The translations under genes and the position numbers were made by a program. Shown here piece by piece: positions 1-64,000 of a stretch of 64,000 nucleotides of DNA. The stretch's first letter is position 1, and each line of letters begins with the position of its first letter. Location of the stretch: NCBI RefSeq assembly GCF_022429645.1, contig NZ_CP092480.1, positions 1,329,501 to 1,393,500 of the forward strand, written 5' to 3'. Below the pieces are notes generated by a model. It had not been told where the DNA came from, did no database searches, and saw only the letters and a list, made by a program, of their open reading frames with translations. This DNA is from Lutibacter sp. A80 (GTDB lineage: Bacteria > Bacteroidota > Bacteroidia > Flavobacteriales > Flavobacteriaceae).

Positions 1-2767
1 TTATTTGTTTAAATTCTTCACCACTTAAAACATCTGTTATTTTAATTGGTGAAATTGTATTAAAATTTACAATTGCTGTACTATTTTTAGGATTTATATA
101 GCCATTATCAATTAGTGTTAATCTTAAATGTTTAGGCGAAACTTGTGCAACTACCCAAGCCACATCTCCAGAAACGGTTATCGGCAGTTTTTTAGCACTT
201 TGCTTTATATCATTTTTAATTACTTTGTAATACTCATCAGCATTATAAGTTTGTTTTCCATCTGCGGAATAATAATTACGTCCGTCTGTAATATATTCTT
301 TCATTATATTTTTATACAGTGGATGTAAGTTATTTACCATTTTACCTCTAGGTACATCTTTTTTAGCAAATACACCTTTTTGCGGTGGTGTCACTAAAAC
401 CAATCCATTTTGATAAGGTGCTAAAAAATTTAACCTCCTTTCTTTAACTCCTGCTGCATATCTAGAAAAATCCCATTCTGTAACTGGTGCACCTGGCCAA
501 GTACCATTTAACCTACTAAATACAAACGGATTATTTTCTTCAAATTCTTGATCATAAAAAGCAGTCCACTTTACATTAGCTCCATCATTTAAATAATGAT
601 GATCTGGGGTTTTCATGCTTAAATGAACTGGTGAAATACTAACTATTTCATTTCGTTTTGGAACATATAAAGCTCCTTTTGCTATCAGTTCCCAATAAAC
701 ACTCATATACTCTTGATTTACAGGAAAATTATTAATGAATTGTGCTCCATTTGATGTGTGAAAAATTAACATTCGTAAAAAGTGATTTGGTAATCTTTGG
801 TAACCCAATTGTCTTGAACGATCAAACGAAGTATTATCTGGTACAGCTCTTGTACCCCAACTATTTACAGCTCCACTTGCCCACATACCCATTCTACCAG
901 CAAAACTTAGCTCCATAGATTTATCTGTAGTTTCCTCCATTGATGGCACAAAAACATCTGCAAATTCGCCCGACATTAATCTAGACCAAGAATCTAAGTA
1001 GTTAGATCCTAACCAAAATATATTTTTAGAACGCAAAAATACATTTGCATTTTTACCTTGTGCATATTTTGCCAATGGATAAATTAAATCGTTTACTAAA
1101 AAATCCAAATTTTCTTTAGAGTGATCTTCTACTTCTGGATAAATTAATACTGTTTTTTTACCTTTAGCATTATCTATAACACTTTTTGTAGTGTTAATAC
1201 TAAACATATATGGATCGTTTCCATGACCCGCCCAATAAGCTATTCCAGGTTCGTCTTTAAATCTTTTTGAAATATAATCTATTGCTTCATTTTGGCTTAG
1301 TGTATATTTTTTTCTTCTATCTCTAGCTTTTTTATATTTATCATTTAAAAATGAAGATCTATCAAATTTCTCTACTTCTTTCATAAATAAAGAATTTAGA
1401 AAAATTGGATTTTTATACTTTCTATCAATTTCATTTTTTAATGTCAACTCACTTTCTGGAACACTTTCAGTCATTAAATAAACTGATTGTGATGTATTTT
1501 GATTTAAAGGTTTTTTATAGTTCTTTAAATATTTTCTTATTGTATTTGTATTCTTTATAATCTCAGATATTTTACCTTTTGGTGCTAGATTTTGAAATTC
1601 TTTTTTCCATTTTTTTTGCTCTGTATTTATAATATGAATACAATTTCCACCACTTTGTGCACTTGCTAAAATTACATTTCCTGTAATTTCATCTTTATAC
1701 ATATCGTTATATGCATAAGTACCAACTAATCGTTCAACTTCCTTTTCTGTTGAATTTGGTTTATATAAATGAATCTGACTTCCTGCCCTTGTTAAATATG
1801 TTGTTTCATTATTCTGATTAATTATAACTGTTTGTGCAATATCGTAACCAAATTTAATTTTAGAAACTCTATGAAAACTAAATTTATCATTTACTAAATC
1901 ATATGTAGAAACTAACAAATCATTAGCGTGAGCTGATGCCCCTAAAATAACATCTTCAGTTCCATCATTATTTATATCTGCAGATTTAAAATCACCTAAA
2001 GGTCTAATTCTAATTTTCTTTTTAAGCTCTAAAGGTGCTTCAATTTTTACTTTTTTAAAGGGTTTATCCTCTAAAATATAAAAAAAATATAAAGTCCCTG
2101 GTACATTCATATGGTTGTTAGTTCCTAAAACAACTAATACTTCTGTTCCGTCTTCTTTTTTAATAGATCTTATAAAGTTAGCTGTTGAAACATTGCTTTC
2201 TGGCATTTCTTTTTTATACTTACTCCAAGGTTTTTCAATTGAATAAGTTTTAGATTTTATTTCTTTAACTTCTTTTCCTTCTGAAGATATATAATATATA
2301 CTTTTATCAAAACCACCTGCTACAACAAAAGATTTATTTTCTTTACTTACAACAGAAACAGCATACATTGGTGCATCATTCTTTTTAAATTCCCATAAAG
2401 TTTTTCCTTCTGAATTTACACAATAAATTGTCCCATTAGCATTTGCAACTAAAACCTCATCTTTACCATCTCCTGTTAAATCTTCACACCATATATCATG
2501 GTTCATAAATCCAGATAATTTATTTTCCCAAAGTATTTTTCCTTCATAAGAAACACCTATTAACGTACCTTCAAAACTAGAGGCAACTATATAAGGTTTT
2601 TTATTGATTTTAGCCGGACGTACTTTTAAAATTGTGTAGTCTGTTTCAATACTATAAACACTCTTATTTGTGTTTACTGAAGTAAATTTATTCTGTGCAT
2701 TTAACGATGTTAAAATTAGTGTACAAAATACAACTAAGGAACTAAATGTTTTTCTATGTTTTTTCAT
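1..2767 (-). CDS. Secreted beta-propeller protein, possible GH150 lambda-carrageenase-like (3' end outside window)
   Basis: The reading frame stays open from an ATG at 2767 to the left edge (922 codons), so the C-terminus is missing. It starts with a signal peptide (MKKHRKTF, hydrophobic stretch, then SLNAQ). Residues about 30-330 are PQQ/VCBS-like propeller blades with repeats such as DLTGDGKDEVLVANANG and DINNDGTEDVILGAS. The remaining 550 or so residues form a second domain with WAGHGNDPYMF and WELIAKGALYVP. An N-terminal propeller plus a large unique C-terminal domain and a length near 940 residues fit the GH150 lambda-carrageenase layout, but I recognise this by architecture rather than by catalytic motifs. 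It lies 200 bp downstream of the hybrid sensor on the same strand, as expected for a target gene. An uncharacterised propeller lipase/esterase-like or binding protein is the alternative. Confidence 0.45.
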   Translation of the reverse strand, partial: MKKHRKTFSSLVVFCTLILTSLNAQNKFTSVNTNKSVYSIETDYTILKVRPAKINKKPYIVASSFEGTLIGVSYEGKILWENKLSGFMNHDIWCEDLTGDGKDEVLVANANGTIYCVNSEGKTLWEFKKNDAPMYAVSVVSKENKSFVVAGGFDKSIYYISSEGKEVKEIKSKTYSIEKPWSKYKKEMPESNVSTANFIRSIKKEDGTEVLVVLGTNNHMNVPGTLYFFYILEDKPFKKVKIEAPLELKKKIRIRPLGDFKSADINNDGTEDVILGASAHANDLLVSTYDLVNDKFSFHRVSKIKFGYDIAQTVIINQNNETTYLTRAGSQIHLYKPNSTEKEVERLVGTYAYNDMYKDEITGNVILASAQSGGNCIHIINTEQKKWKKEFQNLAPKGKISEIIKNTNTIRKYLKNYKKPLNQNTSQSVYLMTESVPESELTLKNEIDRKYKNPIFLNSLFMKEVEKFDRSSFLNDKYKKARDRRKKYTLSQNEAIDYISKRFKDEPGIAYWAGHGNDPYMFSINTTKSVIDNAKGKKTVLIYPEVEDHSKENLDFLVNDLIYPLAKYAQGKNANVFLRSKNIFWLGSNYLDSWSRLMSGEFADVFVPSMEETTDKSMELSFAGRMGMWASGAVNSWGTRAVPDNTSFDRSRQLGYQRLPNHFLRMLIFHTSNGAQFINNFPVNQEYMSVYWELIAKGALYVPKRNEIVSISPVHLSMKTPDHHYLNDGANVKWTAFYDQEFEENNPFVFSRLNGTWPGAPVTEWDFSRYAAGVKERRLNFLAPYQNGLVLVTPPQKGVFAKKDVPRGKMVNNLHPLYKNIMKEYITDGRNYYSADGKQTYNADEYYKVIKNDIKQSAKKLPITVSGDVAWVVAQVSPKHLRLTLIDNGYINPKNSTAIVNFNTISPIKITDVLSGEEFKQI

Positions 2768-2967
2768 TAAAACCTTTCTTAAAATTTATTGTTATCTTAT
2801 TTAAACTTGTTTAAACAATATCTATTCCAAACAAAAAAGCTTTTAGGCATATAGTTAAGAGATAGTTGCTTTTTAAGTTTAATACCAAACTTAGTTACAA
2901 ATACCTCTTATAATGTATTTCTAAATTATTTATATGTCTGTTAAGGTAAATAAGTTTAACTTAGCAA

Positions 2968-5900
2968 CTACGAATTAAATTTTTTCTTAATTTCTGCTGC
3001 GTACTTACCAGGAGTTGTATTAAATTTTTCTTTAAAGAGTTTGGTAAAATGCGTGCGGCTTTTAAAACCAGTCATTACATAAACTTCATTTACTGAAATT
3101 TTCTTTTGTAATAAAAATTCAGCTGCTTTTTTTAATCTATAATTTTTAAGTAATTCAAAAGGTGTTTGGTTTGTAAGCACCTTTACCTTTTGATAAAAAT
3201 GAGTTCTATTTAAATACAGTTCTTTAGCAAAACTATTTAAATCTAAATTTTGATTATCTAAATTTTCTTTTATTAAACTATATAATTTTTCAAGAAAAAC
3301 TTCATCTTTAGAATTGGTTTCATCCCTATCTATACTTAAAGGAAAATCCATTTTATAGCGTTCTCTAAGTTGCTTTCTATTTTTAAGAATAGATTCAATT
3401 CTAGTTATCAAATATTGAATATTAAAAGGTTTTTTAATATATGAATCAGCCCCATCTTTTAAACCATGTAATTGATCTTCAATAGAAGTACTAGCCGTTA
3501 ATAATATTACTGGAATATGACTTGTTTTAATATTAGATTTTATACGTTTACACAAATCAAACCCGTTCATTTCAGGCATTAAAACATCACTTATAACAAC
3601 ATCTGGCCATTCGTTTTCCATTTCATCAATACATTCTTTTCCGTTAACAAATGATTTTATTTGGAAAAAATTTGAAAGTATACCTGAAACAAACTTTCTC
3701 ATGTCGCTATTATCTTCTGCAAAAAATATTTTTGAATTAGTAAATTCACTGTTAACGTCAATACCACTTATATCAACACCGTTTTCAAAATTTTGATTTG
3801 GAGTATATGTTTTTTCTGCCGTTAATATTTCAAGTTCTTTTTCTTTTTGATATTCATTAAATTCGGTTTGTACAATTGGCAAAACCATTGTAAACTTTGT
3901 TCCTTCATTTAACTCGCTTTCTGCTTTAATATATCCATAATGCATATCTACTAAACGTTTAGAAAAAGCTAACCCTATACCTGAGCCTCCAATATATGTG
4001 CTGTGTTTTTTTTGAGATTGATAAAATCGTTCAAAAATATGTTCAATATCATCTTTATCAATTCCTCTACCAGTATCACAAACTTTTAAAACTAAATTGT
4101 TTTGTTCTTTTTTATAGACAATTTTAATGGTATCCTTTGCTTTAGTATACTTAAAGGCGTTGTTTAATAAATTATTTAATATTTTTTCTAACTTATCTTT
4201 ATCGGCAGACACATAAATTTTATCTGATTCACTTATAACTTCAAGATTTTTATCGTCATTAATTGCTAAAAATTTAAAATCTGTAAGTAACTCGTTAATA
4301 AAAGTATCAAAACAAAACGTTGAATAATGCATTTTCAGCAAATTTGCATCAGACCTTTGAAAATCATGAACTTGATCAACCAATTGTGAAATTTTTTTTG
4401 ATTGTCGTTTAACTATTTCTAACTTTTCATTAACATCTGTATTATTTTTAAAACGGTTTATTAAAATTGAAATAGGTCCAGATATTAAAGTTAATGGTGT
4501 TTTTATTTCGTGTGATATATTAGAAAAAAATTGAAGCTTTGCTTTATTTAATTCTTTTACATTATTAATTTCTATTTGTTCTATTTGAACTTTATAATTT
4601 AACGATTGAATTTTTAAAATAACTCTAACTACTAAAAATATAATTAACCCTATTAAAAGTGTGTAAAGTAAATATGCCTTTGTTGTTTTCCAAAATGGTG
4701 GTGTAATTATAATTTTCAATTTCTTTGGCTCAGTCCACTCATTTAATGAATTTGAGGCCATAACATTTAATTCATAAGGTCCAGGTTGAAGTCCGTTGTA
4801 ATAAATTGTTTTTTGACTTGAAGGCACCTCAATCCATTCTTCATTTATAGGTGTTAATTTATATCTTAATTTATGATTTTCGGGATTAGAAAAATGTAGA
4901 CTTGTTAAATCTAAAGAAAAAACATTCTCATTATACTTTAATTCAATTACTTTAGAATTAGTTAAATGATTTTTAAATAAAACTCTATTATTAACAGTAT
5001 CTCCGGGTAAAATTATTTTATTGAATAACTTAAAGTTTTCAAATTCTAATTTAGGAAGTTTTTCGTCATTTTCTATATTTTTAGGATTTATATAACAAAA
5101 TCCATCTAAACCTGAAAACAACATATTACCATTTTCTAATCTACTCGCTGCAAACCAAAAATCTTCAAAAGGCAACCCATCAGAATCATTAAATCGTCTA
5201 AAACTTGCATCTTTTACATTGTATTTATTAAGTCCTATATTTGTTGAAATCCATAGATTATAGTCATCATCATATAAAATACTTTTTACAACATTGTTAG
5301 ATAAACCATCTTTTTCTGTATAAGAAATAAATTCGGGATTGCTATTACTATTTAAAACTTTACAAACTCCTCCTCCTTCAGTTCCAACCCAAAGTTCTTC
5401 ATTAGGTAAACGTATAATAGAAGTTACAAAATTACTTGAAATTGATAATGGGTTTTTATCATCCTTAACATACCTATCAATCTTTAAATCTTCAATCTTG
5501 TCATTTTCTTTATAACTAATTCTAAATAAACCATCAGAATCAGCACCTATCCATATATAATTATAAATTGGATCGGCATATATATAACGTGCAAGTGATA
5601 ACTTTTTATCTTTAAATAACACGTTTTTATTTAGTGATACAACATTTTTGATATTATTTATTTTATCAAGTGATATTTTATAAACATCATTATTTAATCC
5701 TATCCAAATATTTCCATATTTATCTTCCGTGAAAGAACGAACACCAATAAGATCTGTTATTGAAAGATTTTCTAAAATTACTTTTTCTAATGAAGATGTT
5801 CCATCTTTAATTCTATATAAAATCTTCTCCTTACCACTTCTAAACCAAATATTTTTTTTTGAATCTACAAATACAGAAGTTATGTTTAACAATTGTTGCT

Positions 5901-7104
5901 TTGATATTTTTAAAGGAACTTTTTCAAACTTTTCTGTTTTAGTATTAAATAAAGCCAGACCACCAAAACTAGCTGTTAGATAAACTCTATCATTATCTAT
6001 TGGAGCCACATGCGTTACACTATTTGTTAGCAAACCATGTTTATGCCCCATTTTAATATTATAATGTTTAAAAGGATTTTGGTTTATATTAAATTTATAT
6101 AAACCTTTATTAAAAGTTGCTGCCCAACAATTATTGTTTTTAGTAGCAACTATAAAACTCATTCTTAAAATTTTCAAGTCATCCTTAAATGTCTTAATTT
6201 TAAAAGGAGTTTCATTCATTAAAGAATTAACATTATCAATTTTAATTAAACCATCATTAAGTGTACCTAACCACAATTTTTGTAAAGGATCAACTAATAG
6301 ACTATTAAATTGATAATTCTCTAGAGTTTTATAAACTAGTTTATAACTAAATCTATTATTTTTGAATTCATAATCTACACATGCCACCCCATTTAAAAGG
6401 GTAATTAATAAGGTTTCTCTATCTAATTTAATTACAGAGTTACAATAATCTATTTCATCATTTAATACTCTACTAAACTCTCTACTTGTTAAGTTAAAAT
6501 GAATTAAACCGCTTGAAGTTGTAAAAATATAGTTGGAATTATTTAACTTTATACCTTTATAAAACAGAATATTATTCTCAAAATTTTCTCCAGAAGGAAT
6601 GTATTGACCTGAAACAGTATAATCTTCATTAAACACAACAATACCAGCCCCCTCAGTAGCACAAATTATTGAACCTCCTACTTCATCAATTAGAATATTT
6701 CTAACAATAGGCCCACTACTATTTTTACCTAAAAGTTGATTTGAATAAATTTTTTCAAAATTTTCCTGAGATTCGTCATAAATTGAAATTCCTTCATCAG
6801 TTCCAAACCATAAGTTTCCTTTTTTATCCTCACTAATTGCTCTAACTCTATTACTTGTTAAAATATTCTGGTCTATCGTATTTTTATATGTTTTTACTTC
6901 ATATCCATCATACCTATTTATGCCATCATAGGTACCAAACCATAAAAACCCTCTAGAATCTTCTAAAATTGAAGTTACCCCATTATGAGCTAAACCATTA
7001 GAAATACTTAATTTCTCAGAATATTTAAGGGTTTCTTCCTGTGAAAACACCCCATTATTATAAAGTAAAATTAGAATTATTAGTAAGTAACTTTTCTTTA
7101 ACAT
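2968..7104 (-). CDS. Hybrid two-component system sensor/regulator (HTCS)
   Basis: One-protein sensor and transcription activator that typically controls PULs in Bacteroidota. It has a signal peptide (residues 1-21), then about 14 Reg_prop propeller blades with the WFGTYDGI, LWFGTDEGI and WVGTEGGG signature. A Y_Y_Y domain ends near residue 795 and a transmembrane helix lies around 810-830. The histidine kinase has FSNISHEIKTP with the phospho-His near 866, NLLNNAFKYT, DTGRGI and GSGIGLAFS. The receiver has FAEDNSD, phospho-Asp in VISDVLMPEMNG near 1172, and KPF. The C-terminus is an AraC HTH (LYLNRTHFYQK and TGFKSRTHFTKLFKE). The length of 1378 is normal for the family. The ligand would be a periplasmic oligosaccharide. 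The downstream propeller enzyme is the likeliest target. All key phosphorelay residues are present. Confidence 0.95.
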   Translation of the reverse strand: MLKKSYLLIILILLYNNGVFSQEETLKYSEKLSISNGLAHNGVTSILEDSRGFLWFGTYDGINRYDGYEVKTYKNTIDQNILTSNRVRAISEDKKGNLWFGTDEGISIYDESQENFEKIYSNQLLGKNSSGPIVRNILIDEVGGSIICATEGAGIVVFNEDYTVSGQYIPSGENFENNILFYKGIKLNNSNYIFTTSSGLIHFNLTSREFSRVLNDEIDYCNSVIKLDRETLLITLLNGVACVDYEFKNNRFSYKLVYKTLENYQFNSLLVDPLQKLWLGTLNDGLIKIDNVNSLMNETPFKIKTFKDDLKILRMSFIVATKNNNCWAATFNKGLYKFNINQNPFKHYNIKMGHKHGLLTNSVTHVAPIDNDRVYLTASFGGLALFNTKTEKFEKVPLKISKQQLLNITSVFVDSKKNIWFRSGKEKILYRIKDGTSSLEKVILENLSITDLIGVRSFTEDKYGNIWIGLNNDVYKISLDKINNIKNVVSLNKNVLFKDKKLSLARYIYADPIYNYIWIGADSDGLFRISYKENDKIEDLKIDRYVKDDKNPLSISSNFVTSIIRLPNEELWVGTEGGGVCKVLNSNSNPEFISYTEKDGLSNNVVKSILYDDDYNLWISTNIGLNKYNVKDASFRRFNDSDGLPFEDFWFAASRLENGNMLFSGLDGFCYINPKNIENDEKLPKLEFENFKLFNKIILPGDTVNNRVLFKNHLTNSKVIELKYNENVFSLDLTSLHFSNPENHKLRYKLTPINEEWIEVPSSQKTIYYNGLQPGPYELNVMASNSLNEWTEPKKLKIIITPPFWKTTKAYLLYTLLIGLIIFLVVRVILKIQSLNYKVQIEQIEINNVKELNKAKLQFFSNISHEIKTPLTLISGPISILINRFKNNTDVNEKLEIVKRQSKKISQLVDQVHDFQRSDANLLKMHYSTFCFDTFINELLTDFKFLAINDDKNLEVISESDKIYVSADKDKLEKILNNLLNNAFKYTKAKDTIKIVYKKEQNNLVLKVCDTGRGIDKDDIEHIFERFYQSQKKHSTYIGGSGIGLAFSKRLVDMHYGYIKAESELNEGTKFTMVLPIVQTEFNEYQKEKELEILTAEKTYTPNQNFENGVDISGIDVNSEFTNSKIFFAEDNSDMRKFVSGILSNFFQIKSFVNGKECIDEMENEWPDVVISDVLMPEMNGFDLCKRIKSNIKTSHIPVILLTASTSIEDQLHGLKDGADSYIKKPFNIQYLITRIESILKNRKQLRERYKMDFPLSIDRDETNSKDEVFLEKLYSLIKENLDNQNLDLNSFAKELYLNRTHFYQKVKVLTNQTPFELLKNYRLKKAAEFLLQKKISVNEVYVMTGFKSRTHFTKLFKEKFNTTPGKYAAEIKKKFNS

Positions 7105-7374
7105 TTAGAAATAATCAAAAATTTCATTAAAATATTTGTGATTTTACAAAAGTATAAATTTTTATGTTATTTATTTTCAATTTCTAATTAAACAACCCTT
7201 TAAAATTTATTGCAACTTAACATAAAGTATAAAATTTCACTTTCAAAATTTTAATTATCTTATTTCTAATGAAATATTTCAATTAAAATTAAAAACTAAA
7301 ACACAATTATTTACATCAATTTTGCTTAAATTAGCTTTTTAAAACGTAAATATTACATTTAATATTTTATTAAA

Positions 7375-9708
7375 ATGAATACAAAAGTAAATTCATCCGA
7401 ACTAAATTACTTATTATTTAAATATTCAATTTTAATTCTAAGTTTTATTTTTATTTCTTGTAACTCAAAAAAAGAAAATGAATACTCCCCTCTTCAAATT
7501 GCATTAAACAATCACAAACATGATGAAGGTTTTATAGGCTCTAAAAACTGCCTAGAATGTCACAAAACTGAATACAATGAATGGATGGGGTCAGACCATC
7601 AACTAGCTATGCAAATACCAACAGACAGCACTGTTTTGGGTGATTTTAATAATACTAAATATACAATTTATGGTGTAACAAGTACTTTTTATAAAAAAGA
7701 CAGCTTGTTTATAGTCAATACCCAAGGACCTGACGGAAAATATGCTGATTTTGAAGTAAAATATACCTTTGGAGTTTACCCTTTACAACAATACTTAGTT
7801 ATATTTCCTAAGGGTAATCTACAAGTACTCACTCCATTTTGGGATTCACGTTCAAAAGAAGATGGTGGTCAAAAATGGCAGCACTTATACCCTGATGAGT
7901 TTATAGCTTCACACGACGAACTAAATTGGGGAAGAGCTTTACAAAATTGGAATTATATGTGTGCCGAATGCCATTCAACCAATGTTAAAAAAAATTACAA
8001 TCCAGATACACAAGCTTACAATACAACTTTTGATGAAATAAATGTTTCTTGTGAAGCTTGTCACGGACCAGGTGATCTACACGAAAAATGGGCAAAAGAT
8101 ACCCTTCAAAATGTAGAGAACATGGGATTTGTTTTCGATATAATGGATAGAGATCCTAGCAGATGGATTATAGATCCTGAGACAGCAAAAGTTTCGCGTT
8201 CAAAACCTAGAACTTCAAATATGCAAGTAGAATGGTGTGGTCGTTGTCATTCAAGAAGAGCTCAACTAACAGATGAATTTACCTTTGGAAAAGTGCTTGA
8301 ACATACACACCAGGTAGCTTATTTAGATTATCCTTTATATAATGATGATGGTACTAACAATGATGAAGATTACGTATATGGCTCTTTCCTACAAAGTAAA
8401 ATGTACGCAAAAGGTGTTACTTGTAAAGATTGTCATAATGTACATAGTGGAGAGTTAAAAGGAGGCAAAGAAAATGTTTGTTTTCAATGTCATATGCCTA
8501 CTAAATACAAAACCAGAGAACACCATAAACATGATGAAAACGGAACTGGAGCAAGCTGTGTAAGTTGCCATTTACCAAAAATTACTATAATGGTAGTTGA
8601 TCCTCGTTCAGACCACAGTATGCGAATTCCAAGACCTGATATTAGTGTAAAAACAGGAGCTGTAAATGCTTGTAATAATTGTCATACAGATAAGTCGAAT
8701 GAGTGGGCTGCGAAGGAATTTAAAAATTGGTATGGCAATAAATATGATACCATACCACATTATGGCTTTGCTTTTCATAATATAAGAACAAATAAACAAG
8801 ATGCACAATCCGACTTAAATAAAGTTATAAATGATAAAGATATGGCAAATATTGTAGTTGGTACTGCAATTAGATTTCAAGATTTTAACAATAACCCTTT
8901 AGCTTTTGAAAATTTAAAAATGGCACTAGCATCTACAAGTCCTGTGGTAAGAAGAGCTGGATTGGAATCTTTAAGAAATCTATCTAAACAACAACAATAT
9001 AAATATGCTTTACCTTTAGCTAATGATACCGTTTATGGTGTTAGACATATGGCTAATAGCTTAATTTATGACGTCCCTACAACAAATTTACCTACAGAAC
9101 AAAAACAAGCTGTTGATAAAGCAAGAAAAGAATATATCAATCAATTATTATATTGGCAAGATCGCTCTTTAGGATTATCATCTATAGGTGTTGCAGCAAT
9201 AGGTTTAGGAAAATTAGATCAGGCTGAAGATTATTTTAAAAAAGCAGTAGCATTAGATACCTTAAATTTAATTGTAAAAGTTAACTATGCAGACTTAAAA
9301 AGAATGCAAGGTAAAAATGAGGAATGCATTTCGTTATTAAAAGAGGTTATAGCAATAGATAAAACCTTTTCAATGGCATATCAAGCATTGGCTTTTGCAT
9401 ATATTAGAATAGGTGATAAAACAAAGGCTTTTAAAACATTAGAAACTGCCAAGTCTATAGTTAAAAATGATGCTCAAAACCACTACTATTATGCTGTAAT
9501 GCAAAATGATTCAGGTAAAGAAAAAGAAGCAATTAAAACTATTACAGAAGCTTTAAAGGAATATCCGAACAATGAACAGCTATTGACTTTAGCTTATTCT
9601 ATTTATAAAAATAAAGGAGATTCTACTAAAGCTGAAAATGTTTTAAATACATTAATAAAAGTATTTCCACATAGTAATCAATACCAGCAAGTTAAAAATT
9701 CAAATTAA
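7375..9708 (+). CDS. Octahaem c-type cytochrome lipoprotein with C-terminal TPR repeats
   Basis: The N-terminus carries a lipobox (FIFISC, Cys29), so it is probably an exported lipoprotein. I count eight CxxCH haem-binding motifs: CLECH, CAECH, CEACH, CGRCH, CKDCH, CFQCH, CVSCH and CNNCH, all within about the first 430 residues. This resembles cytochrome c554-like multihaem domains. A HEAT-like helical stretch follows (about 480-570), then TPR units to the C-terminus (for example GKLDQAEDYFKKAVALD). The family occurs in Bacteroidota and Planctomycetes, often near ASPIC/UnbV proteins like the convergent downstream gene. The electron donor and acceptor are unknown. It could be a periplasmic redox enzyme or an electron carrier supplying a surface enzyme. 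It is read divergently from the HTCS with a 270-bp shared upstream region. Confidence 0.85.
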   Translation: MNTKVNSSELNYLLFKYSILILSFIFISCNSKKENEYSPLQIALNNHKHDEGFIGSKNCLECHKTEYNEWMGSDHQLAMQIPTDSTVLGDFNNTKYTIYGVTSTFYKKDSLFIVNTQGPDGKYADFEVKYTFGVYPLQQYLVIFPKGNLQVLTPFWDSRSKEDGGQKWQHLYPDEFIASHDELNWGRALQNWNYMCAECHSTNVKKNYNPDTQAYNTTFDEINVSCEACHGPGDLHEKWAKDTLQNVENMGFVFDIMDRDPSRWIIDPETAKVSRSKPRTSNMQVEWCGRCHSRRAQLTDEFTFGKVLEHTHQVAYLDYPLYNDDGTNNDEDYVYGSFLQSKMYAKGVTCKDCHNVHSGELKGGKENVCFQCHMPTKYKTREHHKHDENGTGASCVSCHLPKITIMVVDPRSDHSMRIPRPDISVKTGAVNACNNCHTDKSNEWAAKEFKNWYGNKYDTIPHYGFAFHNIRTNKQDAQSDLNKVINDKDMANIVVGTAIRFQDFNNNPLAFENLKMALASTSPVVRRAGLESLRNLSKQQQYKYALPLANDTVYGVRHMANSLIYDVPTTNLPTEQKQAVDKARKEYINQLLYWQDRSLGLSSIGVAAIGLGKLDQAEDYFKKAVALDTLNLIVKVNYADLKRMQGKNEECISLLKEVIAIDKTFSMAYQALAFAYIRIGDKTKAFKTLETAKSIVKNDAQNHYYYAVMQNDSGKEKEAIKTITEALKEYPNNEQLLTLAYSIYKNKGDSTKAENVLNTLIKVFPHSNQYQQVKNSN

Positions 9709-9757
9709 TTATTAAAAATACATACTGTATATTAAGCAATTTCGTATTTTCTTGTAT

Positions 9758-9819
9758 AAAAAATCTTCTGCCCACTTCTAAACTTATAAAAGTATTAGAA
9801 TAGAACCAGAAGATTTTTT
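9758..9819. terminator. Bidirectional terminator-like hairpin
   Basis: A 13-bp perfect stem (AAAAAATCTTCTG at 9758-9770 pairing with CAGAAGATTTTTT at 9807-9819) encloses a 36-nt loop. It sits in the 133-bp space between the convergent cytochrome and VCBS/Big2 genes, and the A/T ends give a T-run on either strand. Confidence 0.65.
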
Positions 9820-9841
9820 AGTGTTAATGTTTAAAATATTA

Positions 9842-12800
9842 TTAATTTACCTCAATTTCTAAAGGCAATATATCATCACTATACATCTCTCCATTACTAG
9901 CTGTAAAAGTAACACGCAACTGATAAAAATGTCCTTTAGGCAGTTTTTTTGAAGGTACAAGCCCTCTTAACGAAAAAGTCTTTGTTGCAGTTCCAGATTC
10001 GGTATACAATACCTCCTTATCCGTTAACACAACATCTTTTACTGGAATCCATTTACTTTTAAAATGTCTTAACCAAAATCGTATACCTCCTTCATCAGCT
10101 GAAATAATGCGATTTTCAGAACCAGCATTATATATTACAGATACTTTTAAATTATTTCCAATTTTAAGTGGTTGTTTTTTAATTTCAGCTTTATTTACAA
10201 TCTTAATATAAGGAGCTACAAATGGTTCTATTTTAATTTTAATTTCTGAAAACACAGAATTATCAGCTGTAGCGGCTCTAATTATAGCCGTTCCAGGTGT
10301 TTTGGCTTTAACAATTCCTTTATTATCAACTGTTAAAACATTTGAATTATTTGATTCCCAAGTAAGTTCTGAATTATCTGCATTTTCGGGTAAAATTATT
10401 GCTGTTAATTTAGCACTTTGACCTGTATAAAGTTTAGTTTTTTCGGCATTAATGATAATTGAAGTAACTGGCTTTGGAGTCCATTTTACAATTTCAATAT
10501 CTCTTTTTGCTATTAATCCATTCGCTTTGCTGGTGGCTGTAATTGTGGCTGTTCGATTGATAGCTCCATGTGCCTCAGCAATTCCTCTTTCATCTACAGA
10601 TATGATAGATTCATCACTAGTTAACCAGCTTGCACTACTATTAGCATTTTTAGGTGTAACTGAAAGGTTTAAGGCAATTTTTGAGCCTTTTCTAATAGTT
10701 AAAGGTTCAATAGAAATACTTTTGGGATCAATTTTATCAGTATCGTAAATTACGTTAGCATCTTTGTTTTTAAATTCAATAGTTTCCCCGTTTCTCCATA
10801 TTATTTTAATACGTTCTATTTTATTTTCATTTCCAAGCCCAAAATGAATAATATTCATTAAACTTTGAGAAAAAACTTCTCCTGAGGATCCTACACGTTT
10901 TCTATATTCGTTATTAGCTGTATTTACAATTACTTCAGCCGAAATAGGATCTACGTTTGATTTTGGAGCATAACCTACTCTTACTAAAACAAAATTACCT
11001 TGTGTTACTGTTTCATTGCTATACAAATACCATTCTCCACCTTCACTTCCATTTAATAAATCTAGTTTACCATCCAAATCAAAATCAAATGCCTGCCCCA
11101 TATCTCCATTACCGGGGCCACCAACATCGTTTGCTCCATGCATTGTTGTTGTTTCAAATGAATTCTTTCCTGTGTTTAAAAGCATATAATCTGATACTCT
11201 TGCTCCAACTCTACCCCATCTATATACAAAAAGATCTTGGTAACTATCGTTATTAAAATCTCCAGTAGTAACACCAAGTGAATTTCCTCCTCTAGGAAGC
11301 TTCCATTCTTTTGAAACGTCAATAAATTTATTACCATCATTTCGTAATAAAATATCTGAATGATTTCTATTATGCGGAGTGAATTTTGGAGTTACACTCG
11401 ATATATTTGAAAGACTAAATCTATATTGCCAAAAGAAATTATCATCGCGAACCAGGATAACCCTCCATTTTGAATTACCTAAATATCCAATATAAAAACC
11501 ATTTTCTGAAATATCTTTTGGCCAACCTTCTGCTATTTTTGGATAAATGACTAATTCTTCACCCGATTTTACAATTTTACGCGTTTTATTTTCACCCATA
11601 AAAATAGGATAATCTTTACCTAACAAAGAACCTTGCTCTAAATAATAATATTTATGTAATTTTATAAATCCTTCTGATGTAAAATCAAATGCATCCTCCC
11701 CTTTATAGCCTCTAGTTTTTAGAGCTAATTCTTTAGTTATTGGGTTAAAATCTAATGAAGGAGCTTCACCTTCGCCATGTTCAAAAAGTAATCCACGAGC
11801 CAAATAAAGATCTAAATCACCATCATTATCAATATCAATATCAGTTACAGCCATAATCTGTGTCAATGACTGAATATTCTCTGGAACAAGATTTGTTACA
11901 TTGGTATAGGTAAAATCTCCATTCCCTTTCCAAAAAGACAAAGAACCGTAAAAAATAAGATCATCAATCATATCATTATTAAAATCTGTGACTAAAACAC
12001 GTGATTCTTCAACATCTTCAATTCCTTTTACAGATCTGTATTTAAAAGTAGCATTACCGTTGTTTTCATAAAAAAAGTGTTGAGGCTTGTCGAATTTAAG
12101 ACTAGACTCATTAACAATAATTAAATCAAGATCTCCATCTAAATCCATATCTACCCATCTAGAACTACGACCTCTAGCACCTTTATCAATTCCAACATCA
12201 CCAGTATATAGAATAAGTTTATTATTATCATTCAAATAAAAATTAAGTGTTGAAGGATTTGTTCCATTACCTCCTCCTTGTTCTAAAACAAGATCAAGAT
12301 CTCCATCATTGTCAAAATCTCCAAGAGATGTACCATGCAAATCGTGTTTAAACCATCTTGATAAATCTTGGTAATGTTTTGTAACGGTTCCATCACCATT
12401 ATTCCAGTATAGTTTACTAGTTTCAGCATTATGATTGTTTACAATAAAATCATAATCACCATCATTATCAATATCCGCAATTGAGGGGCCTCCATATTTA
12501 ATAGAACTTACTTTATCCATTCCTGCTTTTACAGTAATATCTTTAAAAACTGGTAAATTTAATTTAGGAAGATCTTCAAAATAAATGTTATTAATCGTTA
12601 ATGTTTCATCAAGTGATTGAAATTTAATTTTCACTTTACCTAATTTTTTAAAAGTTATCAGACTTGTTATTTTTTGCTTCCCTTTTGTTGGAATATTAAA
12701 GTCATCCATTAAAAGTTCACCATTAACAAAAACACTTAAACCTGCATATTCTCCAGAGTTGGTAATATTTAAAATAATTTTTTTTGTTAAACTACCGCTT

Positions 12801-12946
12801 ATTGTGTAATTTATTGTTACTGGTGTTGAAGGTTCAATAACTATTTTCTTAGATATAATTTTTGCATCTCTAAAAGAGGGCATTGTAGTTTGAGCTGAAA
12901 TATTAAAAGTTATTACGACTAAAATTAAAAGTAAATTTTTTTTCAT
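9842..12946 (-). CDS. Secreted VCBS/FG-GAP repeat protein with ASPIC-UnbV and Big2 domains
   Basis: I place the start at 12946 (MKKNLLLILVVITFNISAQ), which gives a clean signal peptide and 1034 residues. An upstream in-frame ATG at 12979 would add 11 residues ahead of it. After an N-terminal beta domain come several FG-GAP/VCBS blades with Ca-binding-like DIDNDGDYDF, DFDNDGDLDL and DLDGDLDLI motifs. An ASPIC/UnbV-type segment (about 650-730; IKIIWRNGETIEF) follows, then two Big2 immunoglobulin-like repeats (about 750-920) and a C-terminal beta domain. I see no type IX sorting domain or catalytic motif. The likely role is a surface-associated or secreted glycan-binding or scaffold protein, or an enzyme of unknown chemistry. 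Its upstream region carries the same TTTGTCTAG element as the agar PUL, which links it to galactan metabolism. Confidence 0.85.
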   Translation of the reverse strand: MKKNLLLILVVITFNISAQTTMPSFRDAKIISKKIVIEPSTPVTINYTISGSLTKKIILNITNSGEYAGLSVFVNGELLMDDFNIPTKGKQKITSLITFKKLGKVKIKFQSLDETLTINNIYFEDLPKLNLPVFKDITVKAGMDKVSSIKYGGPSIADIDNDGDYDFIVNNHNAETSKLYWNNGDGTVTKHYQDLSRWFKHDLHGTSLGDFDNDGDLDLVLEQGGGNGTNPSTLNFYLNDNNKLILYTGDVGIDKGARGRSSRWVDMDLDGDLDLIIVNESSLKFDKPQHFFYENNGNATFKYRSVKGIEDVEESRVLVTDFNNDMIDDLIFYGSLSFWKGNGDFTYTNVTNLVPENIQSLTQIMAVTDIDIDNDGDLDLYLARGLLFEHGEGEAPSLDFNPITKELALKTRGYKGEDAFDFTSEGFIKLHKYYYLEQGSLLGKDYPIFMGENKTRKIVKSGEELVIYPKIAEGWPKDISENGFYIGYLGNSKWRVILVRDDNFFWQYRFSLSNISSVTPKFTPHNRNHSDILLRNDGNKFIDVSKEWKLPRGGNSLGVTTGDFNNDSYQDLFVYRWGRVGARVSDYMLLNTGKNSFETTTMHGANDVGGPGNGDMGQAFDFDLDGKLDLLNGSEGGEWYLYSNETVTQGNFVLVRVGYAPKSNVDPISAEVIVNTANNEYRKRVGSSGEVFSQSLMNIIHFGLGNENKIERIKIIWRNGETIEFKNKDANVIYDTDKIDPKSISIEPLTIRKGSKIALNLSVTPKNANSSASWLTSDESIISVDERGIAEAHGAINRTATITATSKANGLIAKRDIEIVKWTPKPVTSIIINAEKTKLYTGQSAKLTAIILPENADNSELTWESNNSNVLTVDNKGIVKAKTPGTAIIRAATADNSVFSEIKIKIEPFVAPYIKIVNKAEIKKQPLKIGNNLKVSVIYNAGSENRIISADEGGIRFWLRHFKSKWIPVKDVVLTDKEVLYTESGTATKTFSLRGLVPSKKLPKGHFYQLRVTFTASNGEMYSDDILPLEIEVN

Positions 12947-13059
12947 GAGCTGTTGGTTTAATAAATAATCAAAGACCATTTAATTTGAAATTAATAATTA
13001 TACAACTTCAAAATTAGAGGAAAATAGTTCAAATAGCTTTTGTTATAACGTAATTCTAT

Positions 13060-13074
13060 CTGGATAAAAACTGA
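13060..13074 (-). promoter_or_regulatory. Degenerate copy of the TTTGTCTAG element
   Basis: On the minus strand this reads AGTTTTTATCCAG, differing at two positions from AGTTTTTGTCTAG in the nearby element. It lies 83 bp from that element, about twice the 42-43 bp spacing seen at the other two promoters. This is a weak match that could be chance. Confidence 0.3.
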
Positions 13075-13141
13075 ACGAATCTAATTTTTAAACTAATTTT
13101 GAATAATATAAAAGGAGATCTTTTTAAAGTACCCAATATTT

Positions 13142-13174
13142 GCTAGACAAAAACTCAACAAGTTCTTGTCTCGC
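13142..13174 (-). promoter_or_regulatory. TTTGTCTAG regulatory element inside an imperfect inverted repeat
   Basis: Minus strand TTGAGTTTTTGTCTAG (13143-13158) matches the plus-strand sequence at 42785-42800 upstream of susC in all 16 positions. Here it is one arm of an inverted repeat: GCTAGACAAAAACT, a 5-nt spacer, then AGTTCTTGTCTCGC, with 12 of 14 positions pairing. It lies about 196 bp upstream of the VCBS/Big2 start. I infer a regulator-binding site. A leader RNA hairpin is an alternative. Confidence 0.5.
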
Positions 13175-13274
13175 TTATAAATATCTATTCTATATCTTGT
13201 TTTCGATTTAAAATAAAATTATTAAAGTCAACTTCATATTGAATTTTAAACCGGAGTATTTAAATGCAATTTAT

Positions 13275-13674
<400 letters not shown>

Positions 13675-13679
13675 AATAC

Positions 13680-14527
13680 TATTTAACTGATTTTCACTTA
13701 CTACAAGTCCATCTCACTTTCTTCATTCATACCTGCAGAAACAACTGTTTTTTGCAATTGAGATTTTACTTTTTCAATATATTCATCTGCTATTGATTCT
13801 TGAATAATCCAACGTGTTGCAGTGCAGCAAACTTGCTCTGTATTTAGTGTAATTGTAGTTGCTAATCCTTCAGCTGTTGCATCAATATCAGCATCTTCAA
13901 AAACAACAAGGGCGCCTTTTACTCCTAATTCTAATTTTACAGGTTTTAAGTTAAACCTACAATTTTAACCAATTATTTTACCTACTCGTGAAGACCCTGT
14001 AAATGACACACATTTAACTTTTGGATGCAAGGTTAAAACATTTCCTATCTCTGAACCACTTCCTGGAATTATATTTATTACTCCATAAGGAAGTCTTACA
14101 GATTTACTACTATTCATTCCTTCAAGGTTTAAGTCTTTTTCAAATGTTTCCTCTTTGATTAAATTATTATAATATCGTAAACAATCAATACCAAAAGGTA
14201 CGTCAAACCCTCTTACATTTTGAATAGATTTACCCACATCTAACGCTTCTAATTGTGCTAACTCTTCAGCGTCTCTTTCACACAAAACAGCAAATTTATT
14301 TAATATCCCAGAGCGTTCTTTAATACTAATATTCTTCCAAGATTGAAATGCATCACCTGCTACTTCAATAGCTTCAACTGCTTCATTTGCTGTTGGTTTT
14401 GACACTTTAGTTAAAATAGATTGATCTGCAGAATTTTCAATTTTAGAAGTACTTAGTTCCCATTTATAAAATATGGAATTGGTTGCTGACTAAAAAATTT
14501 TTGGATTTTTTGCGTATACGGTAACAT
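13680..14527 (-). pseudogene. Aldehyde dehydrogenase remnant (frameshift, nonsense codon, lost C-terminus)
   Basis: The frame starts at an ATG at 14527 (MLPYTQKIQKFF, then PYFING). It shifts near 14460 and continues through ELSTSKIENSADQ and AFQSWKNISIKERSG to FTGSSRVGKIIG. An in-frame TAA follows near 13965, and the same frame resumes as NLKPVKLELGVKGALVV, EDADIDA and NTEQVCCTATR, containing the catalytic-Glu and catalytic-Cys regions. The last 170 or so residues expected of a 480-residue enzyme are missing. A 146-residue open stretch (13965-14405) survives but lacks the catalytic half. The original substrate may have been the aldehyde produced by the adjacent aldolase, which is an inference. 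A conserved upstream element (14651-14684) is still present. Confidence 0.8.
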
Positions 14528-14650
14528 ACTATTATAGGTTTAATTAATAATTTTATTTTAATCACTAATTAAAACTGGTCACAAAAACATAAATACATTA
14601 ATTTCAATTAATTACCTTCAAAATTACGAATCAATTAAATAATATGTAAA

Positions 14651-14684
14651 ACACAATTTCAACCATAAAGTGTATTATTTTTCC
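14651..14684 (-). promoter_or_regulatory. Predicted AraC-type operator, copy 1
   Basis: On the minus strand the core TACACTTTATGG lies between GGAAAAA and AATTGTGT. The same arrangement occurs at 15633-15666 on the plus strand, with a 12-of-12 core and nearly identical flanks differing by a 2-nt indel. ACAC and GTGT form an internal inverted repeat. It lies about 125 bp upstream of the broken aldehyde dehydrogenase and just past the 3' end of that gene's neighbour, the araC-type regulator. Confidence 0.65.
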
Positions 14685-14741
14685 TTATTAACCAAGCTAT
14701 TTATATAATAAGGTGTAAACATGAACACAAAATAAATTGCT

Positions 14742-15587
14742 TTATTTAAAAAACATGGCTCTATACTGAGCTGGTGTTAACTTTGTAAATAGTTTAAACT
14801 GTCTATGGAAAAATGATAAATTAGAATACCCAGTTTCAAAAGCAATTTGTTCAATAGAAATTTCTGATTCTTTAAGTAATTCACAAGCTTTACTTACACG
14901 ATATTCATTTAAATAAGATGTAAATGTTTTTTTAAATGTTTTTTTAAAAAATTTTGAAAACGAAACTGGTGTCATAAATACTAAATCTCCTAATTGAGAA
15001 GATTCAATTTTTGATTGATAATTATTCCCTACAAAATCAATTATTTTTTTTATTCTATCAGAAACAACAGTATTAACATCAAAACGAGCTCCTAAACTTA
15101 ATATTTGGCTTTGTTCTAAAGAAAGATCGTGAAGTATTTTTATAGTTTCTATTAATCTATGTATTGGTAACATTTTTTTCATTAGAACCATTCTTTCTCC
15201 TATAGAAACAGATATTCTTTTATTAAATACTAAACCATAATTACTTTGATTAAGCATTTTTTTAATTAAAGAAAATTCATCTTTTTCTATCCAACCATTA
15301 CCTAAAAAATCATTTGTAAATTGAATTACTGTAGACTTGGCAAGTTGCTGTGTTGTTTTATTTGTTTTCCAACAATGTGGTAAATTTGGACCTAATAAAA
15401 CTAACTCACCAGGTTGATATGTCTGTATAGAGTTTCCAACGCTTCTAACACCTGTACTTTCAATTATATAGGTTAATTCCCATTCAGGATGATAGTGCCA
15501 AGGAGTTTCAAACTCTAATTTTTCAAATACTCTATAATGGAATGAATTATTTAAAGAACTGGAAATTGGTTCAAAAACAGCCTTCAT
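14742..15587 (-). CDS. AraC-family transcriptional regulator with cupin sensor domain
   Basis: 281 residues, a standard length. The N-terminal cupin (about 20-90; PWHYHPEWELTYI and PGELVLLGPNLPHCW) should bind a sugar or sugar phosphate. The C-terminal HTH pair (about 180-280) has LGDLVFMTPVSFSKFFKK and IAFETGYSNLSFFHRQFK. It is divergent from the kinase-isomerase-aldolase operon with 135 bp between starts, the usual layout of a local regulator. The near-identical elements at 15633-15666 and 14651-14684 are its likely binding sites, which would put the now-broken aldehyde dehydrogenase/enolase unit in the same regulon. The effector is unknown, and it may be the substrate or a phosphorylated intermediate of that pathway. 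Confidence 0.93.
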   Translation of the reverse strand: MKAVFEPISSSLNNSFHYRVFEKLEFETPWHYHPEWELTYIIESTGVRSVGNSIQTYQPGELVLLGPNLPHCWKTNKTTQQLAKSTVIQFTNDFLGNGWIEKDEFSLIKKMLNQSNYGLVFNKRISVSIGERMVLMKKMLPIHRLIETIKILHDLSLEQSQILSLGARFDVNTVVSDRIKKIIDFVGNNYQSKIESSQLGDLVFMTPVSFSKFFKKTFKKTFTSYLNEYRVSKACELLKESEISIEQIAFETGYSNLSFFHRQFKLFTKLTPAQYRAMFFK

Positions 15588-15632
15588 TATGTATATATTT
15601 TCATATTAATAAGTTAATTAAAACAAATATAT

Positions 15633-15666
15633 GGAAAAACAGTACACTTTATGGCCAATTGTGTAT
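15633..15666 (+). promoter_or_regulatory. Predicted AraC-type operator, copy 2
   Basis: GGAAAAACAGTACACTTTAT continues into GGCCAATTGTGT. It sits in the divergent space between the AraC regulator and the PfkB kinase, 57 bp before the kinase start, and matches the element at 14651-14684 on the opposite strand. TACAC and GTGTA form an inverted repeat with a 13-nt centre. The position suits autoregulation and activation of the kinase operon. Confidence 0.7.
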
Positions 15667-15722
15667 TTAATAAACTTTAACTTACTGCTTTACTTTTACA
15701 TTATAATATTAAAGTAATAAAA

Positions 15723-16625
15723 ATGCAATTTGATGTAATAGTATCAGGAATGATGGTTGTAGATATTTTATCTAAGGTTCCTGAAAGAATAAAGTCAGGT
15801 ACAAAACACGAAGTTTCAAAGATAATTATCCAAGGCGGTGCTCCTGCTGGTAATGCCGCTTGTGTTCTTGCTAAAAATAATTTAAAAACTGCCTTTTTAG
15901 GGTACAAAGCTTCAAATACGCTAAGCTTAATTGCCAATGAAGAGTTAAAAAAATGTGGTGTTGACACCTCTTTACTAATTGATAATGAAGATTTTCAACC
16001 TGCAATTGCAGTAGTTGAGGTAAATTCTAAAAATGGAGATCGTACTGTATTTTATTCAACAACTAATTACAAACCGCTTCAACCAAAAGATATTAATGAA
16101 GATTGGATAAAAAACAGTAAATTATTATTGGTTGATGGTTATGATGTTATTGGAAATTTAGAACTTTTAAAAATAGCAAACAAATACAATATTCCTTCAG
16201 TTTTGGATATTGAAGCTGGTGACCTTACTATATTAAAAGAAATGATTTCATTAGGAAGTCATATAATTTTACCTCTAGAAGGTGCTCAAATGATTGCTGA
16301 ATTAGATACTCCTAAAGCATGCTTAAAAAAATTAAATTCTCTTACCAAAGGACAATTAGTTATTACTGATGGAGCAAATGGCAGTTGGGCATTAGAAAAT
16401 GAAAAAATAATTCATCAGCCTGCTTTTTCTGTAAAAGTTGTTGACACTACAGGTTGTGGAGATGCTTTTCATGGCGCTTATGCCGCTGCCTTATTAAAAG
16501 GTAAGAACTTAACAGAACGTATGGAATATGCCTCTACATACGCATCTATAATTGCAACTCATTTTGGAGGCAGAAGTTACTTCCCAAATAACAATGAAAT
16601 TCAACAAATAATATTAAAAAAATAA
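15723..16625 (+). CDS. PfkB-family ketose kinase
   Basis: A 300-residue ribokinase-fold sugar kinase. The N-terminal substrate motif is GGAPAGNAACVLAK and the C-terminal anion-hole/catalytic motif is DTTGCGDAFHGAYAAAL (about 240-256, catalytic Asp near 247). The usual GAGD is GCGD here, a tolerated change. It is the first gene of a three-gene operon, with only 4 bp to the isomerase start. In this context it should phosphorylate the ketose made by the isomerase, ATP-dependent and cytoplasmic. Candidate substrates are L-tagatose (from L-galactose), L-fuculose or a sulfo-ketose. The sequence alone does not decide which. Confidence 0.88.
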   Translation: MQFDVIVSGMMVVDILSKVPERIKSGTKHEVSKIIIQGGAPAGNAACVLAKNNLKTAFLGYKASNTLSLIANEELKKCGVDTSLLIDNEDFQPAIAVVEVNSKNGDRTVFYSTTNYKPLQPKDINEDWIKNSKLLLVDGYDVIGNLELLKIANKYNIPSVLDIEAGDLTILKEMISLGSHIILPLEGAQMIAELDTPKACLKKLNSLTKGQLVITDGANGSWALENEKIIHQPAFSVKVVDTTGCGDAFHGAYAAALLKGKNLTERMEYASTYASIIATHFGGRSYFPNNNEIQQIILKK

Positions 16626-16629
16626 AATT

Positions 16630-18177
16630 ATGGAAACAGAAACTTTAAAACAATCAGTAATAAATTTAAATTTAGATATTTTGAAACGAAAAGGTATAGT
16701 TGCAGAAGAAATGGAGAAACTTATCTGCAAGGCTCCAATAAAACAAAATATTAAAATTGGCCTAATTGGAATTGGTTTTGAATTGCATTTTGATTGGGCA
16801 AAAGCAAAAAAATCTTATACTGAAGCAATTGAGCAAACTAAAAGTGTTTTTAACTCTCAAAATCAATTATTAGCATTAGATGAACCACTTCAAACAAAAA
16901 AAGAACTATTAAAAGTATTAAACAAATTTAATACGGAAGGTATGAGTGGTTTAATTATTTATCAGGCCTCATATATTTCTGGAGACCTGGCTTTAGCTTT
17001 AGGTAATTGGCTAAGTGAGAATAAAATACCTTTATTAAGTTGGTCTCACGATGAAGTAACCGGTGGACGATTAACAGCCAACAGGTTGTGTGGACAAAAC
17101 TTCTTATTGAACATACTAAATTCTTTAGAAATTAAATACTCTTGGGTTTTAAACGCTCCAAAAACCAAACAATTAGATACCGTTTTAGACAAGTTTATCC
17201 GTGTTGTTAGTGCAAAAAAAAGAATGCAACATTCAAATATGCTTATGATTGGTGGTATGCGTGTTCCTGGTTTTTACGATTGTGAGTTAAATGAAATCTC
17301 AATTTCTAAACATTTTGGCTTAGGTGTTGAACGAGTGGATATTGAAACTATTTGGAAACATGGTGAGAAATTTAAAAAAGAAGATATTAATAATATTGTA
17401 CAAAAATTAATTAACTCTAAAAAGTGTAAATTTCATAAAGTAAGTGACCGAGAATTGTATTTATCAATTCGTTTTAGTTTAGCAATTGCAGATTATGCTC
17501 GACAAGGAGAATATTTAGGTGTAGCCTTAAAAAACTGGCCAGAATTATTTGACAATTACCAAATTGCAGGTGATGGTGCTGGTGCTTTGGTGCAAGATTT
17601 AGGAATTCCAGTCGCAGATGAATCTGATATGGGAGGTTTACTTACAATGATCACTATGAATGAGGTTAGTAATGGAAATGCTCTACCAACCCTTACTGAT
17701 TTATCTATTTTAAATACAGATGAAAATAAACTAGGAATGTGGCATTGCGGAGGTTCGGCAACAAAATTATTACGCAAAGGAACTAGTTTTGAAATAAGAA
17801 ATCATAGTATTTTAGATAATTATGATGAAGATCAATCTTACGGAATGCTATTAGAATTTCTTTTAGAAAAAGGAGCAATTACAATTGCAAAATATCAATA
17901 TCCACACGCATCAAGTATGCTTTCTTTTGAAGGAGAAATAGTTGATTCTCCAATGCGTTTTAGAGGAGCATATGGAGAAGTTTCTCCAAAAAATGTAAAA
18001 GCATCCGCAGTAGTTGGAACTATTTTAAGTAAAGGTTTAGACCACCATTGGATTATTGGTCGTGGACATATTCAAGAGGATTTACAAGAATTTAATCATT
18101 GGTCTGATATTGAAAATTTAGACTTTATAAAAGCAACAACAACAGGAAGAAGTATTCAAAAAAAATTAAACTACTAA
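16630..18177 (+). CDS. FucI/AraA-fold sugar isomerase
   Basis: 515 residues with the L-fucose/L-arabinose isomerase superfamily layout: an N-terminal Rossmann-like domain (IGLIGIGFELHFDWAKAK and GLIIYQASYISGD), a central domain (MLMIGGMRVPGFYDCE; GAGALVQDLGIPVADESDMGG) and a C-terminal beta domain (GMWHCGGSATKLL; DHHWIIGRGH). The ADESD acid pair and the downstream His probably form the Mn site. It should interconvert an aldose and a ketose in the cytoplasm. It is coupled to the kinase upstream and followed after 17 bp by a class II aldolase, so the three enzymes make a complete isomerise-phosphorylate-cleave route. It differs from classical FucI (about 590 residues), so the substrate should not be assumed to be L-fucose. 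Confidence 0.85.
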   Translation: METETLKQSVINLNLDILKRKGIVAEEMEKLICKAPIKQNIKIGLIGIGFELHFDWAKAKKSYTEAIEQTKSVFNSQNQLLALDEPLQTKKELLKVLNKFNTEGMSGLIIYQASYISGDLALALGNWLSENKIPLLSWSHDEVTGGRLTANRLCGQNFLLNILNSLEIKYSWVLNAPKTKQLDTVLDKFIRVVSAKKRMQHSNMLMIGGMRVPGFYDCELNEISISKHFGLGVERVDIETIWKHGEKFKKEDINNIVQKLINSKKCKFHKVSDRELYLSIRFSLAIADYARQGEYLGVALKNWPELFDNYQIAGDGAGALVQDLGIPVADESDMGGLLTMITMNEVSNGNALPTLTDLSILNTDENKLGMWHCGGSATKLLRKGTSFEIRNHSILDNYDEDQSYGMLLEFLLEKGAITIAKYQYPHASSMLSFEGEIVDSPMRFRGAYGEVSPKNVKASAVVGTILSKGLDHHWIIGRGHIQEDLQEFNHWSDIENLDFIKATTTGRSIQKKLNY

Positions 18178-18194
18178 CATAAAATATTAAAAAA

Positions 18195-19037
18195 ATGAAA
18201 AATCCAGATTTAATCCAACTATTAAACAGTTACAGAGCACAGCAAAAATGTATTATTGGATTTAATGTAAATGACATATATGACTTAAAAGCTGTTGCAT
18301 TAGCAGCAGAAGAGGCTAGTTGCCCTGTTATGGCAATGACCTACCCTCCAGTTGTTGATTTAAATTCAAGTCTATTATGTAGAAAAATGGTAGACGGAAT
18401 TCAACCTTACACAAAACAACCAATTTATTTGCATTTAGACCATAGTATTTCTGTAGATATGTGTAAAAAAGCCATTGATGATGGTTATGACTCTGTAATG
18501 ATTGATGGGTCACAAAAAAGCTTAAAAGAGAACATTGCAATGACAAAAGAAGTAGTGCGTTATGCAGAGTCTGCAGGTGTTTTGGTTGAAGCTGAAATAG
18601 GTAAAATTATGGGACGTGATGTTGTTGTAAAATCTGATGCTGACTTTTTAGCAAGTGTATCAGATGTTAAAGCAATTGTTGAAGAAGCAAACCCACATAT
18701 TATGGCTGTTGGAATTGGAACTTCACACGGATTTACTCCAATCACACCTCAAATACACTTTGATAGATTAACTGAAATTGCTAAAGCTGTAAAAGTTCCT
18801 TTAGTTTTACACGGCGGTACAGGTATTCCTGATGAAGATATACAGAAATCAATCACCATGGGAGTAGCTAAATTAAATGTTGGCACAATTGTTCATACTA
18901 CTTATATGAAAGAATTATATAAGGAAATTGGCAAGAATTTGGATGGTGCTTATCCTCCATACTTAATGAAAGAGGTAATTCCAAAAATTCAAGCAGTTGT
19001 TTTAGATAGATTAAAAGCAGTTAATTTTAATAACTAA
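18195..19037 (+). CDS. Class II (zinc) ketose-bisphosphate-type aldolase
   Basis: 280 residues, the length of the GatY/KbaY tagatose-bisphosphate aldolase branch of the class II FBA family. Zn-ligand histidines are visible in HLDHSISVD, SHGFTP and LHGGTGI. VEAEIGKIMG and KLNVGTIVHTTY match the phosphate/DHAP-binding loops. It should cleave the phosphorylated ketose from the two upstream enzymes to dihydroxyacetone phosphate plus an aldehyde. It is the last gene of the operon, and a strong hairpin lies 37 bp downstream. The use of an FBA-type rather than a FucA-type aldolase argues against a textbook L-fucose pathway. Confidence 0.9.
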   Translation: MKNPDLIQLLNSYRAQQKCIIGFNVNDIYDLKAVALAAEEASCPVMAMTYPPVVDLNSSLLCRKMVDGIQPYTKQPIYLHLDHSISVDMCKKAIDDGYDSVMIDGSQKSLKENIAMTKEVVRYAESAGVLVEAEIGKIMGRDVVVKSDADFLASVSDVKAIVEEANPHIMAVGIGTSHGFTPITPQIHFDRLTEIAKAVKVPLVLHGGTGIPDEDIQKSITMGVAKLNVGTIVHTTYMKELYKEIGKNLDGAYPPYLMKEVIPKIQAVVLDRLKAVNFNN

Positions 19038-19073
19038 AATCTCAAAAAATAATTATATTTAATATCCTAAATT

Positions 19074-19109
19074 AAAAAACTCAAAATTGAAATCAATCTT
19101 GAGTTTTTT
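19074..19109. terminator. Bidirectional intrinsic terminator
   Basis: AAAAAACTCAA pairs with TTGAGTTTTTT, with an inner ATTGA/TCAAT stem and a 2-nt loop. The A-run and T-run ends make it functional in both directions, closing the aldolase operon (+) and the long agar operon (-). Confidence 0.85.
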
Positions 19110-19146
19110 ATAATTATAAAGTTTATAAGAAATCATCAAATTTGGA

Positions 19147-19815
19147 TTATTTTCTTACTTCTTTAATTAGTGCTAATGCTTCTTCAACTTTAGCTTTTAA
19201 TCCTTCGTAATCTTCTTTTACTATAATTTCTTTTGAAATTAATTGAGAACCCATTCCAACACAGGTTACCCCTGCATTAAACCAACCTGTTAAATTCTCT
19301 CTAGTTGGAGAAACTCCTCCTGTAGGCATAATGCTTGTCCAAGGTTGAGGCCCTTTAATTCCTTTTACAAATTGAGGTCCGTAGATATCTCCTGGAAATA
19401 GTTTTACAATTTCACAACCTAACTCTTCAGCTTTTGCAATTTCTGTTAATGTTCCACAGCCTGGCGACCATAAAACTTTACGACGATTACAAGCAATTGC
19501 AATATCTTCACGTAATACTGGAGTAACTATAAAATTCGCTCCCAAAGCCATATATAATGATGCTGCTGCTCCATCGGTTACTGATCCTACACCCATTATC
19601 ATTCCCGGTAATTCTGCTATTGCATATTTGGTTAATTCTCCAAAAACTTCGTGTGCAAAATCTCCACGAGCTGTAAATTCCATTAAACGTGCTCCACCAT
19701 CATAACAAGCCTTTAATACTTTTTTACTTAATTCTATATCACTATTAAAAAACAAAGGAATCATCCCTGTTTCTTTCATTGCTATTGTTACTTCTATTCT
19801 TGTAAATTGTGCCAT
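19147..19815 (-). CDS. eda: 2-dehydro-3-deoxy-phosphogluconate (KDPG) aldolase
   Basis: 222-residue class I aldolase of the KDPG/KHG family. The Schiff-base lysine is in EIVKLFPGD (about 136), and IPLFF, EFTARGD, GVGSVTDG and PTGGV mark the TIM-barrel phosphate and carboxylate sites. It cleaves KDPG to pyruvate and glyceraldehyde-3-phosphate. It is the last gene of a 14-gene minus-strand run and directly follows the KDG kinase, so it completes 3,6-anhydro-L-galactose breakdown. The homologue in the carrageenan D-AHG pathway is DauD; other genes here (GH117, GH86, the C5 epimerising pair) favour the L-AHG route. Confidence 0.93.
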   Translation of the reverse strand: MAQFTRIEVTIAMKETGMIPLFFNSDIELSKKVLKACYDGGARLMEFTARGDFAHEVFGELTKYAIAELPGMIMGVGSVTDGAAASLYMALGANFIVTPVLREDIAIACNRRKVLWSPGCGTLTEIAKAEELGCEIVKLFPGDIYGPQFVKGIKGPQPWTSIMPTGGVSPTRENLTGWFNAGVTCVGMGSQLISKEIIVKEDYEGLKAKVEEALALIKEVRK

Positions 19816-19921
19816 TGTTTATTTTTTATGGATTTTTATTTAATCAATAAGTTAAGGAAAGCTGATTTGATGGATGTAAACCAACTTTCCTATTACCAAA
19901 CATAAATATTACTATATAGTA

Positions 19922-20962
19922 TTATCTTGCGACTCTACCTGAAGCATCTCCACTCATTAATTTTTTAACCTCATCTATTGTAGATAAGTTTGCATCTCCT
20001 TTTATTGTGTGTTTTAAACATGATGCGGCAACCGCAAAGTCTAAGGCTTTTTGATCATCTCCTTCATATTCTAACAAACCATAAATTAAACCTCCCATAA
20101 ATGAATCTCCTCCACCAACTCTATCTACAATATCTGTAATTTGGTATTGAGGTGATTCAAATAATGTTTTACCATCATATAAAACTCCTGCCCAGGTATT
20201 GTGTGATGCAGAAATGGATCCGCGTAATGTTGTAATTACTTTTTTAGCTCTTGGGAATTTTTTTAACATTTGATCACAAACTGATAAAAATGCTTCTCCT
20301 TTAACGTGTTCTCCTTGAGTTGTAATATCTAATCCTTCTGGTTTAATGTTAAAGTGCTTTTCTGCATCTTCTTCATTTCCTAAAATAATATCACAATAGG
20401 AAGTTAATTCGGTCATTATTGCCTCTCTATCTCCTCCATATTTCCATAATTTCTGACGGTAATTTAAATCCGTAGAAATTGTTAATCCTAATTTACTAGC
20501 TACTTTTACAGCTTCTAAACACGCATCTGCTGCTCCTTGAGATATAGCTGGTGTAATACCTGTCCAGTGAAACCAACCAGCACCTTCAAATACAGCTTCC
20601 CAATCTACCATTCCTGGTTCTATTTCTGCAACTGCTGAATGTTGTCGATCATAAACTACTTTACTTCCTCTATTTACGGCACCGGTTTCTAAGAAATAAA
20701 TTCCTAATCGATCGCCTCCCCAAATAATATTATCGCAGTTTACGCCTCTTTTTCGCATTTCCATCATAGCACATTCTCCAATATCATTTTTTGGTAAACG
20801 CGTTATAAAATCTACTGGAACACCATAATTAGCTAAGGATACTGCTACATTAGACTCTCCTCCTCCATAAATCACATCAAATGCATTGGCTTGCGAAAAT
20901 CTTAAAAATCCGTGTGGAGCTAATCTTAACATGATTTCTCCAAATGTTACTACTTTTTTCAT
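19922..20962 (-). CDS. kdgK: 2-dehydro-3-deoxygluconate (KDG) kinase, PfkB family
   Basis: 346 residues. The N-terminal VTFGEIMLRLAP and YGGGESNVAVSLANYG are typical of Bacteroidota KDG kinases. The catalytic motif is VDRVGGGDSFMGGL (Asp near 281). It converts 2-keto-3-deoxygluconate to KDPG with ATP in the cytoplasm. It lies 106 bp upstream of the aldolase gene and 97 bp downstream of GH117. It joins the agar monosaccharide route (after C5 inversion) to central metabolism. A 2-keto-3-deoxygalactonate kinase role (DauC) is possible if substrate specificity differs. Confidence 0.92.
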   Translation of the reverse strand: MKKVVTFGEIMLRLAPHGFLRFSQANAFDVIYGGGESNVAVSLANYGVPVDFITRLPKNDIGECAMMEMRKRGVNCDNIIWGGDRLGIYFLETGAVNRGSKVVYDRQHSAVAEIEPGMVDWEAVFEGAGWFHWTGITPAISQGAADACLEAVKVASKLGLTISTDLNYRQKLWKYGGDREAIMTELTSYCDIILGNEEDAEKHFNIKPEGLDITTQGEHVKGEAFLSVCDQMLKKFPRAKKVITTLRGSISASHNTWAGVLYDGKTLFESPQYQITDIVDRVGGGDSFMGGLIYGLLEYEGDDQKALDFAVAASCLKHTIKGDANLSTIDEVKKLMSGDASGRVAR

Positions 20963-21059
20963 TATATTTTTTTTATCAATCTTAAAAAAACAATTTTACT
21001 TAAGCATTTATTATATTATTTTTCAACTAGTTAAATAAACACAACTTAACACTTCATTT

Positions 21060-22262
21060 TTATTCACCTTTAGCTTTATGATTAATAACATTCCAAGTTT
21101 TAAAACCCCGTATATACTGATAATCATATGATTTATATTCGTGTGTTAATCCCCATCTTAATATTTCAGTAGGGTTTTTATCGTTATCAACAGTTCTATT
21201 TAAACCAATTGCGTGTGGAGCCCCTTTTACAACTCCCATAATTTCAAAATTAATTCCATCAGGTGACCATTGAACAGTATTTTTCTCAGGGCCATCAGTT
21301 GTAATTAAAGAAGCAATACCACCATTGTAAGGCCAAACACAAATTTCATGTCCACTATTACTAATTGGATTGTATTCCGATTTTATATAAGGCCCTTTTG
21401 GATTATCTGCTATGGCAACACCATGTCTAATTTGGCGACCTCCAAAGGTGATTTGCTCTCCCATTTGTTCGCCTTTATAATACAAGTAAAACTTTCCTTT
21501 GTAAGGTAAAATACAAGGGTCATGTACTTTATGACTATCGAAATCTCCTTTTTTCTCTACTGCAAACCTATCCTGTTTATCTCCTTTCCAAATACCATTA
21601 TTTGCCGGGCTTAAAATAGGTTCTTCACTTTTAGTCCAAGGTCCATTTATTGAATTAGACCAAGCTAATCCAACTTGATTTTTCACTCTAACATTGTAAG
21701 GCCCTCCAACTGTTTGATAACATAAATAATAAACACCTTCCCATTCCATTATTTCAACGGTAAATACAGAACGATCATCATAAGAACCTTTTTCACCTCG
21801 AGCCACAGCAATTCCTTCTTCCTTCCAGGTAATACCATCTTCAGAAGTTGCATACCAAATGTCACATCTATCCCAAGGAAAGACTTTACTAGTTTCAATA
21901 TCACCTGCAAAACCATCTGTTGGCCCTACAGATTTACTATACCATACATAATATTTTCCATCATGTTTTATCATAGCGCTTGGATCTCTTCTTACAACAC
22001 CCTCTTCATAAGCTAAATCACCTTTTAAATCTTCTACTTTATATTCAAAAAACCATTCATTTCCTAAATCCATTGGCCATTTTAGAGCTCTTTTAGAAGC
22101 TGCACTTAATTTATCTTTGTGTGTTATTCCTAAAAAATCTAGTTGCTCATCTGTTACTATATTTTTTTCTTTCATTAAATTTTCCGTTTTAGTATTGCAA
22201 TTACAAGAAATAATTAAACTAATCCCTAAAACTGCAATAAATAAATGTATTTTACTTTTCAT
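21060..22262 (-). CDS. ahgA: GH117 alpha-1,3-(3,6-anhydro-L-galactosidase)
   Basis: I start it at 22262 (MKSKIHLFIAVLGISLIISC), giving a lipobox with Cys near residue 20. The upstream in-frame ATG at 22313 would overlap the preceding gene and hide the signal. About 400 residues, as in Zobellia GH117. The five-bladed propeller carries the three catalytic acids in RRDPSAMI (about 91), HDPCIL (about 249) and GHEICVW (about 304), close to D97/D252/E310 of the characterised Zobellia enzyme. WPMDLGNEWFFEYK and WDRCDIWYATS are further family motifs. It releases 3,6-anhydro-L-galactose from the non-reducing end of neoagaro-oligosaccharides, probably in the periplasm. This is the strongest single marker for agar-type galactan as the substrate. 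It lies 10 bp downstream of the GH2-like gene. Confidence 0.93.
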   Translation of the reverse strand: MKSKIHLFIAVLGISLIISCNCNTKTENLMKEKNIVTDEQLDFLGITHKDKLSAASKRALKWPMDLGNEWFFEYKVEDLKGDLAYEEGVVRRDPSAMIKHDGKYYVWYSKSVGPTDGFAGDIETSKVFPWDRCDIWYATSEDGITWKEEGIAVARGEKGSYDDRSVFTVEIMEWEGVYYLCYQTVGGPYNVRVKNQVGLAWSNSINGPWTKSEEPILSPANNGIWKGDKQDRFAVEKKGDFDSHKVHDPCILPYKGKFYLYYKGEQMGEQITFGGRQIRHGVAIADNPKGPYIKSEYNPISNSGHEICVWPYNGGIASLITTDGPEKNTVQWSPDGINFEIMGVVKGAPHAIGLNRTVDNDKNPTEILRWGLTHEYKSYDYQYIRGFKTWNVINHKAKGE

Positions 22263-22272
22263 ATTTGTTAAT

Positions 22273-24780
22273 TTAAAAACCTCGTGTTTTAATAGTATCT
22301 GTTTTGCTTTCATATTCTTCTGTATTTTCTCTTGTAAATTGATTAAAAAATCTTAAATAGTTACCATAAGAATACACGCTATTTCTATCTCTAATTTCTT
22401 CACCCATCTCTTTAAATTTCGCAGCATTCTTTTTTTGGTTTCCTATTAAAAACATATAATTATTTGATGATAAAACTTCACCACTTTTATCGGTAAGTTC
22501 CATTGTTACATAAAAATTATTTTCCACTTTTTTTAAAACATTCGCTTCAACTTCAAAAAATTGTTTTGAACTATTTTCTTGAATTTTATCTACTTTAAAT
22601 GATCCTTTTTTTAAAACTTTTTTATTATCATCTAAAATTGAATATTCAACCTTACAATTTTTATATTGTTTGTAGAAATCATTTACAATCCAAAATTCGC
22701 CTTTAAATGTTTCAGAGTTTAGCCATCTACGTTTTTTAAAATTTAAATTAATTAATACTGGCTGATATGCAGTCTTAACAAAATTAAAAGAACGTTTTGG
22801 TTTTAAATAATTATCAATTAAGCCCCATTTCATATCTGGCCAATAAGTTATAAAATGGCATAATGCAACTCCACTTGTTCTTGGTTTATTTCTTCTAAAA
22901 TGTTCTATTGACAATTGAAAGATTATTCCTTGAGCATCTTGGGTAGCATTAACAAATTCTTGTAAAGAGCCTTTCTTTTCATCTCCAAAAGTATCAAAAT
23001 TTTGAATCCTTAACCGATCCAAATCTGCCCAATGATACCCCCAACTTAGTCCTGGTGGCCACATTTCGTTTTCTGGAATAAACTTTTTTAAACTTTCTAC
23101 ATTAGGAACCGAAGTAATTGCTAATTCTGGAACTATTGGAAAATCTAATGTTTTAATCCATTCTTCCATAGGCCATTTCCCCATTTGATAAAAATAATCC
23201 AACGCATGGACAGCTTCTTTTGGTTTGTAACCAGCTTCTTGAGAAACATCACAAGTCAAAGGAGAATCTGGAACATAAGGTAATTCTACCATTCCTTGAT
23301 ATCTATCACCTAAAGTTTCTAGAAAATTTCTTGCGTACATAGGGTCACTTGCTCTTAATAACATTTCTTCTCCTCCTTCCATCATTATTAATGAAGGATT
23401 ATTTCTTCTATTTTTAATTACATTTTCACCTTCTTGATAGATACGTTCTAGTAATTCAGGATCATTAGGTATATTTCCTGTTCCTAAAGGAATAATATCT
23501 TGCCAAACTGTAATTCCAGCTTCATTACAAAGCTTGTAGAATAATGGAATTTCAGGTGGATGCCATCCAAAAATACGAATGTTATTCATATTTGCTTCTT
23601 TAGCTAAGGTAATTAACTTTTTATACTTTTCTTCAGAAGTTCTTCCAACAAAAATATCAGGTGGTCCTCCCCAACAAGCAGAACGTATAAAAATTTTCTT
23701 ACCATTAATCATTGTTGTTCTAGGAAAAGAAACTTCATCTTTGGTATAACCTGGGTTCCAATCCATTTCAACCTTACGTAAACCATACGTAATCTCTTTA
23801 AAATCTTGATTTATATTACCTTCATCTAAAGAAACTTTGGCCTCATATAAATTAGGTTTCCCTAAATCCCAAGGCCACCAAAGTTGTGGATTATCAACTT
23901 CAATTTCTTTTTTTATTATTTGTGTCCCTGGTTGTAAAATTTTTTTAAATCTTACAATTTGTTCTTCACTTTCAAAGTTTTGACCTTTAAAAGAAATTGT
24001 AAAATTCTTTTCTTTTGCTACTTTTTCAGTATTCTCTACTTCAACTTCAAATACAACTGAAGCTTTCTTTTCATTTTCAACATTTGGTTTAGCATAAACA
24101 TCTAAAATTCTAGACTTCCCAGTAAAAATTAAATCTATAGATCCCGTAATTCCAAACGGAATTAAATCTCTCCAATAATCACCAAACCAAGGAGTTTTTA
24201 GACCTGCTACATTTGCATTAACTTGTGGTGGTGGTGCTAAACGAATAACCAACATGTTAGTAGCTTTTAACCAATGTTCATTCGATAAAATTACTTCACT
24301 AACATCAAATGAGAAGGAAGAAAACGAACCTTTATGACTACCAATATAATGGCCATTAAGCCAAATATCACATTCGTGATCTATAGATTGAAAATCTAAA
24401 CGAGCTACTTTATCTGTTAAGTCTTGATTTACCCTAAACTGAGTAGCATACCACCATTCGTATTGCATTACCCATTGAGATTTCACACTGTTTCTTCCAT
24501 AATAAGGATCTTCAATAACTCCTGCTTTCCATAAATCTGTATAAACATCTCCAGGGACTCTAGCAGGATTCCATACTAAAGTTTCAATATCGCCAGGCGG
24601 TAATTTATGAAGTCCTTCTTTAATTCCTTGACCAGGAAGCATCATCTTCATTTTCCACCTATAACTATCTAAATTAGTTATCAATTGACTATTTTTATTA
24701 TGGTTACTTATAGTGCTCGGTTGCGAATAAGCAACTAATGCAGTTATAAAAAACACTATACTTAAAATAATATTTCTCAT
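22273..24780 (-). CDS. GH2-family exo-glycosidase (beta-mannosidase-like subgroup), secreted
   Basis: 835 residues with a signal peptide (MRNIILSIVFFITALVAYSQ). The domain order is sugar-binding (YATQFRVN; DIWLNGHYIGSHKGSF), Ig-like, then TIM barrel (ACWGGPPDIFVGR; IRIFGWHPPE), then a C-terminal beta domain. The acid/base loop reads LIMMEGGEEML (about 468) in place of the common WSGNNE, and the nucleophile is in PIVPELAITS (about 552). Both glutamates are kept, so activity is likely, but the altered loop suggests an unusual sugar at the +1 or -1 site. In an agar/porphyran operon it probably removes a beta-linked galactose or modified galactose. It follows the RhaT-like gene by 12 bp. Confidence 0.88.
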   Translation of the reverse strand: MRNIILSIVFFITALVAYSQPSTISNHNKNSQLITNLDSYRWKMKMMLPGQGIKEGLHKLPPGDIETLVWNPARVPGDVYTDLWKAGVIEDPYYGRNSVKSQWVMQYEWWYATQFRVNQDLTDKVARLDFQSIDHECDIWLNGHYIGSHKGSFSSFSFDVSEVILSNEHWLKATNMLVIRLAPPPQVNANVAGLKTPWFGDYWRDLIPFGITGSIDLIFTGKSRILDVYAKPNVENEKKASVVFEVEVENTEKVAKEKNFTISFKGQNFESEEQIVRFKKILQPGTQIIKKEIEVDNPQLWWPWDLGKPNLYEAKVSLDEGNINQDFKEITYGLRKVEMDWNPGYTKDEVSFPRTTMINGKKIFIRSACWGGPPDIFVGRTSEEKYKKLITLAKEANMNNIRIFGWHPPEIPLFYKLCNEAGITVWQDIIPLGTGNIPNDPELLERIYQEGENVIKNRRNNPSLIMMEGGEEMLLRASDPMYARNFLETLGDRYQGMVELPYVPDSPLTCDVSQEAGYKPKEAVHALDYFYQMGKWPMEEWIKTLDFPIVPELAITSVPNVESLKKFIPENEMWPPGLSWGYHWADLDRLRIQNFDTFGDEKKGSLQEFVNATQDAQGIIFQLSIEHFRRNKPRTSGVALCHFITYWPDMKWGLIDNYLKPKRSFNFVKTAYQPVLINLNFKKRRWLNSETFKGEFWIVNDFYKQYKNCKVEYSILDDNKKVLKKGSFKVDKIQENSSKQFFEVEANVLKKVENNFYVTMELTDKSGEVLSSNNYMFLIGNQKKNAAKFKEMGEEIRDRNSVYSYGNYLRFFNQFTRENTEEYESKTDTIKTRGF

Positions 24781-24792
24781 TCTTACTATATT

Positions 24793-25830
24793 TTACATTC
24801 CGTTTCCTAAGGCAATTACAACCACTCCAATAATCATAGAAGCTAACCCCAAATACAATGAAGTCTTTGCTTTTGTTGGAGAGCCTACCCATTCTTTTGT
24901 TACAATTCCTGCTACAACAGCTACAACAACAGATAAGGTATTATAAATTGCATAACCTATTGTTCCTCCATCTTCTCCCAAAACAAACGATGAATATGCA
25001 AAAATAATAGATGCTGTAAAGTTTAATACAGCCATTAAACCTGTCATAGAAATATTTTTCCCAGCTTCAGGCACTTTAAATCCACCCCATAATTTCTTTT
25101 TAGATAACATTATAATAAAAAATGGGACCACAAATACACCACCCGAAACATATACAATAAACATATTTGCTACTGCTCCCAACCATTCTGAATTTCCTTG
25201 TGCAACAACGGCATCTCCAACAATATTTTTAGCAGCTTGCCCATCAATACCAATTTCTAGAGCAACGTTAAATCCTGTACATAAAATACCTCCAACAACT
25301 GCGATAATAATACCCATTAACATCGAAGTTCCTTTTAAACTCTCTTTTTCACCCTCAGCAGCAGCTCGTAAAATACCAGCACGACCATTAAAAACAATAC
25401 CGGCAGTTATAATTACTATTCCAACTAAAATGGTACTAATTTTTCCAGAATCAATGGCTCCTTCACCTGAAGGTAAACCAGATAATATCCAAGGTAATAA
25501 TGAACCAACAACAATAATAGTTCCTATAAAAATTGAGAAACCTAATGACATACCAATATAGTTAATAGCTTTTCCCCATAACATCATACCAATACCCCAT
25601 AAAAATCCTGGTATTAACATTTTTAATAATACAGGTGAACCTATATCAGATAAAACTTCACTAAAACCATCAATCATAAAAAATGCAACAATGCTAGGTA
25701 TTATCCATAACATAAAAAGGTAACAAAGCCCCCAAGCGTTTTCAAAAGAATAGTTTTTAATATACTTCTCAGGCATTGCCCAAAAGCCTAACATGGCTCC
25801 GGCTGAAATTGCCAATAAAATTCCAATCAT
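24793..25830 (-). CDS. RhaT-type sugar/proton symporter (DMT superfamily)
   Basis: 345 residues with about ten hydrophobic helices, beginning MIGILLAISAGAMLGFWAMP and ending with a helix at VVVIALGNGM. The glycine-rich repeats (GFLWGIGMMLWGKAINYIG; GFSIFIGTIIVVGSLLP) match the L-rhamnose/H+ symporter RhaT. Its place between GalM and GH2/GH117 makes an inner-membrane importer for an agar monosaccharide, 3,6-anhydro-L-galactose or L-/D-galactose, the best inference. No rhamnose-pathway gene is in this operon, so a RhaT name would mislead. Confidence 0.85.
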   Translation of the reverse strand: MIGILLAISAGAMLGFWAMPEKYIKNYSFENAWGLCYLFMLWIIPSIVAFFMIDGFSEVLSDIGSPVLLKMLIPGFLWGIGMMLWGKAINYIGMSLGFSIFIGTIIVVGSLLPWILSGLPSGEGAIDSGKISTILVGIVIITAGIVFNGRAGILRAAAEGEKESLKGTSMLMGIIIAVVGGILCTGFNVALEIGIDGQAAKNIVGDAVVAQGNSEWLGAVANMFIVYVSGGVFVVPFFIIMLSKKKLWGGFKVPEAGKNISMTGLMAVLNFTASIIFAYSSFVLGEDGGTIGYAIYNTLSVVVAVVAGIVTKEWVGSPTKAKTSLYLGLASMIIGVVVIALGNGM

Positions 25831-25868
25831 AATTATATATTTAGGTTATTAATTTGGTTTATTAATTA

Positions 25869-26906
25869 TTACCACTCAAATTTAAAAATGGTAGAACTTT
25901 TAAATTCTTCACCAGCTTTGGTTATCGATTTTGGTGAATTCGGGATGTTTGGTCCATTTTGATATCGATGCGTTTCACAGCAAAAACCTCTATATTTTCC
26001 ATATTGTTCTCCGTTTTCTCTTTTTAGATTATCTGAAGTGTATTTTCCTGTATATAACAACATGCAAGGTTCTGTTGAAGAAACAGTTAATGATCTTCCT
26101 GATTTTTCTGAAGATATTTTAGCTACTTCTATTAAATCGAAATTTGTATTTTCAAAAACATAAAAATGTTCAAACCCATCTCCCATAGCTTTGTGTACAG
26201 TTCCAATTTTTTTACCTTCTCTTAAATCGTCAGCTTTTCCTTCAATAGATAAAATTTTACCTGTACCTGCTCCAGTTTCATCTATTTCTTGTTTTTTTGA
26301 AGTATGTACCTGAACTAAATGATTTTCAACAGTATCAGAAAAAGCGTCTAAATTAAAATAGGTATGATTTGTTAAAGATAATGGTGTATCTTGATCTGGA
26401 GTTGCAGTATATTCAATTGATAATTCATTTTCATCTGTTAATGAAAATAATACTGAAACTTCAACATTTCCAGGAAAACCTTCTTCTAAATCTTTACTAA
26501 CTAAAGACATTTTTAAGTTGTTATTACTCACTATTTCTACCTTCCAAATTCTTTTATCAAAACCAATGGATCCACCGTGTAAATTGTTATCTCCACAATT
26601 TGTATTTAATTGAAACTCTTTACCGTTTAAGCTAAATTTTGCATTCTTTATTTGAGAGCAGTACCTTCCAATAGTACTTCCAAAATAAGGTGAGTTCTCA
26701 ATATAATCTTTTCCAAAATAGCTTTCAAGTGCATCAAAGCCACAAGCTATGTTTTCTATTTCTCCTTTTGAATTTGGAACTATTATAGAAGTTATAGTAG
26801 CTCCATAATTAGTAATTTTACATTCAATACCATTTTTATTTTTTAAAGAAAAAAGATAAATTTTTTCATTTTGATAAGATCCGAATTTTGATTTATTTAT
26901 GCTCAT
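25869..26906 (-). CDS. galM: Aldose 1-epimerase (galactose mutarotase)
   Basis: 345 residues with GalM motifs: NYGATITSIIVPN, TIGRYCSQIKNAKF, NLHGGSIGFDKRIW (substrate His), SLTNHTYFNLD (catalytic His), and near the C-terminus GFCCETHRYQNGPN with the catalytic Glu. No signal peptide, so it is cytoplasmic. It interconverts alpha- and beta-galactose so that beta-galactosidase products can enter galactokinase. No Leloir genes are in the window, so these must lie elsewhere. It sits 30 bp from the cycloisomerase gene and 38 bp from the transporter. Confidence 0.94.
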   Translation of the reverse strand: MSINKSKFGSYQNEKIYLFSLKNKNGIECKITNYGATITSIIVPNSKGEIENIACGFDALESYFGKDYIENSPYFGSTIGRYCSQIKNAKFSLNGKEFQLNTNCGDNNLHGGSIGFDKRIWKVEIVSNNNLKMSLVSKDLEEGFPGNVEVSVLFSLTDENELSIEYTATPDQDTPLSLTNHTYFNLDAFSDTVENHLVQVHTSKKQEIDETGAGTGKILSIEGKADDLREGKKIGTVHKAMGDGFEHFYVFENTNFDLIEVAKISSEKSGRSLTVSSTEPCMLLYTGKYTSDNLKRENGEQYGKYRGFCCETHRYQNGPNIPNSPKSITKAGEEFKSSTIFKFEW

Positions 26907-26936
26907 TGTATAGGTTCATGTTTGGTTTACATTATT

Positions 26937-28031
26937 TTATATCTCTTCGTATGGCGCTAATTTTTCCCAATTGAAAATTACGCCAGTTCCAGGGTAATCA
27001 GGGGCTACAGCTCTATAATTCTCAACCACTAAAGGTCTTGTTGTATACTTGTCAATAGGAAAGCTATGAACTTCTAACCAGCCTGAATTAGGTTGTGCTG
27101 AGACTAAACTTACGTGCAATTCTTGCATTCCATGTGAGCACGCTGGTATACCATTTTTAGCAGCTAATTTTGCAGCAGCTAACCAGCCTGTTATACCTCC
27201 GCAATTTGAAGCATCTGGTTGTATAAAAGATAATTTTGCCTGATCCATTGCATATTCAAATTCGTGAATTGTATGTAAATTTTCTCCCATTGCTAAAGGG
27301 AATCCTGTTTGATCAGCAATCTCCCCAAAACCTTTATAGTTATCTGGAATAATTGGTTCTTCAAACCAAGCGATATCATATTGTTTAAATCCTTCAATAG
27401 CTTTAATGGCTTTTTCAATGGTCATAGAATAATTAGCATCTACCATAAAAGTTACGTTTGGGCCAATGTATTCTCTAACTGCTTTAATTCGATCTAAATC
27501 TTCTTGTAAATTTTCACGACCAATTTTAATTTTTACAGCGTTAAAACCTTTTTCAAGGTAGCCTTTCATATTGTTTAGCAACTTCTCAATTGGAAACATT
27601 AAATCTATACCACCACAATATGCTTTACACGTATTATTGGCTCCACCGGCAACTTTCCAAAGAGGTTGGTCTAATTTTTTACAACGAATATCCCATAAGG
27701 CAATGTCAACTGCTGAAATAGCAAAAGAAGCAATTCCACCACGACCTACATAGTGTATATGCCATTCTAAAAAATCGTATATTTCATCAATATTAGTTCC
27801 ATCTTTACCCATTAAAACGTTTGTAAAGTCGTGTTCAATCATTGCTTTTATTGCAAATCCGCCTTTCCCGCCAGTATATGTATAGCCAGTACCTTGACTG
27901 CCATCTTCTAAAGTTATAGTAACGGTTACTAATTCGAAATGGTAATGATCGCCATGTTTGGCATCAGACATTACTTCTGGTAATGGGACTGTAAATAAGC
28001 GTGTTTCTATTTTTGAAATTTTTGTACTCAT
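26937..28031 (-). CDS. Mandelate-racemase/enolase-family 3,6-anhydro-L-galactonate cycloisomerase
   Basis: 364 residues. The KxK catalytic lysines are in AVKIKIGRE (about 169), the Mg ligands in MVDANYS (Asp, about 195), WFEEPI (Glu, about 221) and AMGENLH (Glu, about 249), and the general acid/base His in CSHGMQE (about 299). The capping domain begins with [13 protein letters not shown]. The established agar pathway uses an enzyme of this superfamily to open 3,6-anhydro-L-galactonate to 2-keto-3-deoxy-L-galactonate. The operon with GH117, GH86 and the aldehyde dehydrogenase supports this. The D-AHG cycloisomerase DauB of carrageenan loci is the main alternative, but no kappa/iota-carrageenase or GH127/GH129 gene is nearby. 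Confidence 0.87.
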
Positions 28032-28039
28032 TTTGAAAT

Positions 28040-30229
28040 TTATTTTAATTTAATTGAAACCTCTATAGGTTTTGATGAACCCAGATCAATACTTCTTTTG
28101 CTAGGTAAGGCATTTGAAATTATTAGTTTGTAGTCACCCTTCATCCACGTTTTTTTACCCTCTAAATTGGTTTGTAAAAAATCTTTTTCTGAAAAAGTAA
28201 ATTTGATGGTTTTACTTTTTTGAGCTTTTAAAAAGATCCTTTTAAATGCTTTTAAATTGTATATTGGTAAATAATCTTCGTTATTTTCTGCAACCAAGTA
28301 TACTTGTACAACTTCATCAAAATTGGTTGTACTTTCGTTGGTGATATCTATAGAAATATTTAATGATTCCCCTTTTTTTAATTTTTCAGAACTAATTGTA
28401 GCGTTGCTAAATTTTGAAGTAGCGTATGATAGACCAAACCCAAAAGGATATAAGGGTTCTTGAGTCATATATTTATATGTTCTACCTTTCATGCTATAGT
28501 CTGTAAAAGCGGGTAATTGGTCTACGTTTTTAGGAAAAGTAATTGGTAAATGTCCGGAAGGTGCTACATCTCCAAAAATTATATCGGCAACGGCGTTGCC
28601 ACCTTGTTCTCCAGGATACCACATTAATACAATAGCATCAACTAATAGTTCAATTTCTTCTAGTGAAACGGGACTTCCTGTGCCCAGTACTAAAATTAGT
28701 GGACCTTTTTTATTTTTACTAATTTCTTTGATATAATCAATTTGACTTTGAGGTAACTTTAAATCTTTTCTATCTCCTTTATTTTCAGAAGCAATTGCAT
28801 CTACTTCTTCACCTTCAATTTCATTTGAAATGCCTGCAACTAAAATAGTAGCCTCAACCTGTCCTGAAACTTTTGGAGCCCAATTTAAGGGGTTTAAATT
28901 TTTTGTAAAAGGCAAAACACCTTGGCGATAATTTAGTGATGTTCCTAATGAAACTTTGTCAGTAACACCTTCTAAGACTGTAACTAAATTTGAAGACATT
29001 CCGTAATAATTTGCCATTAGAATATTACTGGAAGCAGAAAAAGGACCTGTTACATACAATGATTTTATATTTTTATCGAGTGGCAAAACATTGTTTTTAT
29101 TTTTCAGTAAAACAATAGATTGTTGCGCTACTTTACGTGCTAGATGTTTATGGGCTTCTGAATTTATTACTTCACTAGTTACATTGTTAAAAGGATTGCT
29201 TTCTTCTTTGTCAAAAAAACCTAATTTAAAACGAATTAAGTATAATTGTTGTAAACGTTCATTTAATAATTCTTCAGTAATTAAACCTTGTTCAATTGAA
29301 TTTATTAAATTATTATATACCCATCCACAATTTAAGTTTACGCCAGATTGCATAGCTAGAGCAGCGGCTTCTTCAATTGTTTTTGCTTTTTTATGTCCAT
29401 TTAAAATATCGCCCAAAGCACCACAATCTGAAACGATATAGCCATTAAAACCCCATTGTTTTTTTAAAATATCATCTAATAATAATACACTACTACTAGA
29501 AGGTTCACCATAAACAGCATTATAGGCACTCATTACCCCTTGTACATTTGCCTTTGTGACCAAGGCTTCAAATGCAGGAAGATATGTTTCGTATAGATCT
29601 AATTTTGAAGGGTTTGCGTTAAAATGATGACGTAATTCCTCTGGACCTGAGTGAACTGCGAAATGTTTAGCACAGGCAGTTGATTTAAAGTATTTAGGAT
29701 CGTTACCTTGTAAACCATTTACAAAAGCCACACCAATATTTGAAGTTAAAAAAGGGTCTTCTCCGTAGGTTTCTTGTCCGCGTCCCCATCGTGGGTCTCT
29801 AAAAATATTTACATTTGGAGACCAATAAGTTAAACCAGCATATAATCCTTTATTCCCCATTGCTTGTGAAATTTTAAATTTAGCTCTTCCTTCATCGGCA
29901 ATTGCAGATGCCATTTCTTGAATTAATGAGGGGTTAAAAGTAGCTCCCATAGCTATTCCTTGAGGAAAAATAGTTGCTTTTCCATTTCGAGCAACTCCGT
30001 GCAAAGCTTCATTCCACCAATTATATTCAGGCACTCCTAGTCTTGGAATTGAAGGGGCTTCGTTTAAGAATTGCAGACATTTTTCTTCTAAAGTCATTGC
30101 ATTTACTAACAAAGCTGCTCGTTCTTCAAAAGAAATCGATTCATCATACCATTTAAAACAATTTTGACTAAACGATTTAGAAAGAGAACTAAAAATAATT
30201 AAGATTATAATGACAGTATTCTTATTCAT
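28040..30229 (-). CDS. GH3 exo-beta-glycosidase, secreted
   Basis: 729 residues with a signal peptide (ending SKSFSQ). Domain 1 TIM barrel: the nucleophile is in [13 protein letters not shown] (about 264), with [11 protein letters not shown] and [11 protein letters not shown]. The second domain has [13 protein letters not shown] and [14 protein letters not shown], the usual acid/base glutamate region. A C-terminal FnIII-like domain follows. The closest functional group by motif is beta-glucosidase/beta-xylosidase. GH3 is not a standard agarolytic activity, so it may remove a beta-xylosyl, beta-glucosyl or other decoration, or have an unusual specificity. It starts 17 bp after the sulfatase stop and ends 9 bp before the cycloisomerase start. 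Confidence 0.92.
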
Positions 30230-30246
30230 AAAAAAGTGTTAATTGA

Positions 30247-31809
30247 TTATTTTAACTCTAACTCTTGGATCTCAATATTTTCATTACCTCGAATTTTTAA
30301 ATATTCTTTTTTTAATTCTGCTAATTTTTCAGGATTTTTTGATGCGAGATTAGTTGTTTGACCTATATCTGTTTTTAGGTTATACAATTGGTATTCTTTG
30401 GAATTCCCAAGCTCAATATTTACATCTTCATTTAAAGATACGCCATCATAAGGAGGTATCATTATCCAGTCACCGCTTCTTAAAGCTGTTTTGGTATTTG
30501 CTTCAACTATTAAGCTTTCTCTACCTATGTTGCTTTTTCCAGTAAAAGTGTTTAATAGATTTTGACTATCGGAAGGTTGAATTTTAGTGTTAGTTAATTC
30601 GGCAATTGAGGCAACTAAATCCATTTGACATACCAGTGCATTACTTATTCCTGGTTGAATTTTTCCTTTCCAGTAGGTTATAAAAGGAATTCTAGTTCCC
30701 GCATCAAATAAACTGTATTTCCCACCCCTTAAACCTCCTGTAGGTTGGTGATTCCCTAGTTTTTCAACGGCATCATCAAAATAGCCATCATTTAATACTG
30801 GGCCATTATCACTTGAAAAGATAACAAGGGAATTTTCAAGAAGTCCTTCTTTTTCAAGAGTTTTCATAAACTCCCCAATGGTCCAATCAGCTTCAATAAT
30901 AACATCACCTCTTGGTCCCATCCCCGACGCACCTACAAAACGTGGATTTGGAGTTCTTGGCACATGAGGTTGTTGTAAAGCATAATATAGGAAGAATGGT
31001 TTTTCTTTGTGCTTTGATATGTAATTTTTTGCCTTTTCTAAAAATTGGTCAGACATGTCTTCATCTGTCCATTTTGCTTTTTCACCACCTTTCATGAAAC
31101 CTATTCTAGGGATTCCATTAACAATACTATTATTGTGTCCGTGATGCCATTTCATGGTTAATAATTCAGGATTATTAATTCCAGTTGGTTGACCTTTAAA
31201 ATTGGTATTATAATTAATTTCAATAGGGTCATTTTTATCCAAGCCAACTACATCTCCATTTTCAATATAAACAGTAGGAACACGATCTTGAGTAGCAGCC
31301 ATTATATATGAATAGTCAAAACCAACTTCATTCGGTCCAGGACTAACTCTTTCATTCCAATTTAGGTTCCCTAAACCTAGGCCAAGATGCCATTTTCCAA
31401 CAATTGCAGTTTGATACCCTGCTGTTTTTAATATTTTAGGTAGTGTTTGTTCTTCGAGACTTATTATTAAAGGAGCTGATCCAGGAAGGATTTTAGCATC
31501 TTTATTTTTCCAAGGATAAGAGCCTGTTATTAAAGCGTATCTACTTGGTGTGCAAGTAGCTGATGATGCATAGGCATTTGTAAATAGAAGGCCTTCGTTC
31601 GCTAAATTATCGATATTTGGTGTGCTTATTTCAGTGGCTCCGTAGCAACTCAAATCACCATATCCTAAGTCATCAAGATAAATAATTATAATGTTGGGTT
31701 TTTCGGAATTTATTGAAATATCTTGCTTCTTTTCTTTATTGGAATTATTACAAGAAATAGAAAGAAGAAATACAACTAGAATATAAATAGAGCCACTGAA
31801 TTTTTTCAT
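30247..31809 (-). CDS. S1-family sulfatase lipoprotein
   Basis: 520 residues. Lipobox VVFLLSISC (Cys20) places it in the periplasm or on the outer membrane. The formylglycine site is SATCTPSRYALITGSY (Cys86, the CxPSR type, requiring an anaerobic- or FGE-type maturase encoded elsewhere). Metal-binding residues are seen in IIYLDDLGYGDL and FSSDNGPV, with GKWHLG as the usual substrate-site motif. It probably strips ester sulfate from a galactan oligosaccharide, such as L-galactose-6-sulfate of porphyran or a D-galactose sulfate of agar. Its presence separates this operon from one for plain agarose. It lies between the aldehyde dehydrogenase and GH3 genes. Confidence 0.92.
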   Translation of the reverse strand: MKKFSGSIYILVVFLLSISCNNSNKEKKQDISINSEKPNIIIIYLDDLGYGDLSCYGATEISTPNIDNLANEGLLFTNAYASSATCTPSRYALITGSYPWKNKDAKILPGSAPLIISLEEQTLPKILKTAGYQTAIVGKWHLGLGLGNLNWNERVSPGPNEVGFDYSYIMAATQDRVPTVYIENGDVVGLDKNDPIEINYNTNFKGQPTGINNPELLTMKWHHGHNNSIVNGIPRIGFMKGGEKAKWTDEDMSDQFLEKAKNYISKHKEKPFFLYYALQQPHVPRTPNPRFVGASGMGPRGDVIIEADWTIGEFMKTLEKEGLLENSLVIFSSDNGPVLNDGYFDDAVEKLGNHQPTGGLRGGKYSLFDAGTRIPFITYWKGKIQPGISNALVCQMDLVASIAELTNTKIQPSDSQNLLNTFTGKSNIGRESLIVEANTKTALRSGDWIMIPPYDGVSLNEDVNIELGNSKEYQLYNLKTDIGQTTNLASKNPEKLAELKKEYLKIRGNENIEIQELELK

Positions 31810-31836
31810 TTTTTTAAAGTTTTAAATTATGATATA

Positions 31837-33291
31837 TTATGCTTTATGTTTGATATAGAATGTTTTCTTTTCCATATATTGTTCAAAACCATATTTTCCG
31901 TCTTCTCCTCCAGATCCAGATAGTTTGTAACCATTATGGAAACCTTGATGTTGTTCTCCATGACCTCTGTTTACATAGATTTCACCGTATTCTAATTCGT
32001 CATTACATTTCATAATTGTGTTCATATTGTTGGTAAAAACCATTGCTGCTAAGCCATATTCACAATCGTTTGCATATTCAATTACTTCTTCAAAAGTTTT
32101 GAATTTTAATACAGGTAAAATTGGTCCGAAAGATTCTTCGTGAACGATTGTCATATCCTGAGTTACATTTGTAAGAACTGTTGGTTCAAACCAATATCCT
32201 TTTTCAAATTCAGCTCCAGTAGGTCTTTTACCTCCTGTTGCTATAGTGGCACCTTCTTCAATACTTACTTTTACTAGGTGTTCCATGTGTTCTAGCTCAT
32301 TTTGATTTACTTTAGGACCCATATCAGTTTCTTCTAGCAAAGGATTTCCAACTTTTAAAGCTTTGGTTTTAGCTATGAATTTTTTCATAAATACATCGTA
32401 AATATCTTCATGTACATACATACGCTCATTGCAAGTACATACCTGTCCGCAATTGTCAAAACGTGAATGTAATGCTGATTCCACAGCAGCATCAATATCT
32501 GCGTCTTCAAATACAATAAAAGGTGCTTTTCCTCCTAATTCTAATTGAACGTGTGTTAGGTTTTGTGCTGCGTTACGTGCAATTTGTTGACCAACAGGAG
32601 TAGATCCTGTCATAGTTACCATTTTACAAATAGGGCTTTCAACTAATGCATTACCCATTGCTCTTCCTGGTCCAGTTAAAATATTAATTACACCTGCAGG
32701 AATTCCAACTTTGTTAGCTAAATTTCCTAATTCTAATGTAGCTAACGGAGTTTCAGATGTTGGTTTAATTATAATAGAATTTCCAGCCACTAGTGCTGGG
32801 CCTAATTTACGACCAGCTAATGCCAATGGGAAATTCCAAGCGGTAATTGCAACAACAACTCCTCTTGGGATTTTTTGAATCCAAATTTGTTCATTAGGAT
32901 TGTCTGAAGGGATGATATCTCCTTCAATTCTTCGAGCACCTTCACAAGCATATTCTATAAATGAAGCTGTTACAGCAACTTCTCCTTTTGCTACTTTTAA
33001 TAATTTTCCTTGTTCTTTAACTAATAATTCAGCTAAATAATCTGAATTCGCTTTTATTTCTTGGGCTAATTTATACAATAACTCAGCTCTTGAACGAGCA
33101 GGTAACTTTTTCCATTCTTTTTGAGCTTTATCAGCTAGTTGCAAAGTTTCAAGAGCTTCTTCTGCAGTTCCATTTTGTACACGAGCAACTACTTCTTCTG
33201 TTGATGGACTAATAATGTCAATAGTTTGACCAGAAGTAGATGTTCTCCATTTTCCATTTATAAATAACTGGTATTCTTTTATTTGAGACAT
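31837..33291 (-). CDS. NAD(P)-dependent 3,6-anhydro-L-galactose dehydrogenase (ALDH family)
   Basis: 484 residues, full-length. Catalytic Glu in QLELGGKAPF (about 250), catalytic Cys in NCGQVCTCNERM (about 284), cofactor loop in MTGSTPVGQQIA and the C-terminal ESFGPILPV. The family includes lactaldehyde/succinate-semialdehyde-type enzymes and the known L-AHG dehydrogenase. In an operon with the cycloisomerase it should oxidise 3,6-anhydro-L-galactose to the acid in the cytoplasm. The homologous DauA works on D-AHG, and only substrate tests would separate them. It starts 358 bp after the SDR stop, an unusually wide gap for this operon. Confidence 0.87.
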   Translation of the reverse strand: MSQIKEYQLFINGKWRTSTSGQTIDIISPSTEEVVARVQNGTAEEALETLQLADKAQKEWKKLPARSRAELLYKLAQEIKANSDYLAELLVKEQGKLLKVAKGEVAVTASFIEYACEGARRIEGDIIPSDNPNEQIWIQKIPRGVVVAITAWNFPLALAGRKLGPALVAGNSIIIKPTSETPLATLELGNLANKVGIPAGVINILTGPGRAMGNALVESPICKMVTMTGSTPVGQQIARNAAQNLTHVQLELGGKAPFIVFEDADIDAAVESALHSRFDNCGQVCTCNERMYVHEDIYDVFMKKFIAKTKALKVGNPLLEETDMGPKVNQNELEHMEHLVKVSIEEGATIATGGKRPTGAEFEKGYWFEPTVLTNVTQDMTIVHEESFGPILPVLKFKTFEEVIEYANDCEYGLAAMVFTNNMNTIMKCNDELEYGEIYVNRGHGEQHQGFHNGYKLSGSGGEDGKYGFEQYMEKKTFYIKHKA

Positions 33292-33649
33292 AATAATTTG
33301 GTTTAATTTTTTATTTTCGGGTTTCTGTAATTAGCCATTCTAACGGCTGCTTTTCCTTCGAATTCTCTCTTTTCAATACAATGTTTTATGGGGTCTTTTT
33401 AAATTTTATATCTTTAAATAAGACAATAAATCAACACTACTTAATTCTGAAATATTTTTTGTATTTCCACTAGCAGCATTTACAAAGATTGGTTATAAAT
33501 CCAATGTGTTAATTTGATTGATGTAAATTTTATTTTCTTCTAATTTACTTGATCAATACATTAAAGTGGCACTTGGATATATTTAGAACACATATAGGTA
33601 TAAAAATACTGTCTTTATTTATTAAGTATTTTGATTGAAAAAACTAATG
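33292..33649 (-). other. 358-bp gap with short coding-like remnants
   Basis: This is by far the widest space inside the 14-gene run. On the minus strand, two short open pieces look protein-like: FVNAASGNTKNISELS followed by SVDLLSYLKI and a stop (about 33415-33490), and KREFEGKAAVRMANYR with NPKIKN and a stop (about 33305-33395). They might be scraps of a lost gene or chance. I cannot name a family. The gap could also hold an internal promoter. Confidence 0.3.
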
Positions 33650-34420
33650 TTATCTCCCCATCCATCCACCGTCAACCAATACAATTGATCCGTGCATGTA
33701 AGCTGCAGCTTCAGATGCTAAAAATACTGTTGGTCCAGCAAAATCGACTGCATCACCCCAGCGACCTGCAGGAATACGTGATAGAATTGATTCAGATCTA
33801 ACCGGGTCGTTTCTTAAGGCTTCTGTATTGTCTGTTGAGATATATCCTGGAGCAATAGCGTTTACATTTACCCCTTTTCCTGCCCATTCGTTAGCAAAAG
33901 CCATTGTCATTTGACCTATTGCTCCTTTACTAGCAGCATAACCAGGTACTGTTATTCCACCTTGGAAGGTTAATAAAGATGCTGTGAAAATTACTTTTCC
34001 AGAACCTCTTGCGATCATATCTCTTCCAAACTCTCGAGTTAAAATAAACTGTGCATTTTGATTTACTTCAATTACTTTATCCCACATTTCATCTGGATGT
34101 TCTGCTGCGGGTGTTCTTAAAATGGTACCAGCATTGTTTACTAAAATATCTACTTGCGGGTGGTCTTTTTTTACTTCAGCAATAAATTTGTACAATGCTT
34201 TTCTATCTGAAAAATCACATTGATAAGCGCTAAAGTTTTTACCTACTGCTTTTATGGCTTTTTCAACAGCACTTCCTTCTTTTTCTAAAGATGCAGAAAC
34301 TCCGATAATATTTGCTCCGGCTTCAGCTAAACCTATTGCCATAGCTTTTCCAATTCCTCTTTTACAACCTGTTACTAAGGCTGTTTTTCCTTCTAAACTA
34401 AATTTATCTAAAATACTCAT
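33650..34420 (-). CDS. kduD: KduD-type short-chain dehydrogenase (2,5-diketo-3-deoxygluconate 5-reductase)
   Basis: 256-residue classical SDR. TGCKRGIGKAMAIGLAEAGA is the dinucleotide site, NNAG the core, FTASLL carries the catalytic Ser, and YAASK the Tyr/Lys pair. The C-terminus LASEAAAYMHGSIVLVDGGW is typical of KduD. In the established L-AHG pathway 2-keto-3-deoxy-L-galactonate is oxidised at C5 and then reduced to 2-keto-3-deoxy-D-gluconate; this enzyme is the probable reductase and the adjacent alcohol dehydrogenase the probable oxidase. The pair is the main evidence for an L-configured anhydrosugar. The ADH gene ends 73 bp upstream of this start. Confidence 0.87.
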   Translation of the reverse strand: MSILDKFSLEGKTALVTGCKRGIGKAMAIGLAEAGANIIGVSASLEKEGSAVEKAIKAVGKNFSAYQCDFSDRKALYKFIAEVKKDHPQVDILVNNAGTILRTPAAEHPDEMWDKVIEVNQNAQFILTREFGRDMIARGSGKVIFTASLLTFQGGITVPGYAASKGAIGQMTMAFANEWAGKGVNVNAIAPGYISTDNTEALRNDPVRSESILSRIPAGRWGDAVDFAGPTVFLASEAAAYMHGSIVLVDGGWMGR

Positions 34421-34493
34421 TGTTTTATTTTTTTAATAAAGTGGTTCCTTGATTAGGTAAGGAGTAATACTTTTAATTGTTATTTGTTAAATT

Positions 34494-35510
34494 TTAAAGG
34501 CTACAATCCATTAGTACTTTCATTCCATCAGGTTTTTTATCAATGTTTTCAAAAACTTGTTGAATATTAGATAATGGTTGAACATCTGTAATCATTTGTT
34601 CAAATGGTAATTCGTTTGCTGTAATTAATTGGATTGATTTTTCATAATCTTGTTTTTCATAAACACGCGCACCAATAAGGCTCAATTCTTTCCAGAAAAA
34701 CTTAAAAAGATCTACTGGTTTTTTCTCTCCATGAATAGCTACCATTAATATTCTTCCACGAATACCAGCAACTTCACACATTACATCTAGCGTAGGTTGT
34801 ACACCAGCAACTTCAAATACTACATCGGCTCTACGGTTTTCTGTTTTGCTTTTTACATATTCTACTAAATCAATATCCATTGGATTTACAGCGTCAAAAC
34901 CTAATTCTTTTGCTTTTGCAACACGTTTAGGATTTACTTCTGAAACAATTACTTGTGCACCTACTTCTTTTGCAACCATAGCGACTAATAATCCGATTGG
35001 ACCACCTCCTAATACTACTGCAGTTTCTCCTTTTACAAGTCCACTTCTACGTACATCATGGGTTGCTACAGATAAAGGTTCTATTAGTGCTGCTAATTTT
35101 AAATCTGTTACAGCCTTTAATTTGTGTAGAATAAATTCAGGAACATTCCAATATTGTTGCATAGCGCCTTCACTATCAATACCAACAAATTTTAAGTCTT
35201 CACAGATATGATTAAATCCTTTATCTGAAGGTTTTACCAAACGATCATCTAATGGACGAACTACAACTTTATCTCCGACCTTATATTCAGAAACTCCTTC
35301 GCCAATAGCGTCGATAATCCCTGACATTTCATGTCCAATTGTTTCTGGCATTTTTACACGTTTGTCCATCATACCATGGTAAATATGAACATCAGTTCCA
35401 CAAACACCCACATAAGCCACTTTAATTCTAACTTCTCCTTTTTTTGGTGCTTCAATATCCTTTTTTATTACAGTGAAGGTTTTATTACCTTCATATTGTG
35501 TTGTTATCAT
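34494..35510 (-). CDS. Medium-chain alcohol dehydrogenase (probable 2-keto-3-deoxy-L-galactonate 5-dehydrogenase)
   Basis: 338 residues of the zinc-type MDR superfamily. Catalytic Zn ligands are in GVCGTDVHIYHG (Cys) and TIGHEMSG (His/Glu). The Rossmann motif is VLGGGPIGLLVAM. The segment normally holding four structural-zinc cysteines (CxxCxxCxxxxxxxC) is RPLDDRLVKPSDKGFNHI then CEDLKF, with a single Cys, so the structural zinc is missing. The pathway role is inferred from the neighbouring KduD gene: oxidation at C5 to give 2,5-diketo-3-deoxygluconate. L-galactonate/L-threonate-type dehydrogenases are alternatives. It begins 17 bp after the GH2 stop. Confidence 0.82.
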   Translation of the reverse strand: MITTQYEGNKTFTVIKKDIEAPKKGEVRIKVAYVGVCGTDVHIYHGMMDKRVKMPETIGHEMSGIIDAIGEGVSEYKVGDKVVVRPLDDRLVKPSDKGFNHICEDLKFVGIDSEGAMQQYWNVPEFILHKLKAVTDLKLAALIEPLSVATHDVRRSGLVKGETAVVLGGGPIGLLVAMVAKEVGAQVIVSEVNPKRVAKAKELGFDAVNPMDIDLVEYVKSKTENRRADVVFEVAGVQPTLDVMCEVAGIRGRILMVAIHGEKKPVDLFKFFWKELSLIGARVYEKQDYEKSIQLITANELPFEQMITDVQPLSNIQQVFENIDKKPDGMKVLMDCSL

Positions 35511-35526
35511 TATTTATATGTTTAAT

Positions 35527-38091
35527 TTATTTTATACTAATTTCAATATCAGAAGTTTCGAACCCATCAACTTTTGCACTTACAATTACTTTTTCAGCTT
35601 TATCCAATGCCTGAATAATTAATAAAGTTCTTCCATTATGAGTGGTATTTTTATTTGTTTGAAATTTTTGAACACTCTTTATCCAACCATTATCTACACC
35701 TAATAACTTAGCATTTCCTTTTATTTCAAAAGTAATTTCTTTGTCATCGGTAAAAACTGGATTCCCTTTTTCATCAACTAGCTGAGCTACAATATGAGCT
35801 ACATCGTAGTTATTAGCATTTATTGTTTTTTCTTCTGAAGTAAGTTTAATCCCGGTTGCAGTTTTTGCTGTGATAATTTTACTTTCAATTGCTACTCCAT
35901 CTTTTTTTCCTTTTGCAACTAGGGTACCTTCAATAAAAGGAACTCCCCATTTGTAGATATGATCTTCAAAATCAACTAATTTTTTTAAACCTAATGATTG
36001 GTTGTTTAAAAACAATTCGATTTCTTCACAATTTGAATAAATTTCAATTGAAATCATTTCACCATTATTATAATTCCAATGGTTATTAACATCTTGCCAT
36101 TGCCAAAGTGCATGTTCCCATTTTTTAGGATCTTTAGCTACAATATTTCCATTTGCATCTATTTTATTGAGTGATTTTTCAATGTTTTGTGTTGTAATTT
36201 TTAGAGTTGGTTCTTTACTCCATAATGATTTCATCATATAATAAGAGCCTCGAGGGAATCCAGCAGTATTTAACAAGCCTGATGGTTGTACACGCACCGG
36301 CCAAGGATCTCTAATTTCACCCATATAATCAATTCCAGTCCATAAAAATGTACCCGATATAAATGGACGTTCTTCAATAGCTTTCCATTCATGATATTGC
36401 GGTAAATTTTCAGTACCCATAATTACTTTATCCGGATAATTTTTATGGCCATAATCATATAAAACTCTTCTATAGCTATAACCTACAATATCAAGAGCGT
36501 CACTATAACCCGACAAATGACTAGAGGAGGGTAAAATGCAATTTGCAACTACTGGTCGTGTTTTATCTAACTCTTTTGTCCATTTAGCTAATTTTTTAGC
36601 AGTACGTTCTATACTGTATTTACCTTCTGGATAAGTATCCAATATTTCTTTAATTTTTTCTTTTGAATGTGGTGGTTCAGACCAAAAATAATTCCCATTC
36701 CAATCCATATTATCAAAAAAACCAGTTGCAGCAGCATTTTTTGGATACGTCCATTCGATTTCATTTCCAATACTCCATTGTATTATTGAAGGATGATTTC
36801 TATGGCTTAACATGATATTTTTCAAATCTTTTTCGGCCCAATTTTGAAAATATTCAGTATAACCTCTTGTTATATAATCTGTACTTTTACTTTCTTTTTG
36901 ATTAAATCTTTTATCTTTTGGATAATCCCACTCATCAAAAAATTCATCTTGCACTAAAAATCCCATTTCATCACATAGGTCTAAAAATTCTGATGAAGCT
37001 GGATTATGTGATACTCTAATTGCATTTGTTCCACCATCTTTTAACGTTTGAAGTCTACGCTTCCAAACTCCTTTTGGCACAGCAGCACCAACTAAACCAG
37101 CATCGTGATGCAAACAAACTCCCTTTATTTTCATGTTCTCTCCGTTTAAGAAAAAACCTTCGTTGGCGTCAAACAAAATACTTCTTATACCAAATTTTGT
37201 AATGTAAGAATCAACTACACTACCTTCCTTTATAATTTCAGTAATTGCTTTATACATACTTGGAGTGTTAATTCCCCAAAGTTTTGGATTTACTACCTCA
37301 ATTTGTTGAATTAAAGTCTCTAAAGAATTTTTATCTAAAGTTATGGTACTTTCAGCAACTCCTACCTCTTTATTATTTTCATCAAATAGTGTTGTTTTAA
37401 TAATTGGATTTTCAATTACATCAAAATCATTTTTAACTTTTATATCAATTTTAACTGTTGCTTTATTTTCTGAAACATTTGGAGTAGTAACAAAAGTTCC
37501 CCAAACAGGAATATGAAGTTTGTTTTGTGTAATTAAATCTACTTTTCTATAAATTCCAGCCCCAGAATACCAACGACTATCTGCATATCGTGTATGATCT
37601 ATTTTAACATCTATAGTATTGTTTTCTCCATCTTTATTTAGATATTCAGAAATATTGTAATAAAAAGGAGAATAACCATATGGGTGAAACCCTAATTTTA
37701 CACCATTTATGTAAACTTCAGAATTGTTGTAAACACCATCAAAATGAATATAAGTAACTTTATTTTCATCAAATCTTTGATTAAATGTTTTTTGGTAATA
37801 TCCATATCCTTTACCTGCTAAGTATCCTGTTGCTTGGGCGTCATATGCTAGTAATGAATCAAATTCACTTTCTACTACCCAATCATGAGGTAAATTTAAT
37901 TTTCTATATTTATTTTTTGGAATGGAGTTTATTTCTTCATTTTCTTGAGATAAATAAAAACCCCAATCTAAATTAAAATCATCACAATTGTTATTCACCT
38001 CATCGATTTGATTATTGCAACTTACTAATAAGAAACCTAGAAAAAATAACAAGGTTAATTCTATTCGGCATTTTAATTTTAACTTATTCAT
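35527..38091 (-). CDS. GH2 beta-galactosidase lipoprotein
   Basis: 854 residues with a lipobox (FLGFLLVSC). Domain order: sugar-binding ([30 protein letters not shown]), Ig-like, TIM barrel, then C-terminal beta domains including a DUF4982-like and an Ig-like domain. The acid/base is in [11 protein letters not shown] (about 444) and the nucleophile in [15 protein letters not shown] (about 558). Its start ATG overlaps the GH86 TGA (ATGA, 38088-38091), so translation is coupled. It should remove non-reducing beta-galactose from odd-numbered agaro-oligosaccharides in the periplasm, feeding GalM. Porphyran loci carry a similar GH2. Confidence 0.92.
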
Positions 38092-40724
38092 TTACTGAGT
38101 ATTAATTTCGTTTGTAATTGTACTTTATTTCCTTTAGAAGCACTAATCATATAAATGCCTTCTGGTAAAAAAGAGACATCGATTTTTTCTTCTAAAACTT
38201 CTATTTTTTTTGTTTTTAATAAAACCCCATCTATAGAATGTATAAATAACTCACCACCAATCATATCTTTAGAAGTAGAACAAGTTAAGTTTCCCTTAGA
38301 CGGGTTTGGATAAACTTTTAAACCGTTTTCTAAAAAGACATTTTGTTCGAACATATTTGAACATTGTTTAGAAGCAGTTACAGTAATTTTATTTGTTCCA
38401 AATTGTATTGGTAATTCAATTTTTTTTTGTGTTGTACTTGTTTTAACCCCATTAATTGTTATTTCATAAGCATCACTCCCTTTTAAACTGAGTGAAACAG
38501 TTTTATTTATGGCATTAATTTTTGATACTACAGATAATGCTTCTGGCTCATTTATTTGAAGTTTAAATGAGGCTATATAGCCTGGAAACTCAGGAATTGA
38601 TATTTCAATAGTATAAAAACCTGATTTTAGATTATTAACATTTAAGGTGTCAGAAAAACTAAACTTCTCATTATAACCTTCACCTGCTACAGTTGCAAAA
38701 TAATTTAATGTTTTAGTAGTAGCTATTGCTATTTTACCATTATTTTCCCCTCTACAAGTTACACTTGTGGTTTTTATTTTATAATTATCATCCGAAATAT
38801 CACTTACTTTATCTTTACGAATGTCATTACTAAATTCAAAAACTCGCATACTAACACTACTAATATGCCCTCCAGTATCATTAAATTGAACCGTAACAGT
38901 ATTATTTGTCTCTAAAAGATTATATGGAACAGGTATTTCTAATACTCCAAAAAACTGAGCTCTATCTGCTTGATCATAACCTCTCCAATTTGAAGGAACA
39001 TCAATTACTGTATTGTTAAATTTCACAACAGGATTTAAAGATTTACCATGTGCTCTTCCGAGACCTAGCCGTAATATAGCTTCACCATAATTCCCTTTTA
39101 AAACACCATTTATATTAAACGTTTGTACAGTGTTTTCGGTAATCGGTTTTAAATAAGAGTTAGCATAATATTTAATTTCATTTGAAGTTTCATCAATAAC
39201 AATGTCTTCTTCAAAAGTATATTCTAAAATCATAGTTGACTCAGCTCCAAGAATTATAGAATTAGTATTAGTAATAGGCTCCTCAATAAGTATTGGAAAA
39301 TTTCCGTTTAATGTTAAATGCTTTTTTAAAATATTGGTAATGGAATTATTGTTTGAATCAAACAATTCTAAATCAATGGTTTCTTCCTTAAAATTTAAAT
39401 TATTTAAAATAATATAACCTTTATTTCCATCTACATAGGCATTAACTTGGATATCTAAATTATCTGAAGTTATATCAACTCTAGTACCACGAACATTTTT
39501 CCATAATTGATAAAATTTAACCATATCTGTATATACCCATTCTCCAGTATAACTTTCTGGTTCATTCGCTTTTCTCATTAGCCTATGGTTATATGGAACT
39601 CCTGTAGCACTATTATAACCCCATTCTGCTTTTACAATTATAAAATTAATTGCAGAAGCAACTACATTTGGGCGTTCTAAAAAAGACATTAATTGTGAGT
39701 TACTTGCCTTAATATGTAACCAATCTCTATATGGACTCCATTGTTCTTGTGCATAATCATGCATTTGTGCCCCATATTCTGAAACCACAATGGGCTTAAC
39801 TTTGTTAAAAAAAAGCATGCTATAATGCTCCATCATATCAAAAGTGGCTTCAATATTACTTCCAGAACGCAAATCTTTTTTACCATTATTAATAGAAGGA
39901 AAATCATATAGATGTATAGAGAAGAAGTCCATATTATCACCTGCAACATCCATAAAAAGTTTATCTCTATTTTCCCAACGTTTAAAATCTCCAACTTCAA
40001 AATCAGGAAATGCAGCTGTATATCCTCCAATTTTTAAATCAGGAGCTTGAACCCTAATTGCTTCAGCTACTTCGTTATGAAATTCTGCTATCTCTTGTAA
40101 AGAATTAGAATAATCGTTTTTACCACCCAAGCTATGATAAGCAGGTTCATTAATAATCTCAAGAAATAAAGGTTTTTTCTGACCATTGGTTCCATGAAAA
40201 TTATTAATATAACGTCCCATATATTCACCTGTAGCAGTAGCATTTGCCAAATACCAACCTTGGCTTGTTGGTTTTTGATCTGTTCCTGTCCAAAAAGGAT
40301 TTAATTGACCTGCTATAACAAGGCTTTTTCTATCTTCATATTTATGCAGCGCAACATTACTTTCAAAATTACTTCTTGCATTAGCTCCTTTACTTATAAT
40401 TTCAGAAGGATCTACAAAACCAGCTCTGTCTGGATCTTGTTGTATGTTATTTAAATTCCAAGTAATTCCTCCAGTATCTCTTCCTAAATAAACATCGTAA
40501 CCGTTTAAAAAATCATTTCTTAAATCTGAAGTAAAATTAGAACCATCCCATTCATTTTCTGTTTGATTTGCATGTATTGAAATAAATTTTGAGCGATCAA
40601 ATATTGAAATAGAATCTATAGTATGTTTAACATTTAAATTAACATCTACTCTAATTTGAGAAAAAAGATTTGATGTAATCAAAATCAAACATACATATAT
40701 AAAAAAATTTCTAGAAATATTCAT
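38088..40724 (-). CDS. GH86 beta-agarase/beta-porphyranase with type IX secretion domain
   Basis: Start at 40724 ([23 protein letters not shown], a good signal peptide); an in-frame ATG at 40751 would spoil it. 878 residues. The TIM barrel opens with [16 protein letters not shown] and [14 protein letters not shown], both GH86 hallmarks. Acid/base Glu in [11 protein letters not shown] (about 192) and nucleophile in [13 protein letters not shown] (about 315). Beta-sandwich domains follow, and the last 75 residues are a type A T9SS sorting domain ([22 protein letters not shown]). It is thus exported and probably attached at the cell surface. It endo-cleaves agarose or porphyran. GH86 holds both activities and I cannot decide between them from motifs. 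First gene of the operon, preceded by paired TTTGTCTAG elements. Confidence 0.93.
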
Positions 40725-40790
40725 TTTATTCACCTGTATTATAATTGCCATACAAAATTGACGAAATAATGGTTATAAAGGAATATAATT

Positions 40791-40844
40791 AACTAGACAG
40801 AAACTGTACAGTGTAAAATTCTAATAGATTTAAACTAGACAAAT
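40791..40844 (-). promoter_or_regulatory. Paired TTTGTCTAG elements upstream of the GH86 operon
   Basis: Two copies on the minus strand: TTTGTCTAGTTT (40833-40844) and CTGTCTAGTT (40791-40800), starts 43 bp apart. The first is followed by AAATCTATTAGAAT, resembling the TCATCTAG and TTTAGAAT that follow the second susC-side copy. They lie 67-120 bp before the GH86 start, a plausible activator position. Confidence 0.6.
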
Positions 40845-41039
40845 AATAACAACCGTTTAAAAAAACCACTTAAAAATCGCATAACCTAAAAACAGCAAAA
40901 CACTTTAATACACTATAAATCATAACATTGTATTATTTTTATTTTATAAATAAACAATTTAAGTTAAATTTAAATTATTTAATAAGAAAAAAATTAACTA
41001 GCTTTTATTATATTTAACAAAACATCTACCTAGATTATT

Positions 41040-42662
41040 ATGAATAATATTAAAACAATTATTATACTACTAATTACTATTTACTTCAGTAATAAAATTC
41101 ATTCTCAAAACACAATGACAGATAGTAAAATATATCTAAAAGCTGTTTCTCTAAAGAACAAAAATCCAGATAGTGCAGCTTTTTATTTTAATATAGGCTA
41201 TGAAACTCGTTTAAAAGAAAAAGACACGTTAAATGCAATCAACTATTTAATTGAGTTATCTGATCTTTATGCGCATAATGTAAATTACGGTAAGTCATAC
41301 GATGGTTATTGGGAAGCACTTTTACTTGCAGAAAAATCAAATGATTTAATTTCTATTTCACGAATATATCAATCTCTAGGATGGCTATATAGCTTTTACA
41401 AAAGAGATGATGAAGCTCTAAAATATTTTAATTTATCAATAAATATTCAAAAAAAATTATTGAAAGAAGATAATACCGAGCAAAATAGAGAATTGCTTCA
41501 AAGTAATTATTTCTCCATATTAAATGTTCATCGAATTAATGGTGATTTTAAAAAAGCAAAAGCATACTTAGATAGCTGTCGAAAGGCTAGAAAATTTAAT
41601 GGAAAAGAACTAACAAAAAGTTACTACCTAACTGCAGAACAAGGTTTTTTAGAAGCTACAGATAAAAATTTTAAAAAAGCTTTAAAATTACTTAATGAAT
41701 CTAAAGATTATTTTGAGAAAATTGATAAATCCTATTTAGTAATTATCTATGACCTATTTGGTGATGTATACAGAAGAATGGGTGATAATAAAAAAAGTAT
41801 TGAAAGCTATAAAGAATCTTTAAATATATCTAACACCTATAATAGGCATTTAAACTATAGATTATTTGATTATGACGCGTTGGCATCATTATATTTTGAA
41901 GAAGGCAATATTGCCGAAGCATATCATTATTTAAAACTCTCTAAAGAAGGCAATGAAGAAATTTTTGGAGGCAAAAGTGAAAACAACAAACATTTATTAG
42001 AAATTAAAGATCAGTACAGACTAGAGAAAGACAGGCAACAGAAACTACTCAACCAGCAAAGAATCACAAAATTAGAACACGAAGACAAAATACAGATGTT
42101 GCAATCAATTATATTAGTAGGCTGTATTATATTTATAGTGTTATATGGGTATATTTTTATTCGTTATTTAAGAAATAAGTATAAAAATGAAAAAAGAATG
42201 TTAGAAGAAAAACAGCAGCTTAAGATTCAAAAACAAAACGAAATTTTAGAATTAAAAAACAAAGAATTAACTGAAGCTGCTTTAAGACTTATTGAAAAAG
42301 ATGAATTTATTTCTAACCTAAAGAAAAAACTATGTAATTATACTGGAGAGTTAAATACTAGCATTATAAAAAGAATGTTAAAATCTATACAAGGAGGTCC
42401 AAATAGTAATTGGAAAGAATTTGAAGCTCGATTCACAGCTATTAATCAAAGTTTTTACGACAAATTAAATATGCAGTTCCCTAACCTAAGTCAAACAGAT
42501 CAAAAAATTTGTGCTTTAGTAAAATTAAATTTTCCAAGCAAAGATATGGCTAAACTACTTGGTATTTCAGTTGAAAGTGTTCATACTTCTCGTTATAGAC
42601 TTAGAAAAAAACTAGGTCTAGAAAGAAATGACAACTTAGAAGAGTTTATAAATAAATTTTAA
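41040..42662 (+). CDS. TPR-containing membrane regulator with C-terminal LuxR-type HTH
   Basis: 540 residues. Signal peptide/anchor (MNNIKTIIILLITIYFSN), then a periplasmic array of about six TPR units (residues 40-320, for example GDVYRRMGDNKKSIESYKES). One transmembrane helix follows near 355-375 (MLQSIILVGCIIFIVLYGYI), then a cytoplasmic coiled coil (about 380-430). The C-terminal HTH has QTDQKICALVKLNFPSKDMA and LLGISVESVHTSRYRLRKKL. The layout of periplasmic sensor, membrane helix and cytoplasmic DNA-binding domain suits a local PUL activator. It stands alone between the divergent GH86 operon and susC, so it is the leading candidate for the TTTGTCTAG elements on both sides. No kinase domain is seen, so signalling would be by conformation or proteolysis. 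Confidence 0.87.
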   Translation: MNNIKTIIILLITIYFSNKIHSQNTMTDSKIYLKAVSLKNKNPDSAAFYFNIGYETRLKEKDTLNAINYLIELSDLYAHNVNYGKSYDGYWEALLLAEKSNDLISISRIYQSLGWLYSFYKRDDEALKYFNLSINIQKKLLKEDNTEQNRELLQSNYFSILNVHRINGDFKKAKAYLDSCRKARKFNGKELTKSYYLTAEQGFLEATDKNFKKALKLLNESKDYFEKIDKSYLVIIYDLFGDVYRRMGDNKKSIESYKESLNISNTYNRHLNYRLFDYDALASLYFEEGNIAEAYHYLKLSKEGNEEIFGGKSENNKHLLEIKDQYRLEKDRQQKLLNQQRITKLEHEDKIQMLQSIILVGCIIFIVLYGYIFIRYLRNKYKNEKRMLEEKQQLKIQKQNEILELKNKELTEAALRLIEKDEFISNLKKKLCNYTGELNTSIIKRMLKSIQGGPNSNWKEFEARFTAINQSFYDKLNMQFPNLSQTDQKICALVKLNFPSKDMAKLLGISVESVHTSRYRLRKKLGLERNDNLEEFINKF

Positions 42663-42784
42663 AACTCAACATTATTAGTAATTATTATAATTCAAAAGTC
42701 TATTCTAGAAATAGTTTTAAAAAATTAATAACCACAGCTTTAACCTATTAAAAACCTAAAAATCAATAGATTAAATTCAGTAAA

Positions 42785-42846
42785 TTGAGTTTTTGTCTAG
42801 TTTTTTATTAAAAAAAACAAATAAAAAAAAACATTTGTCTAGTTTT
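42785..42846 (+). promoter_or_regulatory. Paired TTTGTCTAGTTTT elements upstream of susC
   Basis: Two exact 13-bp direct repeats, TTTGTCTAGTTTT at 42792-42804 and 42834-42846, 42 bp apart (about four helical turns). A further CATCTAG follows at 42847. They lie 76-130 bp before the SusC start. The same element occurs before the GH86 operon and before the VCBS/Big2 gene. Confidence 0.65.
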
Positions 42847-42921
42847 CATCTAGTATATTTAGAATAGATTCTTGTTAATTGTGTTCATATTTGTTACTCA
42901 AACTTTAAATAATATATTAGT

Positions 42922-45900
42922 ATGAAATTTAAATTACTTGTTAATTGGAAATCTAAAACATATATAATAACAACCCTGTTATTATTAAGTTTTGGTTTAA
43001 TTCAAGCTCAAAAAACAGTAACGATTAAAGGAACTGTTACAGGTGAAGGTGGTCCTTTACCTGGGGTTAGTGTTCTTGAAAAAGGGACAAATAATGGAAC
43101 TACAACAAATTTTGATGGAGTTTACGAAATTAAAGCTAATGCAAATAGTATATTGGTATTTAGCTACATTGGATTTAAAAATTCAGAAATAAATATTAAC
43201 GGTAAATCAACTATTAATGTAGAACTGATTACTGATGTTTCAACTCTTGATGAAGTTGTTGTTGTTGGGTATGGTACTCAAGCCAAAAAAGAAATCACAG
43301 GAGCCGTAGTTAATATTGGTTCTGAAACTATTGTTAAACAAGCTACAGCGGATTTAGGTACTGCTCTACAAGGTCAGGTTGCAGGTGTTAATATACAAGC
43401 AAGTAGTGGACGACCTGGAGATGCTGCAAATGTTCAAATTAGAGGGTTAGGTTCTATAAGCTCAGGTGCTTTAGGCCCACTATATGTTGTTGATGGAATT
43501 CCTTACCAAAACAACCCAAATATTGCTACTGAACAAATAGAAAACGTTGACATATTAAAAGATGGTGCAGCTGCATCAATTTACGGAACAAGAGCTTCAA
43601 ATGGAGTAATCTTAATTACTACAAAAAAAGGAAAAGAAGGTAAAATGAAAATAGACTTCTCTACTTATGCTGGAATTCAAAATATCACTTCTGGAACTCC
43701 TTTAATGAATACGCAACAACAAATGTATTCTGAAGAGGTTATGCTCGAAGCTCTAGGAAGAGATCCCTTAATTTTCTTCTTTAATCAAAAAGCTTTAGAT
43801 TACGATTCTGATTTTGTTGGAGACGTTCAAAACAATAATGCTCCTATTCAAAATTACAACCTTTCAATTTCAGGTGGTGTAAAAAACTTAACTTTAAATT
43901 TTAACTCTAACTACTTTAATCAAGAGGGAGTATTAATTAATTCTGGTTTTGACCGTTTTACAAACAGACTGACAGGTGAATTTAAAAAAGGAAAATTTAA
44001 AGCATTTGCTACAATGGGTTTTACTCAAGAAAACAGAGAGCAAGAACCTTGGGCTTTATATGAATATGCAATAGCACAAATGCCTTGGCAACCACCTTTA
44101 AACGGCCTTAATTCTAATGCAGAAAACAGCGTTGTAATACCCGTAAGAAATGCTATTCAATACAGTTACTTATCTAGTCAATTAAAAAATGAAGATAATA
44201 GAGAAGTAAATAGTTCTAATTTAGCATTAAATTTAGATTTTGAAATTTTAGAAGATTTTCACGTTAAAGCAAACCTTGGAAAAAATACTTGGAACTACGA
44301 TAGAAAATTTTTTAAACCCCAATATTTAGTTTATAATTTAGATGGTACTTTCAACCCAACCGCATCTACACCTAATGCTCAAGTAAACCAAGATTATATC
44401 TGGAATAGTAAAGAAACACTTGAAACTATGCTAACTTATAAGAGAAGTTTTGGAGATCATAATTTAGATCTTTTAGGTGTAATTTCTTATGAAAGATTCA
44501 ATAATGAAACCTTAAATGTTGGTGGTATATTTAGCGAAGAAGCTAATAATGAAATTAATAATATAGGATCTGTAAGTGAAGGTTTTAAACCTTCTGGAAC
44601 TGAAGAAGAAAGTACTATTAGCGGTAAATTATTAAGAGTTCAATACAATTACAAAGGAAAGTATTTATTCTCAGGAAGTTACAGAAGAGATGGTTCATCT
44701 AAATTCTCTGAATCTAATAAATATGGTGATTTCTACGGATTTTCTGGCGGTTGGAACCTACATGAAGAAAATTTCTTAAGCAATTCTAAAACTATAAATG
44801 CCCTTAAATTAAGAGCTAGTTGGGCTCAAGTTGGAAATCAAGATATCCCATCATATTCATATACTCCTGTTATAGAGTCTGGTATTAACTATCCTTTCGG
44901 ACCTAATGAAGAATTAAATTACGGTGCAATTCAGAGAAGATATGTTGACCCTAACATTAAATGGGAAACTACTATTTCTTCGAATATCGGTATTGATTTA
45001 ACAATGTTAGACTATAGGTTAAATTTCACATTAGATTTATATAAAAATGATAAAGAAGATATGTTACTTCAAGAAAGGCTTACTCCTTCATCAGGAACAT
45101 ATCAACCAAGAGCTATTGGAACATATGATGTAAAAGTAATTAATGCAGGAAATATGATAAATAAAGGTTTTGAATTCGCTGCTAGTTGGAAAGATGAAAC
45201 ATCGTACGGCTTAAATTATAGTATTACTGGAACTTTTACTATGAATGATAATGAAGTAACTGATCTTGCAGGAATTGAAAGAGGTTTTGCAAATGGTAGA
45301 CCAGTAGTTTCTCTAGGTGAAAACATAGATTATACAACATATCTTGCTAAAGGTTATGAAGCCGGGGCTTTCTTTTTAGTTGAAAATGCAGGAGTTATTA
45401 AAACTCAAGAACAATTAGATGCTTATAAAGTAATTGACGGAAGTGCTCAGCTAGGTGATATGATGTACATAGATCAAAATGGAGATAATTCTATAGACGA
45501 TAATGATAGAGTTTATTCAGGATCAGGTCAATCAGATTTTGAAGCTGGAGTAAATTTAAACTTAAGTTACAACAATTGGGATTTATACGTACAAACATAC
45601 GGTACTTATGGTTCAAAAATTTATAACGGAGCAAAACTATATGCTTACCAATTAGGTAGACATAGTGATCAATATTATATGTGGACTCCTCAAAACCCTA
45701 TGTCAGACATACCTACAAATAGACAAAATTCTTACCATAACAATGTGAGAGCTAGATCTGATTATTTCTTAGAAGATGGATCTTACTTTAGAATTAGAAA
45801 TATTACGCTTGGTTATTCATTTGCAGAATTACTTAAAGACTCAGGAATTGAAAACTTAAGATTATATGCAACAGCAATGAACCCTTTAACATTTACTGAA

Positions 45901-46014
45901 TACTCTGGATATGATCCTGAAGTTGGAGGTGATGGTATATTTACTCGCGGTGTTGATAGAGGAAACTACCCTGTAACACGTCAGTTTACATTAGGTCTTC
46001 AACTAAGCTTTTAA
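42922..46014 (+). CDS. susC: SusC-like TonB-dependent oligosaccharide transporter
   Basis: 1030 residues. After the signal peptide comes a carboxypeptidase-like domain (TIKGTVTGEGGPLPGVSVLEK), the TonB box region (LDEVVVVGYGTQ), the plug with the SusC signature (QGQVAGVNIQASSGRPG; VQIRGLGS; VDGIPY; ILKDGAAASIYGTRASNGVI), and a 22-strand barrel to a C-terminal Phe. It imports galactan oligosaccharides across the outer membrane, driven by TonB, with SusD as the lid. First of three co-directional genes with 23 and 12 bp spaces. Confidence 0.97.
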   Translation: MKFKLLVNWKSKTYIITTLLLLSFGLIQAQKTVTIKGTVTGEGGPLPGVSVLEKGTNNGTTTNFDGVYEIKANANSILVFSYIGFKNSEININGKSTINVELITDVSTLDEVVVVGYGTQAKKEITGAVVNIGSETIVKQATADLGTALQGQVAGVNIQASSGRPGDAANVQIRGLGSISSGALGPLYVVDGIPYQNNPNIATEQIENVDILKDGAAASIYGTRASNGVILITTKKGKEGKMKIDFSTYAGIQNITSGTPLMNTQQQMYSEEVMLEALGRDPLIFFFNQKALDYDSDFVGDVQNNNAPIQNYNLSISGGVKNLTLNFNSNYFNQEGVLINSGFDRFTNRLTGEFKKGKFKAFATMGFTQENREQEPWALYEYAIAQMPWQPPLNGLNSNAENSVVIPVRNAIQYSYLSSQLKNEDNREVNSSNLALNLDFEILEDFHVKANLGKNTWNYDRKFFKPQYLVYNLDGTFNPTASTPNAQVNQDYIWNSKETLETMLTYKRSFGDHNLDLLGVISYERFNNETLNVGGIFSEEANNEINNIGSVSEGFKPSGTEEESTISGKLLRVQYNYKGKYLFSGSYRRDGSSKFSESNKYGDFYGFSGGWNLHEENFLSNSKTINALKLRASWAQVGNQDIPSYSYTPVIESGINYPFGPNEELNYGAIQRRYVDPNIKWETTISSNIGIDLTMLDYRLNFTLDLYKNDKEDMLLQERLTPSSGTYQPRAIGTYDVKVINAGNMINKGFEFAASWKDETSYGLNYSITGTFTMNDNEVTDLAGIERGFANGRPVVSLGENIDYTTYLAKGYEAGAFFLVENAGVIKTQEQLDAYKVIDGSAQLGDMMYIDQNGDNSIDDNDRVYSGSGQSDFEAGVNLNLSYNNWDLYVQTYGTYGSKIYNGAKLYAYQLGRHSDQYYMWTPQNPMSDIPTNRQNSYHNNVRARSDYFLEDGSYFRIRNITLGYSFAELLKDSGIENLRLYATAMNPLTFTEYSGYDPEVGGDGIFTRGVDRGNYPVTRQFTLGLQLSF

Positions 46015-46037
46015 TCAACTTTTAAATTTTAAATATT

Positions 46038-47765
46038 ATGAAAATATTAAAAAATATAAAACTACTCTTCTTAAGTTCACTTCTTTTAATAGGATGTAAT
46101 GAAGACGAATTTTTAGAACAAATAAATCCAAATGCAACAACTACTGATACATTCTGGGGTTCCGAAAAACAGTTTAATAGCGCTCTCACTACTGTTTATG
46201 GAGCTCTACAATTTCAAAACATTAGTGGAGGAGAATTGCAATATGAAATGATTTTAGGTGATATTGCTGGAACAGAATCTTGGTATAGACCTGCTGCATT
46301 TAGAAACCTTACATACAACGACGGAAGCTATTACGTTACAGACAAATGGAACGAACTATATATTGGTATTTTTAGAGCCAATCAAGTAATTCAATATCTT
46401 GAAACTGCAGATGAAAGTATTTTTAATAATACTAACAAAAACGAAATCGAAGGTCAAGCAAGATTTTTAAGAGCGTTCTTTTATTTCCAATTAGCACACA
46501 CTTATGGTGGTGCGGTAATTCACGAAAAAGTAGCAGAAACTAAAGAAGACCTATTAAAACCTTTTTCTTCTATTGAAGAGGTAACCAACACTATTATCTT
46601 ACCTGATTTAAAATTTGCTCAAGCTAATTTACCAATATCTTGGAGTAACAGTACAGATAAAGGTCGTGTTACATGGGGAGCTGCCACTTCTCTACTTGGT
46701 AAAGTTTACCTATTCGATGAAAAATGGAATGAAGCTGCCACACAATTTAATGAAGTAATTACAAAAGGTAATTATAAATTAACCGCTGATATTATGGATA
46801 ATTTTACTGACTTAAATGAGTTTAATGAAGAATCAATTTTTGAAGTTGCATATTCAGCCGAGCTAAATCCTGGAATTAATGGAGAAGCAGTTGATGATAA
46901 TACTTACGAATCTGGAGCAGAAGCATCTACTATGGCTAGAGCATTTGGACAATTAAATTATGGAGGTTATAATACATTATTACCTTCATACTTCTTACAT
47001 GAATTGTATACAAGTGACGAAGTAGACCCTACAAATGGAATAAATAATGGAAATACGCAATCTAGAAGAATGACTGCAAGTATCTGCCCAAAAAATGGAG
47101 AGAGTTTATATTACAATATAGAACTGGATAGTCCAGATGCTAAAGGTTGGGCTTTTGGTCAAAGTGCATATATCAAAAAATTCACAAACTGGTATCATTT
47201 AGATGCTGAAGACAGTCAAAGTAGATCTGGAATTAATTTCAGACATATACGTCTAGCAGATGTTTACTTAATGTATGCAGAAGCTGTTCTTAATGCAACT
47301 GGAGATTATCAAACTGCAATTACCTATATAGATAAAGTTAGAAAAAGAGCAGGTGTTAAAACCATACAACAATACCTAGATGAAAATGGAGGTACCTTTC
47401 CTCAGCTACATATAAGTAAACAAGTACATGGAAATAGACCTTACGTTACTGCTTCTACTGAAACCATAATGACTCATTTAAGAAGAGTTGAAAGACCTTT
47501 AGAATTAGCTTTTGAAGGACACAGATGGAAAGATTTAGTAAGATGGGGTATTGCACAAGAAGTATTTGATGAATTAAGAGCTGACGAAATATGGAGAGAA
47601 AACAATAAAGAATTGTTAGAAATTGATGAAGAAGGAATTGCCCCTTTATACATTAAAGAAAGAATAAGACCAGACTTTATTTTGTCTTCTACTAATTATA
47701 CTCCTAGTCAACATAATTATTTACCAATTCCAACACAAGAAGTACAAACAAATTCAGAACTATAA
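46038..47765 (+). CDS. susD: SusD/RagB-family surface glycan-binding lipoprotein
   Basis: 575 residues. Lipobox LLFLSSLLLIGC then DEFLEQINPNATTTDTFW, the usual SusD start. TPR-like helices (GQARFLRAFFYFQLAHTYGG; SLLGKVYLFDEKWNEAATQF) and the C-terminal RLADVYLMYAEAVLN and RPLELAFEGHRWKDLVRW are family hallmarks. It caps the SusC barrel and captures the oligosaccharide on the cell surface. Its pairing with a SusC in an agar/porphyran locus suggests galactan specificity, which the sequence does not itself prove. Confidence 0.97.
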   Translation: MKILKNIKLLFLSSLLLIGCNEDEFLEQINPNATTTDTFWGSEKQFNSALTTVYGALQFQNISGGELQYEMILGDIAGTESWYRPAAFRNLTYNDGSYYVTDKWNELYIGIFRANQVIQYLETADESIFNNTNKNEIEGQARFLRAFFYFQLAHTYGGAVIHEKVAETKEDLLKPFSSIEEVTNTIILPDLKFAQANLPISWSNSTDKGRVTWGAATSLLGKVYLFDEKWNEAATQFNEVITKGNYKLTADIMDNFTDLNEFNEESIFEVAYSAELNPGINGEAVDDNTYESGAEASTMARAFGQLNYGGYNTLLPSYFLHELYTSDEVDPTNGINNGNTQSRRMTASICPKNGESLYYNIELDSPDAKGWAFGQSAYIKKFTNWYHLDAEDSQSRSGINFRHIRLADVYLMYAEAVLNATGDYQTAITYIDKVRKRAGVKTIQQYLDENGGTFPQLHISKQVHGNRPYVTASTETIMTHLRRVERPLELAFEGHRWKDLVRWGIAQEVFDELRADEIWRENNKELLEIDEEGIAPLYIKERIRPDFILSSTNYTPSQHNYLPIPTQEVQTNSEL

Positions 47766-47777
47766 AAATAGAAAATT

Positions 47778-49358
47778 ATGAATTTTAATAAAATAAAAAA
47801 ATATATCTGGTTTCTTGCAATAGCATCCTTATTCAATGCTTGCGATGATTCCAATGAATTAATACTTAACGAACCTAACCACAGAGTAGTTTATACTTCT
47901 GAAATGGATTTTCAAAATAAAATTCAAGTAAATACAGATATAACTTTTGGAGACGCTTCTTCAGGTGTGCAATCTAGAACTTGGACTTTTCCTGATGCAG
48001 ATGTTGAAATTGTAGGTGCTAATAACAATAGTACCTCAACAAAAGAAACTGTTAAAGCAATTTTTAATAAAGTTGGACAACATGATGTAAAATTACATCA
48101 AGTTTTTAAAGGAAATGCCTATTCTGGTATTAATTTAATGGGTAAAGAACTAGACACTACAATTGTTGTTACAGTATTAGGTGAAGTTATAACTAACATT
48201 CAAGCAAATTTAGTAAACAACGATGGTAGTTTAGGAGATGCGTTAATAATGGCTGAAAACCAAGAAAATGAAGTAACAGCTAGTAAAACTGTTAGATATA
48301 CATATAGCGTAGACGGAGAACCTGAAACATTCGATTGGACATTTGATGGTGGAGACCCTGCAACATCAAACTCTAGTGAACAAGAAATTGATATTAAATA
48401 TAAAAGAATGGGGTCTTATGATGTTAGATTTATTGCTGCTAGAGCTAGGCCGTTTGGTGGTGATACAATTGAATACAAAAACCTTATAAAAGTTATTGCT
48501 TCAACAGACCCTGTAGATTTAGAAAAAATAACCGAAAAAGATGGTCTTATTTCTTTAATATATAGTAGAGAAATGGATGCAACAACATTAAATAAAGAAC
48601 AATTCTCGGTTACAATAGAAAATGATGGGAATATTATAACACCTTCAATTTTAAGAGCTTCTGTAGATTCAGAAGAAGCAAACATTGTTTTACTTGAGTT
48701 AGATGGAGAATCAATTTATAATGATGATGTTGTAAAAGTTTCATATACCCCTGGTTCTTTACTTACACTAGATGCTGTTGCTGCTGACGCTTTTACTGAT
48801 AAAACTTTAGAATTTACAAAAACAAATATCTTAGATGGACAATCTGATTACGATGCAAGTTTTGAAAATTCTACTGATGCAAACTGGCCATATATGTGGT
48901 GGGGAGGAATTTATGAAAAATATACTCTTCAAATAACAGATGAAAAAGCACATGATGGTAGTAAAAGTGCTTATATAGAAATGGAACCCAATGGAGGTAT
49001 GATTATTGGTCATAAAAATGCTGCTGGAGATCAAATCACATTCCCTGTAGAAGCAGGTAAAGATTATGAAATTGGAATTTGGGTTTATGTTGAAGATTTA
49101 GGAGCAAACGAACCAGCAGGTCTTACACCTGATTTAAGATTTTTCTGGTTTCCAAATACTAATTGGAATGTTGGTCCAAATCCATTGTTTTCTGATGATT
49201 TTAAAACAGGAGAATGGGTATATAACTCTACATTTGTTCAATTTTCCGAAACAGGTGACAAAACATTCCAAATTAGAGGTTATAACCAAGAAAACTCAAA
49301 AGCATTAAAATTTTATATGGATAATATTAGTATAACTGAGGTTAAATTAAGACCTTAA
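47778..49358 (+). CDS. SusE/F-position surface lipoprotein with PKD and C-terminal CBM-like domain
   Basis: 526 residues with a lipobox (FLAIASLFNAC). Two PKD-like domains (about 35-130, SRTWTFPDADVEIVG; about 150-235, TFDWTFDGGDPATSN), an SbsA/Big5-like Ig domain (about 235-335, LISLIYSREMDATTLNK) and a C-terminal jelly-roll like CBM4/9 (about 350-520, DYDASFENSTDANWP; YEIGIWVYVEDLG; FYMDNISITEV). No catalytic residues are evident. It should add surface glycan binding next to SusCD. Last gene of the unit; a 44-bp palindrome follows 30 bp downstream. Confidence 0.88.
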   Translation: MNFNKIKKYIWFLAIASLFNACDDSNELILNEPNHRVVYTSEMDFQNKIQVNTDITFGDASSGVQSRTWTFPDADVEIVGANNNSTSTKETVKAIFNKVGQHDVKLHQVFKGNAYSGINLMGKELDTTIVVTVLGEVITNIQANLVNNDGSLGDALIMAENQENEVTASKTVRYTYSVDGEPETFDWTFDGGDPATSNSSEQEIDIKYKRMGSYDVRFIAARARPFGGDTIEYKNLIKVIASTDPVDLEKITEKDGLISLIYSREMDATTLNKEQFSVTIENDGNIITPSILRASVDSEEANIVLLELDGESIYNDDVVKVSYTPGSLLTLDAVAADAFTDKTLEFTKTNILDGQSDYDASFENSTDANWPYMWWGGIYEKYTLQITDEKAHDGSKSAYIEMEPNGGMIIGHKNAAGDQITFPVEAGKDYEIGIWVYVEDLGANEPAGLTPDLRFFWFPNTNWNVGPNPLFSDDFKTGEWVYNSTFVQFSETGDKTFQIRGYNQENSKALKFYMDNISITEVKLRP

Positions 49359-49387
49359 TAAATAATATTTTTTTTAAGGTAAATTTA

Positions 49388-49431
49388 AAAGTCGTCCTAA
49401 ATTATATTTAAATATAATTTAGGACGACTTT
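49388..49431. terminator. 44-bp perfect palindrome, probable terminator
   Basis: AAGTCGTCCTAAATTATATT is followed by TA and its exact reverse complement, with one further A/T pair outside. The 3' side runs into TACTTATTTT. It begins 30 bp after the SusE/F-position stop and can fold into a 20-bp-plus hairpin. Length and perfection exceed an ordinary terminator. Confidence 0.7.
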
Positions 49432-50406
49432 ACTTATTTTAATAACATAAAATCTAAACTTGGAAAAAGTCATTTATCAAACTTTTCTATTTATTACTAT
49501 TAAAAGGAGAAAACAAATAGCCTCTTCAAAATTACTGATAAAATGTATGTGGTTTGTGTAGTTTACTAAAATAATGCAAAAATATTTCACCACGCTTTTT
49601 ATAATAAGTTTTAACAATAATGAATAGTTATTTATCATAAATTACAAATCTAAACTATCATATAAAGACAAGTATAAAAAGAACCAGAGATACATTACAC
49701 ATCAAAAACACTATCCAAATACTATGCAATAGTATAAACTATCTTTTTATAAATAGTATCAGCATTCCTAAAAAAGTATGTATAAAAAACAGACAAAATA
49801 AAATATATCATGTTTTTTATAGATTGATAACCTATTACAATTTTATTTTAGTCTAAATCAATTTTCTTCTGTTTAATTACTTCTTTTAATTCTTTAATTC
49901 TTTTTTGAATTAAAAGTTTTCGAACTTCAATGATAGTTCTTGTTTCATCTTCTAATTTCCCCTATACTTTACTCTATGTTTAAATTTTGGTTTTACTAAT
50001 CATTATAATATTTCCCCTCTTTTAAACTATACGTTTTGTCAACAAAATGACCTTTTATAACTATAAAACATTTTCTTTTAATAATAAATAATAAACACCG
50101 TTTAATCCTATTATTTTTAAAAAGTATAGGATTTTTATTTTTACTATATTTTCTTTTGAATCGGCTTTAATTACAATTGGCAGTATTTCATTTTCAGATA
50201 CTACTAATAGTTCTGATTTATTGAATTTAAGTTTCATATTATTTGTTTTTCTTATTAATACAGAAAAAGCAAAAAGGTAACCATTGGCTGAAAAAACTAT
50301 TTTTTAGTCTTGTGGAAATTAAATAATTTTATTAAACTCTACATTTGTTTTACTATCGAAGCATAAAACAATAAGCTTATGCTTGCTCCTGAACCTAAAA
50401 AAAATA
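49432..50406. other. 975-bp AT-rich stretch without a recognisable gene
   Basis: No gene I can support. A 58-codon frame on the minus strand (50061-50237, MKLKFNKSELLVVSENEI) and a stretch around 49855-49970 reading RTIIEVRKLLIQKRIKEL look somewhat protein-like but match nothing I know. They may be remnants of a lost gene. An AAGCATA/TATGCTT hairpin lies near 50358-50384, beyond the 3' end of the thioredoxin-like gene. Confidence 0.4.
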
Positions 50407-50888
50407 TTAGAATTTTAACTGCTCTACAACTGTTAATAAATCATGTACTTGTTCTGGGTAAAGCAGACCTCCATAACGAAAAACTACCTGATATTTATTA
50501 TCTAATAAAACCCAGTTAGGGAAACTTATGTTTTCCGAATTATTTAAAGCAAAAACTAAATCATGGGTGCTTTTTCTATTTCGTTTAGTATTACTTTGAA
50601 ATATATAATTGTTAAAAACAATGTTATCTGTACTTTCACCATCGAACTCTACATAATAAAAATCATCGAGTTTATTTTTAAATTTTTTGTTTTTACGAAG
50701 TTGTTTTTTTTGAACCTTACAATACTGACACCAATCTGTAGACATAAAAATAAGAATTGGTTTAGCCTCAACCATCATACTACTGTCTATCTTTTTAATT
50801 TCTATAGGATTTATCTGTGCTTCAACCCTAAAATTAAAAAAAGTAGTAAGGTAATTAATACAACTAAATGTTGTTTTAAAAATTCCAT
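50407..50888 (-). pseudogene. Thioredoxin-like protein with frameshift in the signal peptide
   Basis: The intact part (start at 50778) encodes 123 residues with a thioredoxin redox site in FMSTDWCQYCKVQKKQL and a cis-Pro region (ISFPNWVLLD). Upstream, a frame from 50888 reads MEFLKQHLVVLITLLLFLIL, a good export signal, then runs out of frame at the CCC (plus strand) at 50826-50828. Adding one base would join it to VEAQINPIEIKKIDSSMMVE and the thioredoxin domain. So either a 1-nt deletion has broken a periplasmic thioredoxin, or there is a sequence error, or the short cytoplasmic form is used. The gene is 195 bp downstream of the broken TonB receptor on the same strand. Confidence 0.65.
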
Positions 50889-50972
50889 TCTATAATATAT
50901 ATTGTGAATTTTAAATTAAAAAAGCGTTTCAAAGTATAGGTTCTTGAAACGCCTTCTGCCTAATTAAACACT

Positions 50973-53332
50973 CTAATTTAGTGTATATTTTGCTCCTATA
51001 AAAAATGTTTGAGGTTTAGTAGGACCATAAATATAACCTGCATCTCTAGATGAACCTATATCGAAATCATCTTGATAAGCGTTGAACATATTTTGGATTC
51101 CAGTATAAACTTCAATACAATTATCTTCAATATCAAAATCATAAGCAACCTTAATATTGCTTTCAAAAAAAGTAGGCGTTCTTTTTATTACTGTTCTTTC
51201 AGTATCAATATCTACCACGTGTGGTGCATCCATTTTACCCGTATAAACTCCAGAAAGCGACAATGTAAGCGGTGCAATAGGGTTGTAATTAAATGTATAA
51301 AACCCATAAACATCAGGTGTACGTAAAATATTTTTTGTAGTAATTATTTCACTACCATCTTCTGAAGCCCATATTTCCTCTTCCTCACTGTATTCAGATT
51401 TTTGAATAGTACCTCCTATTTGAAAATTTAATGTTCTAGAAAAAGCAAAACTAGCCTCTAAATTTACTCCTGAAACTTTAGCTCCAGCACCATTTCTTTT
51501 AGTAACAACAGAGGTTCCTCCATTCGACGGATTAGCATCTGCCGTAATAAAAACATCATTTAACTTCGTATAAAATCCTTCTACAACAATATTAGATTGG
51601 ACAGTACCAATAGGCTTTGTAAAATTTAAAGAAGCATTGATACTGTTAGAAGTTTCTGTTTTCAAATCAGGAGATAATACAGTAAAAGATGCTGAGCCTC
51701 CTACGGTTTCAATATGCAAATCTTCATCAAATGCTTGATGCGCTCTATAACCTTGAGAATAAGAAGCTCGCGGGCTTTTAAATTATCTGAAATATCATAC
51801 ATTGCAGTTACTCTTGGTACAAAAACACTCAAATTTTTATCATCTTCATAAGAATCTACATCAAAATCGTACACCCCTTCAATATTAACATTATCATACC
51901 TTGCTCCTGCCAAAAAAGTAAATTTATCGGTTGGTTTTATTTCTAATTGAGAAAAAACTCCAAGTGTTGCTACTTCTTGATCAATTAATCTGCTATATCA
52001 AGGCATTTTGTCTTTAACATGATTGTATTGATATTCTGCACCTGAAAGTAATTGAAACTTATCATTAAATTCATAAGAATATTGTGTACCTACTACTAAT
52101 GATAAATCATCTGATCTACCATACGCATTAATAGCAAGAATATCATCTTCTGTTAAAGTATCATCTTCTAATAATATTCTACCTCCACCACCATAATAAC
52201 TTTTACGGTCAGCTGTTTGGGCAGATGTATAAATTGAAAATTTACCCCTGTAGTCTTGAGAATATTTCTCAAAAGATAATGCTCCTCCTAATATTTTATG
52301 ATCTAATTGTTCTGTAACATCGGTTTGGTGAGCTGGAAGATCAAATTTATTTCCCCCTCTTCTAAATTCACTAATATTAAATAGGTTTAATTTAATTTTA
52401 CTTAGTTTTGACATATTCCAGAAAGCACCAAACCCAAAAGTTGTATTCTGTAATTTTGTTATTTCGGAATATTTATCTCCGTTGGCATCCCAAGGTTTTC
52501 TATCACGATTATAAGCATAGAAACTAATTCCTTTATTAAGATCGTCACTTACAACACTTCCGTTCATATTAATAGTTTTATCTGGCACATCGTAGTCTAT
52601 AAATGAATAGTTTGTCCCAATTGTAAAAGTATTGTTTATGGGTTCTTTCGTTATAATATTAATGGTTCCTGCTATTGCGTTTCCTCCATACAAGGCAGAA
52701 CCACCTCCTCTTACAACTTCAACACGATCAATCAAACTAGCAGGAAGCATATCCAATCCGTAAACTCCCATCAAAGCAGAAAAAATAGGGCGACTATTAA
52801 TAAGTATTTGCGAATATGGCCCTTCTAGCCCATTCATTCTAACTTGAGTAAACCCACAATTTTGGCAATTGGTTTCCAAGCGCAATCCAGGTGTAAAGTT
52901 CAGACCTTCAGATAAAGCTAAAGACTGCGTAGCTTGAAAAATTTGGTTATCAATACGACTTACAATTACAGGCGATTTATAAACTGGCACTTCATTTCTT
53001 GTTGCTGTAACAACTGCACCTTCTAAATTTAGATAATCATCTGCTAACTCAAATGTAGATTCGATGGTTTTATTTTTAGAAATTGTAACTACTTTATTTA
53101 AGGTTCTATACCCTATAAAACTTACAACTATAGTTTGATTTCCTGAAGGAATATTAGTTAACTTAAATTTTCCATTTTTTTCTGTTTTAACAGTAAGCTC
53201 ACTTCCCTTAACATTAATATGTGCCCCTTCTAAGAACCCTTCAGACCCTTTAACCACACCTGTAAGATTTCCTGTTTGTGCATTTGTATAGACTGTAATT
53301 AGTACTAATATTATACTTAGTAAATGTTTCAT
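50973..53332 (-). pseudogene. TonB-dependent outer-membrane receptor (probable metal/haem type), broken by stop and frameshift
   Basis: The first 444 codons are sound: signal peptide, carboxypeptidase-like domain (TGNLTGVVKGSEGFLEGAH), plug (VVTATRNEVPVYKSP; NCQNCGFTQVRMNGLEGPYS; DRVEVVRGGGSALYGGNAIA) and the start of the barrel. An in-frame TGA at 51998-52000 interrupts after VKDKMP and the frame continues YSRLIDQEVATLG. Near 51770 a 2-nt CG duplication shifts the frame; the rest (RASYSQGYRAHQAFDEDLH to GAKYTLN at 50973) follows in another frame. Full length would be about 785 residues. The plug motifs are those of siderophore, haem or metal receptors. The neighbouring DtxR-type regulator supports metal-related uptake. 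Both lesions suggest relaxed selection. Confidence 0.85.
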
Positions 53333-53407
53333 TTTAAATTTAGTTTTGATTTTGATAATTGGTAAATAACAATTCTCGCTCTTTAATTAGAAAAGCAAAA
53401 GCAATAA

Positions 53408-53423
53408 GTTAGACTACTCTAAC
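53408..53423. promoter_or_regulatory. Predicted DtxR/MntR-type operator
   Basis: GTTAGA, CTAC, TCTAAC is a perfect 6-bp inverted repeat with a 4-bp centre. It sits in the 147-bp divergent space between the TonB receptor and the DtxR-family gene. DtxR-family boxes elsewhere contain similar TTAG/CTAA half-sites. Autoregulation and receptor repression are inferred. Confidence 0.5.
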
Positions 53424-53479
53424 AAAATTATTTTTACTTTTTTATAAAATTTTATTAATATTTAATAAATTTGTATAAT

Positions 53480-54148
53480 ATGATATCCCAAACAGAAGAG
53501 AATTACTTAAAAGCTTTACATAAATTGACCAACGATAAAAGTGAAGTAAGTGTTAACGAGGTAAGCAAACATTTAGATATTAAAATGCCAACAGTTAACA
53601 GTATGGTAAAAAGACTCTCAGAAAAAGGACTGGTACATTACGAAAGCTATAAACCACTGAAATTAACCGAAAAAGGTAGAAAAAAAGCTGCTTTAATAAT
53701 TAGAAAACACCGTTTAACGGAAATGTATTTAGTTGAAAAAATGGGTTTCGGCTGGGAAAATGTACACCAAATAGCAGAACAGATAGAACATGTGAAGTCT
53801 AATGATTTTTTTACTAAAATGGATGAATTATTGGGATATCCGAAAGTAGACCCTCACGGTTCACCTATTCCTGATATCAATGGAAATTTTAGATTTGAAG
53901 ATTACACCTACTTAAAAGACTGCAATGCAGGAGATATTGTTTCTTTTATGGCTGTCAAACCCTCTTCTAAAGAATTGCTAAACTACCTTAATTCTAAAAA
54001 CCTTGAACTAGGTATGATTATTACTATTATTGCTATAGAACCTTTTGACGAAAGTATATCTGTACAATATGCAAACAGAAAACTGGAAGTACTCAGCAGT
54101 AAAGTAACTTCGAAATTATTAGTACAACCAGCTCCTAACAATAATTAA
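53480..54148 (+). CDS. DtxR/MntR-family metal-dependent transcriptional regulator
   Basis: I use the ATG at 53480 (MISQTEENYLKALHKL), which is the conserved family start; a TTG nine bases earlier is open too. 222 residues. Winged HTH about 1-65 (EVSVNEVSKHLDIKMPTVNS; MVKRLSEKGLVHYESYK). The dimerisation/metal domain, about 66-140, has RKHRLTEMYLVEKMGFGW, HQIAEQIEHV and a LLGYPKVDPHGSPIP segment. A FeoA/SH3-like C-terminal domain follows (about 145-220). Metal-ligand Glu/His/Cys positions are partly visible, with His and Glu in the helices. It senses Fe(II) or Mn(II) and represses uptake genes. It is intact although its divergent receptor gene is broken. Confidence 0.92.
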   Translation: MISQTEENYLKALHKLTNDKSEVSVNEVSKHLDIKMPTVNSMVKRLSEKGLVHYESYKPLKLTEKGRKKAALIIRKHRLTEMYLVEKMGFGWENVHQIAEQIEHVKSNDFFTKMDELLGYPKVDPHGSPIPDINGNFRFEDYTYLKDCNAGDIVSFMAVKPSSKELLNYLNSKNLELGMIITIIAIEPFDESISVQYANRKLEVLSSKVTSKLLVQPAPNNN

Positions 54149-54334
54149 TTGAACATTTTTTTAGTTAATAGAAGCTAAAACTAAAAATTCAACAATACTA
54201 ATATTGTTAGTATATGCTAACTTTAAACAACTATCCAAGTAACAATTAGAATAATGTAAAAAATGAACAATTCAATCTAGTAAAATTTAGAAACTATTAT
54301 TCACTTTTTAGAGTAATCCCTTATTTAGAGAATT

Positions 54335-55999
54335 TTATTTTTTTTCTCTTAATTTATCCACCTTTCTATTTGCATTATTAGCTATATGGCGGTCATAATC
54401 TTGAGTATATAATGTAGCAATAGCACTATACTTTAAAGGTAGTTTGTTATACTTTTTCCAAGCCTTATCATAGGCTTTTATCCATTTTTGAACCTCTTTT
54501 GTATCTTCCTGTTTTTCAGCATAATCCATATAAATAAGTGTTCTATATATTTTATACAACCTTAAACCATATTCTGAAGATCCTATTACATGATTTTTAG
54601 TTTCTTTATTTTTCCAACGAATAGATTTAGCCAATTTAACAATCTCTTTCCATTTAGCTATAGATTCGTCCTTTTGAGCTAGGTTTCTCTTTTGCTCTAA
54701 ATCACCTTTAACAACCATTGGCCATGAAATCCCTTGATCTCTTGTCCACCAAGGATTCATGTCTCTAAATGTACTATTTCTACCTCGAACTACTGCTTCT
54801 GCAGACAATAAACACAGCTTTCTAAATTTAGCGATATCTTTACCTTTTAAACCTAAACGCTCTGTAGCATATCTATTAAAAATAAATTCCTCACCTTTAT
54901 CAGTATTTTGTCCCCATTGCGCTATAACCCAAGAATTTAGGTCACACCACATTTCATCTTTTATATAGGGACCATCCCAACCTCCTCCACGAGACCAAGT
55001 CCATATACCTGCATATAATTCCGGTTTTTTTTCTACAAACTCACTTAAGCTATTAATTTGTTCTTCTGGCATATTAGCATGCTCTTCAAAACCAGCTATT
55101 ACACCATGAGCAATATAATTAGGATACGCTCCTTTCCCTTCATATTCACGAGCAGATTGAACTTCAATAATTTGACGATGACGCCCCTGACCAATCACCT
55201 TACTAAATTCGTTTGACCTATGAAAATCACCTTCAACATGTTTTACACTTATTATCAAATTTTTATGTGGCTCTATAGCATTACTTACAGACATATAATC
55301 TTTCATATTTCTATCAAATGCTCCCCAAGTACGAAAAATAAGTTGCTTATCTCTTTTTTCACAAATCTCTTCTTTTAAAATATTTATTAAAGGAATAATA
55401 GTTTTTTCTGGATTATTTTTATTGTTTATTGCTCCAAGATGATATGGTGCATCGTGTAAATAGGTTTCACCAATACGAACTACCAATCCATCAAGATCTG
55501 GAAATTGATCGAACATTTCATTAATTTGAGCCCGAATCAATTTTTCTGTTAAATTATTATTTGGATTGCCAAATGTTTCTTGAATTTTATATTTCTCTAT
55601 CAATCTTTTAGGAAATAAAACAAGGTCAGACATGGCATAAATAGCGATATCTTGCTCTTTACATGCTTGATGCATTTTTTTTATTTGTGCAGCTTTTTCA
55701 TCCACCCATTTTCTATCGCTTGTTCCTTTTGGTAAAATATCTTTGTCTACAGATTCCCAATTAATAGCCAATGCAGGAGATTCGAAAAGAAAATATACTT
55801 TACCATTATACCCCATTTCTTTTATTACTGATGGATTGTTATAAGCCGATTGATAGGGAGCCTCTCCAGGGTTATGGTGCACCATATCTAAAATTAAAGG
55901 ATTAGAAATAGTATTTTGACCAATAATTTTAGTTTCTAAAGTACTAAGAAATACTAAAGCTACTAAAACTAAGTTTTTAAGTATATTAAATTTGTTCAT
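54335..55999 (-). CDS. Secreted putative glycoside hydrolase of unassigned family
   Basis: 554 residues with a signal peptide (hydrophobic 9-24). The N-terminal part reads like a TIM barrel: MVHHNPGEAPYQSAYNNPSV, GYNGKVYFLFESP, IAIYAMSDLVLFP, DGLVVRIGETYLHD, IFRTWGAFDRN and IAGFEEHANMP, with acidic residues at strand ends. The middle has GIWTWSRGGGWDGPY, DEMWCDLNSWV. The C-terminal 150 residues are helical. The layout recalls alpha-glucuronidase-like (GH67/GH115-like) proteins, but I cannot place it in a family. Last gene (3' end) of the second operon, 29 bp after GH78. Its conserved position with a GH78, GH20 and sulfatase suggests a role on the same unknown glycan. Confidence 0.7.
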   Translation of the reverse strand: MNKFNILKNLVLVALVFLSTLETKIIGQNTISNPLILDMVHHNPGEAPYQSAYNNPSVIKEMGYNGKVYFLFESPALAINWESVDKDILPKGTSDRKWVDEKAAQIKKMHQACKEQDIAIYAMSDLVLFPKRLIEKYKIQETFGNPNNNLTEKLIRAQINEMFDQFPDLDGLVVRIGETYLHDAPYHLGAINNKNNPEKTIIPLINILKEEICEKRDKQLIFRTWGAFDRNMKDYMSVSNAIEPHKNLIISVKHVEGDFHRSNEFSKVIGQGRHRQIIEVQSAREYEGKGAYPNYIAHGVIAGFEEHANMPEEQINSLSEFVEKKPELYAGIWTWSRGGGWDGPYIKDEMWCDLNSWVIAQWGQNTDKGEEFIFNRYATERLGLKGKDIAKFRKLCLLSAEAVVRGRNSTFRDMNPWWTRDQGISWPMVVKGDLEQKRNLAQKDESIAKWKEIVKLAKSIRWKNKETKNHVIGSSEYGLRLYKIYRTLIYMDYAEKQEDTKEVQKWIKAYDKAWKKYNKLPLKYSAIATLYTQDYDRHIANNANRKVDKLREKK

Positions 56000-56028
56000 G
56001 TCTATTTTTTTTTAATGTTACTTTTTCC

Positions 56029-58284
56029 TCAATTATATATTTCTACAATATTTTTTCCAGTTTTTAAATAAATAACACCTAATTGATTTGATTTAAATTC
56101 ATTATTCACTTTAACTTTTGAACTTAAATTCACTACAAATTCAACTTCCATATTTGCAGGAATATCTATAATATATTTTTGTGTTTTATCATCTTTAGAT
56201 ACATAGCTTGCTTTAATCTGTCCCCTTATAGTTGGCACTATAATAGAGCTAGTTTTTAAATTTCCTAATTGTGGTTGTATTATAGCTACTGCATATCCGG
56301 GTGTTTTAGGCTGAATACCCCATAAATATCTTGGAATAATATTAGCTGGAGCTGCTCCCCAGGCATGATTCCAGTCGGCATTTGGTTTATACTTCATATC
56401 CCAAGCTTCAAGTGTAATAGTTGAACCAATATTAATCATATTATACCAACTTCTATCGTGCGTTGCTGTCATTAATTCCAAAGCATATTCACTTTCATTA
56501 GCATTATACAATGCTTCTAACAAATACTGTGCACCGTAAACGCTACAAGCCATGCCTCTTGTTTTTATAAAATCTACAACCGATTTCATATTTTTTTCTG
56601 GAACTAAATTAAAAGCTAATGCCATCATATTTGAATGAAGGGAGGCATGATTTGTTCCTTCACCATCTCTATACACACCTAATTCTGCATTAAATAACTT
56701 ATTATTAATAGATTTTTTTACTTGGACTGCTAATTGTTTATATGCTTTAGCTTCATCTGCCTTACCTAAAATTTCAGCAAACTCCGCCATAATTTCTATA
56801 TTCCTATAATACAGACTATTAATTACGGTATTAATGGGTTTAAATACAAAACCATCTCGTTCACCTTCTTTTGTTGCTAATTTCCAACCAGTATCTTTTT
56901 GCGCTGGTGGCCAATCAACAATATCTTTTAACTTTTCTCTCGGATTTTTAAAACCTAACTTTTTCATAAACTCTGGTGTTGCTCTTTCAGAACTTATCAA
57001 TCCATCTTCACGTTTCAATTCCATTAAGGTTTTATATTTTAGCTCATCATAATATCTTTCTATAAGCTCCGTATTACCAGTATACATATAATCCGCATAA
57101 AACATAAGTGCAACATGTAATTGCCATTCTGTTGGCCAAGTAGGGTGCTCCATAAAATATTCTATAGTTTGCCTTGCTATTGCATATTCTTTATCGGTAG
57201 TGTAATGACTTAGTTGATTTAAGTAAGCATCGGCTTCGTAAGGAATACGTTCTCTATCTCCGTCTACATAAACCCCCGCAAAAGTTGTTGCTTTAATAGA
57301 ATACTTACATAAATCCCAAACTTGATTTAAAATTGTATTAGAACTTTCAAAATAGCTCGTATTATCTTTCCAATAACCAAAATAAGCAACTTGGTTAAAA
57401 TCTTTCAATTGTAAATTTCCTTTAGCAGTTTCTACTTCAACATATCTAAAAGGCATTAAAACAGGAAATGATTCTGGTAGTTTTACAGCTATAGGTTTGG
57501 TGTTTCTTTTATCTGGTTTTAGAGATAACACATAGCTGTTTTGTGAGGGATTTACAGGAACTTTAATTTTTTGATATCGGATAGTTCCTTTTGGTTTTCT
57601 ATTTATTCTATTATTTATAAGTTGTTCGCCAATATTAAATACTAGTGTATCATTTATGCTAGTTTTATAATTAAATTGAAGCGTTGCAAAAGCAGCTTTA
57701 CCAAAATCCATAAAATATAAACTATCATTAATTTTATCAAATTTTATAGGTTTTATACTATCAATTCTAAAGCTATTTGCACTTGTAATTATATTTTTTT
57801 TAGCACCGATTTTAAAACTTTGATATTTTGAATAAAGGCTTTCCTTATTCTCTTCATTCCAAATTTTAACCTTCCAAAAATAAGTATTACCGACCTCTAA
57901 GGAAGCTCCTTTAAACTCTATATTTATCGATTGACCACTCACTATTTTCTCTGAATCCCAAACATCTCCTTTGTTATTTTCAATCAATTCTTTAGAAGAA
58001 GCTACTAGAATTTGATACGACAATTGTTTAACTGCCGTTTTTGGTAACTCCCAAGAAAATTCAGGTTTTTGATCTATTATTAAAACAGTTTCAGGCGCTC
58101 TAATAAACTCTACAGTTAAACCTGTAGGTGAGTTTTTTAAACTACTAATTCCATTTTGAGATTTGCACCCCATAAACAATAATAAACTACTGAATACAAC
58201 TAATACAACTTGTTTATATCTTTTTAATTTATAACGTCTAATCATCATCATTAATTTCTCTAAATTTCTTCTATTAGAAAACAA
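56029..58284 (-). CDS. GH78-type alpha-L-rhamnosidase-like lipoprotein
   Basis: 751 residues. The lipobox region VVFSSLLLFMGC gives Cys near residue 40; an internal ATG (MIRRYKLKRY, about residue 14) may be the true start, giving a shorter signal. N-terminal FnIII-like domain (about 50-160; FSWELPKTAV; YFWKVKIWNEENK), then a beta-sandwich. The catalytic (alpha/alpha)6 barrel has YVDGDRERIPYEADAYLNQL and EWQLHVALMFYADYMYTGN. The C-terminal beta domain has YKPNADWNHAWGAAPANIIP and WGIQPKTPGY. The family releases terminal alpha-L-rhamnose, but related enzymes act on other deoxysugars. The usual acidic residues of the DxxER-x-GD site are present in part, with EAD in place of GD. It abuts the GH20 gene with 1 bp between. 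Confidence 0.85.
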   Translation of the reverse strand: MFSNRRNLEKLMMMIRRYKLKRYKQVVLVVFSSLLLFMGCKSQNGISSLKNSPTGLTVEFIRAPETVLIIDQKPEFSWELPKTAVKQLSYQILVASSKELIENNKGDVWDSEKIVSGQSINIEFKGASLEVGNTYFWKVKIWNEENKESLYSKYQSFKIGAKKNIITSANSFRIDSIKPIKFDKINDSLYFMDFGKAAFATLQFNYKTSINDTLVFNIGEQLINNRINRKPKGTIRYQKIKVPVNPSQNSYVLSLKPDKRNTKPIAVKLPESFPVLMPFRYVEVETAKGNLQLKDFNQVAYFGYWKDNTSYFESSNTILNQVWDLCKYSIKATTFAGVYVDGDRERIPYEADAYLNQLSHYTTDKEYAIARQTIEYFMEHPTWPTEWQLHVALMFYADYMYTGNTELIERYYDELKYKTLMELKREDGLISSERATPEFMKKLGFKNPREKLKDIVDWPPAQKDTGWKLATKEGERDGFVFKPINTVINSLYYRNIEIMAEFAEILGKADEAKAYKQLAVQVKKSINNKLFNAELGVYRDGEGTNHASLHSNMMALAFNLVPEKNMKSVVDFIKTRGMACSVYGAQYLLEALYNANESEYALELMTATHDRSWYNMINIGSTITLEAWDMKYKPNADWNHAWGAAPANIIPRYLWGIQPKTPGYAVAIIQPQLGNLKTSSIIVPTIRGQIKASYVSKDDKTQKYIIDIPANMEVEFVVNLSSKVKVNNEFKSNQLGVIYLKTGKNIVEIYN

Positions 58285-58285
58285 C

Positions 58286-60583
58286 TTAAATACCCGTAAC
58301 TGAACTATTAATTGGTTTTAAATCTTCTCCTTGCAAAGCATATTTAACGTCAATTACTCTTGGGTTATCGCTTGGCCTATATTTAATTTTTATTGGATGC
58401 CACCCTTGTTTTAAAGCAACTTTACCGTAACGCTTTCTAGGTCCGTGCCATCCACTATTATCTACAATTATTTCATCTCCAATAAACAGAAGATCTCCAC
58501 CGTCAGATCGTGTCTCGAATTCATACACACCATCTTTTTCAGCATTAAAATACCCTTGATAAACTATAGAAAATCTTTTTTTATTTTTTAAATCTCCTAA
58601 AGCAATACCATCTACTTTTGTAAAGTTAGTTGTTGTAGGCGTTTTAATATCCTCAACATTTTTAAACCTCCCTTTTAATACCCATTGCTTTAATCCTTTC
58701 TTTTTAGGTGTCACATTTACTGACTTAATATAATTTTTACGAATTACTTTTGTAGATTTTAAATCATTATAAATAGCTCCCCTATAAGCACGTGCTTTAA
58801 TTTCAACGGTATCTTTTACTATAAATGGAGCTTCATATTTTAAAGATTCTTTAGTTGGAACACTTCCATCAAATGTATAAAATATTTCTACTTCTTGTAA
58901 CTTATAAGATAAGTTTAAACTCACAACTGTGCTATCTACATAAGCTATTTGTTTATCCAAACCTTCAACCGCAGGAATGTAATAATACACCCCTAAAGCA
59001 TCTAACCGATCATATTGTTTTTCAACTCTTTTATTAAAATTTTGAAAATCTTTTTCTTGAGCAACCCATCCATTTTCTGCTATCGCAAAAAATCTAGGAA
59101 ATGCTTGATATTGTAAGCGCTTAAAACTAGGGATTCTTTCCGACCATAAATTTGCTTGAATACCTAAAACATTATCGGCTTCTTCTGCTGTAAAGTCTTT
59201 AGGAATTGGCTCGTAATTGTATACTTTCTCTAAAGAATTTCCTTCATTTAAATAATCGAAATAATATGCTGCTGTAGTGGTTACAACAATATTATTTCCA
59301 TTTGCTGCTGCAATTTTTGGAGCTTGTGGAGCCCAATTTCTCCACCACATTACATTTGCATCTTTTGTTAATCCACCTTTTACAATTTCATCCCAACCCA
59401 TAAATTGTTTTCCTTTAGACTGTAAAAACTTTTCAATATCTCTATTAAAATAAGACTGTAATTCGTGCTCATCTTTTAAATTATTTTCCTTGATTACTTT
59501 TTGACAATGTGGACATACTTTCCAAGAAGCAATATTTACCTCGTCGCCACCTATATGCACATAAGACGCTGGAAATAATTCAACAACTTCGCTCAACACA
59601 TTTTTCATAAATTCGTAAGTGGTTTCTTTTCCTAAACAAGAAGGATATGTGAAAACAGTATCCCAACCAGACTCTTCATTACAAGATAAAAATGGGTAAT
59701 TATCTATAGCAGATTTAAAATGACCTGGCATATCAATCTCTGGAATTACAGTTATACATCTAGCATCTGCATAAGCAACAATCTCTTTAATTTGCTCTTG
59801 TGTAAAAAAACCACCGTATTTACGTTCTCCGTTAATCTCTTTAAAATTAGATTCATCAATAGTATAGAGTTTATTTTCAACGGCTCTATCCATACAAAGA
59901 GTATCTTGATTATTTGGTGTTCTCCAAGCTCCTTTTTCAGTTAATAAAGGATATTTTTTTATTTCAATTCTCCAACCCTGATCGTCTGTTAAATGCATAT
60001 GATACGTATTTAACTTATACAAAGCCATATAATCTAAAAAGCTTTTCACTTCATCTATATTAAAAAAATGGCGGCTAAAATCCATATGCATTCCTCGCCA
60101 TTGAAAACGTGGTTCATCTTTAATTATAACACTTGGAACAAACCAATCCTCAATAGTTTTTTCTTTATTTTCTATTGCAACAGGCAATAATTGACGAATG
60201 GTTTGTACTGCATTAAAAAAACCATTTTCTTCTGAAGCTTTTATTAAAATTGATGTTGGATTTACTGTTAGCTGATATGCTCCTGTTTTTAAACCTTCAA
60301 CTGTTTCAAAAACAATTGCTGATTTTGTAGTAACATTTAACACTTCTAAATTATAACCCGCTGCTTTATTAAATAAACCTTTTAAGTAATTTACAGCTTT
60401 TTGTTGACTTTCATTTTGAAGGATGATTTTTGTAGTTGCATCAATTTGAAAGGAACCTTCATTTAGCTGAAAATTTAATGGTCTTGGAAGTATTGATATT
60501 TCTTCTTTGTTAAACGATGGGTTTGTGTGTTTACAAGACACCAAAAGTACAGTTAACAAGATTAATAGTATATGTTTTCTCAT
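58286..60583 (-). CDS. GH20 beta-N-acetylhexosaminidase lipoprotein with C-terminal PA14-like domain
   Basis: 765 residues with a lipobox (ILLTVLLVSC). Domains: GH20b (about 25-155), TIM barrel (WRGMHMDFSRHFF; MHLTDDQGWRIEIKKYP; VIPEIDMPGHFKSA), with the catalytic Asp-Glu pair in HIGGDEVN (about 346) and MGWDEI as the product-site loop. Then a chitobiase-like domain (YTFDGSVPTKESLKYEA) and a PA14-like C-terminal domain (YQGYFNAEKDGVYEFETRSD). It removes non-reducing beta-GlcNAc or GalNAc in the periplasm by substrate-assisted catalysis. It implies that the substrate of this operon contains N-acetylhexosamine. The sulfatase directly upstream may desulfate that sugar first. Confidence 0.94.
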   Translation of the reverse strand: MRKHILLILLTVLLVSCKHTNPSFNKEEISILPRPLNFQLNEGSFQIDATTKIILQNESQQKAVNYLKGLFNKAAGYNLEVLNVTTKSAIVFETVEGLKTGAYQLTVNPTSILIKASEENGFFNAVQTIRQLLPVAIENKEKTIEDWFVPSVIIKDEPRFQWRGMHMDFSRHFFNIDEVKSFLDYMALYKLNTYHMHLTDDQGWRIEIKKYPLLTEKGAWRTPNNQDTLCMDRAVENKLYTIDESNFKEINGERKYGGFFTQEQIKEIVAYADARCITVIPEIDMPGHFKSAIDNYPFLSCNEESGWDTVFTYPSCLGKETTYEFMKNVLSEVVELFPASYVHIGGDEVNIASWKVCPHCQKVIKENNLKDEHELQSYFNRDIEKFLQSKGKQFMGWDEIVKGGLTKDANVMWWRNWAPQAPKIAAANGNNIVVTTTAAYYFDYLNEGNSLEKVYNYEPIPKDFTAEEADNVLGIQANLWSERIPSFKRLQYQAFPRFFAIAENGWVAQEKDFQNFNKRVEKQYDRLDALGVYYYIPAVEGLDKQIAYVDSTVVSLNLSYKLQEVEIFYTFDGSVPTKESLKYEAPFIVKDTVEIKARAYRGAIYNDLKSTKVIRKNYIKSVNVTPKKKGLKQWVLKGRFKNVEDIKTPTTTNFTKVDGIALGDLKNKKRFSIVYQGYFNAEKDGVYEFETRSDGGDLLFIGDEIIVDNSGWHGPRKRYGKVALKQGWHPIKIKYRPSDNPRVIDVKYALQGEDLKPINSSVTGI

Positions 60584-60612
60584 CCTTTTAAGTTTATATT
60601 TTATAATGTTTT

Positions 60613-61950
60613 CTATTTTGAAATTTTTTCAACTCCTTCGGTAACTTCATTTTCCCACAATCTTAATTTTTTCAGAAGTTCTTCTACCAATTCTGGTTTT
60701 TCTTCACTTAAATTATTTCTTTCTTTAAGATCGTTCGACAAGTTATAAAGTTCCATTTTAGAACCTTCTTTTAATTGGGTTTTAATCAACTTCCAATTTC
60801 CACTTCTAATAAAGCTTTTTCTTCCGTAACCAAAATACACATCTCTTTCAGGAAGTTTTGTTTGATTTAATAAATGGTTTTTTATACTTATTCCATCTAC
60901 ATCTTTAGCACTTGGCTTTTGCGCTATAAAATCTAATAATGTAGGCAAAATATCCATAGTTAAAACAGTTTGATCACTTACAATTGCATCTTTAATAATA
61001 GCAGGATAACTAATCATTGCAGGCACTCTACTTCCCCCTTCATAAGCACTTCCTTTTCCTCCTCTTAAAACTCCATTGTTTCCAAAATGATTAGCGCCAT
61101 TATCTGAAAAGAAAATAACAATTGTATTTTCGTACTGTCCTGTTTCTTTAAGCGTTTTAATAATTTTACCAACACCTTCATCCATAACTTCTACCATTTC
61201 TTTATAAATAGAAGCAATACTATCCTTAACCACTGGTTTTGTAATAGAACTACCAACTTCTCTTAATACTTTATCTATTCTTCTTTGGTAAGGACCATGA
61301 GGTGCTTCATGAGGTAAGTAGAGAAAAAAAGGTTTAGCTGTTTTTTGTAAACTATTATCTTTTATAAATTTAACTCCATTTTCTGTAATTAAATCTGTTG
61401 AATATCCTTCTCTATTTTTAATTTCAGTTTCCTTCCACCAATCTAAATACCCTTCTTGATCTATATGTGCATGATAATCTATATTTCCACTTACAAATCC
61501 TTCAAATTGATGAAACCCTTGCAAAGATGGATTGTATTCTTTTGCATAACCGAGATGCCATTTACCAAACATTGCACTATTATAACCATAGCTACTTAGT
61601 TCTTCGGCAATAGTAACTTGTGCTAAACTTAAACCAACATCTCTATGGCTTTTAGCTGTTACTACTCCTTCAATTCCTGTACGTTGTTGGTATTTACCCG
61701 TCATTAATGCTGCTCTTGTTGGACTACAAACAGCTCCATTAGAATGAAAATCTGTAAACTTAATACCTGTAGTTGCTAGCGCATCAATATTTGGAGTTTT
61801 TATAGTAGTATTTCCAAAACTAGAAATATCTCCATAGCCTAAATCATCGGCAACTATAATAATGATATTAGGCTGTTTAATAATTTGTTCTTTATTATCC
61901 AAACAAGACAATAATAAAATTGAAAATAAAAATAACATTACACGCCTCAT
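60613..61950 (-). CDS. S1-family sulfatase lipoprotein
   Basis: 445 residues. Lipobox LFSILLLSC (Cys16). Formylglycine site NGAVCSPTRAALMTGKYQ (Cys75, CxPTR type, normal for Cys-type sulfatases). VADDLGYGD and FFSDNGAN supply metal ligands, and GKWHLGY and LPHEAPHGPYQ the substrate site. The length fits the N-acetylgalactosamine-6-sulfatase/arylsulfatase A branch. The neighbouring GH20 gene makes a 6- or 4-sulfated N-acetylhexosamine a reasonable substrate; this is an inference from context. Maturation needs an FGly-generating enzyme encoded elsewhere. It lies 29 bp from GH20 and 47 bp from the beta-helix gene. Confidence 0.92.
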   Translation of the reverse strand: MRRVMLFLFSILLLSCLDNKEQIIKQPNIIIIVADDLGYGDISSFGNTTIKTPNIDALATTGIKFTDFHSNGAVCSPTRAALMTGKYQQRTGIEGVVTAKSHRDVGLSLAQVTIAEELSSYGYNSAMFGKWHLGYAKEYNPSLQGFHQFEGFVSGNIDYHAHIDQEGYLDWWKETEIKNREGYSTDLITENGVKFIKDNSLQKTAKPFFLYLPHEAPHGPYQRRIDKVLREVGSSITKPVVKDSIASIYKEMVEVMDEGVGKIIKTLKETGQYENTIVIFFSDNGANHFGNNGVLRGGKGSAYEGGSRVPAMISYPAIIKDAIVSDQTVLTMDILPTLLDFIAQKPSAKDVDGISIKNHLLNQTKLPERDVYFGYGRKSFIRSGNWKLIKTQLKEGSKMELYNLSNDLKERNNLSEEKPELVEELLKKLRLWENEVTEGVEKISK

Positions 61951-61997
61951 AATTATATTTTTTTATAAAATAATTACTTTTAAAATTTAATAAAACT

Positions 61998-64000
61998 CTA
62001 ACCTCTACCTGGATTGAGTTTTAAATTTCTCTGTACTACCTCATCAAAAGATTTAGTAATAAATTTTGATAATTCAGCTTTTTCAAGCCATTCTTTATTT
62101 CCATATACTCCAGGTTTAAAAATATCAAACGGTATAAAATTTATTTTTTTATAACTTTTTTTGTCTTTAAATCTAAAGTCTGCATTTATAGGATCTTTAA
62201 AATTTGGGTCAATTAAAAAACTCTGTTTATCAAAACCTTTGTTTTGCCAATCCTTAAAAGTAAGCTCATTAAAATTGTATTTATTTTCTTTTGAGTTCCA
62301 ATAAATATTATTATTAATATTTGCAATAACCTGATTCCAAGCCCCTTTCAACACCATACCTTTATTAAACAATACTATATTATTTGTAAAAGTAAACGAC
62401 TTATGCGCCTCGGCAATAGTACATTGTAATTGATATTTTTTGGCATACGCCAATATGTTATTTTTTACAATATTTTCTTTTCCGTAATTTTGTTGAAAAC
62501 CACCCGTTTTAGTATTATAAACTAAATTATTTTTAAAAACAATTCCTGTAGAACCTTCATCTGCATACATTCCCCAACCTCCATAAGAATAGGCATGTAT
62601 ATGATGAATTATATTATTTTTTACCACTGTTCCTTCAGAAGATCCAAGAGTATAAACACCTGCCATATCACTTAATAAATCCCATCCAATATGATGAATT
62701 TTATTATAAGCAATAATATTATTCTTAGCTAAACTAGGCTTATATCCCCAAACCCAGCCTACAGAAACACCTGTATAATAAAAGTTTCCAATATCATTAT
62801 GCGTTATTTTATTATCAGAACTATGTCCAACCCAAACACCTACAGCTGCAGGAAATTCTTGACCTCCAGATTGAATAATATTATTATTGATCTGAATATG
62901 ATGTGTATGTTCTCTACCTTTTAAAGCTTTTGAAGCACCTAAATAAATACCTCCACCACCAAGATTGTGCAAGTATGTATTCTCTACAAGAGAAGTACTA
63001 CAGCCTTTTTCAAACCACAAGGCATGTTGACCAGTTTTGGAAATTTCACACTCAGAAAAGGTTATGTTTTTTGCTCCTTCTAAATAAATTGCAGCATTTA
63101 ATAAGGCAGCTGCTTGGTTTGGTTCAGAACCAGATTTTGGTATTTTATAATGGCAATACTCAAAACTCAAACCTTCAAAACTAATATTTTCCACATAATT
63201 ATATTTAGAAGCATTTCCTTTTACCGTTACTAATTGCTCTAAAACAGGAGCTATTACAGTTGAATTTTCAGGTGTTTCTCCTGGTCTTGGTATATAATAC
63301 AAAACTCCTTTTCCACTTAAAAACCATTCACCAGCTATGTCTAAAGCTTCTTTATAATTTTCTAAAATAATTCTACCTCCTTTTTTTAATTCATTCCAAG
63401 GCTTCATTCCTTCCCCTGAAGTTATAATTGATAAACTATCTATATTTATAGCATCGATATGACGTAATGTATAATCCCACTTATGAAATGCTTTAAACCT
63501 TACCCGATTTATTTCGTCCTTTCTAACACTTGCTAGATACTTTAAAGCATCTTTTCCAAAAAACAATTGTTGCTCTGCCTTTTCTGGTGTTCGAGAGCTT
63601 CCTAATTTCCAAATATCTTGTTCAACTTTATCTAGTTTTAAAAAACCTTGATTTGGAGTTCTAGCTAAGGTTGCTCTTTTACCATTAACATATAATTGAT
63701 CGAATTGCCATTTATAATAAACACATTCAGGAATTTTTAATTCCCAAACACCATTTTTATTTACCTTAAAACCCTTTAGTTCTTTTCCTCCACTAAAAAC
63801 TGGTTTGGCTGCTTTTGCTGCTTTATAAACAATAGGATACTTAGGTGTACCGCTATCTTCTGAAGTTAACACAAAAGGTTCCTTCATTATATAATATCCA
63901 TTTTCAACAATAACAGTATAAGATTGATTTTTATGCGAAGTTTTTTTATAATTTCTAATGGTGTTTCTTGCCTCTATTAAACTAGCTAGAGGCTGTTCTT
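61998..64000 (-). CDS. Right-handed parallel beta-helix protein, GH141-like (5' end outside window)
   Basis: The frame is open to the right edge: before the internal ATG at 63887 it reads EQPLASLIEARNTIRN and SYTVIVENGYYIMKEP, so the true start is beyond 64000. At least 667 residues are visible. The opening (EARNTIR; TVIVENGYY; EDSGTPKYPIVYKA; KPVFSGG) is the one seen in GH141 and related glycan-active beta-helix proteins. An inserted beta domain follows, then coils with repeated N-rich turns (SSDNKITHNDIGNFYYTGV; GTVVKNNIIHHIH). GH141 includes an alpha-L-fucosidase and a xylanase, so the deoxysugar link with GH78 is suggestive. A polysaccharide lyase of similar fold is the alternative. It begins the visible part of the operon. 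Confidence 0.75.
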   Translation of the reverse strand, partial: EQPLASLIEARNTIRNYKKTSHKNQSYTVIVENGYYIMKEPFVLTSEDSGTPKYPIVYKAAKAAKPVFSGGKELKGFKVNKNGVWELKIPECVYYKWQFDQLYVNGKRATLARTPNQGFLKLDKVEQDIWKLGSSRTPEKAEQQLFFGKDALKYLASVRKDEINRVRFKAFHKWDYTLRHIDAINIDSLSIITSGEGMKPWNELKKGGRIILENYKEALDIAGEWFLSGKGVLYYIPRPGETPENSTVIAPVLEQLVTVKGNASKYNYVENISFEGLSFEYCHYKIPKSGSEPNQAAALLNAAIYLEGAKNITFSECEISKTGQHALWFEKGCSTSLVENTYLHNLGGGGIYLGASKALKGREHTHHIQINNNIIQSGGQEFPAAVGVWVGHSSDNKITHNDIGNFYYTGVSVGWVWGYKPSLAKNNIIAYNKIHHIGWDLLSDMAGVYTLGSSEGTVVKNNIIHHIHAYSYGGWGMYADEGSTGIVFKNNLVYNTKTGGFQQNYGKENIVKNNILAYAKKYQLQCTIAEAHKSFTFTNNIVLFNKGMVLKGAWNQVIANINNNIYWNSKENKYNFNELTFKDWQNKGFDKQSFLIDPNFKDPINADFRFKDKKSYKKINFIPFDIFKPGVYGNKEWLEKAELSKFITKSFDEVVQRNLKLNPGRG

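Follow-up and report, generated by a model that had tools for sequence, protein, structure and literature searches.

Which sugar is processed by the kinase, isomerase and aldolase that are encoded together near porphyran genes in Lutibacter sp. A80? The locus was analysed within a 64,000-nucleotide stretch of the genome (the window), and the substrates and reactions discussed below are proposals drawn from which genes are present, how they are ordered, conserved and decayed, and which families and altered residues their products show. We favour 6-O-methyl-D-galactose (G6Me), a substrate that the initial annotation had not considered. The cassette would, tentatively, encode a ketose-1-phosphate glycolysis for this methylated sugar of porphyran and agar.

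Organization and distribution of the cassette

The three genes were intact and separated by 4 bases (kinase/isomerase) and 17 bases (isomerase/aldolase) (Table 1). The order kinase-isomerase-aldolase was identical in all 18 loci, the window included, and an AraC-type gene lay approximately −2 kb from the isomerase gene in 17 of them, L007 having none. The arrangement is therefore more than chance, and the isomerise-phosphorylate-cleave module with an AraC regulator described by the initial annotation is real. In comparisons of the window with L001, G009, L002 and G194, dN/dS was 0.06-0.18 for the AraC, kinase, isomerase and aldolase genes, with dS against G194 above 1.2, near saturation. The agar/porphyran utilization locus annotated in the window was likewise borne out by porphyranase domains. 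We take the enzyme bearing them to belong to GH86, and the MR/MLE enzyme to be a 3,6-anhydro-L-galactonate cycloisomerase.

Table 1. Positions of the cassette, the adjacent remnants and the genes of the agar/porphyran setting within the window.
Feature	Position	Strand	Basis or remark
Enolase-paralogue remnant, C-terminal part only, one internal stop	13281..13661	-	L016 enolase match
ALDH remnant, internal gaps; includes ORF 13965-14405	13710..14441	-	Persicobacter ALDH match
AraC-type regulator	14742..15587	-	PF12833 (HTH_18) 70.6 bits + PF07883 cupin; divergent from cassette
PfkB-family kinase; proposed 6-O-methyl-D-tagatose 1-kinase	15723..16625	+	PF00294 118.8 bits
SqvD/AraA/FucI-superfamily ketol isomerase; proposed 6-O-methyl-D-galactose isomerase	16630..18177	+	NF048012 153 bits
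Class II aldolase; proposed ketose-1-phosphate cleavage giving DHAP + C3 aldehyde	18195..19037	+	PF01116 238.5 bits
MR/MLE enzyme, context	26937..28031	-	PF13378/PF02746
Sulfatase, context	30247-31809		PF00884
beta-Porphyranase, context	38088..40751	-	PF18206 + PF18040

Carriers of the cassette were found among Flavobacteriaceae, Bacteroidales, Vibrio, Aliagarivorans and Colwellia, and on Persicobacter plasmids. Judged by gene content, most are agar or porphyran users: 13 of the 15 carrier genomes had an anhydrogalactonate cycloisomerase homologue at E 1e-60 or better, and the neighbours of the cassette at the Aliagarivorans loci L003 and L005 include agarase-CBM proteins. The cassette is rare in Bacteroidota: at E 1e-60, 2 of 395 genomes sampled across the phylum had it. 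Among 397 Flavobacteriaceae genomes, five carried it at ≥50% identity and a further 25 had matches of ≤26% identity. In Colwellia (L010), the isomerase, aldolase, alcohol dehydrogenase and enolase genes are split by frameshifts and were omitted from counts or treated as separate pieces. No description of the cassette was found in the literature searched (open-licence PMC only), which does not by itself prove that it is unpublished.

Families and residues of the three enzymes

The isomerase had no Pfam match and matched only NF048012, the sulfoquinovose isomerase family, scoring 153 bits where the cut-off is 700. This cut-off is harsh: a Chlorohelix isomerase from a sulfo-EMP2-like cluster scores 343 and misses it too, so the shortfall alone is weak evidence. 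The structural model (pLDDT 79.6, pTM 0.85) matched the FucI/AraA superfamily over 427-446 residues with Z-scores of 23.5-26.2. L-Arabinose isomerase AraA was the closest fold (Foldseek E 1.1e-18, Z 24.6-26.2), although its sequence is 10-14% identical and its operon partners differ; FucI/D-arabinose isomerase followed at Z 23.5-24.2. E331, D357 and H472/H473, presumably metal ligands by inference from FucI, were present in all 17 aligned isomerases. On its modelled fold and these Glu, Asp and His residues, the protein is a predicted ketol isomerase of the FucI/AraA superfamily; fold searches yield relatives rather than residue-level ligand contacts, and what they say about the substrate ends at the fold. 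The three-step logic and the isomerase fold are also those of the L-fucose pathway (FucI, FucK, FucA), but the cassette uses a PfkB kinase and a PF01116 aldolase in place of FucK and FucA. Moreover, FucA, FucI, FucO and a part of FucK had no tblastn match in the window (E 1e-3), in agreement with the annotated view that this is not textbook L-fucose catabolism.

The best relative of the kinase in the PDB by sequence was the sulfofructose kinase YihV (7ag6, E 1.2e-24). The kinase model (pLDDT 85.5) aligned to YihV with Z 36.7 and 3.1 Å over 292 residues, ribokinases being close at 35.5. Three residues of YihV, K27, N109 and R138, are those that we take to bind the sulfonate. The Lys was retained in 18 of 18 kinases, within a segment (residues 22-34) modelled at pLDDT <50, whereas N109 and R138 were replaced by Tyr in every one (Tyr111 and Tyr140 in the window). 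In the aldolase, Pro occupied the position of KbaY R257, the DPR-motif Arg of class II fructose- and tagatose-bisphosphate aldolases (FBA/TBA), in 17 of 17 aligned sequences, the frameshifted L010 being uncounted. We take this Arg to bind the C6 phosphate. In the same 17 sequences, Gly was found at KbaY A232, presumably the site that distinguishes tagatose from fructose aldolases. Based on the Tyr pair and the Pro, the substrate probably has a neutral C6 end.

The cassette resembles sulfo-EMP2 (SqvD, SqiK, SqiA) and sulfo-EMP (YihS, YihV, YihT) in its proposed isomerization, C1 phosphorylation and cleavage to DHAP and a C3 aldehyde, with an isomerase related to SqvD, a kinase related to YihV and an aldolase of the SqiA family, PF01116. 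It differs in the Tyr residues at the sulfonate positions, in a gene set without a sulfoquinovosidase and in its agar/porphyran setting. Sulfo-EMP2 is defined as including a PfkA-family sulfofructose kinase, PF00365 (PMC9594981). The cassette kinase belongs to PF00294 and thus departs from that definition. The isomerase lies below the SqvD-family cut-off, and the aldolase family is that of sulfo-EMP2.

A decayed module beside the cassette

The initial annotation had recognized a dead aldehyde dehydrogenase gene next to the cassette. An ALDH remnant was indeed found; it aligned with the Persicobacter ALDH (L016:7734-9212) over query residues 36-334 at 50.8% identity with 55 gap positions, and the tie between the cassette and an aldehyde-handling gene that has died was upheld. 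The description was incomplete in that it missed the enolase-paralogue remnant, which is 75.6% identical to residues 304-430 of the L016 enolase and retains Ala at the catalytic-His position (SARSGETED). A tblastn search of positions 12900-14750 found no APH kinase remnant. The dead ALDH is thus part of what is left of a module, newly recognized here and intact elsewhere, that comprises an ALDH, an APH kinase and an enolase paralogue. Three of the 18 loci have this module next to the cassette, counting the decayed copy in the window; it is intact in Persicobacter, and its enolase gene is frameshifted in Colwellia. A further link between cassette and module is a symporter encoded beside the Vibrio cassette: it shares 75% identity with the symporter at the head of the Aliagarivorans marinus ALDH-APH-enolase operon.

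The enolase paralogue scored 536.5 on TIGR01060, the model for ordinary enolase (phosphopyruvate hydratase), whose cut-off is 300, and shared 41-52% identity with two ordinary enolases. Like these, it keeps the Lys, the Glu and the metal ligands; unlike them, it has an APH kinase and an ALDH as partners and carries two substitutions, His to Ala and Glu to Asp, at positions that we take to lie at the leaving hydroxyl. At E. coli alignment position 370, the site of the catalytic His, all 10 APH-associated paralogues had Ala, and the His was present in all 14 other enolases recovered from 16 carrier loci tried. The paralogue may yield PEP with loss of methanol; the rival substrate is 2-phospho-L-glycerate. 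APH kinases paired with paralogues bearing the same residue changes also occur in Rhizobium, Methylobacterium, Paracoccus, Roseibium and Rhodococcus, and FAH hydrolases and short-chain dehydrogenases adjoin some of these pairs.

Candidate substrates

Porphyran and many agars carry G6Me. The isomerase would convert it to 6-O-methyl-D-tagatose, which the PfkB kinase would phosphorylate at C1 because C6 is blocked by the methyl group. Cleavage by the aldolase would give DHAP and 3-O-methyl-D-glyceraldehyde, to be reduced by an alcohol dehydrogenase, as proposed for Vibrio, or oxidized by an ALDH. In some carriers, an APH-type kinase and then the enolase paralogue would take the C3 product to PEP. 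Since this module is decayed in the window, the Lutibacter strain would have to dispose of the aldehyde otherwise. That cassette and module together constitute an oxygen-independent demethylation, G6Me to DHAP and PEP with the paralogue expelling methanol from 2-phospho-3-O-methylglycerate where ordinary enolase removes water from 2-phosphoglycerate, is conceivable but on the unlikely side. In the Vibrio locus, an alcohol dehydrogenase gene follows the aldolase gene; at 27-29% identity to the Algibacter enzyme, it was rejected as an orthologue of the alcohol dehydrogenase of the P450 cluster described below. In the Vibrio hannami operon, one ORF of 406 residues had no Pfam or NCBIfam match.

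Several lines of evidence argue for G6Me: the agar/porphyran setting, with its porphyranase domains, agarase-CBM neighbours and cycloisomerase homologues; enzyme relatives that act on C6-blocked D-hexoses or, for AraA, on L-arabinose and D-galactose; the kinase Tyr pair and the aldolase Pro, which suit a neutral C6 end; galK in all 15 carrier genomes, which leaves plain D-galactose with a route of its own; and an enolase paralogue that is changed at the leaving-hydroxyl positions while its Lys, Glu and metal ligands are kept. A further line is a P450 cluster. P450-dependent oxidative demethylation of G6Me, which releases formaldehyde, was reportedly described by Reisky in 2018. A cluster encoding a P450, ferredoxin, reductase, alcohol dehydrogenase and esterase (families scanned on L002) adjoins the cassette in 3 of the 17 non-window loci, Algibacter L002, Colwellia L010 and G194, in three arrangements with the P450 start 2.9-6.2 kb from the isomerase start. 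Among gene arrangements for G6Me demethylation, Brott 2023 includes that of Algibacter lectus (PMC10033563). A 290-residue Algibacter ORF read as GH16 had no Pfam match. Within Flavobacteriaceae, a P450 homologue was found in 4 of 5 cassette carriers and 24 of 392 other genomes (p 1e-4, taking the carrier and P450 searches as covering the same genomes), a co-occurrence that could reflect agar use alone. The homologue was not found in 7 of 15 carrier genomes, six of them drafts or a MAG, including the complete genome of the window and the Vibrio, Aliagarivorans and Bacteroidales carriers; a P450-free route would thus have a use. Counting against G6Me, a cassette beside the P450 would be redundant if both consume this sugar, G244 and L008 have GH29 genes at most about 4 kb away from the cassette, the paralogue exceeds the ordinary-enolase cut-off, and the module stands beside the cassette at just three loci, one of them the decayed window copy.

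The gene set is common to several groups of seaweed degraders and resembles an unstudied, possibly oxygen-independent route for an unusual red-algal sugar, for which a methylated galactose is the likeliest candidate. To our knowledge, the only known G6Me route is the oxygen-dependent P450. Vibrio and Aliagarivorans are facultative anaerobes, and with these carriers and a Bacteroidales MAG the cassette is a specific candidate for G6Me use by anaerobes. A 2025 report on how gut bacteria use porphyran states that demethylation in anaerobes was not elucidated and probably involves a mechanism to be discovered (PMC12316285). If the enolase reading is true, it would be a new way of taking an O-methyl group off a sugar carbon.

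L-Galactose, the substrate put forward by the initial annotation, is an unlikely alternative that fits the porphyran setting. It would be converted to L-tagatose and L-tagatose 1-phosphate and cleaved to DHAP and L-glyceraldehyde, and the decayed module would have led through L-glycerate and 2-phospho-L-glycerate to PEP. The fold is common to FucI, just about 2 Z units below AraA, and the GH29 genes near two cassettes agree with this substrate. APH-enolase pairs beside FAH hydrolases, as in Paracoccus and Roseibium, or short-chain dehydrogenases suit L-glycerate as a generic substrate and therefore favour L-galactose. Against it, GH29 had no match in 6 of 15 carrier genomes and a 3R ketose 1-phosphate would be required; every PF01116 enzyme that we know of makes 3S ketoses. 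Rabbit FBA gives 3S, an outcome fixed by the enzyme (PMC11274987), and an L-galactose pathway that has been described is oxidative (PMC12632266). Were L-galactose the substrate, the cassette would constitute a non-oxidative pathway for it; either sugar would give a function to three enzyme subfamilies now nearest the labels sulfoquinovose isomerase, ribokinase and fructose-bisphosphate aldolase.

Plain D-galactose, passing through D-tagatose 1-phosphate to DHAP and D-glyceraldehyde, is improbable. AraA takes L-arabinose and D-galactose, and the AraA-like fold and the small aldolase residue at the presumed tagatose/fructose position are consistent with it, but galK was found in 15 of 15 carrier genomes (14 above cut-off), so this sugar already has a route, and D-glyceraldehyde does not call for a dedicated kinase and a His-less enolase. 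We give slightly less weight still to other C6-blocked D-galactoses, such as D-galactose 6-sulfate, for which the enzyme logic is identical except that the enolase step would release sulfate in place of methanol. The window sulfatase and the retained kinase Lys suit this sugar; the kinase Tyr pair and the aldolase Pro argue against it, as does enolase position 162, which is Trp and not Arg in all three agar-type enolases that extend over it.

The family mix would itself be compatible with sulfoquinovose, the second option of the initial annotation, because a Yersiniaceae hybrid has been reported whose sulfo-EMP cluster contains SqvD and SqiA and would comprise the same three families (PMC9594981). 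Nevertheless, a sulfo-EMP/sulfo-EMP2 hybrid for sulfoquinovose is highly improbable and was rejected as first choice on the Tyr pair, the aldolase Pro, the NF048012 score and the scarcity of YihQ, the same-genome sulfoquinovosidase usual but not universal in sulfo-EMP: two of the 15 carrier genomes had orthologue-like matches (53-56%), one of which was split, and the genome of the window had matches of 28-30% only.

A conserved kinase-isomerase-aldolase cassette

The initial annotation placed isomerase, PfkB kinase and aldolase genes together with an AraC regulator. These open reading frames and families were recovered, the AraC-type gene being divergently transcribed. The three co-directional genes are separated by spacers of 4 and 17 bases and lie in a genome comprising a single 3.93-Mb contig.

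Features of the cassette and of the decayed genes beside it (window coordinates)
Feature	Position	Strand	Basis or remark
Enolase C-terminal remnant	13281-13661	-	behind ALDH remnant
ALDH remnant	13710-14441	-	homology to intact Persicobacter module
AraC-type gene	14742-15587	-	divergent from cassette
PfkB kinase	15723-16625	+	PF00294
Isomerase	16630-18177	+	no Pfam match
Class II aldolase	18195-19037	+	PF01116

Loci were gathered by genome scan, plasmid scan and whole-genome searches (n = 18, including the window). The kinase-isomerase-aldolase order was identical in all 18 loci, and 17 had an AraC gene. The number of independent loci is less than 18: L008 and L009 are two copies within one MAG, and L003 and L005 (both Aliagarivorans) are near identical. 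G023, a cassette-bearing genome from the window's genus, was treated as the organism of L001 (Lutibacter citreus) and counted once. The carriers were Flavobacteriaceae, one Bacteroidales MAG, Persicobacter plasmids, Vibrio, Aliagarivorans and Colwellia. The cassette is rare, occurring at ≥50% identity in 5 of 397 family genomes, at E 1e-60 in 2 of 395 phylum genomes, and in 3 of 38 genomes congeneric with the window, the window's own included. Values of dN/dS between the window and L001, G009, L002 and G194, four loci or genomes compared with it, were 0.06-0.18, indicating purifying selection.

Between the aldolase gene and a converging KDPG-aldolase-type gene, an 11-base inverted repeat with A and T runs on either side (19074-19109) is likely a two-way terminator. 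In three Vibrio loci (L004, L006 and L007; ~12.5-15.3 kb), a zinc ADH gene comes after the cassette, and L004 and L007 also have a sodium:solute symporter gene there. In L. citreus, a pyruvate formate-lyase gene (L001:3327-5582; PF02901, PF01228) lies ~4.4 kb upstream of the isomerase gene.

Enzyme relatives and candidate substrates

Based on sequence and gene context, we infer the substrate and tentatively favour 6-O-methyl-D-galactose (G6Me), a methylated sugar of porphyran and agar. G6Me would fit the relatives of all three enzymes, the adjacency of P450 genes, the absence of a GH29 match from six carriers and a demand for unusual downstream enzymes.

The aldolase alignment contains visible LHLDH, T(A/S)HG and LHGGTG motifs. 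In 17 of 17 aligned aldolases, Pro replaces the KbaY DPR-motif Arg, the residue that presumably binds the C6 phosphate, and Gly replaces KbaY Ala232. FBA has Asp at the site where tagatose enzymes carry a small residue. D-Galactose-type sugars yield 3S ketoses, while L-galactose yields a 3R ketose. In DHAP aldolases, the enzyme controls selectivity: according to a 2024 study (PMC11274987), rabbit muscle FBA gives 3S,4R products, and rhamnulose and fuculose aldolases share a common C3 configuration, 3R in that paper's products. Thus, an L-galactose route would need a stereochemical switch inside PF01116. We know of no such case in this family.

L-Galactose, proposed in the initial annotation, is nevertheless suited to the setting and to the wider distribution of the APH-enolase pair described below, and GH29 genes lie within ~4 kb of the cassette in genome G244 and in the MAG locus L008. 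GH29 acts as an L-galactosidase on porphyran oligosaccharides, as described in PMC12316285. GH29 was present in nine carrier genomes and one plasmid, but the other 6 of 15 carrier genomes, all Gammaproteobacteria, had no match; this counts against L-galactose, although other families might act as L-galactosidase in these six. Together with the aldolase stereochemistry, it makes L-galactose the less probable substrate. Plain D-galactose is improbable, as galK is already present in 15 of 15 carrier genomes.

The isomerase matched only NF048012, far under its cut-off. Its AlphaFold2 model (pLDDT 79.6, pTM 0.85) was closest to L-arabinose isomerase in Foldseek (1.1e-18, versus 1.5e-12 or worse for FucI-type enzymes). 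The lead was small, as VIA-align Z scores were 24.6-26.2 for AraA and 23.5-24.2 for FucI-type enzymes. Glu331, Asp357 and His472/473 were retained in 17 of 17 aligned isomerases and in a Chlorohelix SqvD-like enzyme. The nearest solved relative of the kinase by sequence was the sulfofructose kinase YihV, which was also narrowly nearest to the kinase model (36.7 versus 35.5 for ribokinase). YihV K27 is kept, while the positions of N109 and R138, which we take to contact the sulfonate, are both Tyr (18 of 18). Sulfoquinovose, the second substrate initially suggested and one for which a reported hybrid would join the same three families, failed several tests, including the isomerase score and these Tyr residues. 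Separately, a Candidatus Chlorohelix plasmid (L067) carries a sulfoquinovose-isomerase-like gene next to PPi-type phosphofructokinase and sulfite reductase genes, a set resembling sulfo-EMP2, here in a phototrophic member of the Chloroflexota.

Red-algal galactan setting and the P450 cluster

The window contains porphyranase domains. The Aliagarivorans cassettes are flanked by proteins carrying PF17992, an agarase CBM domain (two proteins scanned, one from L003 and one from L005), and similar proteins lie beside the cassettes of L006, L007 and genome G194. A homologue of the window's MR/MLE cycloisomerase was found in 13 of 15 carrier genomes searched, the exceptions being G323 and Vibrio hannami. 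An FG-GAP/ASPIC/Big_2 protein (9842-12979) has ~50% identical homologues close to the L006 and L007 cassettes; related proteins occur close to that of G194. On the minus strand at 50973-53332, two ORFs, judged by eye from their translations, resemble the two parts of a single disrupted TonB-dependent receptor gene.

A cluster encoding P450, ferredoxin, ferredoxin reductase, ADH and esterase adjoins the cassette in Algibacter lectus (L002, on which the gene families were scanned), Colwellia maritima (L010) and G194. The three arrangements differ, the P450 start being 2.9-6.2 kb from the isomerase start. Brott et al. 2023 (PMC10033563) list A. lectus among organisms with G6Me-demethylation genes. 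P450 homologues (true matches ≥62%) occurred in 8 of 15 carrier genomes; the search found none in the other seven, namely the window's genome, the two Aliagarivorans, three Vibrio and the Bacteroidales MAG, all drafts except the window's. The chance of at least three of eight P450s falling within 7 kb of the cassette is 1.7e-6 under uniform placement, although genes for the use of a single polysaccharide cluster in any case. Within the family sample, 4 of 5 carriers had the P450 compared with 24 of 392 non-carriers (p 1e-4, or 2e-5 once the window's own genome is left out), assuming that the same genomes were drawn for both counts. This co-occurrence links the cassette to the use of red-algal galactans rather than to a particular sugar.

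The decayed ALDH-APH kinase-enolase module

The dead aldehyde dehydrogenase (ALDH) reported initially is indeed a remnant, and an enolase remnant lies behind it. In Persicobacter sp. JZB09 (L016), ALDH, an APH-type kinase and an enolase paralogue are intact and divergent from the cassette. In Colwellia, the same three genes lie beside the cassette and P450 cluster, the enolase gene being frameshifted. V. hannami has a second, diverged operon (L097:8538-16838) of isomerase (41% identical), PfkB kinase, aldolase, ALDH, APH kinase and enolase paralogue, adjoining ABC transporter genes; this is possibly a complete pathway from a hexose to DHAP and PEP. In Aliagarivorans marinus, ALDH, APH kinase and enolase lie apart from the cassette with a symporter 75% identical to that beside the V. 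hannami cassette.

Of 17 genomes or records, four had the APH kinase; the enolase paralogue (≥64%) was found in the same four and as the window remnant. Relative to E. coli enolase, Lys342, Glu209 and the metal ligands are unchanged in the paralogues that cover these sites, but Ala replaces His370 (10 of 10) and Asp replaces Glu168 (9 of 9). The window remnant likewise has Ala at the His370 position. Both residues, presumably located at the leaving hydroxyl, were kept in 14 of 14 other carrier enolases recovered. On one reading, these changes fit a larger leaving group, methanol; on the other, they fit 2-phospho-L-glycerate as the substrate.

The APH kinase and changed enolase also occur on Rhizobium, Methylobacterium, Paracoccus, Roseibium and Rhodococcus plasmids (L102-L105, L108 and L109), adjacent or, in the two Rhizobium plasmids, within ~6 kb. 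All of these enolases have the catalytic His replaced by Ala and are annotated as plain phosphopyruvate hydratase. Some pairs neighbour FAH hydrolase and dehydrogenase genes, which, with the wide plasmid occurrence, favours L-glycerate as the generic substrate. At position 162, the six plasmid enolases have Arg, and 3 of 3 agar-type enzymes covering the site have Trp.
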